NCBI GenBank assembly: GCA_022925895.1
Contig: JAKSYS010000217.1
Coordinates: forward strand, 1 to 64,000
Reading direction: 5' to 3'
DNA from: Fragilaria crotonensis
Taxonomy: Eukaryota; Bacillariophyta; Fragilariophyceae; Fragilariales; Fragilariaceae
DNA: 64,000 nucleotides
Positions 1 to 64,000 of the stretch are shown in pieces; position 1 is the stretch's first letter, and every line of letters starts with the position of its first letter. The notes beneath the pieces are model-generated. The model saw nothing but the letters and a program-made list of their open reading frames with translations. It was not told the origin of the DNA and ran no database searches. The position numbers were made by a program, and so were the translations under genes.

Positions 1-81
1 CCAATGGTGGCCCTACAATATATTCCTGGGCACCGGCACTCTGAGTGCTGTTTCGTGTCCACCATGAAAAAGGTTGTGACG

Positions 82-852
82 CTACAAGTGGCAGCTGAAA
101 AGCTTTTCACATTGTGCCCTGGTGTCGTCAGGGGAAGTGACCGTATGTCCAACAGTCCTTTCATGGGAAAAGATCTCAAAAACTTGTCGCCTCCCTCAAA
201 AGTCTTGTCCTCAAACAACCAAAGAAGTGGATCTCGTCAACGTCATCGGGAGACAAATATCTCAAACAACAAACGAAATCTGACCTCCAATGCTGTACTT
301 CAAGTTCAAGGCATTGAATTCCTTTCTCATAGTCTCCACCATATTCTTTCTCACGAAATTATACAACTCAAACTTTTCATAATATTGAGCATGCCACTCC
401 TGAAGTCGACAAATGTTCCAATGGAGACATACATGCTATCGCCTTCACAACGCGGAAGGTAATGAAACACGCCAACCAATGTTTGCATACGTTGATGGGA
501 AGATCGAGTTCCGCCATGTACTTCAAACCCAGTTGACAATCTTCTTGACGTTGTCGTCTCCAAGGAATTTGGCAATCTTCTGAACTTTTTGAGTTCACCA
601 TTGTTATACGCGACCAACCCATTCTGATTAAAGTTGTATGGGAAGATACTGGCAATGCCTTCTCCAAGCTGCTCTTCTTGCTTTGGAAGATCGGAACCGC
701 CAACAATGCCAACCGTGATCTTCTTGCTCAACTCAATCATAAAGTCCATTATGGACGGTTCTACCTCACCACGAGGAATCGTCAACGTGCCATACACAAT
801 CAACATCAAGCAGTCTGATAATGCGAGGATTCTCAGGAGCAGCGGTCGTCAT
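82..852 (-). pseudogene. Phosphomannomutase (PMM) pseudogene
   Basis: Eukaryotic-type cytosolic phosphomannomutase, which interconverts mannose-6-P and mannose-1-P for GDP-mannose synthesis. Family signatures appear in order over the full length but in changing frames: MTTAAPENPRII start (ATG at 852), [99 protein letters not shown] and a C-terminal CEKLF before a stop at 82-84. The nucleophile motif DVDGT is split by about 7 extra bases. About 65 extra bases lie before GTFVDFR, and roughly 11 residues expected after GGQISF (the FPxGWDK stretch) are missing. Deletions of this size argue for a true pseudogene and not only base-run errors. A functional copy would be expected elsewhere in the genome (inference). 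Confidence 0.85.
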
Positions 853-899
853 GATGATTGAATGATGGATGATTGTTGATTTGTGTTAAGTCAAAAACA

Positions 900-2200
900 A
901 CATGAAAATGACTGTACGCGAAGCTCAATCCTTGTTTCGCCATGTGCAGTGGTTGTATGAAGTATGAATACACCCATACAACCATACATATATCCTACTA
1001 TATTATAAATTAATTGTGTGCGTGCGTGCGTCTGTTACGGAGTATGACCACTCTGGGGTACTGTTGCACTGCTACGTGGATTACATGTACTACAGGTCTA
1101 CAGTACACAAACGGACGGTAATTTATGTTGACACGACAGTGTGTTACGTTACTGAACTACAATACTGTACGAATTCAAAGTTACTGGATGGAATACTTAT
1201 TGAATTTGCTGTGAACAGGTTGCTTCACAAATGCTACTGTAAAATATACCGTGCGATGAACTGCAATACTGGGGCATGATAAGTACCTGGTACTGTACTT
1301 CATGAAGTTTCCTACGTTGGTACCATGGTACTGCATACTGTAGGGGAAAAAAGTAGTGGTACGGAGTACGACCAGGTTGGGGGTACTGTACGTCCAGTTT
1401 CCTGTAGTAGACACTCCGATCAAATGTGAGTTACCCACTAGCTAGTATTCATAGTCGCTATATATATATTCAATCGCACCATTGGCGTGCGGATGAGAAA
1501 TGAGGATTGTCGACCATGCCAATGCCAGTTGTACAGTACTTCTCCAAATATTGTACGATAAACATCACGGAAAAAAGTACAAGTACCAGGTACTGTAGCG
1601 TAAGATGAGGGATTTTTGTTGCGGTCGCACAACCTGGTACTTGTATGTACTTGTGCAGTACAGTAGGAACATGCATATGAGAATGCTACAAGAATCTAAA
1701 AACCGGTGGGTCGTACCGGAGAGGGTATGCAGTAAGACTATTCTACTGTGTTAAAATTCAACTAGAAGATTTTGACCGTTAATTTATGTTGTTCAGTCTA
1801 TGGTACTACCGGTGGTACGTTTTACAGTACTACCACGAAGCAAACATTACTACACACATGGCGAATTGTACAGTATGCATAAAGAGCCAATGCAACGGTA
1901 CACACGATCGAGCTCACTAAAAATGTTGACTGTACAGTATAACCTTTTTTCCTACAGTACCGGTACGAATGTCATCCTGTTCCTCTCAAGGATAGAAAAC
2001 AGAAAATACCCTCGCTGTACCAGTAGTCAACTTAAGTCGGTACCTGGTACTCCCGTATACTACCGGTAGTACACTTCTGCAGGTCATGTCTGTTGTCCTG
2101 TATCACTACAAGTACGGTATTGTGACCGTAATCCGTAATCCCATCAAGACAAATTTCCGGATGTCCCAGGTTCGCAGGAAGGTGTTTTTTGCTGAGTGGT
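900..2200. repeat. GTAC-rich intergenic DNA
   Basis: No gene seen. By eye I count about 36 GTAC tetramers between 1,020 and 2,120, where chance would give about four. They sit in nested palindromes such as GGTACCTGGTAC and ACCGGTAC. Similar but shorter islands recur at about 7,060-7,330, 16,590-16,870, 34,500-34,760, 50,210-50,420 and 50,730-50,850. Function unknown. Confidence 0.7.
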
Positions 2201-2219
2201 TTTTTTGGTTTTTTTATTT

Positions 2220-2254
2220 AAAAAACCACCTCGTTTTGGGTTGCGGTGGTTTTT
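2220..2254. repeat. Perfect 10-bp hairpin upstream of LRR gene
   Basis: AAAAACCACC (2221-2230) and GGTGGTTTTT (2245-2254) are perfect inverted arms with a 14-nt loop, about 85 bp before the LRR start codon. It could be a cruciform, a relic of a small inverted-repeat element, or chance in a T-rich stretch. Confidence 0.5.
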
Positions 2255-2338
2255 CTCAACCCTCTAGAATGTCGCTGACAGATACTCGAAGTCGAGTTGC
2301 TTGCAGTTCGTTCGAACGGCATCGCCGACGACGATTGC

Positions 2339-4122
2339 ATGGATTCTTCTGATGACGATGAGGAGAATGCGCCCGTAACTGCACCAGCAGAACGTACTGC
2401 AGACTTGATGGAAACCGAAATCAAGCATGATGACTTTGTGGAAGAATTTTTGCTTCGAATGGAGAATGGAGATACTACTTGGTTCGAAAGCACCGCCGCC
2501 GACGACGGCGGCGTGGATGCTTCGGCTGGCAATGAGGAGGATGCTCTCCTGCTGCCGCAGCAGCAGCAGCGGCAGAACGTACTCCCGACGCGACGGAGGC
2601 CGAAATCAAGAAAGATGACCTTCTTGATGAATTTCATCCCAAGTTGCCCGACGTTACCACGTCATCGGATCCTTCTGCCCTGCCTTCATATGCTTTGGTA
2701 CCGCTAATTGATGAACCCAACCTTGCTCCCCGTGATGGTATTAATAGTTTAGATCATGCACCTCTGGTTGAACCAATGCGTCCCACCAGGCAACGAAATG
2801 TCGCTCCAGGAGCGTATCCCATATCATCAGATAGCAACACTGCAACACGTCGGGCGCCCTTGATTCCAATTGGTGCATATGGTTCAACCATAGTGTTCTT
2901 AGATGAATTCAAAGCAGAAGACGGGCTTCCAATCTCTTCCGAAAGCGGTTTGCGTGTTGTTGAATCCAAGGAAGAAGAGGGGATGCCAAGCTCTGCTGAA
3001 AGTGGTTTGTATATTGTCGAAGGGCACCGTGTACCCGATGTAGACGAGAAGGGAGCGACTGTGGTTGCTGAGGTCCATCACGTCACAATTAAATGGTACC
3101 AACGTCCCTTTATCGATGGATTCTTGTTGGAAGTACTTTTCTTGGCTGTGGGCTTATTGTGGTGGTGATTGTCCTTGTCACTCGACCGTCAGCAGCACCA
3201 GGAGGCTATAAATTGTCGCCCCACACCGGTACCTTCCTTGATGACGCCGGAAGAAATTGCCTGCGAGTTTCTTTCTATTCCGAACGTGACAAAGTGTCGA
3301 TCGAAAGTCATGTTTGACTCGTATAAATCGGACGATGCAACGACTGGTTTCACAATTCCGACCGAGATCGGGCTCATGACGCAGCTGACGTATTTGGATT
3401 TCTATGGCAATGGGTTAACTTCCAAAATTCCAAGTGAGATTGGGCTCTTATCGAATCTGACGTTATTGTCTTTCTGGAACAATCAGTTGACTTCCACACT
3501 TCCAAGTGAGATCGTGCTCCTGACAAATCTGTTGAATTTGGATCTTCTATTTAATCATTTCTCTGGATCAATTCCAACAGAGATCGGGCTCATCACACAG
3601 CTGGCACATTTGGATGCATCCAGTAATCAGATGATTTCCACTTTGCCGAGCGAGATCGGGCTCTTATCGTATCTGACGTTTTTGTCGTTCTATAGCAATC
3701 AGTTGTCCGGGACAGTCCCAAGTGAGATTGGGCTCTTATCAAAACTGCTGCTGTTGGATTTCTCCAGCAATCAACTGACTTCCACCATTCCGAGTGAGAT
3801 GGGGCTCTTAACATACCTGACCTATTTATATCTCGCCAGCAATCAGTTAGCGGGCACAATTCCATCATCTCTCTGCGAACTCGGTGTTATCCCGATATGG
3901 ATTGACTGTGGTGAAATCACGTGCGGTTCAGGTTGTTGCAAGTCAGGTGGAGAAGGTTACCCTTCATGTGGCTGTAACAAAAGAAAATGGATGAATCGAG
4001 GCACGCAGTATTCGCAGGAGATTGCAAATGCTTATTATGAATTTCATCTTGGTAGGTGTTACAGATTTGGTCGCGTTGTCCATGGTGGCAATCGGTGTGG
4101 TGCGGTGCGAAAAGATATGTGA
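2339..4122 (+). pseudogene. Transmembrane LRR protein, copy 1 (frames broken)
   Basis: Type II membrane LRR protein of the receptor-like kind common in diatoms; ligand and role unknown. Start chosen at ATG 2339 (MDSSDDDEEN). Order: acidic cytosolic head with KHDDFVEEF and a Gln-rich run; a linker ending VTIKWYQRPF; one membrane helix (about 3105-3180, GLIVVVIVLVTRP); a CxSIPNVTKCRS cap; seven LRRs of about 24 residues (consensus IPSEIGLLSNLTLLSFWNNQ, about 3355-3850); then a Cys-rich end (CGEITCGSGCC). The head, the membrane segment and the LRR block lie in different frames, with shifts near 2600-2640, 3100-3170 and 3170-3320. Compared with copy 2 the C-terminal stop after PSCG is also lost, giving about 48 extra residues. 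Broken gene, or an intact gene with base-run errors. Copy 2 faces it in inverted orientation. Confidence 0.8.
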
Positions 4123-5134
4123 GATGCAGTTGAAATAATTGGATGTTTGACGTCGGACTGGCTCCGTTATTCCATCCGTGATGCGGGTTATGGTTACATG
4201 GTTGATGGTTGGCGGTTGATGATTCATGGGGCGCAGGAATTGTGATACGCTCTTCAAGCGTTCGAAGTTGCGAAATAAGGTGCCTGTTGTCGCGGTGCAG
4301 GAACCTTTCATCTCAGCGACTGCGATTGTTGTGTTAGTGATGTCTATTTCTGACAGCTGCTTCAGCATCCCGGACGAGCCATGTGTTCCACGGATGTGAG
4401 CCAGTTACTTGTTTGGACGTAATGCGACCCTCGAGACTAGCCGTGGGACGGACTATTCCTTGCAGGCGATGTTTTTGCCACGTTTTCCATCTTAAGTGAA
4501 GGCATGGTGAAAAGGTTGGGACGACGAATGTGAGTCGCGCCTGCCGAGATCCCGTGCAATCTCGGTGATATCCGAAGTGCGACGGCATTGACAGGCCTTG
4601 CGAATGTTCGGTCGCGACTTCTGACCAGCGCTGGTAATAACTGCGCCTACGAGGCCTATGGCATACTCGACTAAACAGCGGCAGTAGTCCGCTGATCATA
4701 CCCATGTTGCAGAAGTCTTTTCGTTGGTGTTCAACATCGCATGCATAGTGTTGTAGACAATGAGGTACTGCGAAGTACGGAACAAAAAATTTAGACAAGT
4801 ATTAAAAATTGTCGCAAACTCGCATCAGACACAATTCTTGTACTCCAGCTTGTCGTGTACTCGTCATCACGTGAAACATAAATCATCCACCATACATCAT
4901 GTCCATCAACGCAGATTGAACGACGAAGTCAATGCGACGCCAATCATCCAAAATCAAATTACTTTCTTTGCACCATGAATTCCGCCGCGCCCACTTGATT
5001 ACCAATTGCCACTCCATTTACTTCCGATCTCAAACAGTGCGAAAACCTAACAAACGACGAGCAAATGGAAGACCCCGGCAAGCAGTCGCACTTTTCAGAG
5101 GCTTGTACGAGACTTGCTCCCCTCTTCCCTTCAT
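4123..5134. other. Spacer between the convergent LRR copies
   Basis: About 1 kb without a supported gene. Short open frames on both strands have no recognisable motif and mixed codon use. Confidence 0.5.
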
Positions 5135-6767
5135 TCAGCCGCAGGAAGGAAACCCATCTGTACCTGAAATGCAACAGCCTGAAGCACATGAAATTTTATC
5201 ACAGTCAATCCAGATCATCATATAACCGAGTGAGCACAGAGATGATGGAATTGTGCCCGCCAACTGATTGTTATAGTAATCCAGTTCCGTCAGCTGCGTC
5301 ATGAGCGCCATCTCCGTAGGAATTGTGGAAGTCAACTGATTGCTGGAGGTATAAAAGTATAGCAGATTTGTCAAGAGAGCGATCTCCGTTGGGATTGTCC
5401 CCGACAAACGATTGCTGTAGAAAGACAAATACGTCAGATCCGTTAAGAGCCCCATCTCACTTGGAAATGTGGAGGTCAATCGATTGTTGGACATCCCATC
5501 TAATCAGCTTTGTCATGAGCGCCATCTCACTAGGAATTGTGCCCGTCAGCTGATTGTATAAAAATCCAAAACAACAGATCAGTAAGGCGTGTGATCTCAG
5601 TTGGAATTGTGGAGGTCAACTGATTTTTCCAGATGGACAATAACGTCAGATTTGATAAGAGCCCGATCTCACTTGGAACAGTAGAATTCAATTGGTTGTT
5701 GTAGAAATCCAAATACGTCAGCTGCGTCATGAGCCCGATCTCGGTCGGAATTGTGGAACCAGTGGTATTGTCGCCAATATTCCCATTATTCCACGAGTCG
5801 AAGACGACTTTCGATCGACACATCGTCACGTTCGGAGTAGAAAGTTGCAGGCAATTTGTTCCGGCGTCAACAAGGAAGGTACCGGTGTGGGGGCGACGCC
5901 TCATCGGCGCCAGTGTTGGGGCTGCAACAAAGAGCTGCCTGGTGCAGCTGATGGTCAGTGACAAGGACAATCACAACCACAATAAGACCGGTGGTAAACA
6001 GAGTACTTCCAACGAGAATCCACCGATAGAAGGGACGTTGGTACCACTTGATTGTGACGTGATGGGCCTCCGCAACAATCATCGATCCCTCTTCATCTAC
6101 ATCATGCACCGGCTGTGCTTCCACAATTTGCAAACCACGTTCACCAGTAATTCCATTGCTGTCATGCGCATTAGTAGGTGCTCCTGCATAGTTTGGCACC
6201 TCCTCTTCCTCCTTGGATTCATCGGCGAACCCTGTGGTTGAACCATATGCAGCAGTTGGAAACGCAGATGCCGGGCGTGTTGCTGTGTTGCTATCTGATG
6301 ATATGGGATATGCTCCGGAATCGACATTTCGTAGCCCGGTTGGATGCAATGATTCAACCAGTGGTGCATGATCTAAACCATTAATATCATCTGGGAGCAA
6401 GGTTGCGTACTTCAATTAGTGGTAACAAAGCATGTGAAGCGACGGCAGAAGGATCCGACGACATGGACACGGTGGGCAAGTCAGTCTGAGATTCACCAAC
6501 AAAGTCATCACACCTGTCTTCCGTCTCGTCTGTAGTACGTTCTGCAGCTGCAGCAAGGAGAGCATCCTCCGCATTGCCAGCCGAAGCATCCACGCCGCCG
6601 TCGTCGGCGGCGGTGCTCGAACGACGTTGTACCTCCATTCTCAATCGAAGCAAAACTCTTCCACAAAGTCATCATGCTTGATTTCGGTTTCTGTCAAGTC
6701 TATAGTAAGTTCTGCTGGTGCAGTTACGGGCATTCTCATTCTCATGCTCGTCATCATAAGAATCCAT
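5135..6767 (-). pseudogene. Transmembrane LRR protein, copy 2 (frames broken)
   Basis: Inverted paralogue of the gene at 2339-4122, same architecture. Start chosen at ATG 6767 (MDSYDDEHEN) by comparison. It has an acidic head with ETEIKHDDFVEEF, linker VTIKWYQRPF, one membrane helix (FTTGLIVVVIVLVT), a cap with TPNVTMCRSKVVFDS, about seven LRRs, and a Cys-rich end (CDKISCASGCC) finishing PSCG at 5135. The head, the membrane part, the first LRRs (5970-5530) and the last LRRs (5494-5135) fall in different frames, so there are at least three shifts. The linker differs clearly from copy 1, so this is an older duplication than the 2.5-kb repeats further right. The convergent arrangement can form a long hairpin RNA if transcription reads through. 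Confidence 0.8.
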
Positions 6768-7365
6768 GCAATCGTCGTCGGCGCAGCGCTGCCTTCTGGA
6801 GCGAAATCTGAGGAATGACCCAAATGGACCATAATGGGTCGATAAAATTTCATTTGGGGCGCTCGAGAATTCATCGATTTTGTTGAATTCTCGTGCCGGC
6901 TCGTAAATCTGCCGCGCCACTAGCATAACAGATTAGCCAATAGAATGTCATCGGTCGTCGCGGATGCGGTTTGAGTCGATCGTGACCCTGATGTCAAGCA
7001 TTTGCCCGTGATCGGCATACATCATGTATCATGTGTATCATCATTTTTTTTCGCTACCTGGTACATACGTATTCTAATACCGGCACAGTAGGACTAGTCA
7101 CTGGTACTCTCTATGGTACTAGCACTAGGTAGAGTAGATATGCATATGGAATTCGGATGCAGGTTCTGCTCAACGCCAAACTACAAGTTGAGCCTTGGGT
7201 ACAAGTACAATTTGTATGATACACATATATCTCTATAATGTACTCCAGTACTCCAGTAAGTCGTACAATGGTACTGGTTGCCACCATGTGCAGCAGTGAC
7301 ATTTATGCTTGTACCAGGTACAGGTGTGTAGGAATACTCCCCGTCATGTGCGGGACGCGGGACTA
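6768..7365. other. Intergenic, GTAC-rich
   Basis: No gene supported. It holds a GTAC island at about 7060-7330 and ends at the copia target-site duplication. Confidence 0.6.
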
Positions 7366-7369
7366 CTGC

Positions 7370-7578
7370 TATTAATATCTGTCCGCATAATCAAAGATCT
7401 AGGCAAGGCCTTTCGCAAGGTGAATGTGCCCCAAGGCAGCATGTTGGTGATGCTAGTAACTTAAAAAATTATAACACATACTTCGCATTCCTCTACATGC
7501 ATCATAGCTACCGTACGAATCGTACGGTCATGCATATGCAGTAGCCTGAAAACACGATAGCACGAGCAGAACTTAACA
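7370..7578 (-). repeat. Copia 3' LTR
   Basis: Matches 13850-14058 in the same orientation, with a few small differences. It is preceded on the minus strand by a G-rich purine tract, which fits its role as the 3' LTR. Confidence 0.9.
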
Positions 7579-7871
7579 GTCCCCACAAAATGATACGCAT
7601 GCCGCGAATCAATTTGCCTTGGAACAATCCCCATCAACCAACAGAGGCCTGAGGCACCATTTTGGGAACCTCGGTATTAAGAGAAAGGGGTTTGCGCCAT
7701 GGCGCATCGTTCACCACAAGACCCGACTTGCATGTTCCCGCAAAGCTGGGCCAGGTAAACATTTCGTTAAGAGATCGGCGATGTTGGTCTCCGTATCCTC
7801 TTTCGCAACTCTAATCACTCCCGCGCTATTGCTTCTCGCCCGATGGTAGTTGATAGCTGCATGTTTCTTCT

Positions 7872-10064
7872 TCAACACAGACTCGGGTTCACCGAATTCA
7901 ACACCACCGCATTGTTATCACAAAACACATTGCACGGTCCTTCAATTCCAACACCCATCATCCGAAGCTTATAACGTAGACCCTCAATCATTTCGATAGC
8001 AATCCGCATTGCAACAAACTCAGAACCGAATGTCGAGGACTCCACAGTATTCTGTCTTTTGAAAACCACAGAATAGGGGCACGGTTCACGAAAATGATCA
8101 CACCTGTGTGAGCGCCTCGTGACCCTGCACCCAGCATGATCTGCATCAACAAAGCAGGACATCACGACGGAACGCCCACGCGGCGCAGGCATATCCGGAG
8201 GCAAAGCTTCCTTAGCCCCAGGATAGTATTCACTCCAATCGCAATCCTTAAACCTCCTTTCATCGAAGGCAGGTTCGGTGTCATCGAACACCATCGTTGA
8301 TGAATCGTATCGTTTCAGGTAAGCAAATATATGAAACAATTGATCCAAGTGACCGCTTCTGGCGGCCACTATATATCGCGACATCATTGAGACAGGCATA
8401 AGGATATCGAGCCGTCCCAATTCGCAAATCCAGCGAAGCACCCCTATCAGTCCTTGATAGTAGTTTTGCCTCTCGGCATTCAACTCCGTTGTTTGGTCCA
8501 ACTCCGGCCGGTAGGCGCCCGAGAGCGGAGTCACAACCTTGGTGGGCAGTCGCTTGCCTATCGAGTCAAGCTCAGTCTCAAGGTCAGCGATTGCCCTCTT
8601 GGTATACTTGGTAGACGCCAACGCCCAACGAACCTTACCCGGCTCATCAGATTCGGCGATATACCACTTCAAAACGTCAGCCCCTAAGTACAGGGTTGGT
8701 TCCTGGACACTTCCCTCCTTCAATGTAAACCTACGCCCCAGTTCGTCCATGAAGCGCTCGGGTTCCTCCATTGTAACCGCAACATCATCAACGTAGCATA
8801 TCACATAATGATAGTACTCAGTTCCATCAGTCTTACAATCCGGCTTCATCCACAAGTCCGGGTCCGCCTTAGTACTCGCGTATCCCATCTCCCGCAGATT
8901 ATTTGCAAGAAAGTCACGGAAGGATTTGCCGCTACTCCTCAGTCCATAAAGTGCCCGTACAATTATCACCGGCCGTCCCTCATTCTTTGGGCCAAATTCT
9001 TTTCCGGCAATAGTATACAACTTCTCCTTTACCGGCGCATTCAGATAGGCATTCTGAATGTCTGCCGATAATATATCAGTGTCATGCAACGCTGCCATCA
9101 AGAAAAAGAGGCGAACCGTATCCCTTGACACAACTGTGGAGAACGTCGATTCCTTCGGAGGGTCTGTTTCATTGCCATTTGCACAAAACCTTGCCTTCCG
9201 CGTCAGGTCTCCAATCTTGATGTCGAAGACCATATGACATCTGATACACTCGTAACCAATTGGCATCTTGTCATCGTCCCTGAACTCGAAAGCAGGTAAG
9301 ACATTCCTCATCTCTTTCTCAATCGCCTTGCGCCAGAAATCAGTTCCTGATTCCTCGTCAAATCTCAGCGCTTCTTCAACTGAATGCGGAAGCCGAATGC
9401 CAAACTTGTGCGTCCGCTTCCAGTACTTAGCCGACTTAACCTTCTTAATGATGCGATGTCGCTTCCTCAGCGTGTCATCAACCCACCATTTAAAAGCCGG
9501 TTGTTCCGAAATCTTGTTTGCAACGGCATATTCAGCCACTTCGATTGGGAACGACTCCTTTAAATCCTTAAGAGGCACCCAAGTGGTCGTACCGTCCTTC
9601 CATTCAACCAAGAGCCTCCACCCTTGGGTAGTTATCCGTGGCCGCTGGCGACCTTGCTTGTCGACAAAGGTACCGTCAGCAATCTTCATCGCCCGTGCGT
9701 CCGACTCGTGGTCCACAATCTCAGACATAAGTGCAAAGGCCCTGCCTTCACTGTCCACCTGTGCATACATGTTTTCGGCAATCATATTTGCCATATACAC
9801 CTCCTTCGTGCCGTCTTCAAATTCAACGACATATTCCCTTGTGTCCAATATCGGATTAGAGTTTGCCTTCCCGATTGGATTCCCATTGGCATCCCTCTTT
9901 CTGGCAACAACTTGTGCTTTCAACACCTCATCGCCCCGAGGTAACATGACGGACGCAGTCAAGTAACCATCAAAGTTTCTGGGTATACTCGTCCATATCT
10001 GGTACACCAGCTTCGTCATCAGTAACTGCTGCGTCATCGTCCAAATCCTCCAACAGGTCCCCAT
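7872..10064 (-). CDS. Copia pol: reverse transcriptase and RNase H region
   Basis: Long open frame of about 730 codons. It carries a chromo-like/linker N-terminus (VEWKDGTTTWVPLKDLKES), the copia RT with SADIQNAYLNAP, ALYGLRSSGKSF and CYVDDVAV, the connection PLSGAYRPELDQ, and the RNase H region (CFVDADHAGC, ESSTFGSEFVAMR). These are standard Ty1/copia landmarks. Part of the fossil element above. Confidence 0.92.
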   Translation of the reverse strand: MGTCWRIWTMTQQLLMTKLVYQIWTSIPRNFDGYLTASVMLPRGDEVLKAQVVARKRDANGNPIGKANSNPILDTREYVVEFEDGTKEVYMANMIAENMYAQVDSEGRAFALMSEIVDHESDARAMKIADGTFVDKQGRQRPRITTQGWRLLVEWKDGTTTWVPLKDLKESFPIEVAEYAVANKISEQPAFKWWVDDTLRKRHRIIKKVKSAKYWKRTHKFGIRLPHSVEEALRFDEESGTDFWRKAIEKEMRNVLPAFEFRDDDKMPIGYECIRCHMVFDIKIGDLTRKARFCANGNETDPPKESTFSTVVSRDTVRLFFLMAALHDTDILSADIQNAYLNAPVKEKLYTIAGKEFGPKNEGRPVIIVRALYGLRSSGKSFRDFLANNLREMGYASTKADPDLWMKPDCKTDGTEYYHYVICYVDDVAVTMEEPERFMDELGRRFTLKEGSVQEPTLYLGADVLKWYIAESDEPGKVRWALASTKYTKRAIADLETELDSIGKRLPTKVVTPLSGAYRPELDQTTELNAERQNYYQGLIGVLRWICELGRLDILMPVSMMSRYIVAARSGHLDQLFHIFAYLKRYDSSTMVFDDTEPAFDERRFKDCDWSEYYPGAKEALPPDMPAPRGRSVVMSCFVDADHAGCRVTRRSHRCDHFREPCPYSVVFKRQNTVESSTFGSEFVAMRIAIEMIEGLRYKLRMMGVGIEGPCNVFCDNNAVVLNSVNPSLC

Positions 10065-10351
10065 TCACCGGTAACGCTCCACATTCTCTTGTGCGACACC
10101 GTCATCAATGCCATCCCCAATCTTGTCCCTGATTGACAAGTCCAAGATTCAATGGCCCTTTTACAGCGTCACCAGCCAACTCATCTCGGGTGATCGACCA
10201 TACCGTCGACCTTGCGATAGGTCGCGCCGATAAAGGCAGTATCCAAAAGCAATCTCCGCCCCTATGTTAGCAGCCAACCCAAGCCACTTCCCGATCTTAC
10301 TTTCTCCGTCAGGTCACGGTACCAGACATTCTCATACCATGCATGTTGAAC

Positions 10352-11634
10352 CTAAGAAATATCAGGTGTATAACCCAATGCATGCTCGGTTGCGCAACGT
10401 CCTTGCAACTTTGGCGATTCGTACGCTGTCAGTCCCCTCAAGGTGGCAACCAATTCGCCAAGAAAACACCATAGTCTTTTCGGAGAACCCGATCGTTTCG
10501 TAAACCTCCTAATGGACCGTTTTATTTCACGGACATCGAGTTCCGCTCGATTCTGCCATGGTGAGTAAGGCTCTGTCATCCGCTGATCGATCCGAAATTC
10601 GCGTACTGTTCGCGCCACTCCTTATAAGCCATCGTAGGATCATTGTCAACGATTAAGTTTTCCATCACCCCGTGCTGCTGAATGAAGCTTGTGAGCGACA
10701 AATGTGCATCACTCTTCAATTCCATTGGCATGAACCTTGCAAACCCAAGTCCATTCCCAATCAGATGCGCACACTTGAACCCGCGGACCGATTTCACCGT
10801 GAAAAAAAGAGTATCCGCATAAAAGGTCCCCTTCAAGCGTGGGTATCGCAAATGGGGCATGGCTGTCCGAAAGCGTCGTTGCGCCGGATGTTGTAACGTC
10901 CGGACGCCAAGTTGTGTCGTGACTTGAAGCGTCTTCATTGCTGTAGACAAACCGATATTCCACATTTTCGCAACATCTTCGGGAGCAATGACCGAGCGAG
11001 TCCCATCGCGTACGACGGCGGCCACAGAGCGTGACTCGCATGCGCCAGCAGAACGAACCGGATCACTGCCAACCAAGTCTACGCGAACCGAGGCTATGAG
11101 TCGATCCGCCATATCATTGGACTCACCAATTGCCAACTCAATCAAGGGGTCGAAATCAACAGCGTGCTGTTGCCTTCCCACGGTAGTGGAGGACAACTCC
11201 CGCTCCTTCCATAAGACATCGCGGTCCTCTTCAGCAGTGGAGAATGCCGAAGCATAAGGATCCCACTCTTCTTCGGAAGTCATCTCAACGTGTCGCGTCA
11301 GGTCAGCAAGCTCGGCGTTGGTCGGAACCCGTGTTACAAAACCCGAAATGACGCCACGTAGTGCCAAGGGTATACTTAGGTCGGATTCCGGCACATGTAT
11401 ACTGTGAGTGGAATCCGAATCGTACTGTCGAGGACAGTCATCCACCTTCAACCCATTGGCTCTCAGTTGGTTGGGGCAAAGAAGAGAATGCTTCATCTTG
11501 TCCCCAAAATATAAAGCCTCGTTGATCACCAAGACATAAGTCTTGCCGGTCAATGGGCAATCGTATGCAGTCGCAACAGTTGCGATCGGGATGTCTTCAA
11601 GTGCCTTGAATTCTGAATCACAGAAGGGTGACAC
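10352..11634 (-). CDS. Copia protease/gag-pre-integrase and integrase region (fossil)
   Basis: The stretch contains a protease-proximal region, a gag-pre-integrase-like part (HSLLCPNQLRANGL) and an rve-type integrase core (FYADTLFF, IVDNDP, PYSPWQNRAE). It lies directly upstream of the RT region, as expected for copia order (PR-IN-RT-RH). Confidence 0.8.
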
Positions 11635-11639
11635 GGATG

Positions 11640-13015
11640 CAACTTTACCGGTGAGGTCAAGGACAACTGTATTACCACCCGCGACACACGTGTCAGCGTG
11701 GGTGTCAGTTCCATTCGTCCCTCAACGCCTGTCTCGGTCTCGACTAATTGACTCGAATCCATGACGTTTCTGCGGGTGACCATCATCACGTGACGAACAG
11801 CCCTCGGAGTGGGCAACGCTGCCGTAGAAGAGACGGCCGAAACCGTTGCCTTCTTCTTGGATTTCTTGTGAGCACCACGTCCAAACTCGTTACCTCCTTG
11901 GGTCGTCGTATCAGTTTCATTCGCATCGTCACCCTCGCTTTGTGCAGCCTCATCATCCTTGTCCTTACTCGATTCGGCAGAAGCTGCTTTCCTTTTACTA
12001 GAACCCTTCTTTTCTTTGCCTTTAGATCCCTTTTGTTTCTTGAGCTCGATGACCTTGGTACGCTCTTCAGGCGTGAGCTGTTTCCACTCCTCCGTCGAAT
12101 AAAATCGGGCCTCAAGTTTCTTCTTCCCCCTTCGTTTTTCCGTGAGCGTTGCTCCCGCCGTCAGTCGAAGACACATTGCGATCATCGCCCCAGCCCTCTT
12201 GGCTTGACGATGAATCATCTGGTTGGCGACCAATGTTCCTAAGAACTGTTGAGTCGCCTCGAAGCTGTCCTGATATCGATCCTCGCTAAGGACACATGTG
12301 ATCCCGGCCTCCAGCGACGAATCCGATATTCCAGCGAGAAAGTCCGACACCTTCTTTGTCTCGGGAATGGGCTCGTTGCAGTCTTCAAGCTCATTGTGCG
12401 CAGACTGATGTATTGCAACATACTGAGCAAAAGTAAACTGCTTCCTTATGCCCCGATAACTGGACGATGCGATTGAAGCATATGCCTTGTTCTTGCGAGT
12501 CTTGACCGATGTCTTCCCCTCGCACTGGCGACGTAAGGCAAGCACCGCTCCTCTACCGTCCATCGTCTTGTCAAAGCGTTTAACAAACGACCATCCGAAC
12601 CCGTCAATAACGAGGCTCTTAATGATCTCCCACAAGCTCACGTTGTCAACAGCATAATGCTCGCCTGACAACAAAACAATATCAATGATCTTCTTGGTGT
12701 GCGTGGAATACGTTGCACCTCGAATCTCATCTGTGACCACATCATGGTCTCTAATCGTGTACAGCAACGGAATCTTGGCAGCACCCCGAATACGCCCGGG
12801 TAATTCTTAAGCTTCTCCCAGAACTTGAACCACTCCTTTTCAGCCTTTAACGGGTCCGGCTTCGTTGGGATCTGGTCCTTCCTGGCAGTGATCTCGATCT
12901 CATCGGAGCGCAAAACATTCATGTATTCCGACAAAACCGCAGCGGTAAAAAGGATGGGAGTCACTGGCAAACCACACATGTGACGCTCCTCAGCCCAGTA
13001 CTTGAAAGCATTCAA
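11640..13015 (-). CDS. Copia gag region (fossil)
   Basis: Lysine-rich gag-like region with the UBN2-like helical part (FAQYVAIHQSAHNELED, VSDFLAGISD) and a basic tail (KKLEARFYSTEEWKQLTPEER), upstream of protease. This is the expected place and composition for copia gag. Parts are in more than one frame. Confidence 0.7.
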
Positions 13016-13849
13016 CCGCCTGATAGAAGCAGTTGAGAAAATGACGTCAGGTGGGGAAGACTTGATTGCATTTTTATCATCGTGTCAAAGCTCTCCTTCG
13101 AAGCCATGAGAAGCTCATCCGTAGAATCAAAACCTTGATCGGTCATCATGTAGGTTGCAGTCGTTTGGTTGAGGCCACACCTCTCAAAGCCGCTCTCATA
13201 TTGACTGCATCGGCCATCTTTCTATGATCCAAAACCTTGAGAATAGAGCGATTAAAACACAAACCGTTCAAGAAGTGAGTAATCTTCGAGAGAGACCGTT
13301 CCAGCATTAGTTTCCCAACGGTTCCCGAACCATATTTCAGCGGAAGTTGCGCCAACCGAAATCAATCAGCGCCCGAGGTGTTACTTGCTCAATACCGACG
13401 CATCGGTTGAGACAATTTTAACCGGATGTAATATCGCGAAAGAAGCGACCAAAAATTGCGCACCGACCTCGACTGTCGCCCCACAGGACCAAAACGGAAA
13501 CGGTGATCTGTCCCATGCAGTCTGACAGAAGGACGAACCTTTGGACAGCTGTGAGTATGCGTCGCTGTGTAAAGAAACGACACGACATCACTCCTCAACT
13601 ACCGCAGGCATGACAAGGAATCGCACGCATCCCATTGATAATCACCGCAAACGAACGTCGCCATAAACATTATCCATCCGGGGATTCGAGGGCTGGGACT
13701 CGTTTTCTGTTACCCATGTGAAGGCGCATGCGCCGACCCGATCACACATTCGTCGTCGATTGATTCAGCCCAGCCAAGCTGCCATATACCGAAACGACGA
13801 TGGTGCTGCTATGCCAAAGTTGCCCTGCAGCGCCTTGGGTCTGATAAAC

Positions 13850-14058
13850 TATTAATATCTGTCCGCATAATCAAAGATCTAGGCAAGGCCTTTCGCAGGT
13901 GAATGTGCCCCGAAGAGGCAGCATGTTAGTGATGCTAGTAACTTAAAAAATTATAACACATACTTCGCATTCCTCTACGCATCATAGCTACCGTACGAAT
14001 CGTACGGTCATGCATATGCAGTAGCCTGAAAACACGATAGCACTAGCAGAACTTAACA
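13850..14058 (-). repeat. Copia 5' LTR
   Basis: 209-bp partner of the LTR at 7370-7578. For the minus-strand element this is the upstream LTR and would hold the promoter. Confidence 0.9.
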
Positions 14059-14313
14059 CTGCGACCGGTCAAAACGTCAAAACAGCGAACGGTTTCGCTT
14101 CATTTACCTCCGCCCTTCTCCGCACACACTCACACACACATCCTCTATGTTTTCCATCGTGTCTGTTCGTTCCAGTTTCACATTTCACATTCTGCAATCG
14201 ACTATCCACTCAATGTAGTTAGTACATGCAGTAGCATCACGATCTCGTATCCATCGTGAAAGTCGACCAGTCCTCACTCATCCCGCCGACGGAATCCTAC
14301 TACTGGTAGTATC

Positions 14314-15108
14314 ATGAATACTATTACGGTACAAGTAAATCAGATGGACGACAACGACGACGACGACGTAAGCTCGCTCAGCAATGTCAGCAGTGGCGTT
14401 GCATCAGCAATTCCCGCAAAGGGGATTGACTTGAACCGTTATCTTATAGAGCGATTCAATCCAGACACTCAGCCTCATGAATCAAGAACAGAACAAAATT
14501 CGGAGAAAGAGACTCGTTTCCTGTGTTTCAATCACCAATCGTTGGCGCGAGCGGGCGTTGAAGCTCAAGAACTTGTGCATGAGATGCAGCAATGGTGCCA
14601 GCAAGAGGAGCAGGAAATGATCAATTTTGAACGTCTTGCAGTGTTCTACCAGTGGCAACGAAGTATGCACATTGACTTTATGCCAATCCTTTGCCAAGAT
14701 GAAAGCAACTTGCGAGAGATTCCTCAAGAGCAAGAAAACGCACTGACGATGAAAAGGAGCTTGAAAAGGCAAAGAGATTACATGCTGATGCTGCGACGAA
14801 GCTCGCAAAGCCAGAGAGAAAAATGCGGAGCCTTTGCGGAGTATTCTGATTTAGGGAAGGAACTTGTCGTGGCTCAGATGGGACAAGCTGAGGCACAGAG
14901 GAAATTTTCCGAGGCTGGAAGTCGGTTGGTTCTTGATGACCTCCGGTCTGCACAGCACGCTTATAGAACAGCTGGTTTCAACGGCTGCACGTGTTGCCGA
15001 AGTGGTCGTTCATATGGCTACAACGAACATGTTTCAAGTCACAATTTACATTCATCTAACAAGTATAAGGCTATCCCGTTCCATGCCGTAACATACGCCG
15101 CATACTAG
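14314..15108 (+). CDS. Coiled-coil protein of unknown function
   Basis: ATG at 14314, acidic start (MDDNDDDDVSSLSNVSSG), then Glu/Gln-rich helical sequence (MQQWCQQEEQEMINFERL). Around 14,735-14,810 another frame reads DDEKELEKAKRLHADAATKL, a strong coiled coil. The shown frame resumes at KCGAFAEYSDLGKELVVAQM. So the true product probably needs two small frame changes, plausible as run-length errors in the A-rich tract at 14,818-14,824. After about 14,940 copy B suggests the better reading (PSGLHSTLIEQLVSTAARVA). The gene crosses the left edge of the 2.5-kb repeat at 14,808, which suggests that copy A sits in its original place. No domain recognised. Confidence 0.55.
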   Translation: MNTITVQVNQMDDNDDDDVSSLSNVSSGVASAIPAKGIDLNRYLIERFNPDTQPHESRTEQNSEKETRFLCFNHQSLARAGVEAQELVHEMQQWCQQEEQEMINFERLAVFYQWQRSMHIDFMPILCQDESNLREIPQEQENALTMKRSLKRQRDYMLMLRRSSQSQREKCGAFAEYSDLGKELVVAQMGQAEAQRKFSEAGSRLVLDDLRSAQHAYRTAGFNGCTCCRSGRSYGYNEHVSSHNLHSSNKYKAIPFHAVTYAAY

Positions 15109-15151
15109 GCGCCATTGCATGATTTCTGGCGCATCCAGGAAGTAATGTTGA

Positions 15152-16165
15152 TTAGGGTACCGGTACCTGCAGCTGAACAGAGAAGTAGCCGTTATAACCA
15201 GGGAAAAAGGAGGCCGGATACCAATGTTGAGCTCCCGCGTAATTAATGCCACCAACGACCCAGACTTGACAATCGACTACTGTCATGGTGCTGATCGGCA
15301 TTTTCACCTCCCAGACGCGGTGGCCCGTACCAAACGAATCCATCGCCTCCAAAGTAGTTGGGATTGAGGACGCAGGAGGGGACTGGGCATTGATCCGGAA
15401 AGCCGAAACTAGCCCGTTCAGGGTCCCAGACTGTCCATCATTACCCCAGTTCGCTTGGCCTGTCGCTTGCTGGAATTCGACCCCGTTACCCGGGTAGCTA
15501 TTATCCTCGTTCCAAACACCAAATCCCAAGAGGTTGCCATTCGAAGTAGCCCCTCTTGACTTGTCCAGCCGGTGATATCAAATGCCCCATAGATGAAATT
15601 GGCATCGGCTTTGAAATAAGCCGTGCCGCCACCGTTGCCGATCGTGGCGGTGGCTGCGCCGGTCCATTCATTGGGGCTGATTATCCCGTCGATGTTTGGG
15701 GTCGATTACATTCACAGGAGAGTTCACACATCCAGTGGCAGGGTCGCAGCTGTCCACCGTACAGGCCTTATTGTCGTTGCAATCACGCTCTTTGGAGATT
15801 CGTAGAGCACGCGTTGGAAACTTCGTTGGAGGCGCGTTGGAGCGCGCGTTGATAGCCTTTGCCTCCTTTCAATAGACGCTCCTCCGGATCGATGATGAGG
15901 CAAGCGCTCGTTGGAGCGCGGGTCGGAAACGTCGTTGGAGCGCGGGTTGGAAACTTCGTTGGAGCGCGCGTTGGAGCGCTCGTGCCCTTGCCTTGTTTAA
16001 GCAAACGATGCTCGTCTTGATCGATGCTGACGATGCTGTCCTTTCAAGCTCGTCGCCAGTGGTGATCGAGTGGGGGGGGATGTTGTTCTGGGCACAGGCA
16101 GTGTCACCGAGAATGGCAATGGCCGCGACGAATCCAATGGACAGAGTCGGAATGGAAAGCTTCAT
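15152..16165 (-). CDS. Secreted protein with PT-rich linker and CBM9-like domain, copy A
   Basis: Start ATG 16165 (MKLSIPTLSIGFVAAIAILG), a clear signal peptide ending near ACAQ. Then a low-complexity APTRAPTKFPTRAPT linker, a Cys-rich CxDxxxC-type segment (CDPATGCVN in copy B), and a beta-rich domain beginning IDGIISPNEW that resembles CBM9/DOMON-like carbohydrate-binding sandwiches (tentative). It is expected to be exported, as a cell-wall or extracellular protein. In this copy the C-terminal half (15529-15152, ending QLQVPVP) is in one frame while the N-terminal half is interrupted at base runs. In copy B the reverse holds. Together they suggest one intact gene of about 340 residues and base-run errors in both copies. 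Confidence 0.7.
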
Positions 16166-16469
16166 GGTCACAGTGAATACCTTTCTGTGTTGTGCGTGTT
16201 GTGTTGTCAGTGTTGTCAGTCGTCGAAACGAATTAAAGAGAACCCAACTGAATGGATCTATGCAGCAGCAGAAACAATGTTCCACTCCAGTACTTACGAG
16301 TAGATTGGGCTGACGACACGATAACTCGACGGCTTTTTCCCAAGTTATGAGAAAAGTGGATGCGAAATGAAAGTGGTGGTGTTCTCAATATTTGGATTGA
16401 GGATGGTGGCAAACATTGGGGTTCGGATTTGGTTGACTTGATTGTTCGCTGGCATCGACACAAACGCTA

Positions 16470-17240
16470 ACGATGGGCTAATGTTGTCATCAGTACTCGA
16501 GACAAGATTGAAGTGCAGAAAGATCATCGATGGAAGATGGATAAAAAAGAACCGAGCAATACACTATAAATGAATTATGCATCAACCGGTACTTGTACCA
16601 AAGTTTAACAGGAAGATACAGGAAGCTCTTGGCGTCTTCCTCTAGCAAAAGCAAGTTGCTCGAAGGAATGAGATCCAGCGTCACTCGAGATTGCGGAGAA
16701 CTTCAGCTTGCTTTTTGCTAAGGAGACGTCACATAGGCAGCTCTAAATAACCATGAGCTAATGTTGTCATCGGTACTCGAGACAAGATTGAAGTGCAAAA
16801 GACGGATGAAAAGAACAGAGCAATACACTATAAATGACTTATGCATCAACCGGTACTTGTACCAGGTGTCGTTGCTAATGGGACCAGGCTGGCGAATTAG
16901 TAATTAACTCCGCAACATCAACGTCCGTTTGCACAGGTCAAGTGCTGATACTCGGCACATGTAAATGGCTCATCCAAAGTTTAACGGGAAGATACAGGAA
17001 GCTCTTGGCGTCTCCCTCTAGCAAAAGCAAGTTGCTCGAAGGAATGATATCCAGCGTCACTCGAGATTGCGGAGAACTGCAGCTTGCTTTTTGCTAAGGA
17101 GACGTCACATAGGCAGCTCTAAATAACCATGAGCTAATGTTGTCATCGGTACTCCGAGACAAGATTGAAGTGCAAAAAGATGGATAAAAAAGAACAGAGC
17201 AATGCACACTATGACATACAACTAGCTACCATGTACCCTT
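16470..17240. repeat. Tandem repeat, about 2.5 units, inside copy A
   Basis: The motif CTAATGTTGTCATC recurs near 16,479, 16,757 and 17,135. A longer block with GGAAGATACAGGAAGCTC recurs near 16,610 and 16,987. Spacers carry ACCGGTACTTGTACC palindromes. The same arrangement is at 39,677-40,400 in copy B. Confidence 0.8.
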
Positions 17241-17424
17241 GTACTACTGGTACCACATAAAAATGGCTTTGAACCAATAGTTTCACAAGAGTTTTGACTT
17301 ACCAAATCTCGGCAGAAACACATAAATGTTTTACTAACAGTTCGTATCATACACAATTTCCTAGTTTGGAGTTTTTACATCGAGTTCTGTCCTTCGACCG
17401 TCCATCAGTAGAAACAGTAGGAAG

Positions 17425-20324
17425 TTGTTGCGTACCTCCGCACCGTTCACCATGACTGAAGGAACGGCCCCGTTGCCGTTCTTTGCGTCTGATAACCCCC
17501 CTGATGTTACCGCATCTGTGTTCAACTTTACCATCGTTGCCTATGTTCAAACTCCTGCTTTGATTGAGCGCGAGAATGATTCGAAAGCAGCGATTGAAAA
17601 TCGAAAAGTCGATGATGATAGTTACCGACGCTCGGTTTCACCGACCAGTTGGCACCGGTTCACTACCTTAGGATTTCAAGCAACGCATGGCAAAGACTTC
17701 GATATGATTTGGAGAGACCGTAACTCCAATCCCTTTGTTTTCATCGACTCGTATGGTATAACTACAAGGCTTACGTTGATCGTGAATGCAATGTTAACCC
17801 TAAGTTACACGCATGGGCAACCAACGTCTCGCATCCATTTTTACTCGAACATTCACCAGAATCGTTGGAAATGGACACAGAACGGTTTAGTTGGCCACGC
17901 ATTCTTGCTCATTTTGCTAAACACTTAGACAAAGGTCTGTGGAAAGCAGTAAAGGGAACGAATAAACGTAACGAAAAATGTCGACAGATCTATCTCCAAC
18001 CAAACATTTCGACAATGAGGAATTGGACAACCACGGGAAAAGCGCACGATTCAACATTCCTGTTCCCGAGATAACTGAAGACAACAATTCGGATCAGTTG
18101 AGACCAGAAATCGAGGAGGTCGCTACGTTGATGACAAACATGACAAACCAGGATGTCGGGTGGATTCGGACTCTGAGTCTGATGCTAAGCAATCGGCGTT
18201 TACGCTGAGCAACGAGGTTAGGACAAATGACGGCACGCATCGCATTTCGATTAAATGGAAATTATCCCGAAGGAGTTCACGGAGCTGGTCGATAACAAAA
18301 CTCGTCTCCACTCAGAAATCTTTTCGGTTTTGGGCGTTGTATTTCAGGAGACTGACGGGTATTTCTACCAATGGGATAGTGATGAATTGATCTATCCAAA
18401 AAAGAGCCCACGAGTTGACTGTTTCGGATTTGAAAGACTACTTAGAGCCTCAAATCACGACAGCTCAGTCTCTGCACTTGGTCGTTTTTGCAGTACGCTT
18501 CGCTTTCGCCGAGAATCCTATTTCGTGGAGGAATTCCACTCACGTCCAATCCGCTATGAAACTGAACAATCTTCAGATTCATGAATCCAATGTCAACACT
18601 ACCGCAGGAATTCCAGTGGTGGCTGGGTATATTCTACTGAAACATCCGACGATGACTTTAAGGCATAAGTATACACAATTCCTCAGGTCTCGAATCGTGG
18701 ATACGTTGCCTTACTTCGACATTCGCCTCCATCGGAAGACACCAACAGACAAGTCGATCGCCCATTTGGTGGTATACTGCGGGGAAAAACAGGTGACAGA
18801 TCTATGCCAAGAGCTCTCGACAATCTTGAACGGACAAAACACGGCTGTGTTCCTCCCCTCGATACACATTTGCAAATATGACAAACGATCAAATCGACAA
18901 CCATTTCAAGATGCATGAAACGTACATCCGGGCATTACAACCAATCTCATTGGCACCGCTTGTGACAACGTTAGATTTGAAACGGGTGGAGTACTTTCCA
19001 GATGGCACGACAATCGAAAGGTCGACTCGCGATTGGGTTTTGTCCCTCAGACGAGAGGACGGGGACACACATGCACAATGCGATGTGGTAAATGGAGTAA
19101 AGAACGTCAGAACTGCATATGTCATGGCTCCTGCGGCTTATGTGTCAGAAATTCGAGCGATGGTGGCGAAATACAAGGAACGTCTACGACCGATTGCTCG
19201 CCGAGAAGCAAAGTATCGAGAAGGGATTCCAGACTTACCAGATGTCATTCACATTACATCTACTGTTCAAACTAACCTAGACTTTATGGCAAAAATGTCC
19301 TCCAGCGATATTTGGAGTAAAGCTCCGCCATCGGTCAAAGCCTTGTCTTCTGCTGTCGCATCAGCTGCAGCAAACCGTACAGCTCCGTCGGACGCATCGG
19401 CCAACAGTGACAATACCGCTCAGTGGCCGTCGTTGGTAAAACGACCAGGACTTGACGTCTCTAATCCGATCAAGTCAGTACCTAAGTCGGGTGCCAATCT
19501 ACCGCGTAAGGGAAACCAAAACTCAACTGGACATGCATGGTAAATCATCCCATATCAGTCTCACGTCGGAAGAAGTTGATGACCGAGCCGACACAGCCTC
19601 TACCCATTCTCTGACCAATACGTTGAGATCGTCAACGACCATGCGGATGATGGAGTTGGAAAACCAGATGCGCGAATGTCGAGAACTCCTACGTTCGAAC
19701 AGGGAAGCAGCTCGAGACTCGTCGGACAGATTGGCGGCAAACGAACAAAGTCTTCGAGAAACTATGGAGACCATAACGGAAATGACACATACAGTGGCTG
19801 GATTACAAACGCAGTTCGCGGGTTTCAACATCACGATGGAGAGCATGCGACTCATGTTGCACACACTGATGCATCAGTCAAGCGGCAACAATGTTCCAGT
19901 CGAAAGTAACTTTTCATATTCAGCTTTTCCGTCGTTTCCAATGCCGCATCATCAGTTGACGACAATTTCTGAATCCACTCGCACAACTGAGTTACAAGGC
20001 ACGGGGGACAGCACATCCGTGGCATCAGAGGACTCAATGTATCGCAGATCTCCCGAGAAGAAGAAAACGAGGAAATACGATGAGCAGAATATCTCGAATT
20101 CAGCAAGTCCCCCAGTCGACCTTGAAGATGTTCAAATGTGCCTTTTCGAGGAAGGACCCCCAGCAGATGAAACTCAGGACACTGTTATTGCCAATGCTTT
20201 ATCGGGCCAATCTAATGACGACCTCGTTCGACAATCCACGTCACAAACTCACAAACAAAATTCAAGCCCCCCGGACGCTCAATACACAAATCCAAGTGAT
20301 CCGGCTGGGCGTGAGGACACGTAA
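17425..20324 (+). pseudogene. LINE ORF1 (gag-like) region
   Basis: About 2.9 kb of consecutive open stretches in several frames, which I read as one large ORF1. Parts in order: an N-terminal region (SWHRFTTLGFQATHG); a globular part near 18,300-18,950 (IFSVLGVVFQETDGYFYQWD, GYILLKHPTMTLRHKY); a basic segment (VKALSSAVASAAANR); a long coiled coil near 19,620-19,870 (MMELENQMRECRELL); and a Ser/Thr/Gln-rich tail. Coiled coils are usual for LINE ORF1 proteins, which bind RNA. No zinc knuckle seen. Boundaries are approximate. Confidence 0.6.
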
Positions 20325-21400
20325 TGAGCCAATACAAGCGAGTGTCGATGGCATCTGAGACGGAAACTGAGTTACCGTCAAACGATGCACAGTCAGTCGA
20401 TTCCGGAACTTCGATTCCTATCGACAATGAAACGTCAATTCCCATAAGTATATTGGATAGCGCGAAGTTACAATGGCGACAGCTATTTTCCAAGCCGATT
20501 ACGGACAATGATTCGAGACCAACGACACTGACAACTCTGAACATGCGTTCTAACGTCCCTTGGGGAGATGACTTGGGACCCAAAGACTCGAGTATCATAA
20601 GACTCTATTCAATTAATGTCAATGGCATTTCTATCGACCGGAGAGGAGGCACGTTTGATGACATTTGCCGGTCAATCAAAGAGGTCCAGGCGGACATCTT
20701 CTGTGGGCAGGAACATAACTTAGACACTACGCAATTTCGAATTCGGAGCGCCTTGTTTGAATCAGCAAAACAACATTGGAAGCGACATCGAATATCTCTC
20801 GGAACGACACCAATAACGGTGGAAAATTCTTATAAACCGGGGGGGGGACAATGATTTTGACGGTAGACAGCTTGATGGGACGTATTGTTCGTCAGGACCG
20901 TGACCCATGGGGACGATGGGTAGTTCAGGAATTCACAGGCAAAGGAACACGCAAGATTGCTGTTTTTTCAGCCTATCAACCCGTGGACAAGGCGATTAGC
21001 CCAGGTACCATTACAGTGGCGGCTCAACATGCGAGCCTCCTCAGACTGACACAAGATCAAGTTCTGAACCCGCGAACAGCGTTCCGGAGGGATCTGCTGA
21101 AAGCGTTACAGACATACGCATCGGTCGGCACGATGTTGCTGGTAGTAGGAGATTTCAACGAAGTTTTTGGGGCTGACCCAGATGGTATGAGCAAGATCGC
21201 AGGGCAATTGGGTCTCATCGATGTCTTCGCAAGGCGAAATTCTTCTACACCCCCAGTCACTTATGCACACGTGGTACGAAACGTCTGGACTATGCACTTG
21301 CTAGTCCCGCTGTGAGTGATGCTGTGATTTCCGCTGGATACGAAGCATTCAATGCACATATAGTGTCTGATCACAGAGGCTTCTATCTCGATTTTGACTC
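20324..21400 (+). pseudogene. LINE ORF2: APE-type endonuclease domain
   Basis: Exonuclease-endonuclease-phosphatase fold motifs appear in order: SINVNGIS (about 20,610), CGQEHNLD (about 20,702), VVGDFNEVFG (about 21,147), the KRLDYALASP segment (about 21,282, in a shifted frame) and SDHRGFYLDF (about 21,367). These are the catalytic Asn, Glu, Asp-Asn and Asp-His positions of the family, which nicks the target DNA for target-primed reverse transcription. Frame changes lie near 20,850 (in a run of nine G) and 21,270-21,315. Confidence 0.85.
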
Positions 21401-24400
21401 CAATGTCCTATTCGGTTCCGACACTCAAAAATTGGTATCAGCAGAAAAGAGGGACCTGTCGTCGAATAATACACAACAAGTGACGGAGTACATCCGGGAG
21501 AAATATCGGATTCTGTTCCATCATCACAACGCCTTCGTTAGGAGCGCACAATTGACACAACCTGGCAATCGTCATGCTTTTGCAGAACGACTGGACCAAG
21601 ATGTTTTGACGGCAAGCTTGGCAGCAGCAGCAAAAGTGAAAAAGTTTGGAGAACCCGCATGGTCGGTGGAACTTGCCGAAGCTCGCAAACAAGTTGTTGT
21701 ACTGAAGAAGCATTTGTCAGCTCTTCGCACACACTACGACCATTCCAGTGTCTTAGCGCGCGAGATGGCTCAATTATCAACACCAGTGCCGTTGCCCCCT
21801 ACACCGCGTGAGTGTTCTGCGGAAATTCGCAAGGTTGAATCATCCATCAAGGCAATCATAGCTGAGAGCTATGAACGTCGAGATCAAGAACGCCAACGAA
21901 AAATTGCAGTACTCGAAGCGACTGGGAAGCAAGCGGACAAAGAATCAGCAACTCGGTTGAGACATATGAAAAAGGCCGAAGATATCAAGCAGTTATTTCG
22001 CAAGATTAGTGGCGTACGGAAGAACAAATTAAGACAAGGAGTAACGAGAATTGAAATCCCCTTGCATCCAGACGACAATCCCAAGATGTGTACTGAATGG
22101 CGACAGATAGATGTGCCAACTGAGATTGTTCGGCTATTACAGGAACGCAACCGGGCTCATTTCGGACAAGCAAAGGGAACACCCTTCACTGTTGCACCAC
22201 TTCTTGACGACTTAGGCTTTTGTGGGGATCGACCCTCGAGTACGAGGATTTTGGACGGCACATATCAACTCCGGACGAACGATGACGATGACGTGAGTAA
22301 AAATGTGAGACTCTTGTTGCAGCACATGACACAGGTTCACGAAATGGCAGCGTCCCCCTCGTTTCCAACCATCTCAATGGACGACTTCATGAGTAAATTG
22401 CGCGTCTGGTCGGAATCCACCACCACGTCTCCGTCAGGATTACACCTCGGACACTATAAGGCCTTGATTGCACGACATTCATACTCATCAGACCTCCCAG
22501 ATGATGAATTGACCCCAGAGTTCCGAAGAAACCGAGACGAGCTTGACATGATGCAAAACGACCTGCGGACTTTGCACTTGAATCTGTTGAATTATGCGCT
22601 TGAGCGAGGCTATTCGTATAAACGTTGGCAAACAATTGCCAATACAATCCTCTTCAAAGATCCGGATAACGTTCGGTTACATCGTACTCGAGTGATTCAC
22701 ATTTATGAAGCGGACTTTAATCTCGCCTTGGGAATCAAGTGGAGGATTCAGATGTATCAAGCCGAGGCCCTGGCAGCATTAAATGATGGGCAGTATGGGT
22801 CTCGACCACGACGAAATGCAACGGATCCAGTGTTCATCGAGGAACTCCAGTGTGAGATCTCTCGGGCCACTCGACGGTCAGTGGTCTTGATCAATTATGA
22901 TGCGCTTGCATGTTTCGACCGAATGATTCAAAATGCAGCAATGATTGTTAGTCGGAAGTTCGGCGTTCCGCTTCCAGTAACTCAGGCCAATGCAGTAACC
23001 TTGGAGAGCGGAGTTCAGGGTCCGTACAGAATTAGGCCTCGCTCCAAATGGTTACGTACATTCGGATAGCAAGCCCATCTATGGCACGGGACAGGGCAGT
23101 GCCAACTCCCCAGCGATCTGGTGTTTTCTGTCGAGTTGTCTCATGGATGCCTATGACACGACTGCAACACCTGCGGTATATTATTCACCGGATGAAAGCA
23201 CGTCAGCGTCTTTGGGATTAGTAGCTTTTGTGGACGATTGCAATGGGCAGGCGAACAATTTTTTAGCACCAGGATCTGATGAGACGCTTCGGGATATCTT
23301 GGTACGCACGCAGAAGAATGCACAATTGTGGAATGACTTACTCCACTCGAGTGGTGGCGCACTGGAATTATCAAGTGCTCGTGCCAAGTACTCCATTGGT
23401 GGTTTACACAGCAAGGAGCACCATTTTTGGCCCCAAAACAATCTGCTCACCAAGAAGTGTTGCGTGTCATAGATCGCGCCACCGGCACGACCCATCAACT
23501 ACCTTTACTGTCACCGTATGAGGCACATAAGACATTAGGGCACTATAAAGCACCAGCTGGGAATCAAACCGAACAATTTCGAAAACTCAAATCAAAGAGC
23601 GACGAGATAACGACCTTCCTGTGGACATGCCCCCTTACGCGACTCGAAACATGGACTTTTTATTATGCCTGCTACCTCCCAAGTGTTGGTTATCCACTAG
23701 CGTGCTCATCCCTTACACGACAACGACTGGATCAGGTACAACGGAAAGCGATGGCGATCATTGTCCCACGTTGCGGTTTCAATCGGCATACCAAGGGCGA
23801 GATCCTCTACGGTCCTTTGGAGTTGGGTGGGCGAACTTCCGTCATCTCTATGTTGAACAAGGCATTGGGCAAGTGTCCCTCTTTATGAGGAATTGGAGAT
23901 TGAAATCGACAGCGGGGAAACTCCTTCGCATTGCAGTCGGATGGTTCCAACACCAAGTCGGTACCTCATATTCAATTCTGGAACGAGTCGACACGGTCCT
24001 CCCCCATCTAGAATCCAAGTGGCTGGCCTCGCTACGCGACTTCTTAGCTTCCATACAATCAAACCTCCAACTTGACAATCCGTGCATTCCTAAGATCCAA
24101 CGTTACCATGACACACATATTATGGACGCTATATTGACTTCTGCGTGGTTCTCAGCATCGGAGATTCGACGCCTCAATTATTGCCGCCTTTACCTTCAGG
24201 CCCAAACAATTTCCGATCTCACAGAGGTTTCGGGGCGTTATCTGGATCGAGCGAAGTATGAAGGTCGCTTCTCGCATAATAGTAGCTGCACGCACGGCAT
24301 GTGGATCCACCAGCAATGCCCGTCGCCTGCGGAGTGGAAATTGTGGCAGCGAGCGAATTTGTTGTGGAGTGATGAATCTGGGAAGTTACATCAGGCATTG

Positions 24401-24780
24401 GGTCCATGGTTAGACACCATTGATAATCATCGTCAAACTCACTCAGCCTATCAACTGAACACGCGTTTGTGGCTGCGAGAACATCAAGATTACAGACTGT
24501 GTAAATTGTCGAACAGGACCGAGGAGGGACAGTACGGTTATTGGAGGACTGGAACACTGTGCGAATGGCAACAGATTCCTCTCGAGGCGTTTCCTGTGGA
24601 GGTTTGTCAAGTTGCCGAGGAAGAATGGACTGTAGTTGAGAGAAGCGTCGTTCGTGTTCCTCATCATCTGGTACATGCTGCAACGTTTGAACAATACGTT
24701 GAAGATCTTGAGCCGTGGGAGTATGACTTATTATCTCGCACGAACCTACCGACGGATCCCCTTTTCGGTCGGACTCGCCT
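21400..24780 (+). pseudogene. LINE ORF2: reverse transcriptase and thumb region
   Basis: After a helical linker (about 21,480-22,050) come the RT blocks: SGLHLGHYKALI (22,437), NTILFKDPDNVRLHR (22,646), YGSRPRRNATDPVF (22,795), NYDALACFDR with the first catalytic Asp at 22,899-22,901, IYGTGQGSANSPAIW (about 23,080), and AFVDDCNG with the catalytic Asp pair at 23,233-23,238. Then the thumb and a Trp-rich helical region to about 24,770. Frame changes lie near 23,045, 23,450, 23,870 and 24,770-24,785. Confidence 0.88.
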
Positions 24781-24795
24781 TATCTCAGGGAGTCC

Positions 24796-24879
24796 GTGGT
24801 GTCAGTGACGGGTCGGTTTGGCTTAAGCAAATGGGTGCGTTCGGATGGACGTTGAGCACAGATTTGGGAGAGCGACATC
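24796..24879 (+). pseudogene. LINE RNase H, first strand (left of the insertion)
   Basis: GVSDGSVW with the first catalytic Asp at 24,807-24,809, followed by GAFGWTLSTDLGER. The frame runs into the insertion at GAG CGA CAT C and continues in phase after the second ACATC at 37,118. Confidence 0.8.
24875..24879. repeat. Target-site duplication ACATC (left)
   Basis: ACATC at 24875-24879 and again at 37118-37122. Removing everything from 24880 to 37122 leaves the LINE RNase H frame uninterrupted (GERHLQPSDGSAEGMGPAPG). That makes this the likely 5-bp duplication made by the insertion. Confidence 0.75.
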
Positions 24880-25129
24880 AGAAGGTTGGGGCTTTTACAG
24901 TTGGACATAAATGGTACAATTTTGTAGTTTTCAATGGTACATTTCCTACAAAACTTCACATGTCTACAGTACATGCTGTAAAAAATTGTATCATTTTGAA
25001 TTTGAATGAATCTTTTTTGTTTGGCGCGTCACAAGTGCTACACATGACAAACTAACATCGCGTTTCCGTTACACTTTTCTTCCCTCCCCACCGGCAGTGA
25101 TTTCCCGCCCCCCCACAGATGTTACGACT

Positions 25130-28100
25130 ATGTATAAAATACACTCCAATGATAACAATCCACAGTCGTTATTTAAAAAGAATGCACACTACCTACATAA
25201 CGATCTCACCGCTCACTCCATTGCCTTACTCACAAGATCAGCATCGATGAATCCACCAGGCCGCAGGAACACTGACACACATTTGTCTGCTGATGGCAAG
25301 AAGCGAAAACACTCTAATCACTCTTGCACCACACTGAAGGAACGCTGTCCCTCCTGTGGTCGAGAGGTCAAGGTTGGTCAAATGTCACGACACCTTTCCA
25401 CCAATCAGCAATGCGTTGAGGACTACCCCAGGGATGGTGTCCCTGAATGCACCAACACCATTGTTCGTGCAAGTGTTCCAGCAAGAACTGCAATTGAGGG
25501 ACAATGCCTCCCGGACTCAAACAGGCACACCACCTCTCACTCCATCACAAACAGATTTGTGGAACCAGTTGACTCTGTCACACCATTCTTTCCCCGTACC
25601 GATGATGATTTTCCAATTGAATCATACAATGATGAGGATGTTCCACCAAGTGAATATCATGATCGCACCATATCTGAAATCCAGCCCAGCACCACAACAC
25701 AAGCAGAACAAGTCCACTTCACCACCACCCTAGCAGACGATACCATCCCCTCTCAACAGGATGGGACCACTGACTGTCACTCTACAGGCCAGGCTGACGA
25801 CTCCTTGCTTGCCGCATACGAAGGAGCCATCACCAGTATGAATGATGGGGGCTTGTCACTATCACTTTTTTCTCGTGAAGAACAGGTCCAAATTGACCTC
25901 CTGCAGACATTAAACAGACTTGGTGCTCCAATGAAGGCTTATGAGGAGGTGATGAGATGGGCTACGAGGTCAGTCCAGCAAGGACACAACTTTTGCGATG
26001 CACAGTTGACATCACGCAAGACATTAGTTTCGAAACTCAGTGCGCGTCTCAGTCGAGTTGCCCTTGAGCCCATACGTGCAGACCTGTATCTTCCATATTC
26101 AAATGTTACAATAAGCATCGTTTACTTCAACGCTTCAGCTGTGTTCACTGACCTACTTTCCTGTCCCCAGTTGAACCGTGATGAGAATTACATCTTCCAT
26201 GGTGACTTCAACCCTGATCACAGTCCCTTTGCCATCCCCTCTCGAAATGTTATCGGAGACATCAATACTGGTCGCTCCTATCACTACACTCACAGAAAGC
26301 TCTGTCAAAATCCCAACGACATGCTCCTTCCATGCGTCCTTGCAATAGACAAGACAACATGTGACATAAGCGGTTCGGGTCGCTTACCCATGGAACCCAT
26401 TACAATTCAGTACGGTCTCATGAAGCATGACGTCAGAAAGAAACCATTTGCAATGCGTGTTCTGGGATATATCAATTGTTCAACAACACATTCCCGTTCC
26501 AATAGCAATCCAAATAGGGCGACCCCTCTACCAAGGTCTCAAGAAGTTTCCGATGCAGCCTTGAGACTAAATGAGTACCACATGCAGGTCAAGTTTATCC
26601 TGGAACGATCAGGATTTCTTGCTTTGCAAGAACATGGTTTCAAATGGAACCTCAAGTATCATGGCAAGAGTTTCCAAACTGTCTTGCATCCCTACGTTCC
26701 CTTCATCATCGGCGACACAGAAGGGCATGACACCCTGTGTGGTCACTACAGGTCGCGTACATCTGGTGTTTCACAGTTGTGTAGGGTGTGTGAATGTCCC
26801 ACAGAAAAATCTGGCTGGTCCAAAGGCCGCTACTTCACAAGGCGAACACCAGCAGCTGTCAATGATCTGGTTCACCGTGGGAACCTTGAGGGTCTGAAAC
26901 TTAAGTCTCAGCACTACCTCTCGAATGCTTTTGACACAGTACGGTTTGGACAACATGACAAACGAGGTATATTTGGCGCCTGTCCAGGAGAGATTCTTCA
27001 CCTTGTCTTGATAGGGTGGTTCAAGTATGTCGTGGAATCCTTCTTTGCTCAAGCGGGGAAGAATAGCATTGCCGTTCAGAAGTATGTTACCCTCTGTCAT
27101 GACATAGGCCTTCAACTCGACAGACAGAGTGATCGCAATGTCCCTCGAACATCGTTCAGAGATTTCTCCACTGCATCTAATATCCCTGGCAACGAATACG
27201 CTGGCTGCCTGTTCATCATGCTCATATCCATGCACACGTCGCGATATACAGAGATCTTTGCCAGATCTCGTTTAGCAAAATGTCAGAAGGCTGCCGACAA
27301 ACACCTAGGTAACCCTAACTTCATGGAAGACTGGAAGGACCTTCTCACAAGCTTACTGGAATGGCTTGCTTGGTTGAAACAACCTCAGATAACTCGTGTG
27401 TCAGCACAACGATCAGTTTTTGCCACCGCACATCTGATGCGCCTTGTAAAGTTTGTGGCTCCACGATTCAAAGGCATGTCAAATAACACAATCAAGATGC
27501 ATTTGGTGCTTCACATCCACGAAGACATCATTAACTTCGGTGTCCCAGAGGTGATGAATTCTGCCTACGCCGAGTCATCCCATCGTCCGATAGCAAAGTT
27601 CACCGTCAGGAACACTCAGAAGCGCCACAAATCATTCACATTCCAGGCAGCAAATCGTTATGTCGAGAACTTGTCCATTGATCAAGGAAGCCAGGTTGTT
27701 TCAGATGACAGAAAGAAGAATACATTAACCGCAACAGGAGTGGCAAGAGCGTGGACTGGTAAGGAGTTCACCATAACATTGGACGACAATAAGGTTCCAA
27801 TTTGTGAATGGAGATTGGACAAGAAGAAAAAGTCACAAGTTCCAAGTGTCCGTCCAATCCCTGAAGATCACGTGCTATCGATGATAGCAAACCACTGTCA
27901 TCCCCATGTCTTCCCACCAGTCATCCACTGTCAAACCGAATTTATCACTGACGAGGGTCAAATTTATAGAGCACATCCTTCCTACCAAGATGCTCCATGG
28001 TATGACCATGTTCTCCTTGACTGGTCAGAGTGTGACGATCCACTTCCAGCCCGCATTTGCACTTTCATCAATCTGTTTAACATCAAGGCAAACGCATCTA

Positions 28101-28573
28101 TCTGTTTCCCGGAGTCTGGACAGGAGACAGTCCCATGCCCCCCCGGGCTGTACGCTGTGGTGGAATCATACGATCCAATCCCACCATTCACCAGTGATGC
28201 AGACGACGAAAGCTTTGATGCCGAAGATGATACCCCTCCCGATCTCTTCCAACACTACACCAAGACTCTCCTGTCAGACAACATCTCACCCAAGCTATAC
28301 CTTGTCAATGTCAAGGCTATCGTTGGCCCAACAGTGGTTGTCAGGGATGTTGTGGGACATCCCTCGGATGTGTCGGTTTCAGATAGGCGGTCCCAAGACA
28401 CCTATATATTCATGGCAGTGCGTCGTAAGGAATGGGCATCTCGCTGGGAACATAAGGTAGACCTTGCATATCAGGAGAAGAATGAGGATGGTGCGGAGTC
28501 AACTGAGGATGAGGATGACAGTGCGACCATCAAGGACAGACGGATGTACAAGAGGATGCATGGCACAGCATAG
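25130..28573 (+). CDS. TNP2/CACTA- or Plavaka-like transposase
   Basis: Uninterrupted frame. ATG 25130 chosen as the first ATG; a second candidate is 25247 (MNPPGRRNTD). Order, numbered from 25130: a C2H2-like finger near residues 70-90 (CPSCGREV...SRHLSTNQQC); an acidic Thr-rich region; a helical domain; a core with LPCVLAIDKTTCDISG (Asp407); a Cys cluster CRVCECP; FGACPGEILHLVLIGWFKYV (His624); and YAESSHRPIAKFTVRNTQKR (Glu815). The spaced Asp, His and Glu blocks and the late E-x-x-H-x-x-x-K-x-T-x-R segment recall the DDE core of CACTA/Plavaka transposases, which cut and paste DNA. The C-terminal 300 residues are acidic and lack a known motif. It is the longest intact frame in the window, so the element may be recent. 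Confidence 0.75.
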   Translation: MYKIHSNDNNPQSLFKKNAHYLHNDLTAHSIALLTRSASMNPPGRRNTDTHLSADGKKRKHSNHSCTTLKERCPSCGREVKVGQMSRHLSTNQQCVEDYPRDGVPECTNTIVRASVPARTAIEGQCLPDSNRHTTSHSITNRFVEPVDSVTPFFPRTDDDFPIESYNDEDVPPSEYHDRTISEIQPSTTTQAEQVHFTTTLADDTIPSQQDGTTDCHSTGQADDSLLAAYEGAITSMNDGGLSLSLFSREEQVQIDLLQTLNRLGAPMKAYEEVMRWATRSVQQGHNFCDAQLTSRKTLVSKLSARLSRVALEPIRADLYLPYSNVTISIVYFNASAVFTDLLSCPQLNRDENYIFHGDFNPDHSPFAIPSRNVIGDINTGRSYHYTHRKLCQNPNDMLLPCVLAIDKTTCDISGSGRLPMEPITIQYGLMKHDVRKKPFAMRVLGYINCSTTHSRSNSNPNRATPLPRSQEVSDAALRLNEYHMQVKFILERSGFLALQEHGFKWNLKYHGKSFQTVLHPYVPFIIGDTEGHDTLCGHYRSRTSGVSQLCRVCECPTEKSGWSKGRYFTRRTPAAVNDLVHRGNLEGLKLKSQHYLSNAFDTVRFGQHDKRGIFGACPGEILHLVLIGWFKYVVESFFAQAGKNSIAVQKYVTLCHDIGLQLDRQSDRNVPRTSFRDFSTASNIPGNEYAGCLFIMLISMHTSRYTEIFARSRLAKCQKAADKHLGNPNFMEDWKDLLTSLLEWLAWLKQPQITRVSAQRSVFATAHLMRLVKFVAPRFKGMSNNTIKMHLVLHIHEDIINFGVPEVMNSAYAESSHRPIAKFTVRNTQKRHKSFTFQAANRYVENLSIDQGSQVVSDDRKKNTLTATGVARAWTGKEFTITLDDNKVPICEWRLDKKKKSQVPSVRPIPEDHVLSMIANHCHPHVFPPVIHCQTEFITDEGQIYRAHPSYQDAPWYDHVLLDWSECDDPLPARICTFINLFNIKANASICFPESGQETVPCPPGLYAVVESYDPIPPFTSDADDESFDAEDDTPPDLFQHYTKTLLSDNISPKLYLVNVKAIVGPTVVVRDVVGHPSDVSVSDRRSQDTYIFMAVRRKEWASRWEHKVDLAYQEKNEDGAESTEDEDDSATIKDRRMYKRMHGTA

Positions 28574-28784
28574 CGTAACACAATTCTACACCCATTAGTG
28601 AAAAACAGATGAATCAGATGTCCAACGGCTTTCAGAACTGTCACCACCATCAGATTCATATCCCTCCAACCCTGTCGTTTCCGGTTGTGGAACCTTCGCA
28701 CGGATTACATAAGGTATCGCTTTCGTATCCCTCCCATGGCACCAGGCTGCTTTGCTCTGACAACCTCCAACTCCACTTCAGGTC

Positions 28785-31700
28785 TCAAGAACTTTTTAAC
28801 AAAGTCCTCAATAGCTCAGCAAAATCCGGATCATCGAAGACATAAGCATAACTGCAAGAAAGCAGCATTGCAGGTTGTAACGTCAAGTGATCAAAACTGA
28901 CCGCCTGTATCATCGTGAGCGTTTCCAACACTCCCACATCGCCCGTGCTGTGATTAACATAGCCACTCCCCACATCATGAAGAGTCTCGTACTCCAAGTG
29001 TACATCGATTGATGCACCCGCGTTTGAAGGCACTCTCGCCATGAGCTGGCGTCGGTCATCATCTGTCCAGTATGGCAGCGCTTCTCCATGACGCGTTGAT
29101 GCCCTTGCAACGTAGTAATGTTGGGTTTCACGTGAAAATGCATGAAACCCAACAACCACTGTCTCGTATGCACCAACAACATGACCCATCATCACCTGAA
29201 AGTATAGCTGTAAGTGCTCGCAAGGAACCACCAACCGTTTCCAGGTTTTCAGCACCTGTAGCGTCACCTGCCATGGGTAAAGCAGATCTTCCTTCTTTCC
29301 CTTCCTTCCTCCAACGACCATCCTGAAGCCCTTCACCCACCCAAGGACATGCTCATAATCTTGCTTCGGGTCTCCCGTGCAACCCCTCCCACCGTTACCA
29401 AATTTGCTCATAACGTTCTGCTTGGGCACTTTATCTTGAGGCAGACTCGGCGCTTTTCCATTGCACATTCCCAGTGGATGCGCATGTCTGACATCATACT
29501 CCAGCACCTCTGGCATCCAACTTGGGTTTCGTAAACTCCACATCATGTTGCACGTAGCACTCGCTCCAAATCCAGGCTGCACATCACATAGTCTTGTGGT
29601 GTCCTCCGAATACCCAACACCCTGGGAGCATCAGCATTTGTCACGGACGTTGTGTCTGGCAAACGACGGCGAGGACTAGCCAACATCCGGTCTTCATGCG
29701 AACGATCTTGACCAGCGTCCTCATTGGAGCGCTTTTTACCGTGATCCTCAACGTCCATGCTCCTCTGGCGCTCCTCATCGTCAAGCGTCACGATTATGTC
29801 TCGATTGACAGGCCACCGTATCTCCGTTTCCGAAACCAACCGATCATGCCATTTCCGATGAGGAGGTGGTCCACCTGGCATTTTCCTGGGTGTATTCTTT
29901 CTCATGCCATGAGAGTATTGTCCTTGACCCGCGTCAACTTTCCCAGAATCCTGTGTCACATCACGTGGCTTTTGTGAAACCACATGATCGTTGCGGCCAT
30001 CGTGGAATCCGTCGCGTTCTCTCACATGGGTCTGTTCCACCATCTGATGTTCTTCCAAGCCCATCAAGTGGCTAGGGGAACTTCCATAATCAGAATGGTA
30101 GTATACGGAGTCCACCCTGCTGATACGAAGATGGACAGACGTAGGAGGATGTTTCACTTCATCAGCACATCCCGAAGCCGGGTTGACGACCAATTCACCA
30201 CAACTCCTGGTGAGAAGACCAGTACTGCTGCTGTCTTCCGCCAGCTCATCACAACGTGCAGCATGTGGAACAGGAGGCTGCTCTTCACAAACTGCTGCAG
30301 GTGCAACAGTTTGTAAAGCTTCGCCTGCAAGGAGTTGCCTCATCAGCCACCGACGTCTCAACAGCGACATCATCAGCACCAACCAAATCCACCGGATTGG
30401 TGATGTCACCGTCATCGAATGGCTCTACTTCAATTCCAAGGTCGACACTACCCTCATCCGAGCAGTCACTGGCGAGGCTGTTGTCCTCCATGATTCCGCG
30501 TCATCATCAGGCGCAACACTGACGGATGTTTCATCAACGTCCATCTCCACGTCAACCACAGCGCCACCAACACCCACCACTCCCGTCGAAGGACATTCCT
30601 TGGCTTGAGCCGCATGCACCACATCATGCGTTGAGGTGCCTCCAGATGTCAACAAGTTCGCCTTCGCATCATCACTGCGATTGCCAACGCACGTTCAGCC
30701 TCTGTCAGAAGCTTGTTCAGGTCACGAACAGACCTATCCGCAACACTGACTGCCCTCTTCGCTTCCTCTAAGGATGCAACAGCCACATCAAGCTCCCCGC
30801 GCAACGTGAGCACCCTCTTGGAAAGTTCACCAACTTCCAACTTTGCAGAACATTGGTACGATGCAGCTGCCTTGCGCGTCCCATACCGAACAATAGCAGT
30901 CTTTGCAGCAAAGAATGTTCCATACACATGTTTTCCCTCAGCACGCCTCATCATTGAAGTGCAGTGCCTGATGAGCCTGCCATCCCAGCTGATCATGACA
31001 CCATGTTTAAGACGTATAGCCATTCCGTTGTACGTTGGACCCTTCCCATCTCGTTTTCCGTACACATTCGGGAGAACAAAGTACCAGTCGTCAGTACTTC
31101 CAGGATCATCCTCGGTCCAGATGCTAAAACCCTGAGAGGCATCATTAACATCATAGTGTGACGCATTGGAAAGGTCGACACTGACATCCATGGTGTTCGT
31201 AATGTTAGCAAAACATCCATCTCCAGCCATCCCATGCCTGGGAATGACCCCACCATCCACTTCCAGATCCTGCATTGTCCTTAACACAGCTGGAATCGAA
31301 ACAGCTGCAAGATTTGCGGATGCCACCACAGCATCCCTCAGTAACGACTGGGCACTCTCCTCAGAGGACGTCACATAGCGGGTTCTGTGCACACCATCAA
31401 GGCATATCCTAGTACCAATTGGGTGCATGGAACCCAGGTCACCTTTACCGGCTCTCGCCGAGTTTTGGTTACGTGATCGAACCGTCTGTGCATGTTTCCT
31501 GATGTCACCAAGCATCTTATCAGCAGCCGGGCCGAGTGTCGGTAGGTATCGAATCTGTATGACACTGTCCCGCGATACAGACATCTTCCCGGTTTGCGAA
31601 CCCGGGTGGTTGACTTGCACCGAAACACACACATCAACGTCACCATCGGAGGGATCGATCACAAGACTCTCGCGTATGCTGATGACCCGGTGCAGAAATC

Positions 31701-32944
31701 CAGAGACGTAGTGTCGACAGCCACGTTTCGCCGAAGGGGACGCCTCCAAACCAGCGTTGTATGCCCTGCGAAGATAACGCCCCTCGACCATGGCGTAATC
31801 CTGACCCTCCACATGGTCAGGAGCAAGACGAGGCCCCTCCTCATCAGGACATTGCCGAGCATACATGACCTTCTTCATTGCCTTAGGGAATGGAAGGAGT
31901 CTCGACGTAATTCCCATCGCATCAGAATCCAGAAGGAAATTTGAGGAACCACGAGAAATTCTCCACTTCCATATTTTGTCCACGTTGCCATCCCACAAAC
32001 GGCTAACGTAGCCACCTTTAGCGAAACGATTGATCCTAGATCCATTACGTACAATCCGAAGCCAATTCATGTCCATCGGAATGTGAGTGTTCGGAACGCC
32101 GACCGACTCGTGTCTTTTCTCACGATGACAATAGTAAACACCAGCCTCTGGCAGAACAACCACAAGACATCGATATCGCTTGTCATACTTCGCATCGAGG
32201 AATTCGGCATCACCCTTAGCTTCACAGGGTGTCCACCACCTCCTTACCCGTCCTACGCCTAGGAATCCTCACCGTACGTGCGATAACGGCATCCATCATC
32301 ACAATCTCCAGGTAGTCAGGTCGCGTGACGACGGAATGGATATCAACTCCATCATTCATGTGATCGCGCATTGCAAGTGACACATTCGTCAAGCCATACA
32401 TTTCCAGGAAAGTGCGGTGAATGACCTGAACATTCGTGTTCAACAATTGAGCACTACCAGGAATCCCAAACACAGGGTCGTCAGGGACAGGCTTCCCCTT
32501 CATCGCCGACAACACCGTCTTCCAAGTTTGATGGAATCTGTTGATGTCGGTGCGAGGCAAACACTTTGCGATGACATTAGCAAACTGAGTCTTCGAAGGA
32601 TGCCACGCTTTGCGAGACATCGGATCACCACCAGGAGCCTTCCCTTCCAAGTCACCAAAGACACGTGGATTGGAAGAGCCCGCGATGAGATTACGAGCAG
32701 TCTCACCCGGAAGGGTCCTACCACCAAAGAGAACGAGTGGCTGTTCCTTGAAAGGAACCGATCCACCGGTTCCAACCTTCCCATGCTTGGAGCTCCGATC
32801 TACGTCGTACTCGAGGGGCTTCATGTGCGCAGCACCACCGGCCTTCCTTTTCCTTACTATGTTGGAGGAACTTTCATTATTCACAATAACAGATGGATTA
32901 TGGCGCAAAGGAGAAGAACCGTCCTTCCGTTGACTCCCCGACAT
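28785..32944 (-). CDS. Large accessory protein with putative 2OG/Fe(II) dioxygenase core
   Basis: Read as one gene from ATG 32944 (MSGSQRKDG) to the stop at 28785. Its stretches 32944-32222, 32220-30649, about 30655-30285 and 30415-28785 follow one another with small frame changes. The second stretch has no ATG near its beginning and reads back into the first (KGDAEFLDAKYDKRYRC), which supports one protein of up to about 1380 residues. The central part has SNASHYDVNDASQGFS (His codon 31158-31156, Asp two codons on), then WYFVLPNV, LKHGVMISWDGRLIRHCTS (His at 31005 and 30966; Arg between). This HxD...H...R layout fits the double-stranded beta-helix 2-oxoglutarate dioxygenases; TET/JBP enzymes of fungal transposons are the known analogy. 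Then a coiled coil, acidic linkers, and an unknown 250-residue domain. Function unproven. Confidence 0.5.
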
Positions 32945-33280
32945 GATCTCGTCACCAAAAAGCCTGACGCAGCACAGTATGAACAGCACACTGATGGTGA
33001 TGTTGTTCAGGGACAGAACAACCTTAAAACCCGGGAAGAGAATCCGATGGAACTTGAGGTGACCACTATATGGTGAGTCGATCAACAAGTGACCCTTCAG
33101 AAATCCGTCGCCAGAGTTGAAACCAAAGGATACTCCAGATGATCACGACAAGCACCACTTTATGGTGAGTGCTGCCTGTCAAATTACTCAACAATGAGCA
33201 AGAAGACCGTGAAAATGGGAACGTATCCAACCACAGCTACTACACTTTCGCTTTGTGGTGGTTGCTGCCGCCAAAAAAGT

Positions 33281-33892
33281 CACTCCAAATGGGAGAACGT
33301 TCAAATGTATAAAATTAAAGTATAAAATTCTCCAACAGAGTGGGATGGCTTCCCGTCACGATGCAACGGTTCCGAATTGCTGCCTGAAACTTGGCAATCC
33401 TGATGGGACAGCAAGCCGCAGGCTCCTCAGTAACCCGCACTTGTAGAATGGAAACGCAGAACTCCACAAGTTGCAACTCCAAATGGGAGAGCAAGCTTGA
33501 CGTTCAAAACGTAAGAATTCTAAATGGAGAACGGAGTGTGCAACCTGATTATCAGTGTGGTCGCAGACGGGAGCGCAACGCCAGGAGCCACGTCAAACTG
33601 TGTTTTCAACCTTTGTGTTGATGCCGCCTTGATGCGACAAGACAACGCCGATCGGCGTGGACGCAAACGGATCAAAGCACAACTGTAGTCACTTGCGACG
33701 CGTGGCTGCGAACCGTTCCAAACGCAGCCGCAGTCACTTCCAACGCGTGATAGAAAATCCTGTCAATCAGGTGTTCACGTCCGAAAAGACCGACGTCGAC
33801 ACACTCAATTCGCAATCTCGCAACTCCTAATGGGAGAGCTTCAACTGCTTGCCAGTAACCGATCAAACAAAGTCAACTCCTTGATGGGAGGA
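33281..33892. repeat. Dispersed short hairpin repeat inside the DNA transposon
   Basis: A motif close to CAACTCCAAATGGGAGAGC recurs at about 33,281, 33,391 (weak), 33,473, 33,513 (weak), 33,820 and 33,873. Its core CTCC-N4-GGGAG can fold. It lies in the noncoding space upstream of the minus-strand accessory gene and could be a set of protein-binding sites. Confidence 0.6.
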
Positions 33893-35213
33893 CAGTGATG
33901 ATCAAAGAAACCAACTTTTGTGCTGTGATTCGCAGCGCAAAAGCAAGAAAACCAAGAGAGGGAAACAAGATTAGCACAAGCACTTATTTTTGCAGGCGTG
34001 TACTATGCCAAAATAAGTAGCATAAGGATGTGTTGTAGCAAGAATCAGATGTGGGACTTCGATTTTTTCCTTAAGTAAAGGAGATAGCAATGTGAATATT
34101 AAGTGATTAACTATGTGTGACTTTATTTTGTGCATACTACATACAGTCGTGCACAAGCTCTGACGGCGTGACGTACTTAAAGTAACAGGTCTTGCACATG
34201 ATGTTTGTTGATAATTCATCAACAACAAAGACTTAAGTATAATTAATAAAGCAAAAAATATAACATGTGAATCAGAAAATAGCAATAGAAGAGACTAGTA
34301 ACACGGTGTTCAACATTGAGTGACATGTATACTCCATCTACCAGTTACATGTGTTATTGCAAAACAATGATAGTGACACATATGTATGGGAAATAGGACA
34401 TGTAGAACGTGCGTACTGACAATAGCGATTCCTCGTACGCATAGTATCAGATGTACTAGTTTTAGAAAGTAGGAATATTTGCTTCCGTTGGAGTACACGT
34501 AGTAGTAGGTAGCAGTAATAAGCGTACTGTCATTGGTTCAAGCTATATGTGCTGTACGTAGCAAATGTGTACTACTGTGGTACAGGATAACTACATACGG
34601 AATGCGGAGTTGAGTTATTGGTACCTGGTACTGTAGAGTACGTCAAGCACTAATAGTACTACCTAGGTAGTATGTGTTTCGATGTTGTTCTGCGACAAAC
34701 ACCAGTACAAAAGACCAAAAACGATAACAGCTTTGGTACAGCGTACCATTAATTTTTGCTGTTGTGAACCAGCAAAGTATGCGCAGCATTGTTCAAGCGA
34801 CGTCATAGTTCATAGCACTATATTACTGGCGCAGTTTCAAAATTAAAAAATGCGTCATGCAGTAATGAACAAATTAAAACATACAGTGTATGTTCAAAAC
34901 AGTGACATATACTGTACAAGCAGTATATGCAGCGTGTAGTTAGATGTTTTGGATTCAAACATGTAGATGTATACTACATGTTTGAAATAATAGTTAATTT
35001 AAATAAAATGTGGTACATCTCACTGCTAAGTATTTGAATACTTGAAATAAATGACTACAACATGAATAAATATGAAACACAGCTACGTACATTGTCACGT
35101 AGGGTATACGTAGTCAAAGCTGAACGACTCGATAGCAATAAAATGCAAAGCTTAACATAAAAATTCACAACACAAAAGGCACTTAAAACGCATCTTAAAC
35201 ACCATTTTGAACA
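33893..35213. other. Noncoding AT-rich interior of the DNA transposon
   Basis: No gene supported. AT-rich, with a GTAC island near 34,500-34,760. It should hold the promoters of the two flanking divergent genes. Confidence 0.6.
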
Positions 35214-36774
35214 ATGGCAACAGCAAAGGGTAAGAAAGCAAGGGCAAAGAAAAGGGGAACTCCAATAGTAAGAGGTGTGCTTGTAGCAAACAATGCAAAC
35301 ACAGGAAGCCCTGGTAACAACAGGAGGGTTAGTGGCCATAGAAATGGTGAAGTTGAGTCACCATCAGTACTGGAACGACTTGGACAAAGTAATTCTCAGG
35401 AGGCAAACGATGGGGGCGGTTTGGAAAATGCACGCGGTTCTCCATACAGAGATGCTGCATTGACCACTCCGTCGTCCACTCCTCCTACGGGAGTGGACGC
35501 CCTTCCAATTGGAGGGGTTACCAACGCAGCCGTGAGAGTATTACAGCAACAACGTAGTCTTATGGCAGGACCACAGATAGGTGACAGATCGGGAAATGGT
35601 GGACGCATTTCTACGTTCAGAGATGCTGCAACAACAACCAATCTGATGGAATCGCTCAGACAACAAGTCCAAGTAAGGAGGGAAACGCCCCTAACAACGA
35701 CAACTACTGGAAACGGCGGACCACTACGAAGGGTTATTGGTGATCAAGCTTCCCAGAATCGTGATTTTCCATCGGCAACTACTGATGGGTTGATGGAGGA
35801 GGTTGATGAGAATACCCCACCTTACATTCATGCTGCGCTTGGTAGGGATGAAGATGACGATCTGATGGACAACACAGAAACACAACTGTCTGGGAAATCT
35901 CTGTCATACAGGAAGGCCAGACATTGTCAACAAACACATGTAACGCATCGTATACAGAACTTGGTAAAGAAAGTCATCTTCAGAAAACTCAAGTTTGTGA
36001 CCAACGATGCTCTGTTCTGGAAGGCGATGAAGGTTGTCATTGACGCTGAGGATCCTGTGGAGCAAAGTCGGTTTGTGAAGATATACAAAACATGTGTCCT
36101 TCAGAGTCTGAACACAAAGAGGAGTACATGTGAACAGGCGGGTGCAAAGATTGCTAGGGAGCTCCTTATTGCAAAGAATCATCCTATTGGGTCGAGAGCC
36201 CCCATACTCAGTGGAGACGCTTTGCAAGTTGAGAAGGTCAAGAACTGATCACGAGAGAGGCATTCCACTGGTTTATTGGAGAATTTCTTGAGTGCGTCTC
36301 TGGTAGGAGGGTATGGGGAAGGAAAAAGTTTACCCACAAGGTGTCGGATCCAATGGAAAGGGGAAGTGCAGAGAAAGTTGTGACTGTGTCAGATGAAGCG
36401 TTTGCCATTCTTGTTTATGAAAACTACATTGATAAGTGGTTGCGGAAATACACCTGTGAGCGACAAGGGGTACAGGGTGAAAACACAAGTGAGATTGAGA
36501 AGAGAATTAAAGGAAGATACACTGCAGGAACAACAACACGAGCAGCAAACATAATGTATGGGGGGTGGAGTGATGAGGGCCTCATCCGTTCAATCAGTTG
36601 TGCAGATTGGTGGCAATCGACCGACAGAATGAAAATGCAGCGCAGATGGAGGAACAGGTTCTTCAGAGGCTGAGAGAACAGAGGTATGGAATTGGTGGAA
36701 TTAATGATGGCACGGAACAACCTGATGAATCAATGCTGCGATGGGAGCCTGTGGAGGCATTTTGTGAATTGTAG
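35214..36774 (+). CDS. Third accessory gene of the DNA transposon
   Basis: ATG 35214, very close to ACAATGG context. First a basic N-terminus (KGKKARAKKRG), a long Ser/Thr/Gly-rich disordered region, then a helical conserved part (RIQNLVKKVIFRKLKF). The frame closes at 36248, but the next frame continues directly (GQELITREAFHWFIGEFLEC) and carries VSDEAFAILVYENYIDKW and YTAGTTTRAANIMYGGWSDE. A second shift at a short T run near 36,590 leads to NQLCRLVAIDRQNENAAQME and a stop at 36772-36774. So the true product is probably about 519 residues. No named domain; the basic head suggests nucleic-acid binding, and the GGWSDEGL-(I)RFN segment looks like a conserved helical motif. It is presumably an accessory transposition protein (inference). 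Confidence 0.55.
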
Positions 36775-37117
36775 AATAGGAGAAACTTCAATGCAAATCT
36801 GTCACCGTATAAATATGAATAGTCACTGTTATGTTGTTACACGTAATAATTTTAAGTCAGATGGTAAACTGCAATATTACGTGTGAGTAAAAAATGGCGA
36901 ATTCGAATATAAATGTTACAGAGCTGCACTGGACTCAAAATTTTTTGTTTCTTTGGGTCGGCAAATGGTACACTTTGGTGCAGAGAAACAAAAAATTGTG
37001 AATTGTAAAAAACATACTACAGTGCTCAGACAAAATTATTGAAGTGTACAAAATAGTTACAGGCGTGTACTGGACTCAAAGAAAAAATGTACAGTGTAAA
37101 ATTTATTTTACAGTGTA
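36775..37117. repeat. Right subterminal region of the DNA transposon
   Basis: AT-rich, with CTGGACTCAAA twice (36,929 and 37,070) and AATGGTACA once (36,964; two more near the left end). Arrays of short subterminal motifs that bind transposase are usual in CACTA-type elements. Confidence 0.55.
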
Positions 37118-37995
37118 ACATCTGCAGCCTTCTGATGGATCGGCTGAAGGGATGGGCCCAGCCCCAGGAGCAAATCCTAATTCGTATCGGTCTGAAGCGT
37201 ATGGAATGTTGGCCATGTTGTGTTTTTTGAAACGCCTCGCAGAGTTTACGTACCAACATGAACCGTGGTGCGGCACACTCGCGACCGATAGTTTGAGTCT
37301 GGTGGAGACGGTTCTTGGCATTAAACGGAAACCATCTGTGATGGAGGCCGCGGTATCGGAACCGGAACCCGTGCAGCTTCCATTGGATCCTCTGAGCCCA
37401 GAATGGGACTTGATCGTTAATATCCGTCGGTTGCTTTGCGAAATGCCGGGGCTAAGCCTGGAACATGTACGAGGTCATCAAGATCGTCGCGGCACCTATC
37501 AGCGATTGAGTCTCTTGGCACAACTCAATGTGGATGCCGACGACCTGGCCAACACTTTCCAGCGTGAGTATGGCGCGATTCGACCGCTTGCCTTGTTGAC
37601 AGAGGAGGCTGGCGTTCACTTGATTACACCGAAGGGAACCGTCACCACGAAATATAAAACAGCCATTCGACATCAAGCGACCTATGGTCCATTATTAGCT
37701 CATCTTCAAGCACGAAATGGATGGAACGCTAGTGCGACAGAACGGATCAATTGGAAAGCGCACGCTGCATGCCTCCACAAGCGCATCAAGCGACGAGATC
37801 ACTACATCAAGTTAGTTCAAGAAATACTACCGACTAATCACCGGCAGCATAGACGGGATCCTAGCCGCAGAGGGTGTCCGGTGTGTCCGTGTGGTGATGA
37901 GGATTGGGACCATATTCTGCGATGCGCGCATTCGAGTCGAGCGGCGTGGCGAGCGAACTTACTCACGGTCATTGGAAAGACTTGTGCCAAATGGG
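37118..37995 (+). pseudogene. LINE RNase H remainder and zinc-binding tail (3' portion, truncated)
   Basis: Continues the RNase H from 24,879: MGPAPGANPNSYRSEAYGML with the catalytic Glu at 37,194-37,196, LATDSLSLVET with the next Asp at 37,287-37,289, and LEHVRGHQDRRGTY with the catalytic His region near 37,470. Then LNVDADDLAN, a linker, and a Cys/His cluster GCPVCPCGDEDWDHILRCAH (about 37,877-37,936), which fits the zinc-binding tail of such LINEs. The element stops abruptly at 37,995, inside coding sequence and without a 3' end, where repeat copy B begins. Confidence 0.85.
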
Positions 37996-38282
37996 AAGCC
38001 AGAGAGAAAAAATGCGGAGCCTTTGCGGAGTATTCTGATTTAGGGAAGGAACTTGTCGTGGCTCAGATGGGACAAGCTGAGGCACAGAGGAAATTTTCCG
38101 AGGCTGGAAGTCGGTTGGTTCTTGATGACCCCTCCGGTCTGCACAGCACGCTTATAGAACAGCTGGTTTCAACGGCTGCACGTGTTGCCGAAGTGGTCGT
38201 TCATATGGCTACAACGAACATGTTTCAAGTCACAATTTACATTCATCTAACAAGTATAAGGCTATCCCGTTCCATGCCGTAA
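37996..38282 (+). pseudogene. 3' fragment of the coiled-coil gene (copy B)
   Basis: Corresponds to the last part of the gene at 14314, beginning EKKCGAFAEYSDLGKELVV and ending LTSIRLSRSMP at 38,282. By chance it is in phase with the LINE RNase H frame, so 37,152-38,282 is one open frame of 376 codons that encodes an artificial fusion. In this copy the 95-residue tail is uninterrupted and helical, which makes it a better guide to the true C-terminus. Confidence 0.7.
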
Positions 38283-38342
38283 CATACGTCGCATACTAGG
38301 CGCCATTGCATGATTTCTGGCGCATCCAGGAAGTAATGTTGA

Positions 38343-39367
38343 TTAGGGTACCGGTACCTGCAGCTGAACAGAGAAGTAGCCGTTATAACCAGGGAAAAAG
38401 GAGGCCGGATACCAATGTTGAGCTCCCCGCGTAATTAATGCCACCAACGACCCAGACTTGACAATCGACTACTGTCATGGTGCTGATCGGCATTTTCACC
38501 TCCCAGACGCGGTGGCCCGTACCAAACGAATCCATCGCCTCCAAAGTAGTTGGGATTGAGGACGCAGGAGGGGGACTGGGCATTGATCCGGAAAGCCGAA
38601 ACTAGCCCGTTCAGGGTCCCAGACTGTCCATCATTACCCCAGTTCGCTTGGCCTGTCGCTTGCTGGAATTCGACCCCGTTACCCGGGTAGCTATTATCCT
38701 CGTTCCAAACACCAAATCCCAAGAGGTTGCCATTCGAAGTAGCCCCCTCTTGACTTGTCCAGCCGGTGATATCAAATGCCCCATAGATGAAATTGGCATC
38801 GGCTTTGAAATAAGCCGTGCCGCCACCGTTGCCGATCGTGGCGGTGGCTGCGCCGGTCCATTCATTGGGGCTGATTATCCCGTCGATGTTTGGGGGGTCG
38901 ATTACATTCACAGGAGAGTTCACACATCCAGTGGCAGGGTCGCAGCTGTCCACCGTACAGGCCTTATTGTCGTTGCAATCACGCTCTTTTGGAGGATTCG
39001 TAGGAGCACGCGTTGGAAACTTCGTTGGAGGGCGCGTTGGAGCGCGCGTTGGATAGCCTTTGCCTCCTTTCAATAGACGCTCCTCCGGATCGATGATGAG
39101 GCAAGCGCTCGTTGGAGCGCGGGTCGGAAACGTCGTTGGAGCGCGGGTTGGAAACTTCGTTGGAGCGCGCGTTGGAGCGCTCGTGCCCTTGCCTTGTTTA
39201 AGCAAACGATGCTCGTCTTGATCGATGCTGACGATGCTGTCCTTTTCAAGCTCGTCGCCAGTGGTGATCGAGTGGGGGGGGATGTTGTTCTGGGCACAGG
39301 CAGTGTCACCGAGAATGGCAATGGCCGCGACGAATCCAATGGACAGAGTCGGAATGGAAAGCTTCAT
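38343..39367 (-). CDS. Secreted protein with PT-rich linker and CBM9-like domain, copy B
   Basis: Start ATG 39367, signal peptide (MKLSIPTLSIGFVAAIAILG). Two blocks of [KFP/TFP]-TRAPT repeats separated by IDPEERLLKGGKG; then CNDNKACTVDSCDPATGCVN (four to five Cys); then the beta-rich domain from IDGIISPNEW through FGVWNEDNSYPGNGVEFQQ to the end. The frame is intact down to about 38,570, where a run of five G (four in copy A) throws it off. The C-terminus by comparison with copy A is VWVVGGINYAGAQHWYP...QVPVP, about 341 residues in all. Extracellular or frustule/wall-associated protein is likely; the carbohydrate-binding assignment is tentative. It is transcribed against the coiled-coil gene. 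Confidence 0.75.
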
Positions 39368-40551
39368 GGTCACAGTGAATACCTTTCTGTGTTGTGCGTG
39401 TTGTGTTGTCAGTGTTGTCAGTCGTCAGAGCAATTAAAGAGAACCCAACTGAATGGATCTATGCAGCAGCAGAAACAATGTTCCACTCCAGTACTTACGA
39501 GTAGATTGGGCTGACGACACGATAACTCGACGGCTTTTTCCCAAGTTATGAGAAAAGTGGATGCGAAATGAAAGTGGTGGTGTTCTCAATATTTGGATTG
39601 AGGATGGTGGCAAACATTTGGGGTTCGGATTTGGTTGACTTGATTGTTCGCTGGCATCGACACAAACGCTAACGATGGGCTAATGTTGTCATCGGTACTC
39701 CGAGACAAGATTGAAGTGCAGAAAGATCATCGATGGAAGATGGATAAAAAAGAACCGAGCAATACACTATAAATGAATTATGCATCAACCGGTACTTGTA
39801 CCAAAGTTTAACGGGAAGATACAGGAAGCTCTTGGCGTCTTCCTCTAGCAAAAGCAAGTTGCTCGAAGGAATGAGATCCAGCGTCACTCGAGATTGCGGA
39901 GAACTTCAGCTTGCTTTTTGCTAAGGAGACGTCACATAGGCAGCTCTAAATAACCATGAGCTAATGTTGTCATCGGTACTCCGAGACAAGATTGAAGTGC
40001 AAAGACGGATGAAAAAGAACAGAGCAATACACTATAAATGACTTATGCATCAACCGGTACTTGTACCAGGTGTCGTTGCTAATGGGACCAGGCTGGCGAA
40101 TTAGTAATTAACTCCGCAACATCAACGTCCGTTTGCACAGGTCAAGTGCTGATACTCGGCACATGTAAATGGCTCATCAAAGTTTAACGGGAAGATACAG
40201 GAAGCTCTTGGCGTCTCCCTCTAGCAAAAGCAAGTTGCTCGAAGGAATGATATCCAGCGTCACTCGAGATTGCGGAGAACTGCAGCTTGCTTTTGCTAAG
40301 GAGACGTCACATAGGCAGCTCTAAATAACCATGAGCTAATGTTGTCATCGGTACTCGAGACAAGATTGAAGTGCAAAAGATGGATAAAAAGAACAGAGCA
40401 ATGCACACTATGACATACAACTAGCTACCATGTACCCTTGTACTACTGGTACCACATAAAAATGGCTTTGAACCAATAGTTTCACAAGAGTTTTGACTTA
40501 CCAAATCTCGGCAGAAACACATAAATGTTTTACTAACAGTTCGTATCATAG

Positions 40552-41395
40552 ATCCTTCATTACCCTGTCAACAGCAATGAAGAATGATGAAAGTACTGGA
40601 GCAACATCTGAATTAGCTATCGATGATAAACAAGTCTTCGTTTTTGATTTACTGGGTCAAAGTCGTGTATAAATTTGTTTTCATGAATGAATAATATTTT
40701 ATATTCTGGTCTTGATTTATTTCACAAGTGTTCGGTAAATCGAAATGCGTATCGGTACAGGGTTTTGAACGAGATGTTTGTACCACAACGTGTGGTACAA
40801 ACGCCAAGTGGATTTCTCCTCGCAGACGTATGAAAATATCCAGAACTGTAATTTATAAAGATTTGGAGGGCATCCTCGGCGTGTGAAAAAGGGTCGTACA
40901 GAAATGTTTTGACGTCTCATCTACGGTATGCGTATTTGAAGAACTGAGCAATTATATTGCTTTTCTCTCTGCAGAACATACCTCTATTTGTTCACTAAGG
41001 AGAGCTTTACAATAGATCACGGTGTGAAATAATGAAAATTGCAGTGTTTTTGTGTAGAGGTCATTGAATTTCACATGAGATTGGTTCAAAGTCATTTTAT
41101 TGGGTCGAAGCCATTTTTATGTGGTAGTACGACCTGTCATTCCGGCGTAACATTTCGCTCCATTTTCCTTCTGCGCCCATGTCGTCGATGTTCCATCGCG
41201 TGCCTGCATCGTACGCTCATACACTAGAGACTACCGGTAGAGACCATTTGACCCATTAAGCCGTGTACCGATCCAGCCGGCCTCTCGGTAAAGACCGTTA
41301 CGACTCCTGTTTTGTATACTTTCCAAAAATGTACTTTATCCCAGAGTCAATAACGGTTTTTGCATTATTAATTGAATGCGCAATATCTCATCCGA
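40552..41395. other. AT-rich intergenic, no gene seen
   Basis: Unique DNA to the right of repeat copy B. Only short open frames without motifs. Confidence 0.5.
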
Positions 41396-41397
41396 TA

Positions 41398-42874
41398 CTA
41401 GTGTCTAAACGCCCGGGGGTTTCTTTAATTAACGACAAAGTTGTCTTTTTTAAAGATGGCCATTTTCGTACGTTTAGCAAGACGGTCAATGTGCGAAGTG
41501 TACCATCAACAACACAAAATTTGGCTTTGACAATGGCCGACCACCGGCATCAATATCATCACAGATCAGCCTTAGATTGATAAAGTTGCAATTGAAAGCT
41601 ATTGATTATTTACTGTAGAAGCTTTGTAGCTTGGTCAGAATGTATAACTTTCCCTCATGGTGTGGAAAATCAACATTGTCTCATGCACTCCAATGTGCCT
41701 TCATACCGTGAGCACCCGAGCAACCAGCAGTCCATTAATGTCAGAGTGTTCCACCATAGGCTTGTCTGCTTCCTCCATTGAGCCCTTGTAGAAGCAATAG
41801 TGCCGGGCATCTATCATGGTTTGTCATCGGTTGTGTAACAAGAGCGAGTTGCACCAGGCAGGTGGTGTCATCATATTAGTCGCTCTGACTGTCCTGCTGA
41901 CATGGCTCCCAGAAAGATTACTTCCATTGCAGCTGCTATTGTCCCATGCCAGCTTCTATTGATAGCAATACTGGATGCTGCGCTGTGATGGCTGTGACAG
42001 TGCATGCACAACATGAGCTTGCCATGTGGCAATTCTCACGTTGTAAGAGATCACCGAATTGAGTCATCATCGTCCTCCTCGTGTCATGCAGAGCGTTCAA
42101 CATCCTTGGCACAACTGCAGATGCTTGATCTTCATTGTTTCATCAGCACATTTGCAGCGCCACGGGTTTGGTCTTGAAGTCCCTTTAACTGAATCGCAAC
42201 ACACCATCCCGCCGGGGTACAAAGGCCTCTACTGTATTGCGACAAAAACTGAGCAGGGACAGGTCAAACATCACGATTGCTTCAAGCAATGCACCAAGAG
42301 GGAGAGAGTCTTGAGTCAGCATGTTCATGGCATGGTCACTGCAAGCCGTACACGGCATAAGATGTAAGAAATGGGGTGTTGATGCGATGGTTGTATTCGA
42401 AAAAAACTTGAGAAAAACTCATTCTCACAACTCAAGAAATAACAAAAGTTAGAGAATCACACCAAGTACATACCTCTTCTTTAAAGAATGTTCAACACCA
42501 TTGCGCTTGAGTGTTGTGGCTTAATCGAAGTGGAAAGCGATGAACTCAATGCGTTTGTTGCAGCCTCGAACGACTTGAGGTTATGTAGCCTGCGTACTTC
42601 GCGTACTGTACATCCGGGTATTATCCGAGCAAAAAAACTCGGAAAAATAGGCTTCAGTTTTGTGTTCCTGAACCTAAGACAGGAACTGTCGCTGACTAAG
42701 ATGACCTCATTTGGCCCACAAGGCTTGACTCAATGAAGAACACATTGGCCGTAGTTATTTTGGCAAAAAAGATACAATGACGAAGTTAAGGAAGGGCAAA
42801 AATCAATCTTTAATAATTAAAGATTTTACCACTGAGCGATCTTTAATTAAAGATTTCGGGCGTTTAGACACTAG
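41398..42874. mobile_element. 1.48-kb TIR element with TA target duplication
   Basis: Perfect 18-bp terminal inverted repeats, CTAGTGTCTAAACGCCCG at 41398-41415 and its complement at 42857-42874, each flanked outside by TA (41396-41397, 42875-42876). Just inside both ends is TTTAATTAA. TA duplication and short TIRs fit the Tc1/mariner group. No transposase is recognisable inside; the longest frames (42059-42367, 42488-42736) have no motif. So it is probably a non-autonomous or heavily decayed copy. Confidence 0.75.
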
Positions 42875-43156
42875 TAGAGTACCTTGTACCCCGAAGAACG
42901 ACGAAGGAGTGCACATGTGTGCTCATTGAGGTGGGAGGTACAGTACAAGTAGCACAGGGTGCACGGATTCTTCGTTCTTCCGGGTATTGACGGAGTCGAT
43001 TTGAGGCCTGAAACTGACATGCCACGTGGAAGCACATTGAAAATGTACTGATTCCCATGTAGGCTGTACGCGAGAGAAAATTCTGGATCACCGCGAATTT
43101 CAAGGTTTTGGTGAAAGATATACTGAAAACACCTTTGAGCAGTGGTTGCTCATTTA

Positions 43157-43590
43157 CGACGATAATGATCCCGGAAAGTGAGAGATGGGACTCCGGAAAG
43201 GAAAGTAGGGCGACAACGACGATGACTATGATGGTAAGGGCAAGAGAGGCAAGGGAGGCAAAGGAGGTGACGACCCTGGAAAGGGCAAGACGGGCGATGT
43301 ATGGTATGGGCAAGTGAGGCAAAGGATGCGACAACGATGACTCTGGAAATGGAAAGGAGGCGGAGACTCTGAAAAGGACAAGAAGGGCGGTGTATGGTAA
43401 GGGCAAGGGAGGTAAAGGAGGTGACGACGATGACTCCCGAAAGGAAAAGGAGGAGACTCCGGAAAGCAGGGCAAGAAGGGTGACGACAACGATGACTATG
43501 GTAAGGGCAAGGGAGACAACGAAGGTGACAGTGGAGACTCCGGAAAGGAAAACAAGGAGGAGACTCTGGAAAGGGCACGCCCTTTTTGGG
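43157..43590 (+). repeat. Degenerate minisatellite coding Gly/Lys/Asp repeats
   Basis: Purine-rich imperfect tandem units (GGTAAGGGCAAGGGAGGCAA followed by a GACGACGATGACTC part), about 100 bp per higher-order unit. On the plus strand they can read GKGKGGKGGDDDDSGKE, a low-complexity style seen in secreted diatom proteins. No frame stays open throughout, so this is a fossil or error-laden coding minisatellite. Confidence 0.6.
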
Positions 43591-44058
43591 CATAAATACC
43601 AGCAGTGTCGATGCAAACCCGACGGAAGCGCTGAGCACCGAAACGGAGAGCCTTTCCTCGAGTATTGGAATATAATGCATTTCGCCCCTCTTGTTATGCC
43701 CAATAATCGTATTAATTTGCATCACCACTCTCATCACTCCGTTATATCCACCGATGGACAAGCCCTGACTTGAAACCGTCCTCTGTGCAACGCCCAGCAG
43801 AAATGCTCTTTGAACGTTTTCCATGAAGCCTACACATATGCCTGTTTTACCTGCAATTGACTACGACTGAAGTCAAAACAAACCTCATTGGTGGTGGGGT
43901 TAACCGTGCATTGTATGCACGAGTGTGCATTTGGCTCCATTTTCTCGACATGCATCACTGTTCTGCTCCATTGAGCGGACTACTGACTAGTCTACTAGCT
44001 AGGTAAGTATTGAAACAGCACATTTATAGCGCGTTGAGTGGCTTTGCAAGTCTCATAA

Positions 44059-46028
44059 CTAGTCTGCCAGATCTTCACAAAGTCGACCTTCGGCGACAAG
44101 CCGACGCAAGTATGCGGTAGCTCCGTCTGAATCCAGTCCATTATGAGCTTCCAGCAGGTCCACGAATGTGGCCTCCACAGCAGCTCCGAAACTGCGCGCC
44201 CCGCCGCAGAGATAGACATGCGCTCCACGGTTTTCGATCCCGTCAATAATAGCACTCCCATGCTCTCTCACTGTCTGTGTCACAAGCTGGCACCTCTGAT
44301 CATCGGAAATGCATTCCTGAGAATAAGAAATGTACGCCGACGAAAGGGCTCCACATGATAAAGAATGGTCAATCAAGTCTTGATACACTTGGTCCGAGGA
44401 GAACGAAAACCCAAGAAGAGCAGTGACTCTCCCATGATGTTAGATTCTGACATCGATGCCACTCGATCCTCAAAAACGCACGAATGGGTGCAATTCCACA
44501 GCCACCGGCGATCATGATGATGGGAACTTGTGAATCTGACGGGAGTCGAAACGATGGATTGCTGCGAATCCCTCCGACAATGTGGCTGCCACTTGTTAGC
44601 GTCGACATGTAGCTTGTACACGCCTTCTCGAAAGCTACCTGTAGAGGAAACGTATTTGACGGGTCGATACGTGACCACGACCTGATGCGGTGCACCTTCG
44701 GAGACGAAGCGATCGAGTAGTATCGCGGCTGCATTTTTGGGAGCATGTGAAGCAAGTCCTGAAGTGGAGGCGCAGCTCCCGTCTCGTGTATCAAATTCAG
44801 TATAGTCCGACGAGGACCAGCAATGTATCCCTTATAATCAATATCGTCCACCTGTAAAGGTATCGCGCAAGCGACGGCGAAACAAAGCACCGAGGTCGAC
44901 ACAATGCGTGAGCGTTTCGTAAATACTGATACCAGCAGGATGTGGATAACCTGGCCCTCCATCAACAATCACCGAATGTGGACCTGTTGGTTTGTACAGC
45001 TGCAGGAGTGCATCAACCATGCATCTGGAATTGCGAGGATATAGAATGACATGGTCTCCGGCCTCATATGTAACGTTGGGCGGCAACTGTAGATATAGTT
45101 CGCGCAATCCTTGCTCTCCTCCGTCAAGGGACAATGTGCGGTGAGCGACAACTTCCATCCAATCGACATGATCCTGGTAGAAGGGAACATGCATCAAATT
45201 CTTATGAATCGACGGCAAAGCGACCGGAGGCCTTAGAAGAAGCGGTTCGTTCCTGGCTTTGGTTGGAGGAACAATATGCTGAACATTTCGCACGCTCCCC
45301 GAGTTGGGCGAGTCCTCAACAGGTGGAGTGTCTTCATCAGTCGCAGCTGTTCGAATTCGTCTCAATAGCCCCTCCATCCACTGATCAAAGTCATCTTCGA
45401 TGCAATCACCATCGTCACCAAGTCCCATGGGGTAGACTCTTTGAGCGCCCAGTTCTTGTAGTTTTGAATCCATGTTCTTGGCTATAACATTGTAGTGCTT
45501 CGGATGAGCAATCGAGTTGCCGAGTCCAAATAACGTATATTTGAGATTCATGGGCGAATCCCTCGTCATGAGCCAGTCGTAAAAGATGCGAGCGTTGTCC
45601 GGTGGCTCCCCCACTCCAGTCACGGACACGAGAATCACGTGGATGTCGTCAGCATTGGCATTGTGGATGTCGGCGCTCGATTCCATCGTACCCACCACTT
45701 CATTGAGCGCACGAATCTCTAGACTATCTTGTTTGTCGCCGTCCTTGGTATCGTGGCCTCCACCCCACCGCTCTTCAAGTTCCTGATGCAATTGCATTGC
45801 AAACATTTGGGCAGTTCCTCCTTGCGATCCGTAGAGGATTCGCACAACCGGTGGTCGTTGTTGTTGTGGCGTAGTTGAGGATGAAAAGCATCGAAATCTC
45901 AAGGACAATCTTCGACAACTGCTTCCTTTGTCCCATGATAGAGCAGACGACCTTCGTAGCAAACCCAAGACACTAGATTGGCCTTTCAAGTTCGGGGTTA
46001 GTGTTCGCAGTGCCTGCTGTATTGGCAT
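44059..46028 (-). CDS. Diflavin reductase (NADPH-cytochrome P450 reductase family), mitochondrial-type
   Basis: Passes electrons from NADPH through FAD and FMN to a partner protein. Start chosen at M 46028 (MPIQQALRTL); ATG 46079 is an alternative. The first 50 residues are Arg/Ser-rich without acids, like a mitochondrial presequence; there is no membrane anchor as in ER P450 reductases. FMN domain: RILYGSQGGTAQMFA, VTGVGEPPDNARIF, LFGLGNSIAHPKHY, GLGDDGDCIEDDF. FAD/NADPH part: YEAGDHVILYPRN, MQPRYYSIASSPK, IAGGCGIAPIRAFL, HVYLCGGARSFGAAVEA. Frame changes lie near 44,880 and in 44,370-44,460, where all motifs continue in another frame. This suggests base-run errors in a living gene, or an unseen intron at the first. 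Divergent from HCP with about 520 bp between. Confidence 0.85.
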
Positions 46029-46551
46029 TTTGATTATCAATCCATCGATAAAAATGGGAGATGGGAATGGACAAAACATGACCTTGTGCCATCAGTGCGC
46101 CAGCATCGGGCCAACAGACTCGAGTTCTCTGCAACCTTGATGGATCTGTTCTTGATCAGGTGGTGACGTTGAAGTTTTACATACAGAACAGTTCACAGAA
46201 TACAGAATACTTCCGGCACTAGCAGGTTTTGGGGCTAGGTTCTACAACGCAACTGCAGCTACTATTAACATTGGGGCTGTAGCAGGGCATTGTACATATG
46301 GATTGTGTCAATGTGGTCGACGGGAATTACATGTAGTAGCTGATGGGATAATGACGTACTCTCAGTGAAGAAGTTTGCACCTGAGAACTGCCGTGACGAA
46401 AGAGAACCTTCAAGAACCGTAAATTGACGTTAAGTCATACGAAAAAACATGAATGCGAACCCGATTGCGCTGTTCCCTTCTCTCGTACACTTTATTCTGC
46501 TCACAATCATAGATATTCATCATCATTATCACGACGTAGCAGCAGAATACC
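46029..46551. promoter_or_regulatory. Divergent promoter region between diflavin reductase and HCP
   Basis: 523 bp from one start codon to the other. No other gene seen. It should contain both promoters, with possible shared control; no specific factor site identified. Confidence 0.5.
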
Positions 46552-48375
46552 ATGTTCATTCGTCGAGCCGCAGCGACTGTATTGACTCGCAGAGTCCCTT
46601 TGCAGATGCGTTCCTCTCTAGTCGCGGCTAGTCGAGTCAACGTGCAAGCACTATCCAGCGGGCACCGTTTCCTTTCAGCTCAACCAGCGGAAGCGGCACC
46701 TGTCGTTGAGACCGCCATGTTTTGCCGTCAGTGCGAACAGACATCGGAACACATTGCTTGTACTACTCTGGGTGTATGCGGCAAGACCCCTGAAACAGCT
46801 GCTGTTCAGGATGCACTTGTTGAGGTCATCAAGTCGGTTTCCTCCTGGTGTGTTGCTGCCCGGGCTGCTGGAGCCACGCCAGAAGAAATGCACAATGCCA
46901 ACGTGTGGACTCTCTCCGCTGCCTTTTCGACTCTCACAAATGTTAACTTCTCAGAAGATCGCATTTCTGAATTTATCAAGCAAGGCATGCAGATCAAGAG
47001 GATCCTCGAGAAATTGGTTGCTACTAAGGGGGGAGCTGCACCGACCGAACCTGTGGCGGCACTACAGGTAGAGGATAATGATGATCTCGAACAATTTGGC
47101 AGGTCCGTATCAGTTCCTAATCGTGCGGCTGCCATGGGTGATCAGTCGTGCTTCTCTCTTAACGAAGTCGGTACTTACGGGCTCAAGGGTGCATGTGCGT
47201 ATGCAGCTCACTGTTCACAATTGGGATTTATGGACGAAGAAATCATGAAGAGCATTCACGAAATTTGGACCAAGTTGGCATCCAACGAGCCTGATATGCA
47301 AGGGCTACTAGCCACTGCCCTTCGTGTCGGAGCAGTCAACGCGCAAGTTCTCGCACTCTTGGATCAGTCGCATGCTACCAATTTTGGAGATCCGGTGCCA
47401 TCTCCAGTCCGACTGACGGCGGTTCAAGGGAAGGCTATTCTGATCTCGGGCCATGATATGGCGGACTTACATGCTCTGCTCCAACAGACAGAAGGGACTG
47501 GTATCAACGTCTTCACACACGGTGAAATGCTTCCCGCCCATTCATATCCTGAACTTCGGAAATTTGGCCACCTAGCAGGAAATTTCGGCACTGCCTGGCA
47601 GGCCCAAAAGATTGAATTTGCCAGCTTCCCCGGCCCAATCGTTGTGACTACCAACTGCATCCTCGAACCACGACGCGCGTACAAGAATCGATTGTTCACA
47701 ATGAATGAAGTCGGTATCGACGGTGTCGAGCATGTCAAAGATCGCGACTTTAGCAAGGTTATTGAGTCAGCGCGACACGAAAAGGGGTTCCCACGAACTA
47801 TTGAACCAGCTCGATACCACACAGTGGGCTTTAACCATCGAGTTGTCCTCCCCATGGTAGATCAGATCATTGATGCTGCCAAGTCTGGTGCTCTTAGCCG
47901 GATCTTCTTGATTGGCGGTTGCGATGGAAGCCAGTGGGACAGGAGCTATTTCACTGAATTGGCGGAAGCCACACCGGCGGACTCCCTCATCTTGACCATG
48001 GGCTGTGCAAAGAATAGACTTATTCATTCTCCCAAGCTTCACGGCGAGACCCTTGCCAATGGACTTCCTCGTGTGCTTGATATGGGCCAATGCAATGATT
48101 CGTATTCTGCCGTCGTCGTTGCACTGGAACTCGCCAAGGCTTTGAATTGTTCTGTAAACGACTTGCCACTCTCACTGGCGGTCAGCCATTTGGAGCAAAA
48201 AGCTGCGGCTGTACTCTTGACCCTGTTAAATCTCGGTGTAAAGAACATTCGACTTGGACCTAGCTTGCCAGCATACATTGATGAGACTGTCATGAAGGTC
48301 CTGGTTGATAATTACAATCTCATGCCCACCGGTGACCCGAACCAGGATATGAAGGCCATGATGGAAGGAAACTGA
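46552..48375 (+). CDS. HCP: Hybrid-cluster protein (hydroxylamine/NO reductase), mitochondrial
   Basis: 607 residues, intact, ATG 46552. An Arg-rich, acid-free start (MFIRRAAATVLTRR) is a likely mitochondrial presequence; the mature part begins near residue 50. Proximal cluster: Cys58, 61, 70, 76 (Cx2Cx8Cx5C), the spacing of Desulfovibrio-type HCP with a 4Fe-4S cluster. Hybrid 4Fe-2S-2O cluster ligands all present with near-canonical spacing: His301 (ISGHD), Glu325 (THGEM), Cys369 (TTNCI), Cys457 (GGCDGS), Cys485 (MGCAKN), Cys514 (GQCNDS), Glu548 (HLEQK). The family reduces NO to N2O and hydroxylamine to ammonia and acts as a nitrosylase in bacteria. In algae it is thought to serve nitrogen metabolism or low-oxygen nitrosative stress. 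Divergent diflavin reductase may be its electron donor (inference). Confidence 0.96.
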   Translation: MFIRRAAATVLTRRVPLQMRSSLVAASRVNVQALSSGHRFLSAQPAEAAPVVETAMFCRQCEQTSEHIACTTLGVCGKTPETAAVQDALVEVIKSVSSWCVAARAAGATPEEMHNANVWTLSAAFSTLTNVNFSEDRISEFIKQGMQIKRILEKLVATKGGAAPTEPVAALQVEDNDDLEQFGRSVSVPNRAAAMGDQSCFSLNEVGTYGLKGACAYAAHCSQLGFMDEEIMKSIHEIWTKLASNEPDMQGLLATALRVGAVNAQVLALLDQSHATNFGDPVPSPVRLTAVQGKAILISGHDMADLHALLQQTEGTGINVFTHGEMLPAHSYPELRKFGHLAGNFGTAWQAQKIEFASFPGPIVVTTNCILEPRRAYKNRLFTMNEVGIDGVEHVKDRDFSKVIESARHEKGFPRTIEPARYHTVGFNHRVVLPMVDQIIDAAKSGALSRIFLIGGCDGSQWDRSYFTELAEATPADSLILTMGCAKNRLIHSPKLHGETLANGLPRVLDMGQCNDSYSAVVVALELAKALNCSVNDLPLSLAVSHLEQKAAAVLLTLLNLGVKNIRLGPSLPAYIDETVMKVLVDNYNLMPTGDPNQDMKAMMEGN

Positions 48376-48468
48376 ACTCTATTACCTTGCTGCTTGATCA
48401 TGATGATGAACCAACTGCACATAGATAATACCGTAAAAAGATCGTCACTTGAAACAGTCTCCCTCAAG

Positions 48469-50108
48469 TTATTCCGCGTCGTTTGGAAAATACTTGCCTG
48501 GATTGAGAATGCCCTTGGGATCCAATAGTGCCTTTACTGATTTCATGGTTTGCACCACCAATGGATCTTTGACCTTGTCCATATATTTGTTCTTTTCTTG
48601 TCCCAAACCATGTTCTGCCGATATGGAACCGCCGAGTCCGACCACAACGTCAATTAGGTAGGGTTCCAGTCGACTTAAAAGACTCTCGTCCTTTTCAAAA
48701 CTTCCTGGGATTAGTACATTGACGTGAAAATTGCCATCAATAATGTGTCCCCAATTAACTGACAGAGCATCCGGGTGAGTTTCCGAGAGTCGTTGCTTCA
48801 AATCAGCCACAACGGAGGCGAACTGGGATACGGGCAAGGATACATCGTACTTGTAGGGCCTTCCATTCGCTGCCACTACAACACCGCAATATTCGCGAAT
48901 TGCCCACAAATTGTGCACCTGCTGCAAGTCTTGTGCGACAATGCCGTCGACAATGATATTCCGTTCCATGGCAGTCTCTAAAAACAGTTGCATTTTGGAG
49001 GCATCATGTTCTTCCGACGAACCTTGTGTTTCAATCAAGACACAGTATGGATAGTTTGCACCCTGCGCATTCAAAAGTGGAATCGTCTTGTCCTTACCAA
49101 CAAGGTCAAGAACGGGCTGGTCCATGTACTCGAATGCTGCGAGAATTTCTCCCAATTGTGATTTTGCCAGGTGCAGTGTCTCAAGAACGTGAGCGTATTC
49201 TTCACATGCCACAAAGACGGCCTGACGACTCGAGGGAAGAGTTGGACATTGCAATACAACTTGTGTAATGACACCAAGTGTCCCCTCGGATCCAATGAAT
49301 AAGTGTTTGAGATCGTATCCTGTATTGTCTTTCAAATTGGTATTGAGTAGATTGAGAACTTGTCCTGATGCGAGTACGACCAACAGACCGAGGACATTGG
49401 CGTGCAAACTCCCAAATCGGAAATAATACTGCCCTCCCGCATTGGTGGAGACGTTCCCTCCAATGACACAACTCCCCTTGGAACCAATGTCGGTCGGCAA
49501 TCAAAAACCTCGGTCTTTTGTATACTGTTGCAATTCTTGCAATATACAACCCGCATCACATAGTAATATCCCATTCTCGTCTAGAGAATGTATTTGATTC
49601 ATTGATTTCAACGACAAAATGACTTCGTTGTGTATCGGCACACCGCCACCGACCAATCCAGTATTTCCACCCTGAGGGACGACCTTGATGTTATGGGTGT
49701 TGCAATACTTGAGAATCGACGAGACTTCGTCAGTAGAATGCGGTCGCAAGACCATGGGAGAGTCACCTTTCCACCGTTTCTGCGGAAACAAAAAAGAGTG
49801 ATCCAGTGAGATCAAGCATCCAACGTTTTCAGAGTAGAGTTGTATTTTAGTTTGTTCACACGTACACTCCAATCTTGATTATACGACTCCAAATCTTCCG
49901 TGAGAACACTACCAGTGCGATGATTCATGACGGAACGAAATGCCTCAGCATCCTTTTCGCCAGCGACAATTGAAGTCCTACAAGGACTGGTCCCTGGAAT
50001 CCAAGTTCCCAAACATCTACAACATCCCGTTGACGATGTTGTTGATGCTGTTGTAAGTGCTCGATTTGGTTTGAACGATTGCAAGGTGCAAAGTCTCCGA
50101 GCCCACAT
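48469..50108 (-). CDS. D2HGDH: D-2-hydroxyglutarate dehydrogenase, two exons, in-frame TGA
   Basis: FAD enzyme that oxidises D-2-hydroxyglutarate to 2-oxoglutarate in mitochondria. Start ATG 50108 (MWARRLCTLQ), basic presequence. Exon 1 is 50108-49866, ending YNQDWS; intron 49865-49780 (86 bp, GTACGT...CCGCAG); exon 2 from 49779 (KRWKGDSPMVLRP). The junction is in phase and restores family sequence. Motifs: VVPQGGNTGLVGGG (FAD-binding, PCMH type), GGNVSTNAGG, VNWGHIIDGNFHVNV (metal-site His) and SAEHGLGQEK. An in-frame TGA at 49503-49501 sits between KDRGF and LPTDIGSKGSC, where relatives have a hydrophobic residue. It is a nonsense mutation, two offsetting run-length errors, or a mis-called base. 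Convergent with HCP, 93 bp apart. Confidence 0.92.
49780..49865 (-). other. Intron of D2HGDH
   Basis: 86 bp, 5' GTACGTGTG, 3' pyrimidine tract TTTTTTGTTTCCGCAG. Removing it joins NQDWS to KRWKGDSP in frame. Confidence 0.85.
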
Positions 50109-51018
50109 TCGAACAAGTGTTTTGTCGTATGTTGTGATGATTGATGACGAGACTGATTATAGATGATCGTGTTGGTCACACTACGATTGGTGCATAGGGT
50201 ATAACTCACTCAGATCGTGACTGTAATACAGAATTACAGTATTGATTCGATGTACTGTACCCTGTACTGTAGTGTACCCGGTACTGGAGAACTTTAGTAC
50301 TGTACGGTTTAATACAGTACTCCGAGGACACAAAGACATGGAAAAATGCATATTCCTTGATGTGTTGAAATTTTGCATTGGACATATATTCAAACTTTAC
50401 TATGGTACCTGGTGCGTTCGACTTGGAATTCAATGATACAACTGACGTTACACGTTTCATATTTAATTTAAAGAATGTGTCCTGAAGTTTACCTTTTTGC
50501 GTCATGTTCATGCAACCAGCAACACACAACATCAGCCTTGACCTCCAAGCTCAAAGAAACAAGACACAATGATGATAGAAAATTGAGAAGTATGAATACA
50601 ATGTCCAGCTACAGCGTAGACCAGTACGCAATATGTAAACTTCAAAGTATGTTTCATCGTCCAGTACAAGCATAGAGTGCTTTCATGCTAGTAGTATCAT
50701 AGCTGTTCGAGTATTCAACTCTCTTACTAACTGGCACTACGTACTACTACTAGTACGTTGTACGAGGTGGAATAGCGAGACACAATTTCTTGTCGTGGAG
50801 TATGCAGTGTACAGTCTATAAACTGTAGTGGTACAAATGCATGTACCAACTTGTTTTACGACGTAGACCCCTAGTGGAGGAGCACTACCCACTACAGACA
50901 CGGAAGTTGGAGTTCGTTTTCTGGCATTTGGAACCAGCACATTAGCATCCATCATTTTGATGCCATCACTACATCTCGTCGTTCCTCAAACACATTGCCC
51001 ATTATTATTATCAGCAAC
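50109..51018. other. Intergenic, GTAC islands
   Basis: 910 bp between two divergent genes. GTAC-rich at about 50,210-50,420 and 50,730-50,850. No gene seen. Confidence 0.6.
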
Positions 51019-54000
51019 ATGGTGGAACAGGGACAATTGGACCTTAATGCCAAGCATTGGTGGCTTGTCGGACGAGAACAGGAGGTGACAGTTCTCGAAC
51101 AAGTCGTGGAACGGGCCAAACTAGGGAGCCGAGAATTGGTATTTATTGAAGGGCCGTCGGGTGCTGGCAAAGCCAGTATCGTGCAATACCTGAGTCATGG
51201 TCACAAGTCATTGTTTGGTAGTGGCAAGTTTGGTGCCAATCCGAATTCTCCTTTTGCCGCCATTGTCAGTGCATGCGTCGATTTTGTTCGATGTATCTGT
51301 CGAAACAAGACCATGAAAGAAGAAGTATCGAATAGCATATCGAGTTCACACGAAATGAATGACACTGATGTTTCTACCTTATTAACTGTTATTCCAACAT
51401 TTCAAAATCTTATTGTCAAGGATGAAATCCGAACGCCCCGAAGCTCATCACCCACATCCCGTGCCGAATCCAGTATGGACGATCGAAAGGATTTGCTCAC
51501 CAAAATCAAGTTTGCAATTCGTGCATTCCTACGCATCGTTGCAAAACACTCCACCTTACCCGTCATACTGTACCTACAAGACCTGCAATGGGCCGATGAT
51601 GCTAGTTTGGATATTTTGGAATTTATTGCCAGTGATCGTGATCAGACGAATTTTATCGTCGCCGTCACCATTTCTCTCAGTGACGACGGCGACGCGACGG
51701 ATGTGCTGGGTCAACGTGTCAGTCTATGGAAAGAACGTGTCTCCAAATCCAAGACTCAGTCCAAGGCAATGACTGTTATACATGTGGAACATTTGACCTT
51801 GGAACAATTCAATACGTTCCTCTCTGTCGTGATGAGAATGAGGGAGGCAGATACATTGAATCTTGCGACACATTTAATGACCAAGACAGCCGGGAACTTG
51901 TTTGCGGCACTCCACATTTTGGAAGAGTGGAGGAATCAAAACACGCTCGTTTATGATAGTTCCACATCTCGATGGCATTGGGATTTGGAAAAGATTCGAA
52001 ATACACCAGTGCCGGAACAACTTGTAGACCTGGTATCGAATCGGATTAAGCGCCTTCCTTCGAATGTTCAACGTGTTCTGTTTCTCAGTGCATGTCTTGG
52101 CGACGTTTTCGAACCAATGTTACTCCATGTGATACAGGAGGCACTACCTGGAGAACGACTCAATGTGGATAAAATTCTTAAAATTTGCTTTGACGAGAGC
52201 TTGCTGGAACTGCAACCCGATGGGCATGTCATGTTCCTTCAGGACACCATTCACGAAGCGTGCCTGTTACACCTGCCACAAGGTGATGACTTGGCAAAGC
52301 TACATCTACGGATCGGTCTGCTGATTTGGAATCACCTCAAGGGCATACCGACGCCCCAAGATTCGTTGCTTTTCTTATGCGCTGACCATTTGGTCATGGG
52401 GTTGATCCATATTGATGAGGATGCGATGATGCTGGAAGTGGCTACATTATGCAATACTGTGGGGAAAAAGGCCATTGAATTGTCGGCATTTGTCGTCGCT
52501 GCCAACTATTTCGCAAAAGGCATTGAGCTCTTGAACAAGATCTCTGGTAGCAAGTGGTCGGATCATCATGAATTGACACAGTCCATGTTTGTCAGTCTCG
52601 CCGAAGTTCAATACTATAATGGCAAGTTCGATGCCAGCGTTGAGGCAATCGAAGAGGTCCTGTCCAACAATCCCTCAGAGCCCGCTTTCGTCCGCGCTAA
52701 TCTCACGCGCCTGGAGATCTTGAAAGCCGAGTGTAAACTCAAGGAATTTGTAACCTCGTCACTGGCATTCTTGCAGGAACTCGGGGTCGATTTTCCGTCG
52801 CAGTTCGTAAAGTGGCATGCTCATGTGCAGCGTTGCAGAGTGATGGAAAAGTTGAATGGAATGGACGACGCAGCGATTTTGAATCTACCGAGAGTCAAAG
52901 AATTGAACGTAATTGCCATCCTCAAGGTACTGAACCTAATGACGATCCCAGTTGAGACTCTTGGTATGGTCCATCTCAGTTCTTTGATCTTGCTCAAAGC
53001 TGTCCATTTCAATATCGTTCATGGTGTAACGGAATTGAGCCCTGAAGCCTTTGTCATTCTTGGCACGTACCTAATCAGCGAGAGAGGCATGCTCGCCGAG
53101 GGATATCGACTGGGGCAGCTTGCATTGAGCATGTCTGAGAGACTTAACCCTTCCACATTGGATGGTCGTGTTGTCTTCTGGGCGTACAGCATGACAAGTC
53201 CCTGGCAAGGAACGCCTCTGCTTGATTGCATCCCTCCCATGCTTTTGGGCCACGCATCAGCTTTGACGCAGGGTGATCCCTTTACAGCATTCATGCTGAT
53301 AAACAATTACTTCAGCATGTCTTATTACTGCGCAAAGGAACTTCCTCTGCTTTTGCGGGATATCGAGAAGTTCTCCAGTCAAATGTTGGAATACGGCCAG
53401 AAGACGATTTTTCTCCAAATCCTACCCATCTGGCAATGCGTGCTGAACTTGTCTGGTCTGAGCAACGACCCGTGTGACATGGATTCCGGTGAAGCGATGA
53501 ACAAGCAGCATTTGGTGGGAAACGAGAATGTCGTTGGAGAGCAGGCGCGATGGTCGTATTTGATGCAGATATCGTTCTACGTCGGTGACTTTGACTTGGC
53601 CTCTAAAATGTCGGCAAAACTCCGATCCCTAACATTGGCTTCATGAAGGCGCATGTTCTTTACCAGGTGCGCGTGTTTTTCTTTGGATTGATCGCCATTG
53701 AAAACGCTCGACATACGGGAAAACGGAAGTACTTTAAGGAGGCCGCCAAACATATTTCCGTCATGCGAAGTTGGGTCGAAAAGAAGGCCGTGAACCTCGA
53801 GCATAAGCTTTCGATCCTCGAAGCAGAGTATGAGAGCTTGACGGTGAAGAATGGTCAGCTCTTACGATCGAAGTACGATGATGCCATCCAGATGTCGATC
53901 AAGGCCAAATTCATGCAAGATGCTGCACTTGCGACTCAGTTGGCAAGCAGGGCAATGCTTCGGTCCGACGATGGAATGACCTACGCTGAAGCTTACATCA

Positions 54001-54200
54001 TTAGCGCGTATGATATGTGGGTGTCTTGGGGTGCGTTGGCTGTGGCTCGATGTCTTGAAGAAAATTCGAGACTTTACTTCCCGGGTATATCTCTTGACCT
54101 ATCGCTATTCGAATCTGATAAAAGCAGCAAATTCCGCAATTTCGTGGGAAATGGAAGAGAAGTGGCGCAACTGGAGATGCCAATGAAGGGATCAGTATAG
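51019..54200 (+). CDS. STAND-type AAA ATPase with helical solenoid (COG3899-like)
   Basis: Start at ATG 51019 (MVEQGQLDLN). AAA_16-type domain: LVGREQEVTVLEQV, Walker A GPSGAGKAS (Lys51), Walker B LYLQDLQWADD (Asp188), then a winged-helix-like segment (VSNRIKRLPSNVQRVLFLSA) and a long TPR-like helical solenoid. Such cores are signalling switches, in bacteria and algae often fused to kinases or cyclases; here none is attached. The first frame ends at 53,646, but the solenoid continues at once in the next frame (GFMKAHVLYQVRVFFFGL) to 54,200, including WGALAVARCLEEN, the usual end of this family. One base-run error (near 53,630, CCCTAAC) would give a single protein of about 1060 residues; a two-gene reading is less likely. 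Stand-alone architecture is slightly unusual. Confidence 0.8.
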
Positions 54201-54876
54201 GATACAGGGTTGACCTAGACACTAGAAATGGTTTTTAGTCTTCTACTCGAGCAACGTTCACAAAAAATGAGAAGAGAGGAATCTAGATGGTACCCCAGTA
54301 AATTGCTCCGGCTTGTCGTGGAGCTAGACTCTAGCTCTACTTGTACGCTAGATGTACAGCAAGCAACTCTCCGAAGTGTATTCCGACGAAATGTTACTCT
54401 GTATGCATAGTCTCGGAGCTTGGAGCATATGACTAATGACTAATGACAACAGCCCACGGTATGTCTGCACGCTTTCGGGTTCGGGTTTCTTTTGTCATGT
54501 TCTCCACTGTACGAAGTATTTTCACATGTATCTTGGTACTACGGTACAGTATTGGTATCCCAGTTCGCAAAATGTTCGACGTGGTCCGGCACACACATCT
54601 CGGAAACTGCCGACGATCCATCGTCATCGTCATTGAGACAACGCCCACCAACAATTTTCGGCGTGTCATCGCGTTCCAAGGTCGAAATCGTACATTTGTA
54701 CTGCAGTTTGGCTCTTGGAGCTTGTCACATTTCTCATCTATACAATCCTGCTTCATTGCTCTCGAGGTCCTCTTCTCACCTGGCAGCACATAAAAGCAGC
54801 ATTGTCAATAAACCCGACTTTCAAATCGACAAGCTACAAATTCTACTTCTATTCATACAAACAAACATTAAATAAT
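54201..54876. other. Intergenic
   Basis: No gene supported. It contains the STAND gene 3' end and the upstream region of the TLC gene. Confidence 0.6.
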
Positions 54877-55964
54877 ATGCGCGAGTCTAATGCAATGACG
54901 AGGAAACATCCTCTATTCATGACAAGCACCAAGGATTGTGGGTCGACAGTTCCTCCCGTGTCATCAACGTTGGCAACGGCTTCTGTCATGATTCTCGCAT
55001 TGGCTGTCACGGAGCACTTGACTCGAGCGTTGTTGCTTTCGTTCAAGGTACGGTGTCTTTGTTAACGTGTGTCATGTTGTACATTGGCTTCAATTCGGTA
55101 CCGTACCTCGAGTACTGAATATGAACGTCACGCAGACACCTACACATTTTGACAGTAATTACTCTGTACACGAGGTTATACCAATGCAGTGCCCAACACA
55201 TCAAATCATAACTAACGTATTCAATTCACCTACAGGATTCTCACGACATTTTACAAAATGAAACGAATCGTTTCATTCTAGCCCGTCATTTGGGCGTTGA
55301 CACGTTGAGTTGTTTCATCTGTGCCTACATGGGATGGGCCAATCGGAGTCCATTCTTGACCAATGTTCTCAAGGCTGCTATGGGAGATGCAAAGGCATTC
55401 CCGGCGAGTGCTGCCGAACACAGAGGCTACTCCTACGTTCCATCCTCATTCTACCTGTCCACTTTCTTCTTGGCCTATCAGCTCAAGAATATGGTGGATA
55501 CGATTGTTTGGAATGATGGACCAGAATACATCTTTCATCACGTTCTTAGTTTGTCCGTCTGTTGGGGAGCGCTTTATCCTGGCTTTTGTTTAGAATACGC
55601 AACATTCTTCTTTGGCATTTCCGAAGTTTCTACTGGCATTCTGTGCATCTTGGCCAATTTCGATGACGATCACGGTGTTGTGGGATTGGGCGATGCATTC
55701 CCCATCACCAAGGTGGTGATTGGGGTCGTTTTTGTCATTTTCTTTATCATTTGTCGTGCCATTTTGTGGCCCATTTTGAGTTATTACTTTGCGCGTGATG
55801 CTCTGGCGTGTTTGAAAGGAAACAATCCAGAAGTGGAGAAACGAAGATTTGTCATTAAAATGCATGGGTTTTGTTTGGTGGGATTGTCGGCTCTTCAACT
55901 CAGTTGGTTGGTCTTGATTTATTTCATGGCAATTAAGGAATTCAAGGCGATTGGGCTGCTTTAG
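54877..55964 (+). CDS. TLC-domain multi-pass membrane protein, two exons
   Basis: Exon 1 is 54877-55047 (ATG, MRESNAMTRKH; ends LLLSFK). Intron 55048-55235 (GTACGG...CCTACAG, 188 bp). Exon 2 is 55236-55964 (DSHDILQNETNRF...). Phase is kept, giving 299 residues. Hydrophobic segments lie near the exon 1 end, FLAYQLKNMVDTI, HHVLSLSVCWGALYPGF, TKVVIGVVFVIFFIICRAI and LQLSWLVLIYFMAI. The FLAYQ...D...PEYIFHHVLSL core with the His pair is the TRAM-LAG1-CLN8 signature. Family members are ceramide synthases, lipid sensors or TLCD membrane-lipid proteins of the ER. The ceramide-synthase motif is not clear here, so function is left open. Intact. Confidence 0.85.
55048..55235 (+). other. Intron of the TLC gene
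   Basis: 188 bp, GTACGGTG at the 5' end and TTCACCTACAG at the 3' end. Removal joins LSFK to DSHDIL in frame. Confidence 0.8.
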
Positions 55965-56233
55965 TTTACCACAAGGGAAGTGCATGATTCTTTGAGAATT
56001 AGATCGGAGACATTATTTTACTGAAATATACTGAAGACGCACACGACGCTACGATAGAGTGCATTCATGGTGATTGTTATCATTGTTACGGTAGTTGCTG
56101 AGACTGCCCTCTTAACTTAACTTTTGCCATTTTCGTCCATTGAATTGAAATGCAGATTTCTTTTATTTAGTCTTACTCATACTCCATTACTCTACCCCGT
56201 TTATGTGGTGCATGAGAGCATAGGTTGTTACAC

Positions 56234-57034
56234 CTAGTAAATAGGATGAATGAAGTTATCCGACACGAAACTGTCCATGAAAGGAGTTGGCGTTGGAACG
56301 TAGTACTTGGCCTTTTCTGCCAAGAAATCCAAGATTTCGTACTTATCTTTAAAGCCAATGTCGCTTTGCTTTTGGACCAGTTCGTACGGTGTTTCAAGAT
56401 CCAATGGTGTCATGGCAACAACGGCATCAGGGTTGACTGCATTCAAGGCTTGTATCGTTCTAAAATTGGATTTGTAATGACACGCGACATGGAGTGGCAA
56501 CCACCCCTGTCCATCTCGTGCCGTCGTGGCCTCGGGGTACGACTCCAGTAACTCGTGCAAGGCTCGTTCACCCACATTGGCATCATTGGCGGCCGCATAG
56601 TGAAGCGGCGTTCGAAGGAGACGATCTCGTTCCATGGCAGCATCCGGGTAGGCGTGAAGGAGGAATAGAATCAAATGGTTGCACCCACCGATTCCCAGCA
56701 TGTAGTCCTCGTGAAGGCATGCCAGATGGAGGGGAGTCCGGGCGAGAGACGATTCCTTACATTCCAAGGCATGAGGGTGGAGTTTAGCTACAGCCTCGAC
56801 GGCTTGCAGGCTTTCCTTGCTGCCATCAGCCATGATGACGATGTAGTGAAGAGGTAGCATGATGACACATGCGGACTTCTCACCAGTCAGCTTGATTCGA
56901 CACCATTGTTTCGCCATTTGGGCAGAATGGCTGTGCTCTGATTGAGATTCACATATCTCGATTATTTCATTCCAGCTTCGATTGCGAATGGCTTCAACAA
57001 GCAGGTTTGATTTACAAGCGTAGAAGATTATCAT
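56234..57034 (-). CDS. Ankyrin-repeat protein
   Basis: 266 residues, intact, ATG 57034. After an N-terminal helix pair (SWNEIIEICESQSEHSH) come four to five ankyrin repeats: MLPLHYIVIMADGSKESLQA, RTPLHLACLHEDYM, RTPLHYAAANDANVGERA, WLPLHVACHYKSNFRT and a degenerate DLETPYELVQK. The inserts between repeats and LLHAYPDAA/LLESYPEAT endings are typical of the large diatom ankyrin family. Protein-binding scaffold, probably cytosolic; partner unknown. No signal peptide or membrane segment. Confidence 0.88.
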   Translation of the reverse strand: MIIFYACKSNLLVEAIRNRSWNEIIEICESQSEHSHSAQMAKQWCRIKLTGEKSACVIMLPLHYIVIMADGSKESLQAVEAVAKLHPHALECKESSLARTPLHLACLHEDYMLGIGGCNHLILFLLHAYPDAAMERDRLLRTPLHYAAANDANVGERALHELLESYPEATTARDGQGWLPLHVACHYKSNFRTIQALNAVNPDAVVAMTPLDLETPYELVQKQSDIGFKDKYEILDFLAEKAKYYVPTPTPFMDSFVSDNFIHPIY

Positions 57035-57578
57035 GGAGACGGTTGCTTTATGCGATACGCGTTGTGCTTTGTATTCGTTGAGTTGTCGTGTCTCTTTTCT
57101 GAAGATTTGTGTGAATATGTTCTTGTACCAGGTACTTTTAGCATACTACTAGAACCCGAATACAAGTATTTTACGCCATAATGCTGTTCTACAAACTGTG
57201 TTCGAAGAGAGTGACGGGCCTATCAAACGGGTGATGTGATGATCGAGGTGTTCGGGTTCTAAAATGTGACATGGGAATGAACAAGTGGAACAAACCAAAA
57301 ATGAGAACCGCTATTTCATCTTTCATCAATGCGTCACTGGCACAAGAATTCACGGGACACAAGTTGACGCGGGACATGGGACATGGGACAGGTCGAAAAC
57401 CCCGAAAATCGAAACCATACAGTACGACGCTAGCACGAGTATGATGGTATGATACAGCTGGTTTTCGCCTTGAACATCCCTTGCGCACAATATCTGGTAT
57501 TATTTTACAGGTACATTATCCCTGAAATACCACTACAATGGTATTTTCTCGTGGCCAGGTGTACAAGCGTCGTATGCG
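57035..57578. other. Intergenic up to the mini-copia target site
   Basis: No gene supported. Confidence 0.6.
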
Positions 57579-57584
57579 TACTTT

Positions 57585-57967
57585 TGTCAAGATGTACTGT
57601 GCTACAAGTGCTGCTCAAGATGTGTCGAGTAATACTGTGTCATCCGGACACTACTCGAACAACGACAGTACACCAGTATCTAGTATCTGTTCCGGTGATC
57701 ACGGCAGTGTTGATGGTTGGACTGTAATCCAGGTCAAGGCTAAAGCAAAGAAGACTAAAGAAGCTCCACACAGAAGGAAGACTGAAGAGTCTATTATTGG
57801 TGTGAATGGGATTCACAAGGTGGTGAATGGGAATGCAATTGCAGCTGATGGGATTGGAGTCTAGAAATAGAGACTAACAGTAAAGCTCACAATACAGATA
57901 AAGGAAATTCAATACGGTTGTAATATCGTACTGGCTAGTGTTATACTGTATCAAGGATTATTTAACA
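57585..57967 (+). repeat. Mini-copia 5' LTR
   Basis: 383 bp, TG...CA ends, apparently identical to 59872-60254. Confidence 0.95.
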
Positions 57968-58089
57968 CGTTTATAAACGGTCAGTTTATATCAAGGCAAG
58001 ATGGTGGACGAAACGGCTGAATCCGGGACAGGGTTTGGAACTACGGTCCGCGCATTTGCGTTCGACGGCGACGAAGCTAGATACCGCTC

Positions 58090-59273
58090 ATGGGAGGTAA
58101 GACCCTTGCGCTCGCCAGCTCGAAAGGATTTTTGCTCGCACTAACCAGAGAGAGTACCGGAACGGCACTAACGGTTGAACAGTTCGAGTATGGAGAGGTC
58201 GAAGTCACGCCAGCGACGGCGGCTACTACGGGCGGCACGGCTGCCGCTACAGTCATGCGTCCGACGACAACGGCAGAGAACCGGAAGTACCTGGCAAAGG
58301 CAGCAGCGTGGACATATTTGGTCGCGAGTTGCACCGACAAGGCCTATGCACTTATTGAACGGTGCGAAGGGGATCCGTACAAGGCATGGTCTATACTACA
58401 AGAGAAATACTGTGCAACGGACGCGGAAGAGAATTACCCGAGCTGGATCAGGCATTTAGCGATTGCAAGCTTGTTGGGACGAAGAAGGACCCAGAACTCT
58501 GGTTCAATGACTTGGACCACTTGAATATGAGGCTCGCAAGGATCAACTTGAAGTATGAGAAGGACGATCTGCAAATGAAGAGTCACATGATGACAGCTAT
58601 GTCGAAGGACTATGACAGCGTCATCGTCAAGTTCCGTGGAGACCTAAGCGAGACGCCTCTTGCGAAATTGCAAAAGGAAGTGGTACTCCAATTCAAGACC
58701 CTTGTCAAGGATGGTAGTGGAAGGAGCTCGGAATCGGTACTCAGCTCCAGCAACACATTTAAGGGAACATGCAGGAATTGCGGCAAGATTGGCCATAAGG
58801 CACATGAGTGCAGGTCAGCCAAGGTCGAATCTACGGAGGGTCCCACGAAGGAAGCCAGTACTGCCGACGACGTCGATAAGTCAAATGTGACATGCTATAA
58901 TTGTCAAGGGAAGGGGCATTATGCGAACGAGTGTGCGAGCGCAAAGAACTTCAAGTCTGACCCTACAGCTGATATGGCAATGTTTGTCGGAGCGTCATGC
59001 GTGGATACTATGCCCGTCTACAAGGGCTATGACTATTGTGCGGATGTGGGAGACAGCTTCTTCGACAACATGTCCGATTCAGTGGCTTTTGGCGAGGTTG
59101 ATGACACTTTGTTTGGTCATTTGATCCTGGCCGGTGGTACTTGTACTAAGAACGATACTAAAACTGCACGCATTGAGGACACTGCGGCGGAGACTGAACC
59201 AGTTGCCATTGAGGTTGAGTTGGTTGAAGAACAGGAATCAAATGTGACTTGGACGTTCTTGCAACTGACATGA
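58090..59273 (+). CDS. Mini-copia gag region (fossil)
   Basis: Contains the UBN2-type gag helix region (LWFNDLDHLNMRLARINLKY) and two zinc knuckles, CRNCGKIGHKAHEC (about 58,770) and CYNCQGKGHYANEC (about 58,893), the nucleic-acid-binding signature of copia gag. It is followed by an acidic tail. Part of the broken element above. Confidence 0.88.
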
Positions 59274-59871
59274 ACACCCCTATCATGGCTACCAATGAAA
59301 CTACGGACAAAAATGATAAAGTCATTGTCATGCCAAGCGCTTGTGTCGGATCAGCAGTTACGCTAGGACTTGCGGAGGAATGGCTACTTGATGATGGCGG
59401 CGCTACTGGTGGCGTCGCATACGACAACAAACATACGACAGATTTGACGGATTCGAATCGTGACGTCACTATCGGAAATGGTGGCGAAGTTCCAGAAACC
59501 ATGTTGAAGGACCTACCGGATGACAAGTTGACATTGGAAATGCCTGGACTTGTTGAGATCGCGGAGGATGTCCCTGCTACTATGGCTGTTACTGGTGTTG
59601 CACCGTTGGTCGCAACGATGGAGTCATTTTCTAAAATTCTGAAGTCACTTGGGCTTATTCGCCAATGCAAGACCGATCCATGCCTTTTCTACCTATTTGA
59701 CAGGTACGGAAATTTACAGGCAATCGTGGTTGCGTGCTGCGATGACTGCATTGCTGTTTTTACTGGACACGAGAAATGGTGGGTCACGAAGCTCAAGACT
59801 GGAATATCGGGAGGAATGACCATGCCGGAAGGAATTTCGGACATTTTGTATGATCCCCAGAACACGGAGGA

Positions 59872-60254
59872 TGTCAAGATGTACTGTGCTACAAGTGCTG
59901 CTCAAGATGTGTCGAGTAATACTGTGTCATCCGGACACTACTCGAACAACGACAGTACACCAGTATCTAGTATCTGTTCCGGTGATCACGGCAGTGTTGA
60001 TGGTTGGACTGTAATCCAGGTCAAGGCTAAAGCAAAGAAGACTAAAGAAGCTCCACACAGAAGGAAGACTGAAGAGTCTATTATTGGTGTGAATGGGATT
60101 CACAAGGTGGTGAATGGGAATGCAATTGCAGCTGATGGGATTGGAGTCTAGAAATAGAGACTAACAGTAAAGCTCACAATACAGATAAAGGAAATTCAAT
60201 ACGGTTGTAATATCGTACTGGCTAGTGTTATACTGTATCAAGGATTATTTAACA
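59872..60254 (+). repeat. Mini-copia 3' LTR
   Basis: 383 bp, apparently identical to the 5' LTR; preceded by the purine tract AACACGGAGGA. Confidence 0.95.
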
Positions 60255-60546
60255 TACTTTCAGCATACGTTTGGCATACCATTTCAAAATGTAGGGTATT
60301 TTGCAGTAGGTCACGTGGTTTTATACTAACACTTGAATTAGGTATCTTGTACCACTAAGTGGTACCCTTGGTAGAGTTTCACAGCCCCTTAGTACCACTT
60401 GTACCACTCTTTAAGATGAGGCAGAGAGGTGCGCAGTACGTGGTAAACGCATGTATGCCATATGGTATCCACAAGCACCAGCAGACTGTGTGTCGGAATT
60501 TGCATTTCTTCGTACAAGATCAGAGAACACGAGTCGATCACAAAAA

Positions 60547-62694
60547 ATGGTGTCCTACGCTGACGATGACGAACTCGCTGCGAGCACCGTGCCACCCCTT
60601 CAGGGTGTGGCACTGGATTACAAGTCCTCCCTTGACAGCTTGATGTCATTTTTCCACGGAGTTGATTATGGGAAGGAACGCCAGTACACAAAGGGTGAAT
60701 TGCGAGCTCTGACACCTGATGATGTAGTTGCTTGGATGAATGTGAAAACCTTCGATGACCCTGACCCTCCTTTAGATGCAAACCCAACAGAGTGCCGTAG
60801 TAGTTCCCTTGAGTTTTGGAAGAAGGCCCTTTCATTCTTTATGCCTGATCGTTTGACTGCATGGGTGTCGGGCCGTAACGAAGGGAATCCTACACGATCG
60901 ATTGAGTGAACAGTCTTATCAGGCGTGTGAAGAAAAGGAGGTCCGGAAGCAGGGTAAGGCTTCAAAGGTCAAACGTCCACTAACACGAGAAGAGTTTCAG
61001 AAGATGCAGCATATATTTCAGAGCAACGATAGCTTTCTATGGAAGTATGGTTTGAGCTGTCTAACAAAATTTCAGTTTCACATGATTGGCCGCATCGACG
61101 ATACGACACAGGTGTTGATTGAAAATATCAGGTTCACGATTTTTATCCCAATGCTTTGAAGACTCGTATGAATTGGTCGAAAAATGTATCCGAGGAACGA
61201 GATGCTCCGTGGCAGATTGTGTTGGGTGCAATGGATACGACATATTGTGTACTCACTTGTCTCTCTTTGTGGTTGGAGTTACATGCTCGATCGAATCCAA
61301 ATGCTTTGCTTTCCCCCTATGTTTTTGCTTTTACTAGCGACAACACTGTACCTGCTGGAGGTAAGAAATCAAAAGAGATTGCAGGCACTGCTTTTACTAA
61401 AATATTCAGAATGGACGAATTCGCTGGTGGTGTTGTCGACGATAAATTGGGAAGTCATTCAATTCGTAAGTTCGCGTCAACGCATGTGCGACGGTCTGGA
61501 ATTAACAAGGATGATAAGGACATTCGCGGGCGCTGGAAGTTGGCAAAGCGGGTTTCAGATGTTTACGATGATGTCGAATTGCCCTTTCCTGACGCGAAGG
61601 TTGCTGATAAGTTGTGTATTGGCGGTCCGTGCTATTACCTATTCCCTGATGAGTTGTTGGCGACGACTACTGGTGTTGGTGCTGGCGCTGGAGACGCCGG
61701 GTTGACACCTGTGCTTAAGACTTTCATCCTCAGCAACGTCGTTCCAAATATTCGAAAGGTGTTGTCAGAGGATGCGTCGCTTGTGCTTGGTAAGGCAATG
61801 CTTTGGATGATTTACTCACCTTATGATGCGGCAAACGAGATCGTTCCAACGGTCATTAAGGATCAGATTCGACTTGAGTGGAATGAAATCGTATCGGCTT
61901 TGCATCCTGGAATTGATTGCAACAGTCCTTTTTACAATCCTATAAAGAGAGTGCCAGTGGTGATTACGGGCGACGAGGGTTGTGTGAATATTGATATCAT
62001 TCCTTCTCTTGATGAAAATGGAAGTGTTGTGGATGGAATGGGAGGAGTCGTTGGTATTGCAAACGGTGGCACTGGCGGAAGAGGGGTAGGAGGTATGGCA
62101 TCAACAGCTGGCGGATTAGCAGCGCAGTTGTTGGCGGTTCAGTCATTGGCGAGTCAGATTCGTCGCGAGATTCAAGAGTTGCGATCAAACCAAATGGCTG
62201 ATAGGGTCGAAACGCGCAAAGGCTTTACTATGGTGAATACAAACATCAGGAGGATCGCGTTGCAACCAGGTTTACGGGGTCCCGTGGGTACAGTGGCACA
62301 GGGAGGGACGAGGGCGACGGGCGGCAATGATGACGACATGGCTGTCGATGCGGTCGCCACACTCAATGGAGTGGGCGCAGCTCCAGCAGTTCTGAGCCCA
62401 ACTCCTCGCAATTTGTTCGAACTGTGGCAGGAGTACCAAGTCGGAATTGGAGGGAGGAAGGCAGCTCGGTTGTTTACTAGCAGGGAAAGGGGTGGAAAGA
62501 GCAAGTACAAGTACCACCGCCGACTCGTGATTTGGCGGATTATTTCGGGTTTAGTGCGTGGTGGAATGACTGCAGATGCAGCAATTGATAGCATTTATGC
62601 TATCTATGGACACCAGACAAGTGTCACAATAATCATCAACAGAATCAGAAAGCAAAAGAACGATGGGACCCTGAATCCCAATCTCAGAATTTAG
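60547..62694 (+). mobile_element. Crypton: tyrosine recombinase with GCR1-like DNA-binding tail
   Basis: Start chosen at ATG 60547 (MVSYADDDEL). N-terminal helical domain (SSLDSLMSFFHGVDYGKE); a core-binding part; then the recombinase core: FHMIGRIDDTTQ with catalytic Arg (about 61,094), a segment with KTRMNWSKNVSEERDAPWQI carrying the likely Lys (about 61,160), GSHSIRKFASTHVRR with His-x-x-Arg (about 61,455), GRWK (about 61,530) and VYDDVELPFPDAKVA with a candidate catalytic Tyr. The C-terminal LFELWQEYQVGIGGRKAARL...YKYHRRLVIWRI matches the GCR1_C-type domain of Cryptons. Cryptons move through a circular DNA intermediate. Coding is in three frames, with changes near 60,905 and 61,130; the last 512 codons are uninterrupted. 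No terminal repeats found, as is normal. Confidence 0.8.
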
Positions 62695-64000
62695 TTTTAA
62701 ATTTTTACATGATGTTGGAAGCGACATGACATGTGATCCGCATGGATCTGTATACACATGTCTGTACTTGTCGAACATTATACTAGCGAAAAACATGACA
62801 GTAAACAACTCAGCGTATTCTAGCAAGCGAATCTCGTGTAAATTACATGTACAGCACTCATTACCGCCTCCCTACGTGGTGGTATAAAGTATTGCATTAA
62901 AAACCCATACTTTCACAGTACTCTGGATCGAAAAAATGTGATTATGACGTCACGAAATGATCATTGTATCACCACTGCGGCGAGCGCTCCTCCGCAATGG
63001 GTTAACAGAGTTCCAATTGCAGCACATGCACCCTTTGGCAAGTTCCTGACCCTAACACTTCTCTACCTAATTGCATCGTCAGGAACAAGGGTGTATGAGT
63101 AAGCAGGACTGTTGGAATGGAAGGCACAACCGGAATTTTGGTAAGTTCGTCATGACTGGCTGGTGGCTACCTTGGATCAGCAGGCAAGAATACTGCCTCC
63201 GTGCAATAAGTGAAGATTGGCAACAGCATCAGTTGTAGCTTTGGAATAGTCTCACATCTTTCAGTAACAAATTGGTCATGTTGATGTCAAGAAGCATGAT
63301 CCCAAAGTTGCTGCCACTATGCATCCTTCATCAAAAAAGGTGGCTCCCACCATTACTGCTGGTTCCCACCAATAAGCAATTGAGCAATCTGGGACTTCTC
63401 TTTTCTTTGATAGTGACAGCAGAGTAAGCACTGTCCCTACCTTCTTCAGCCTCATGCTGGGAATGTGGAGATTTGAAAAGCTTTTACTTCAATGACATTG
63501 TATTGCATGGACTGCAATGTGCAGAAAGTTATTCTTGGTGATCGGATAGAGAAGCAAGCGGAAAGCAAGTCAATTGTTTTGCAGCAAATCGGAGGGAACT
63601 AGTGGATGGTTGTGGTCAAGATGATCTGTGTTCTGAACACAACATTTTGTTCACTATTCATCACTGGAGAATGTATCTTGCCTGTGCAAAGTTGTGATGA
63701 TCATCAGCGTAGTCCAAGCATTTCTTATTATGATTATTGATGTTTGACACACAGCCAGCGTCACGACGTGCTGTGCCAGTTACAGCTTTCCCACTCTCAC
63801 AGTTCCAGAAAGCACAAGAATTAAGGCATTCATGGCCTTGTTTGTCCAGGCTTGTACAGTGCCTCAGTGCACTTGTGAAAAACCACCGATCCCGATTTTT
63901 GCTGAGGTGGATTAAAAAAGCACCAAATAACATTAAAAAACACTTGTGTTTTACTTGGTCGGGCCTTTCATTCTACATTCATCTTATTTGATGTTGGACC
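62695..64000. other. Unassigned AT-rich DNA
   Basis: No supported gene. Stretches near 63,270-63,480 and 63,720-63,990 are weakly coding-like but show no motif; a decayed transposon is possible. Confidence 0.5.

Follow-up and report, generated by a model that had tools for sequence, protein, structure and literature searches.

The window, a 64,000-nucleotide stretch of DNA, contains a Plavaka-type DNA transposon of 12,262 bp (24876..37137, without strand) that carries three genes: an intact transposase on the plus strand, a convergent gene on the minus strand and a third gene on the plus strand. The left terminal inverted repeat CATCAGAAGG (24876..24885, plus strand, 10 bp) pairs perfectly, in inverted orientation, with the right terminal repeat CCTTCTGATG (37128..37137, minus strand), and these 10 bp lie within a longer, imperfect pairing of 43 nt (72%). 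The window has no other perfect copy of the element end. A target site duplication GA flanks the element at 24874..24875 and 37138..37139.

On both sides of the transposon lie the halves of a split retroelement, the left side at 23549..24875 (plus strand) and the right side at 37138..38282 (plus strand), the latter with a weak zf-RVT match under the cut-off (E 0.017). Removal of the element together with one GA restores the retroelement frame, in that a 460-codon ORF spans the junction once the element and two right-hand bases are taken out. Removing 0, 1, 3, 4 or 5 bases instead yields longest ORFs of 397, 387, 396, 386 and 459 codons, so the rejoined frame alone is modest evidence; combined with the terminal repeats, it makes the element ends firm. 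The rejoined ORF possesses a D...E...D...H...D pattern that we take to be RNase H-like, while 169 joined residues of the retroelement were unrecognised in a Pfam search at E 1. The first-pass annotation had described a single element with ends at 24880 and 37117. Exact repeats, the GA duplication and the rejoined flank enclose all three genes and uphold the single transposon, with the ends moved to 24876 and 37137 by the repeats and the duplication. That annotation had also named a minus-strand gene lying outside the transposon as one case against its reading; the ends place the gene inside.

The Plavaka-like DDE transposase (25130..28573, plus strand) resides in an intact ORF (25010-28573) of 1187 codons from stop to stop with its first ATG at 25130; the longest ORF among 200 dinucleotide shuffles of the element reached 293 codons, in keeping with the long, intact transposase initially reported. 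Numbered from 25010, its residues comprise D447, D569, C591xxC594, H831xxxH835 and E855, with the D, D and E assigned by eye, an order that has been reported for Plavaka and related transposases, and a CxxC...H...C arrangement at 113-135 lies in the N-terminal part. The CxxC and HxxxH sit between D569 and E855; a CxxC...Hx3-4H pair by itself also turns up in 1394 of 20,000 shuffled versions of that segment. Pfam family PF18759 was matched in four of the eight versions of the protein containing the catalytic region (E 1.1e-5 to 8.3e-5), the best score of 25.2 bits (E 1.1e-5; a single stretch, profile positions 84-271 of 325) falling just below the curated cut-off of 26.3, and was not matched in 25010-28570 and 25130-28570, both full-length, or in 26021-28570 and 26345-27592. 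Together with the ends and the duplication, which are of the PlavakaB type, this match bears out the CACTA/Plavaka-like assignment made at first pass.

The two other genes are present where they had been placed, but neither is whole. The dioxygenase-like gene (28785..32944, minus strand), previously given as one large gene at 32944-28785, is a chain of ORFs (33142-32225, 32268-30652, 30694-30428, 30500-30288, 30424-29546 and 29630-28788) with at least four breaks, each a frame change or a stop. The third gene, of unknown family (35214..36774, plus strand), falls into three ORFs in changing frames (35211-36245, 36233-36670 and 36577-36771); the first two gave no Pfam, PHROG or NCBIfam match. 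Six breaks can thus be counted, four in the minus-strand gene, two in the third gene and none in the transposase, a distribution with a probability of 0.06 under uniform breaks for the transposase to be spared. These breaks may reflect decay, assembly errors or introns.

The features that bear on the nature of the minus-strand gene are concentrated in a 539-codon ORF (30652..32268, minus strand), which contains an HxDxxD motif (H371, D373, D376) followed by W384, a distal H435 and F453. By motif, H371, D373 and H435 are candidates for an iron-binding triad, and D376 occupies the position at which NgTET1 D234, CMD1 D350 and TET2 N1387 contact the cytosine N4. Aligned by eye, HYDVNDASQGFS of this ORF corresponds without gaps to HRDLHNMQNGST of TET2 from the PDB. 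At the position of the arginine that binds the 2-oxoglutarate C5-carboxylate (NgTET1 R289), six residues before an aromatic, stands His447, adjacent to Lys446; a motif with arginine demanded is absent from the ORF.

Two readings of this gene contend most closely. In the first, it encodes a divergent TET/JBP-like Fe(II) dioxygenase; in the second, to which we allow a substantial but less than even chance, the transposon is equally of Plavaka type, the gene encodes an accessory protein of another fold, and the HxD...H resemblance arose by chance. Accessory proteins have precedent in CACTA elements, in which a DNA-binding protein partners the transposase. The bare HxDxx[DN]...H arrangement, found in 1123 of 20,000 shuffles of the 539-codon ORF, is not rare and favors chance resemblance, as does the histidine at the arginine position. 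Against it, the fuller motif, HxDxx[DN] followed by G-x6-G-x4-H, occurs once in the ORF and was reproduced in only 10 of 20,000 shuffles, or in 1 of 20,000 when the pattern also demanded a basic residue six positions ahead of an aromatic one, and the same two versions arose in 53 and 0 of 20,000 shuffles of the strung pieces of the gene; these patterns were framed after the sequence had been seen.

Similarity searches fall on the side of the accessory protein, a dioxygenase being supported neither by profiles nor by pairwise alignment. Pfam, PHROGs, NCBIfam, PADLOC and a PDB sequence search gave the minus-strand gene no match to a dioxygenase, the family-library searches having covered its ORFs other than 30694-30428 and 30500-30288; chance-like rows were returned for SASP_gamma (E 0.03) and PDB 3h9m (E 0.26). 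Unguided alignment to NgTET1 was at chance level: shuffled sequences attained the domain score in 2856 of 5000 cases for the core and in 1855 of 5000 for a 172-residue segment, and they attained the score of the whole ORF in 195 and 412 of 1000 cases. Other ORFs of the window outscored the 539-codon ORF against NgTET1, and MAFFT alignments of the two left the HxD motifs unpaired. Two AlphaFold models built without relatives (pLDDT 30.0 and 30.2) were uninformative on the fold. Of the 2OG/Fe(II) dioxygenase core that had been suggested as possible, the HxDxxD...H motif stands, while profile and pairwise support are lacking and histidine replaces the arginine; the motif is the one line of evidence for a dioxygenase, and on it that reading is plausible.

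PlavakaB transposons have CATCA..TGATG ends and 2-3 bp target duplications (PMC12730594), to which the termini and the GA duplication conform, and the TET-carrying fungal Plavaka elements described in that work are all PlavakaB. Those bearing PE-type TET/JBP genes, in Agaricus bisporus and Gymnopus confluens, share with the present element the ends, the 2-3 bp duplication, a transposase laid out in the order D/D/CxxC/Hx3-4H/E, as well as a second gene whose HxD/E...H motif is of the iron-binding type (PMC12730594). They differ in that the fungal PE-type enzymes have HxE where the minus-strand gene has HxD (PMC12730594), in that the latter has no measurable similarity to a known TET sequence or profile, and in that their hosts are fungi whereas the host here is probably not. 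Plavaka transposases in non-fungal hosts are described for Amoebidium (PMC11244446) and Auxenochlorella (PMC12633428), in passages of those reports that mention no dioxygenase partner. The proposal of a new case in a different transposase class is overtaken by the fungal Plavaka families with TET/JBP genes already in print (PMC12730594); what could be novel is the host, probably a diatom, and the type of enzyme. Fungal KDZ transposons are likewise DNA transposons of large size in which a TET/JBP gene is the partner; a KDZ (Kyakuja, Zisupton) identity was dropped, the KDZ duplications being 7-8 bp against 2 bp here and the ends also unfit.

We queried sequence collections for relatives. None was found in IMG/VR by protein search or six motif patterns, in GTDB by two motif patterns, in phages by tblastn with the 539-codon ORF only, or, for the third gene, in IMG/VR only with one pattern. 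Pattern matches yielded seven loci; in tblastn, ten query pieces found no relative in the first three (L001-L003) at E <= 0.01, and across all seven nothing fell below 0.039 (a retroelement piece against L002), the best row for a transposon gene being 0.10. Near-identical stretches bearing DTEGVDTLCG are common to four of the loci (L004-L007), which apart from these appear unrelated to the transposase. This lack of relatives in IMG/VR, GTDB and phages would suit a one-time capture, by this copy alone, of a cellular gene or of a piece of some other mobile element that is not regular cargo of the family, an explanation that we consider unlikely because the gene lies between the transposase and the third gene, inside exact terminal repeats, and because, by eye, none of the inverted pairs listed for 22000-40000 (25 of 100) clearly frames it alone.

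Taken together, a model emerges to which we assign about an even chance: a PlavakaB-type transposon in an older retroelement, with a minus-strand gene that encodes a divergent TET/JBP-like Fe(II) dioxygenase and eases silencing. The cut-and-paste element would have entered the RNase H-like part of the retroelement and generated the 2-bp GA duplication. Its transposase, of which the intact ORF and the CATCA...TGATG ends are observed, would bind and cut those ends. The minus-strand gene, most likely the dioxygenase, would be kept by the element family, and its product would oxidise or otherwise alter 5-methylcytosine on the element's own copies, thereby easing silencing. The anti-silencing role is putative: it draws on the motif and on the precedent in fungi, for which that role is likewise putative. 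Because the minus-strand and third genes are broken in this copy, any such activity may need other copies. Should the gene prove to be a dioxygenase, DNA-base enzymes carried by transposons would not be peculiar to fungi; they would be a recurring response of transposons to methylation, one at which a distant lineage had arrived with a divergent enzyme. With its ends exactly defined and its candidate catalytic residues few, the element lends itself to direct tests of this idea in any related genome and in vitro.

A more specific variant, which we regard as improbable, is that an algal Plavaka carries a CMD1-like DNA-modifying enzyme that does not use 2-oxoglutarate and attaches a bulky group, derived from vitamin C or otherwise, to the 5mC of the element itself; if true, the transposon would re-mark its own DNA with a new base, beyond mere demethylation. 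The variant is raised by a tryptophan at the blocking position and the absence of the C5-carboxylate arginine. For Chlamydomonas CMD1, offsets were derived from the residue numbers printed in the passages of PMC7854593 on which this comparison draws. H, D and D at +0, +2 and +5 are common to both proteins, as are a Trp at +13, which in CMD1 (W358) fills the space of the 2-oxoglutarate arginine, and a Thr two residues past the distal His (CMD1 T399); with one gap allowed, a Phe falls at the position of the base-stacking CMD1 F416 (PMC7854593). CMD1 itself has an arginine at the position of the 2-oxoglutarate arginine, one that does not bind its co-substrate. Five of the eight fixed-offset non-ligand positions (CMD1 S335, T337, V342, T354 and I356) differ here, CMD1 R410 and R418 correspond to His and Ala with a one-residue gap and to Val and Lys without it, and 62 residues separate the HxD Asp from the distal His, compared with 50 in CMD1 (PMC7854593).

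The element at 24876–37137 is a real, PlavakaB-like transposon whose bounds are precise. The terminal inverted pair found by repeat search spans 43 nt, the outermost ten bases are perfect (CATCAGAAGG), and this 10-mer occurs without mismatch nowhere in the window except at the two element ends; with up to one mismatch there are six matches against 5.44 expected, so that the terminal repeat counts by its position, rarity alone being insufficient. The dinucleotide GA flanks the element on both sides, and removal of the element with one GA leaves a 460-codon frame spanning the junction (...GAFGWTLSTDLGERSAEGMGPAPGANPNSYRSEAYG...), which its motif leads us to read as an RNase H-like region belonging to a non-LTR-type retroelement. 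The joined 169 residues of this split retroelement found no match in Pfam; downstream of the junction, zf-RVT matched weakly (E 0.017). A second fragment of the retroelement's C-terminal part lies at 14806–15088 (89% identity over 45 residues and 100% over 49 to the 37119–38279 piece), and a repeat array with 12-bp steps occupies 38986–39195, just right of the transposon. Terminal repeats, GA duplication and rejoined frame fix the ends of this complete DNA transposon, read as one element in the first-pass annotation, and all ORFs of its minus-strand gene (33142–28788) fall inside them.

The transposase is a single plus-strand ORF of 1187 codons (25010–28573); the longest ORF in 200 shuffles of the element had 293 codons. 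A Pfam scan of eight transposase versions, all containing the catalytic region, matched PF18759 Plavaka in four (26225–27757, E 8.3e-5; 25865–27757, E 1.5e-5; 26021–27640, E 1.2e-5; 26225–27055, E 1.1e-5) and in none of the remaining four (25010–28570, 25130–28570, 26021–28570, 26345–27592), the top score of 25.2 bits being slightly below the curated 26.3. Residues D447, D569, C591xxC594, H831xxxH835 and E855 follow the layout of EnSpm, Transib, Plavaka and their kin described in the available portion of Kojima (PMC12730594), which gives PlavakaB ends as CATCA..TGATG with 2–3 bp duplications. The termini, the GA duplication, the order of the motifs and the near-threshold Plavaka profile match all point the same way, so the element is very probably PlavakaB-like, and the proposed CACTA/Plavaka-like transposase is borne out.

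The minus-strand gene comprises six overlapping or adjoining ORFs, and its 539-codon ORF (30652–32268) exceeds the longest ORF in every element shuffle. Within it, the motif pieces run in the order SNASHYDVNDASQGFSIW, GVMISWDGRLIRHCTS, GKHVYGTFFAAK; set beside them by eye, the NgTET1 counterparts from the PDB (HKDNLDITPSSLFYF, GDVLFFKGNEYKHVVA, GWRIGLVYFAHK) agree in glycines 12 and 5 residues before the distal His and in an F-A-x-K end. D376 corresponds to the cytosine-N4-binding residue of NgTET1, CMD1 and TET2 in the accessible text of PMC7854593 and PMC11040006. In 20,000 shuffles each of the 539-codon ORF and of the strung gene pieces (1307 residues), HxDxx[DN] appeared in 2003 and 5869, and with a distal His in 1123 and 4481. 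Adding both glycines reduced this to 10 and 53, a further basic-then-aromatic pair to 1 and 0, and Trp at +13 in place of that pair to 0 and 1; these small counts overstate the dioxygenase case because the tests were framed after the sequence was read, some positions having come from the literature and the glycines from NgTET1. The real ORF does not satisfy the motif with Arg required at the basic position. Upstream of the gene, within the transposon, repeat search found a 20-nt motif resembling GCAACTCCAAATGGGAGAGC that occurs three times (33279–33839); these are possible binding sites.

In CMD1, the spatial position of the 2-oxoglutarate Arg is filled by W358, and vitamin C is the co-substrate, according to the available part of PMC7854593. 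W384 of the minus-strand gene lies 13 residues after the first His, as W358 does, T437 is the T399 equivalent, and the 2-oxoglutarate Arg position holds His447 with one gap or Val448 without. Iron ligands excluded, three of eight fixed-offset CMD1 positions are identical (D350, W358, T399) and five differ, with offsets taken from the published residue numbers; random draws from the domain composition give at least three identities about 1.2% of the time. These residues are no more than a hint of a CMD1-like co-substrate site.

With two short ORFs of the gene left out, Pfam, PHROGs, NCBIfam, PADLOC and PDB sequence searches yielded no dioxygenase, only chance-like rows. Local alignment to NgTET1 was at chance for the domain (score reached in 2856/5000 and 1855/5000 shuffles) and for the whole ORF (195/1000 and 412/1000), the best alignment left the two HxD motifs unpaired, and AlphaFold models built without relatives had pLDDT values of 30.0 and 30.2. 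This absence of sequence signal is not decisive, since even fungal PE-type proteins reach CMD1 no better than at an HHpred E of 1.4 (Kojima, PMC12730594, available portion), but it keeps the claim at motif level. Of the dioxygenase-like core first proposed, the HxDxxD...H motif stands, its fuller form rare in shuffles; profile, PDB and NgTET1 alignment lend it no support. A dioxygenase cargo is plausible but unproven.

In the portions available of the literature, non-fungal Plavaka are already on record (PMC11244446, PMC12633428), as are giant transposons of the KDZ and EnSpm groups in Ectocarpus, a brown alga (PMC12477816), giant red algal EnSpm elements that carry accessory genes (cited therein) and, in fungi, TET/JBP on Plavaka, the TET-carrying families all being PlavakaB (Kojima, PMC12730594). 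Among the accessible parts of open-licence papers on diatom, algal and stramenopile elements, we found no algal Plavaka or other transposon with a dioxygenase. If the dioxygenase holds, a PlavakaB-like element carrying it would vary the known fungal pairing. The diatom Phaeodactylum is said to confine methylation to transposons (PMC12344493, as available), which would supply a target for such an enzyme.

IMG/VR, GTDB and phage searches returned no relative, and the window gave no tRNA by bacterial-code scan and no Rfam match. Its further ORFs encode a Copia-type reverse transcriptase, an AAA_16 protein and an intact hybrid-cluster protein (46552–48375; Prismane, E 1.3e-142) extended at its N-terminus by about 55 residues that resemble an organelle targeting sequence. 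A diatom is a plausible host. An ORF at 61156–62694 matches GCR1_C slightly below the cut-off (E 1.2e-4) and is possibly a Crypton-type tyrosine recombinase element.
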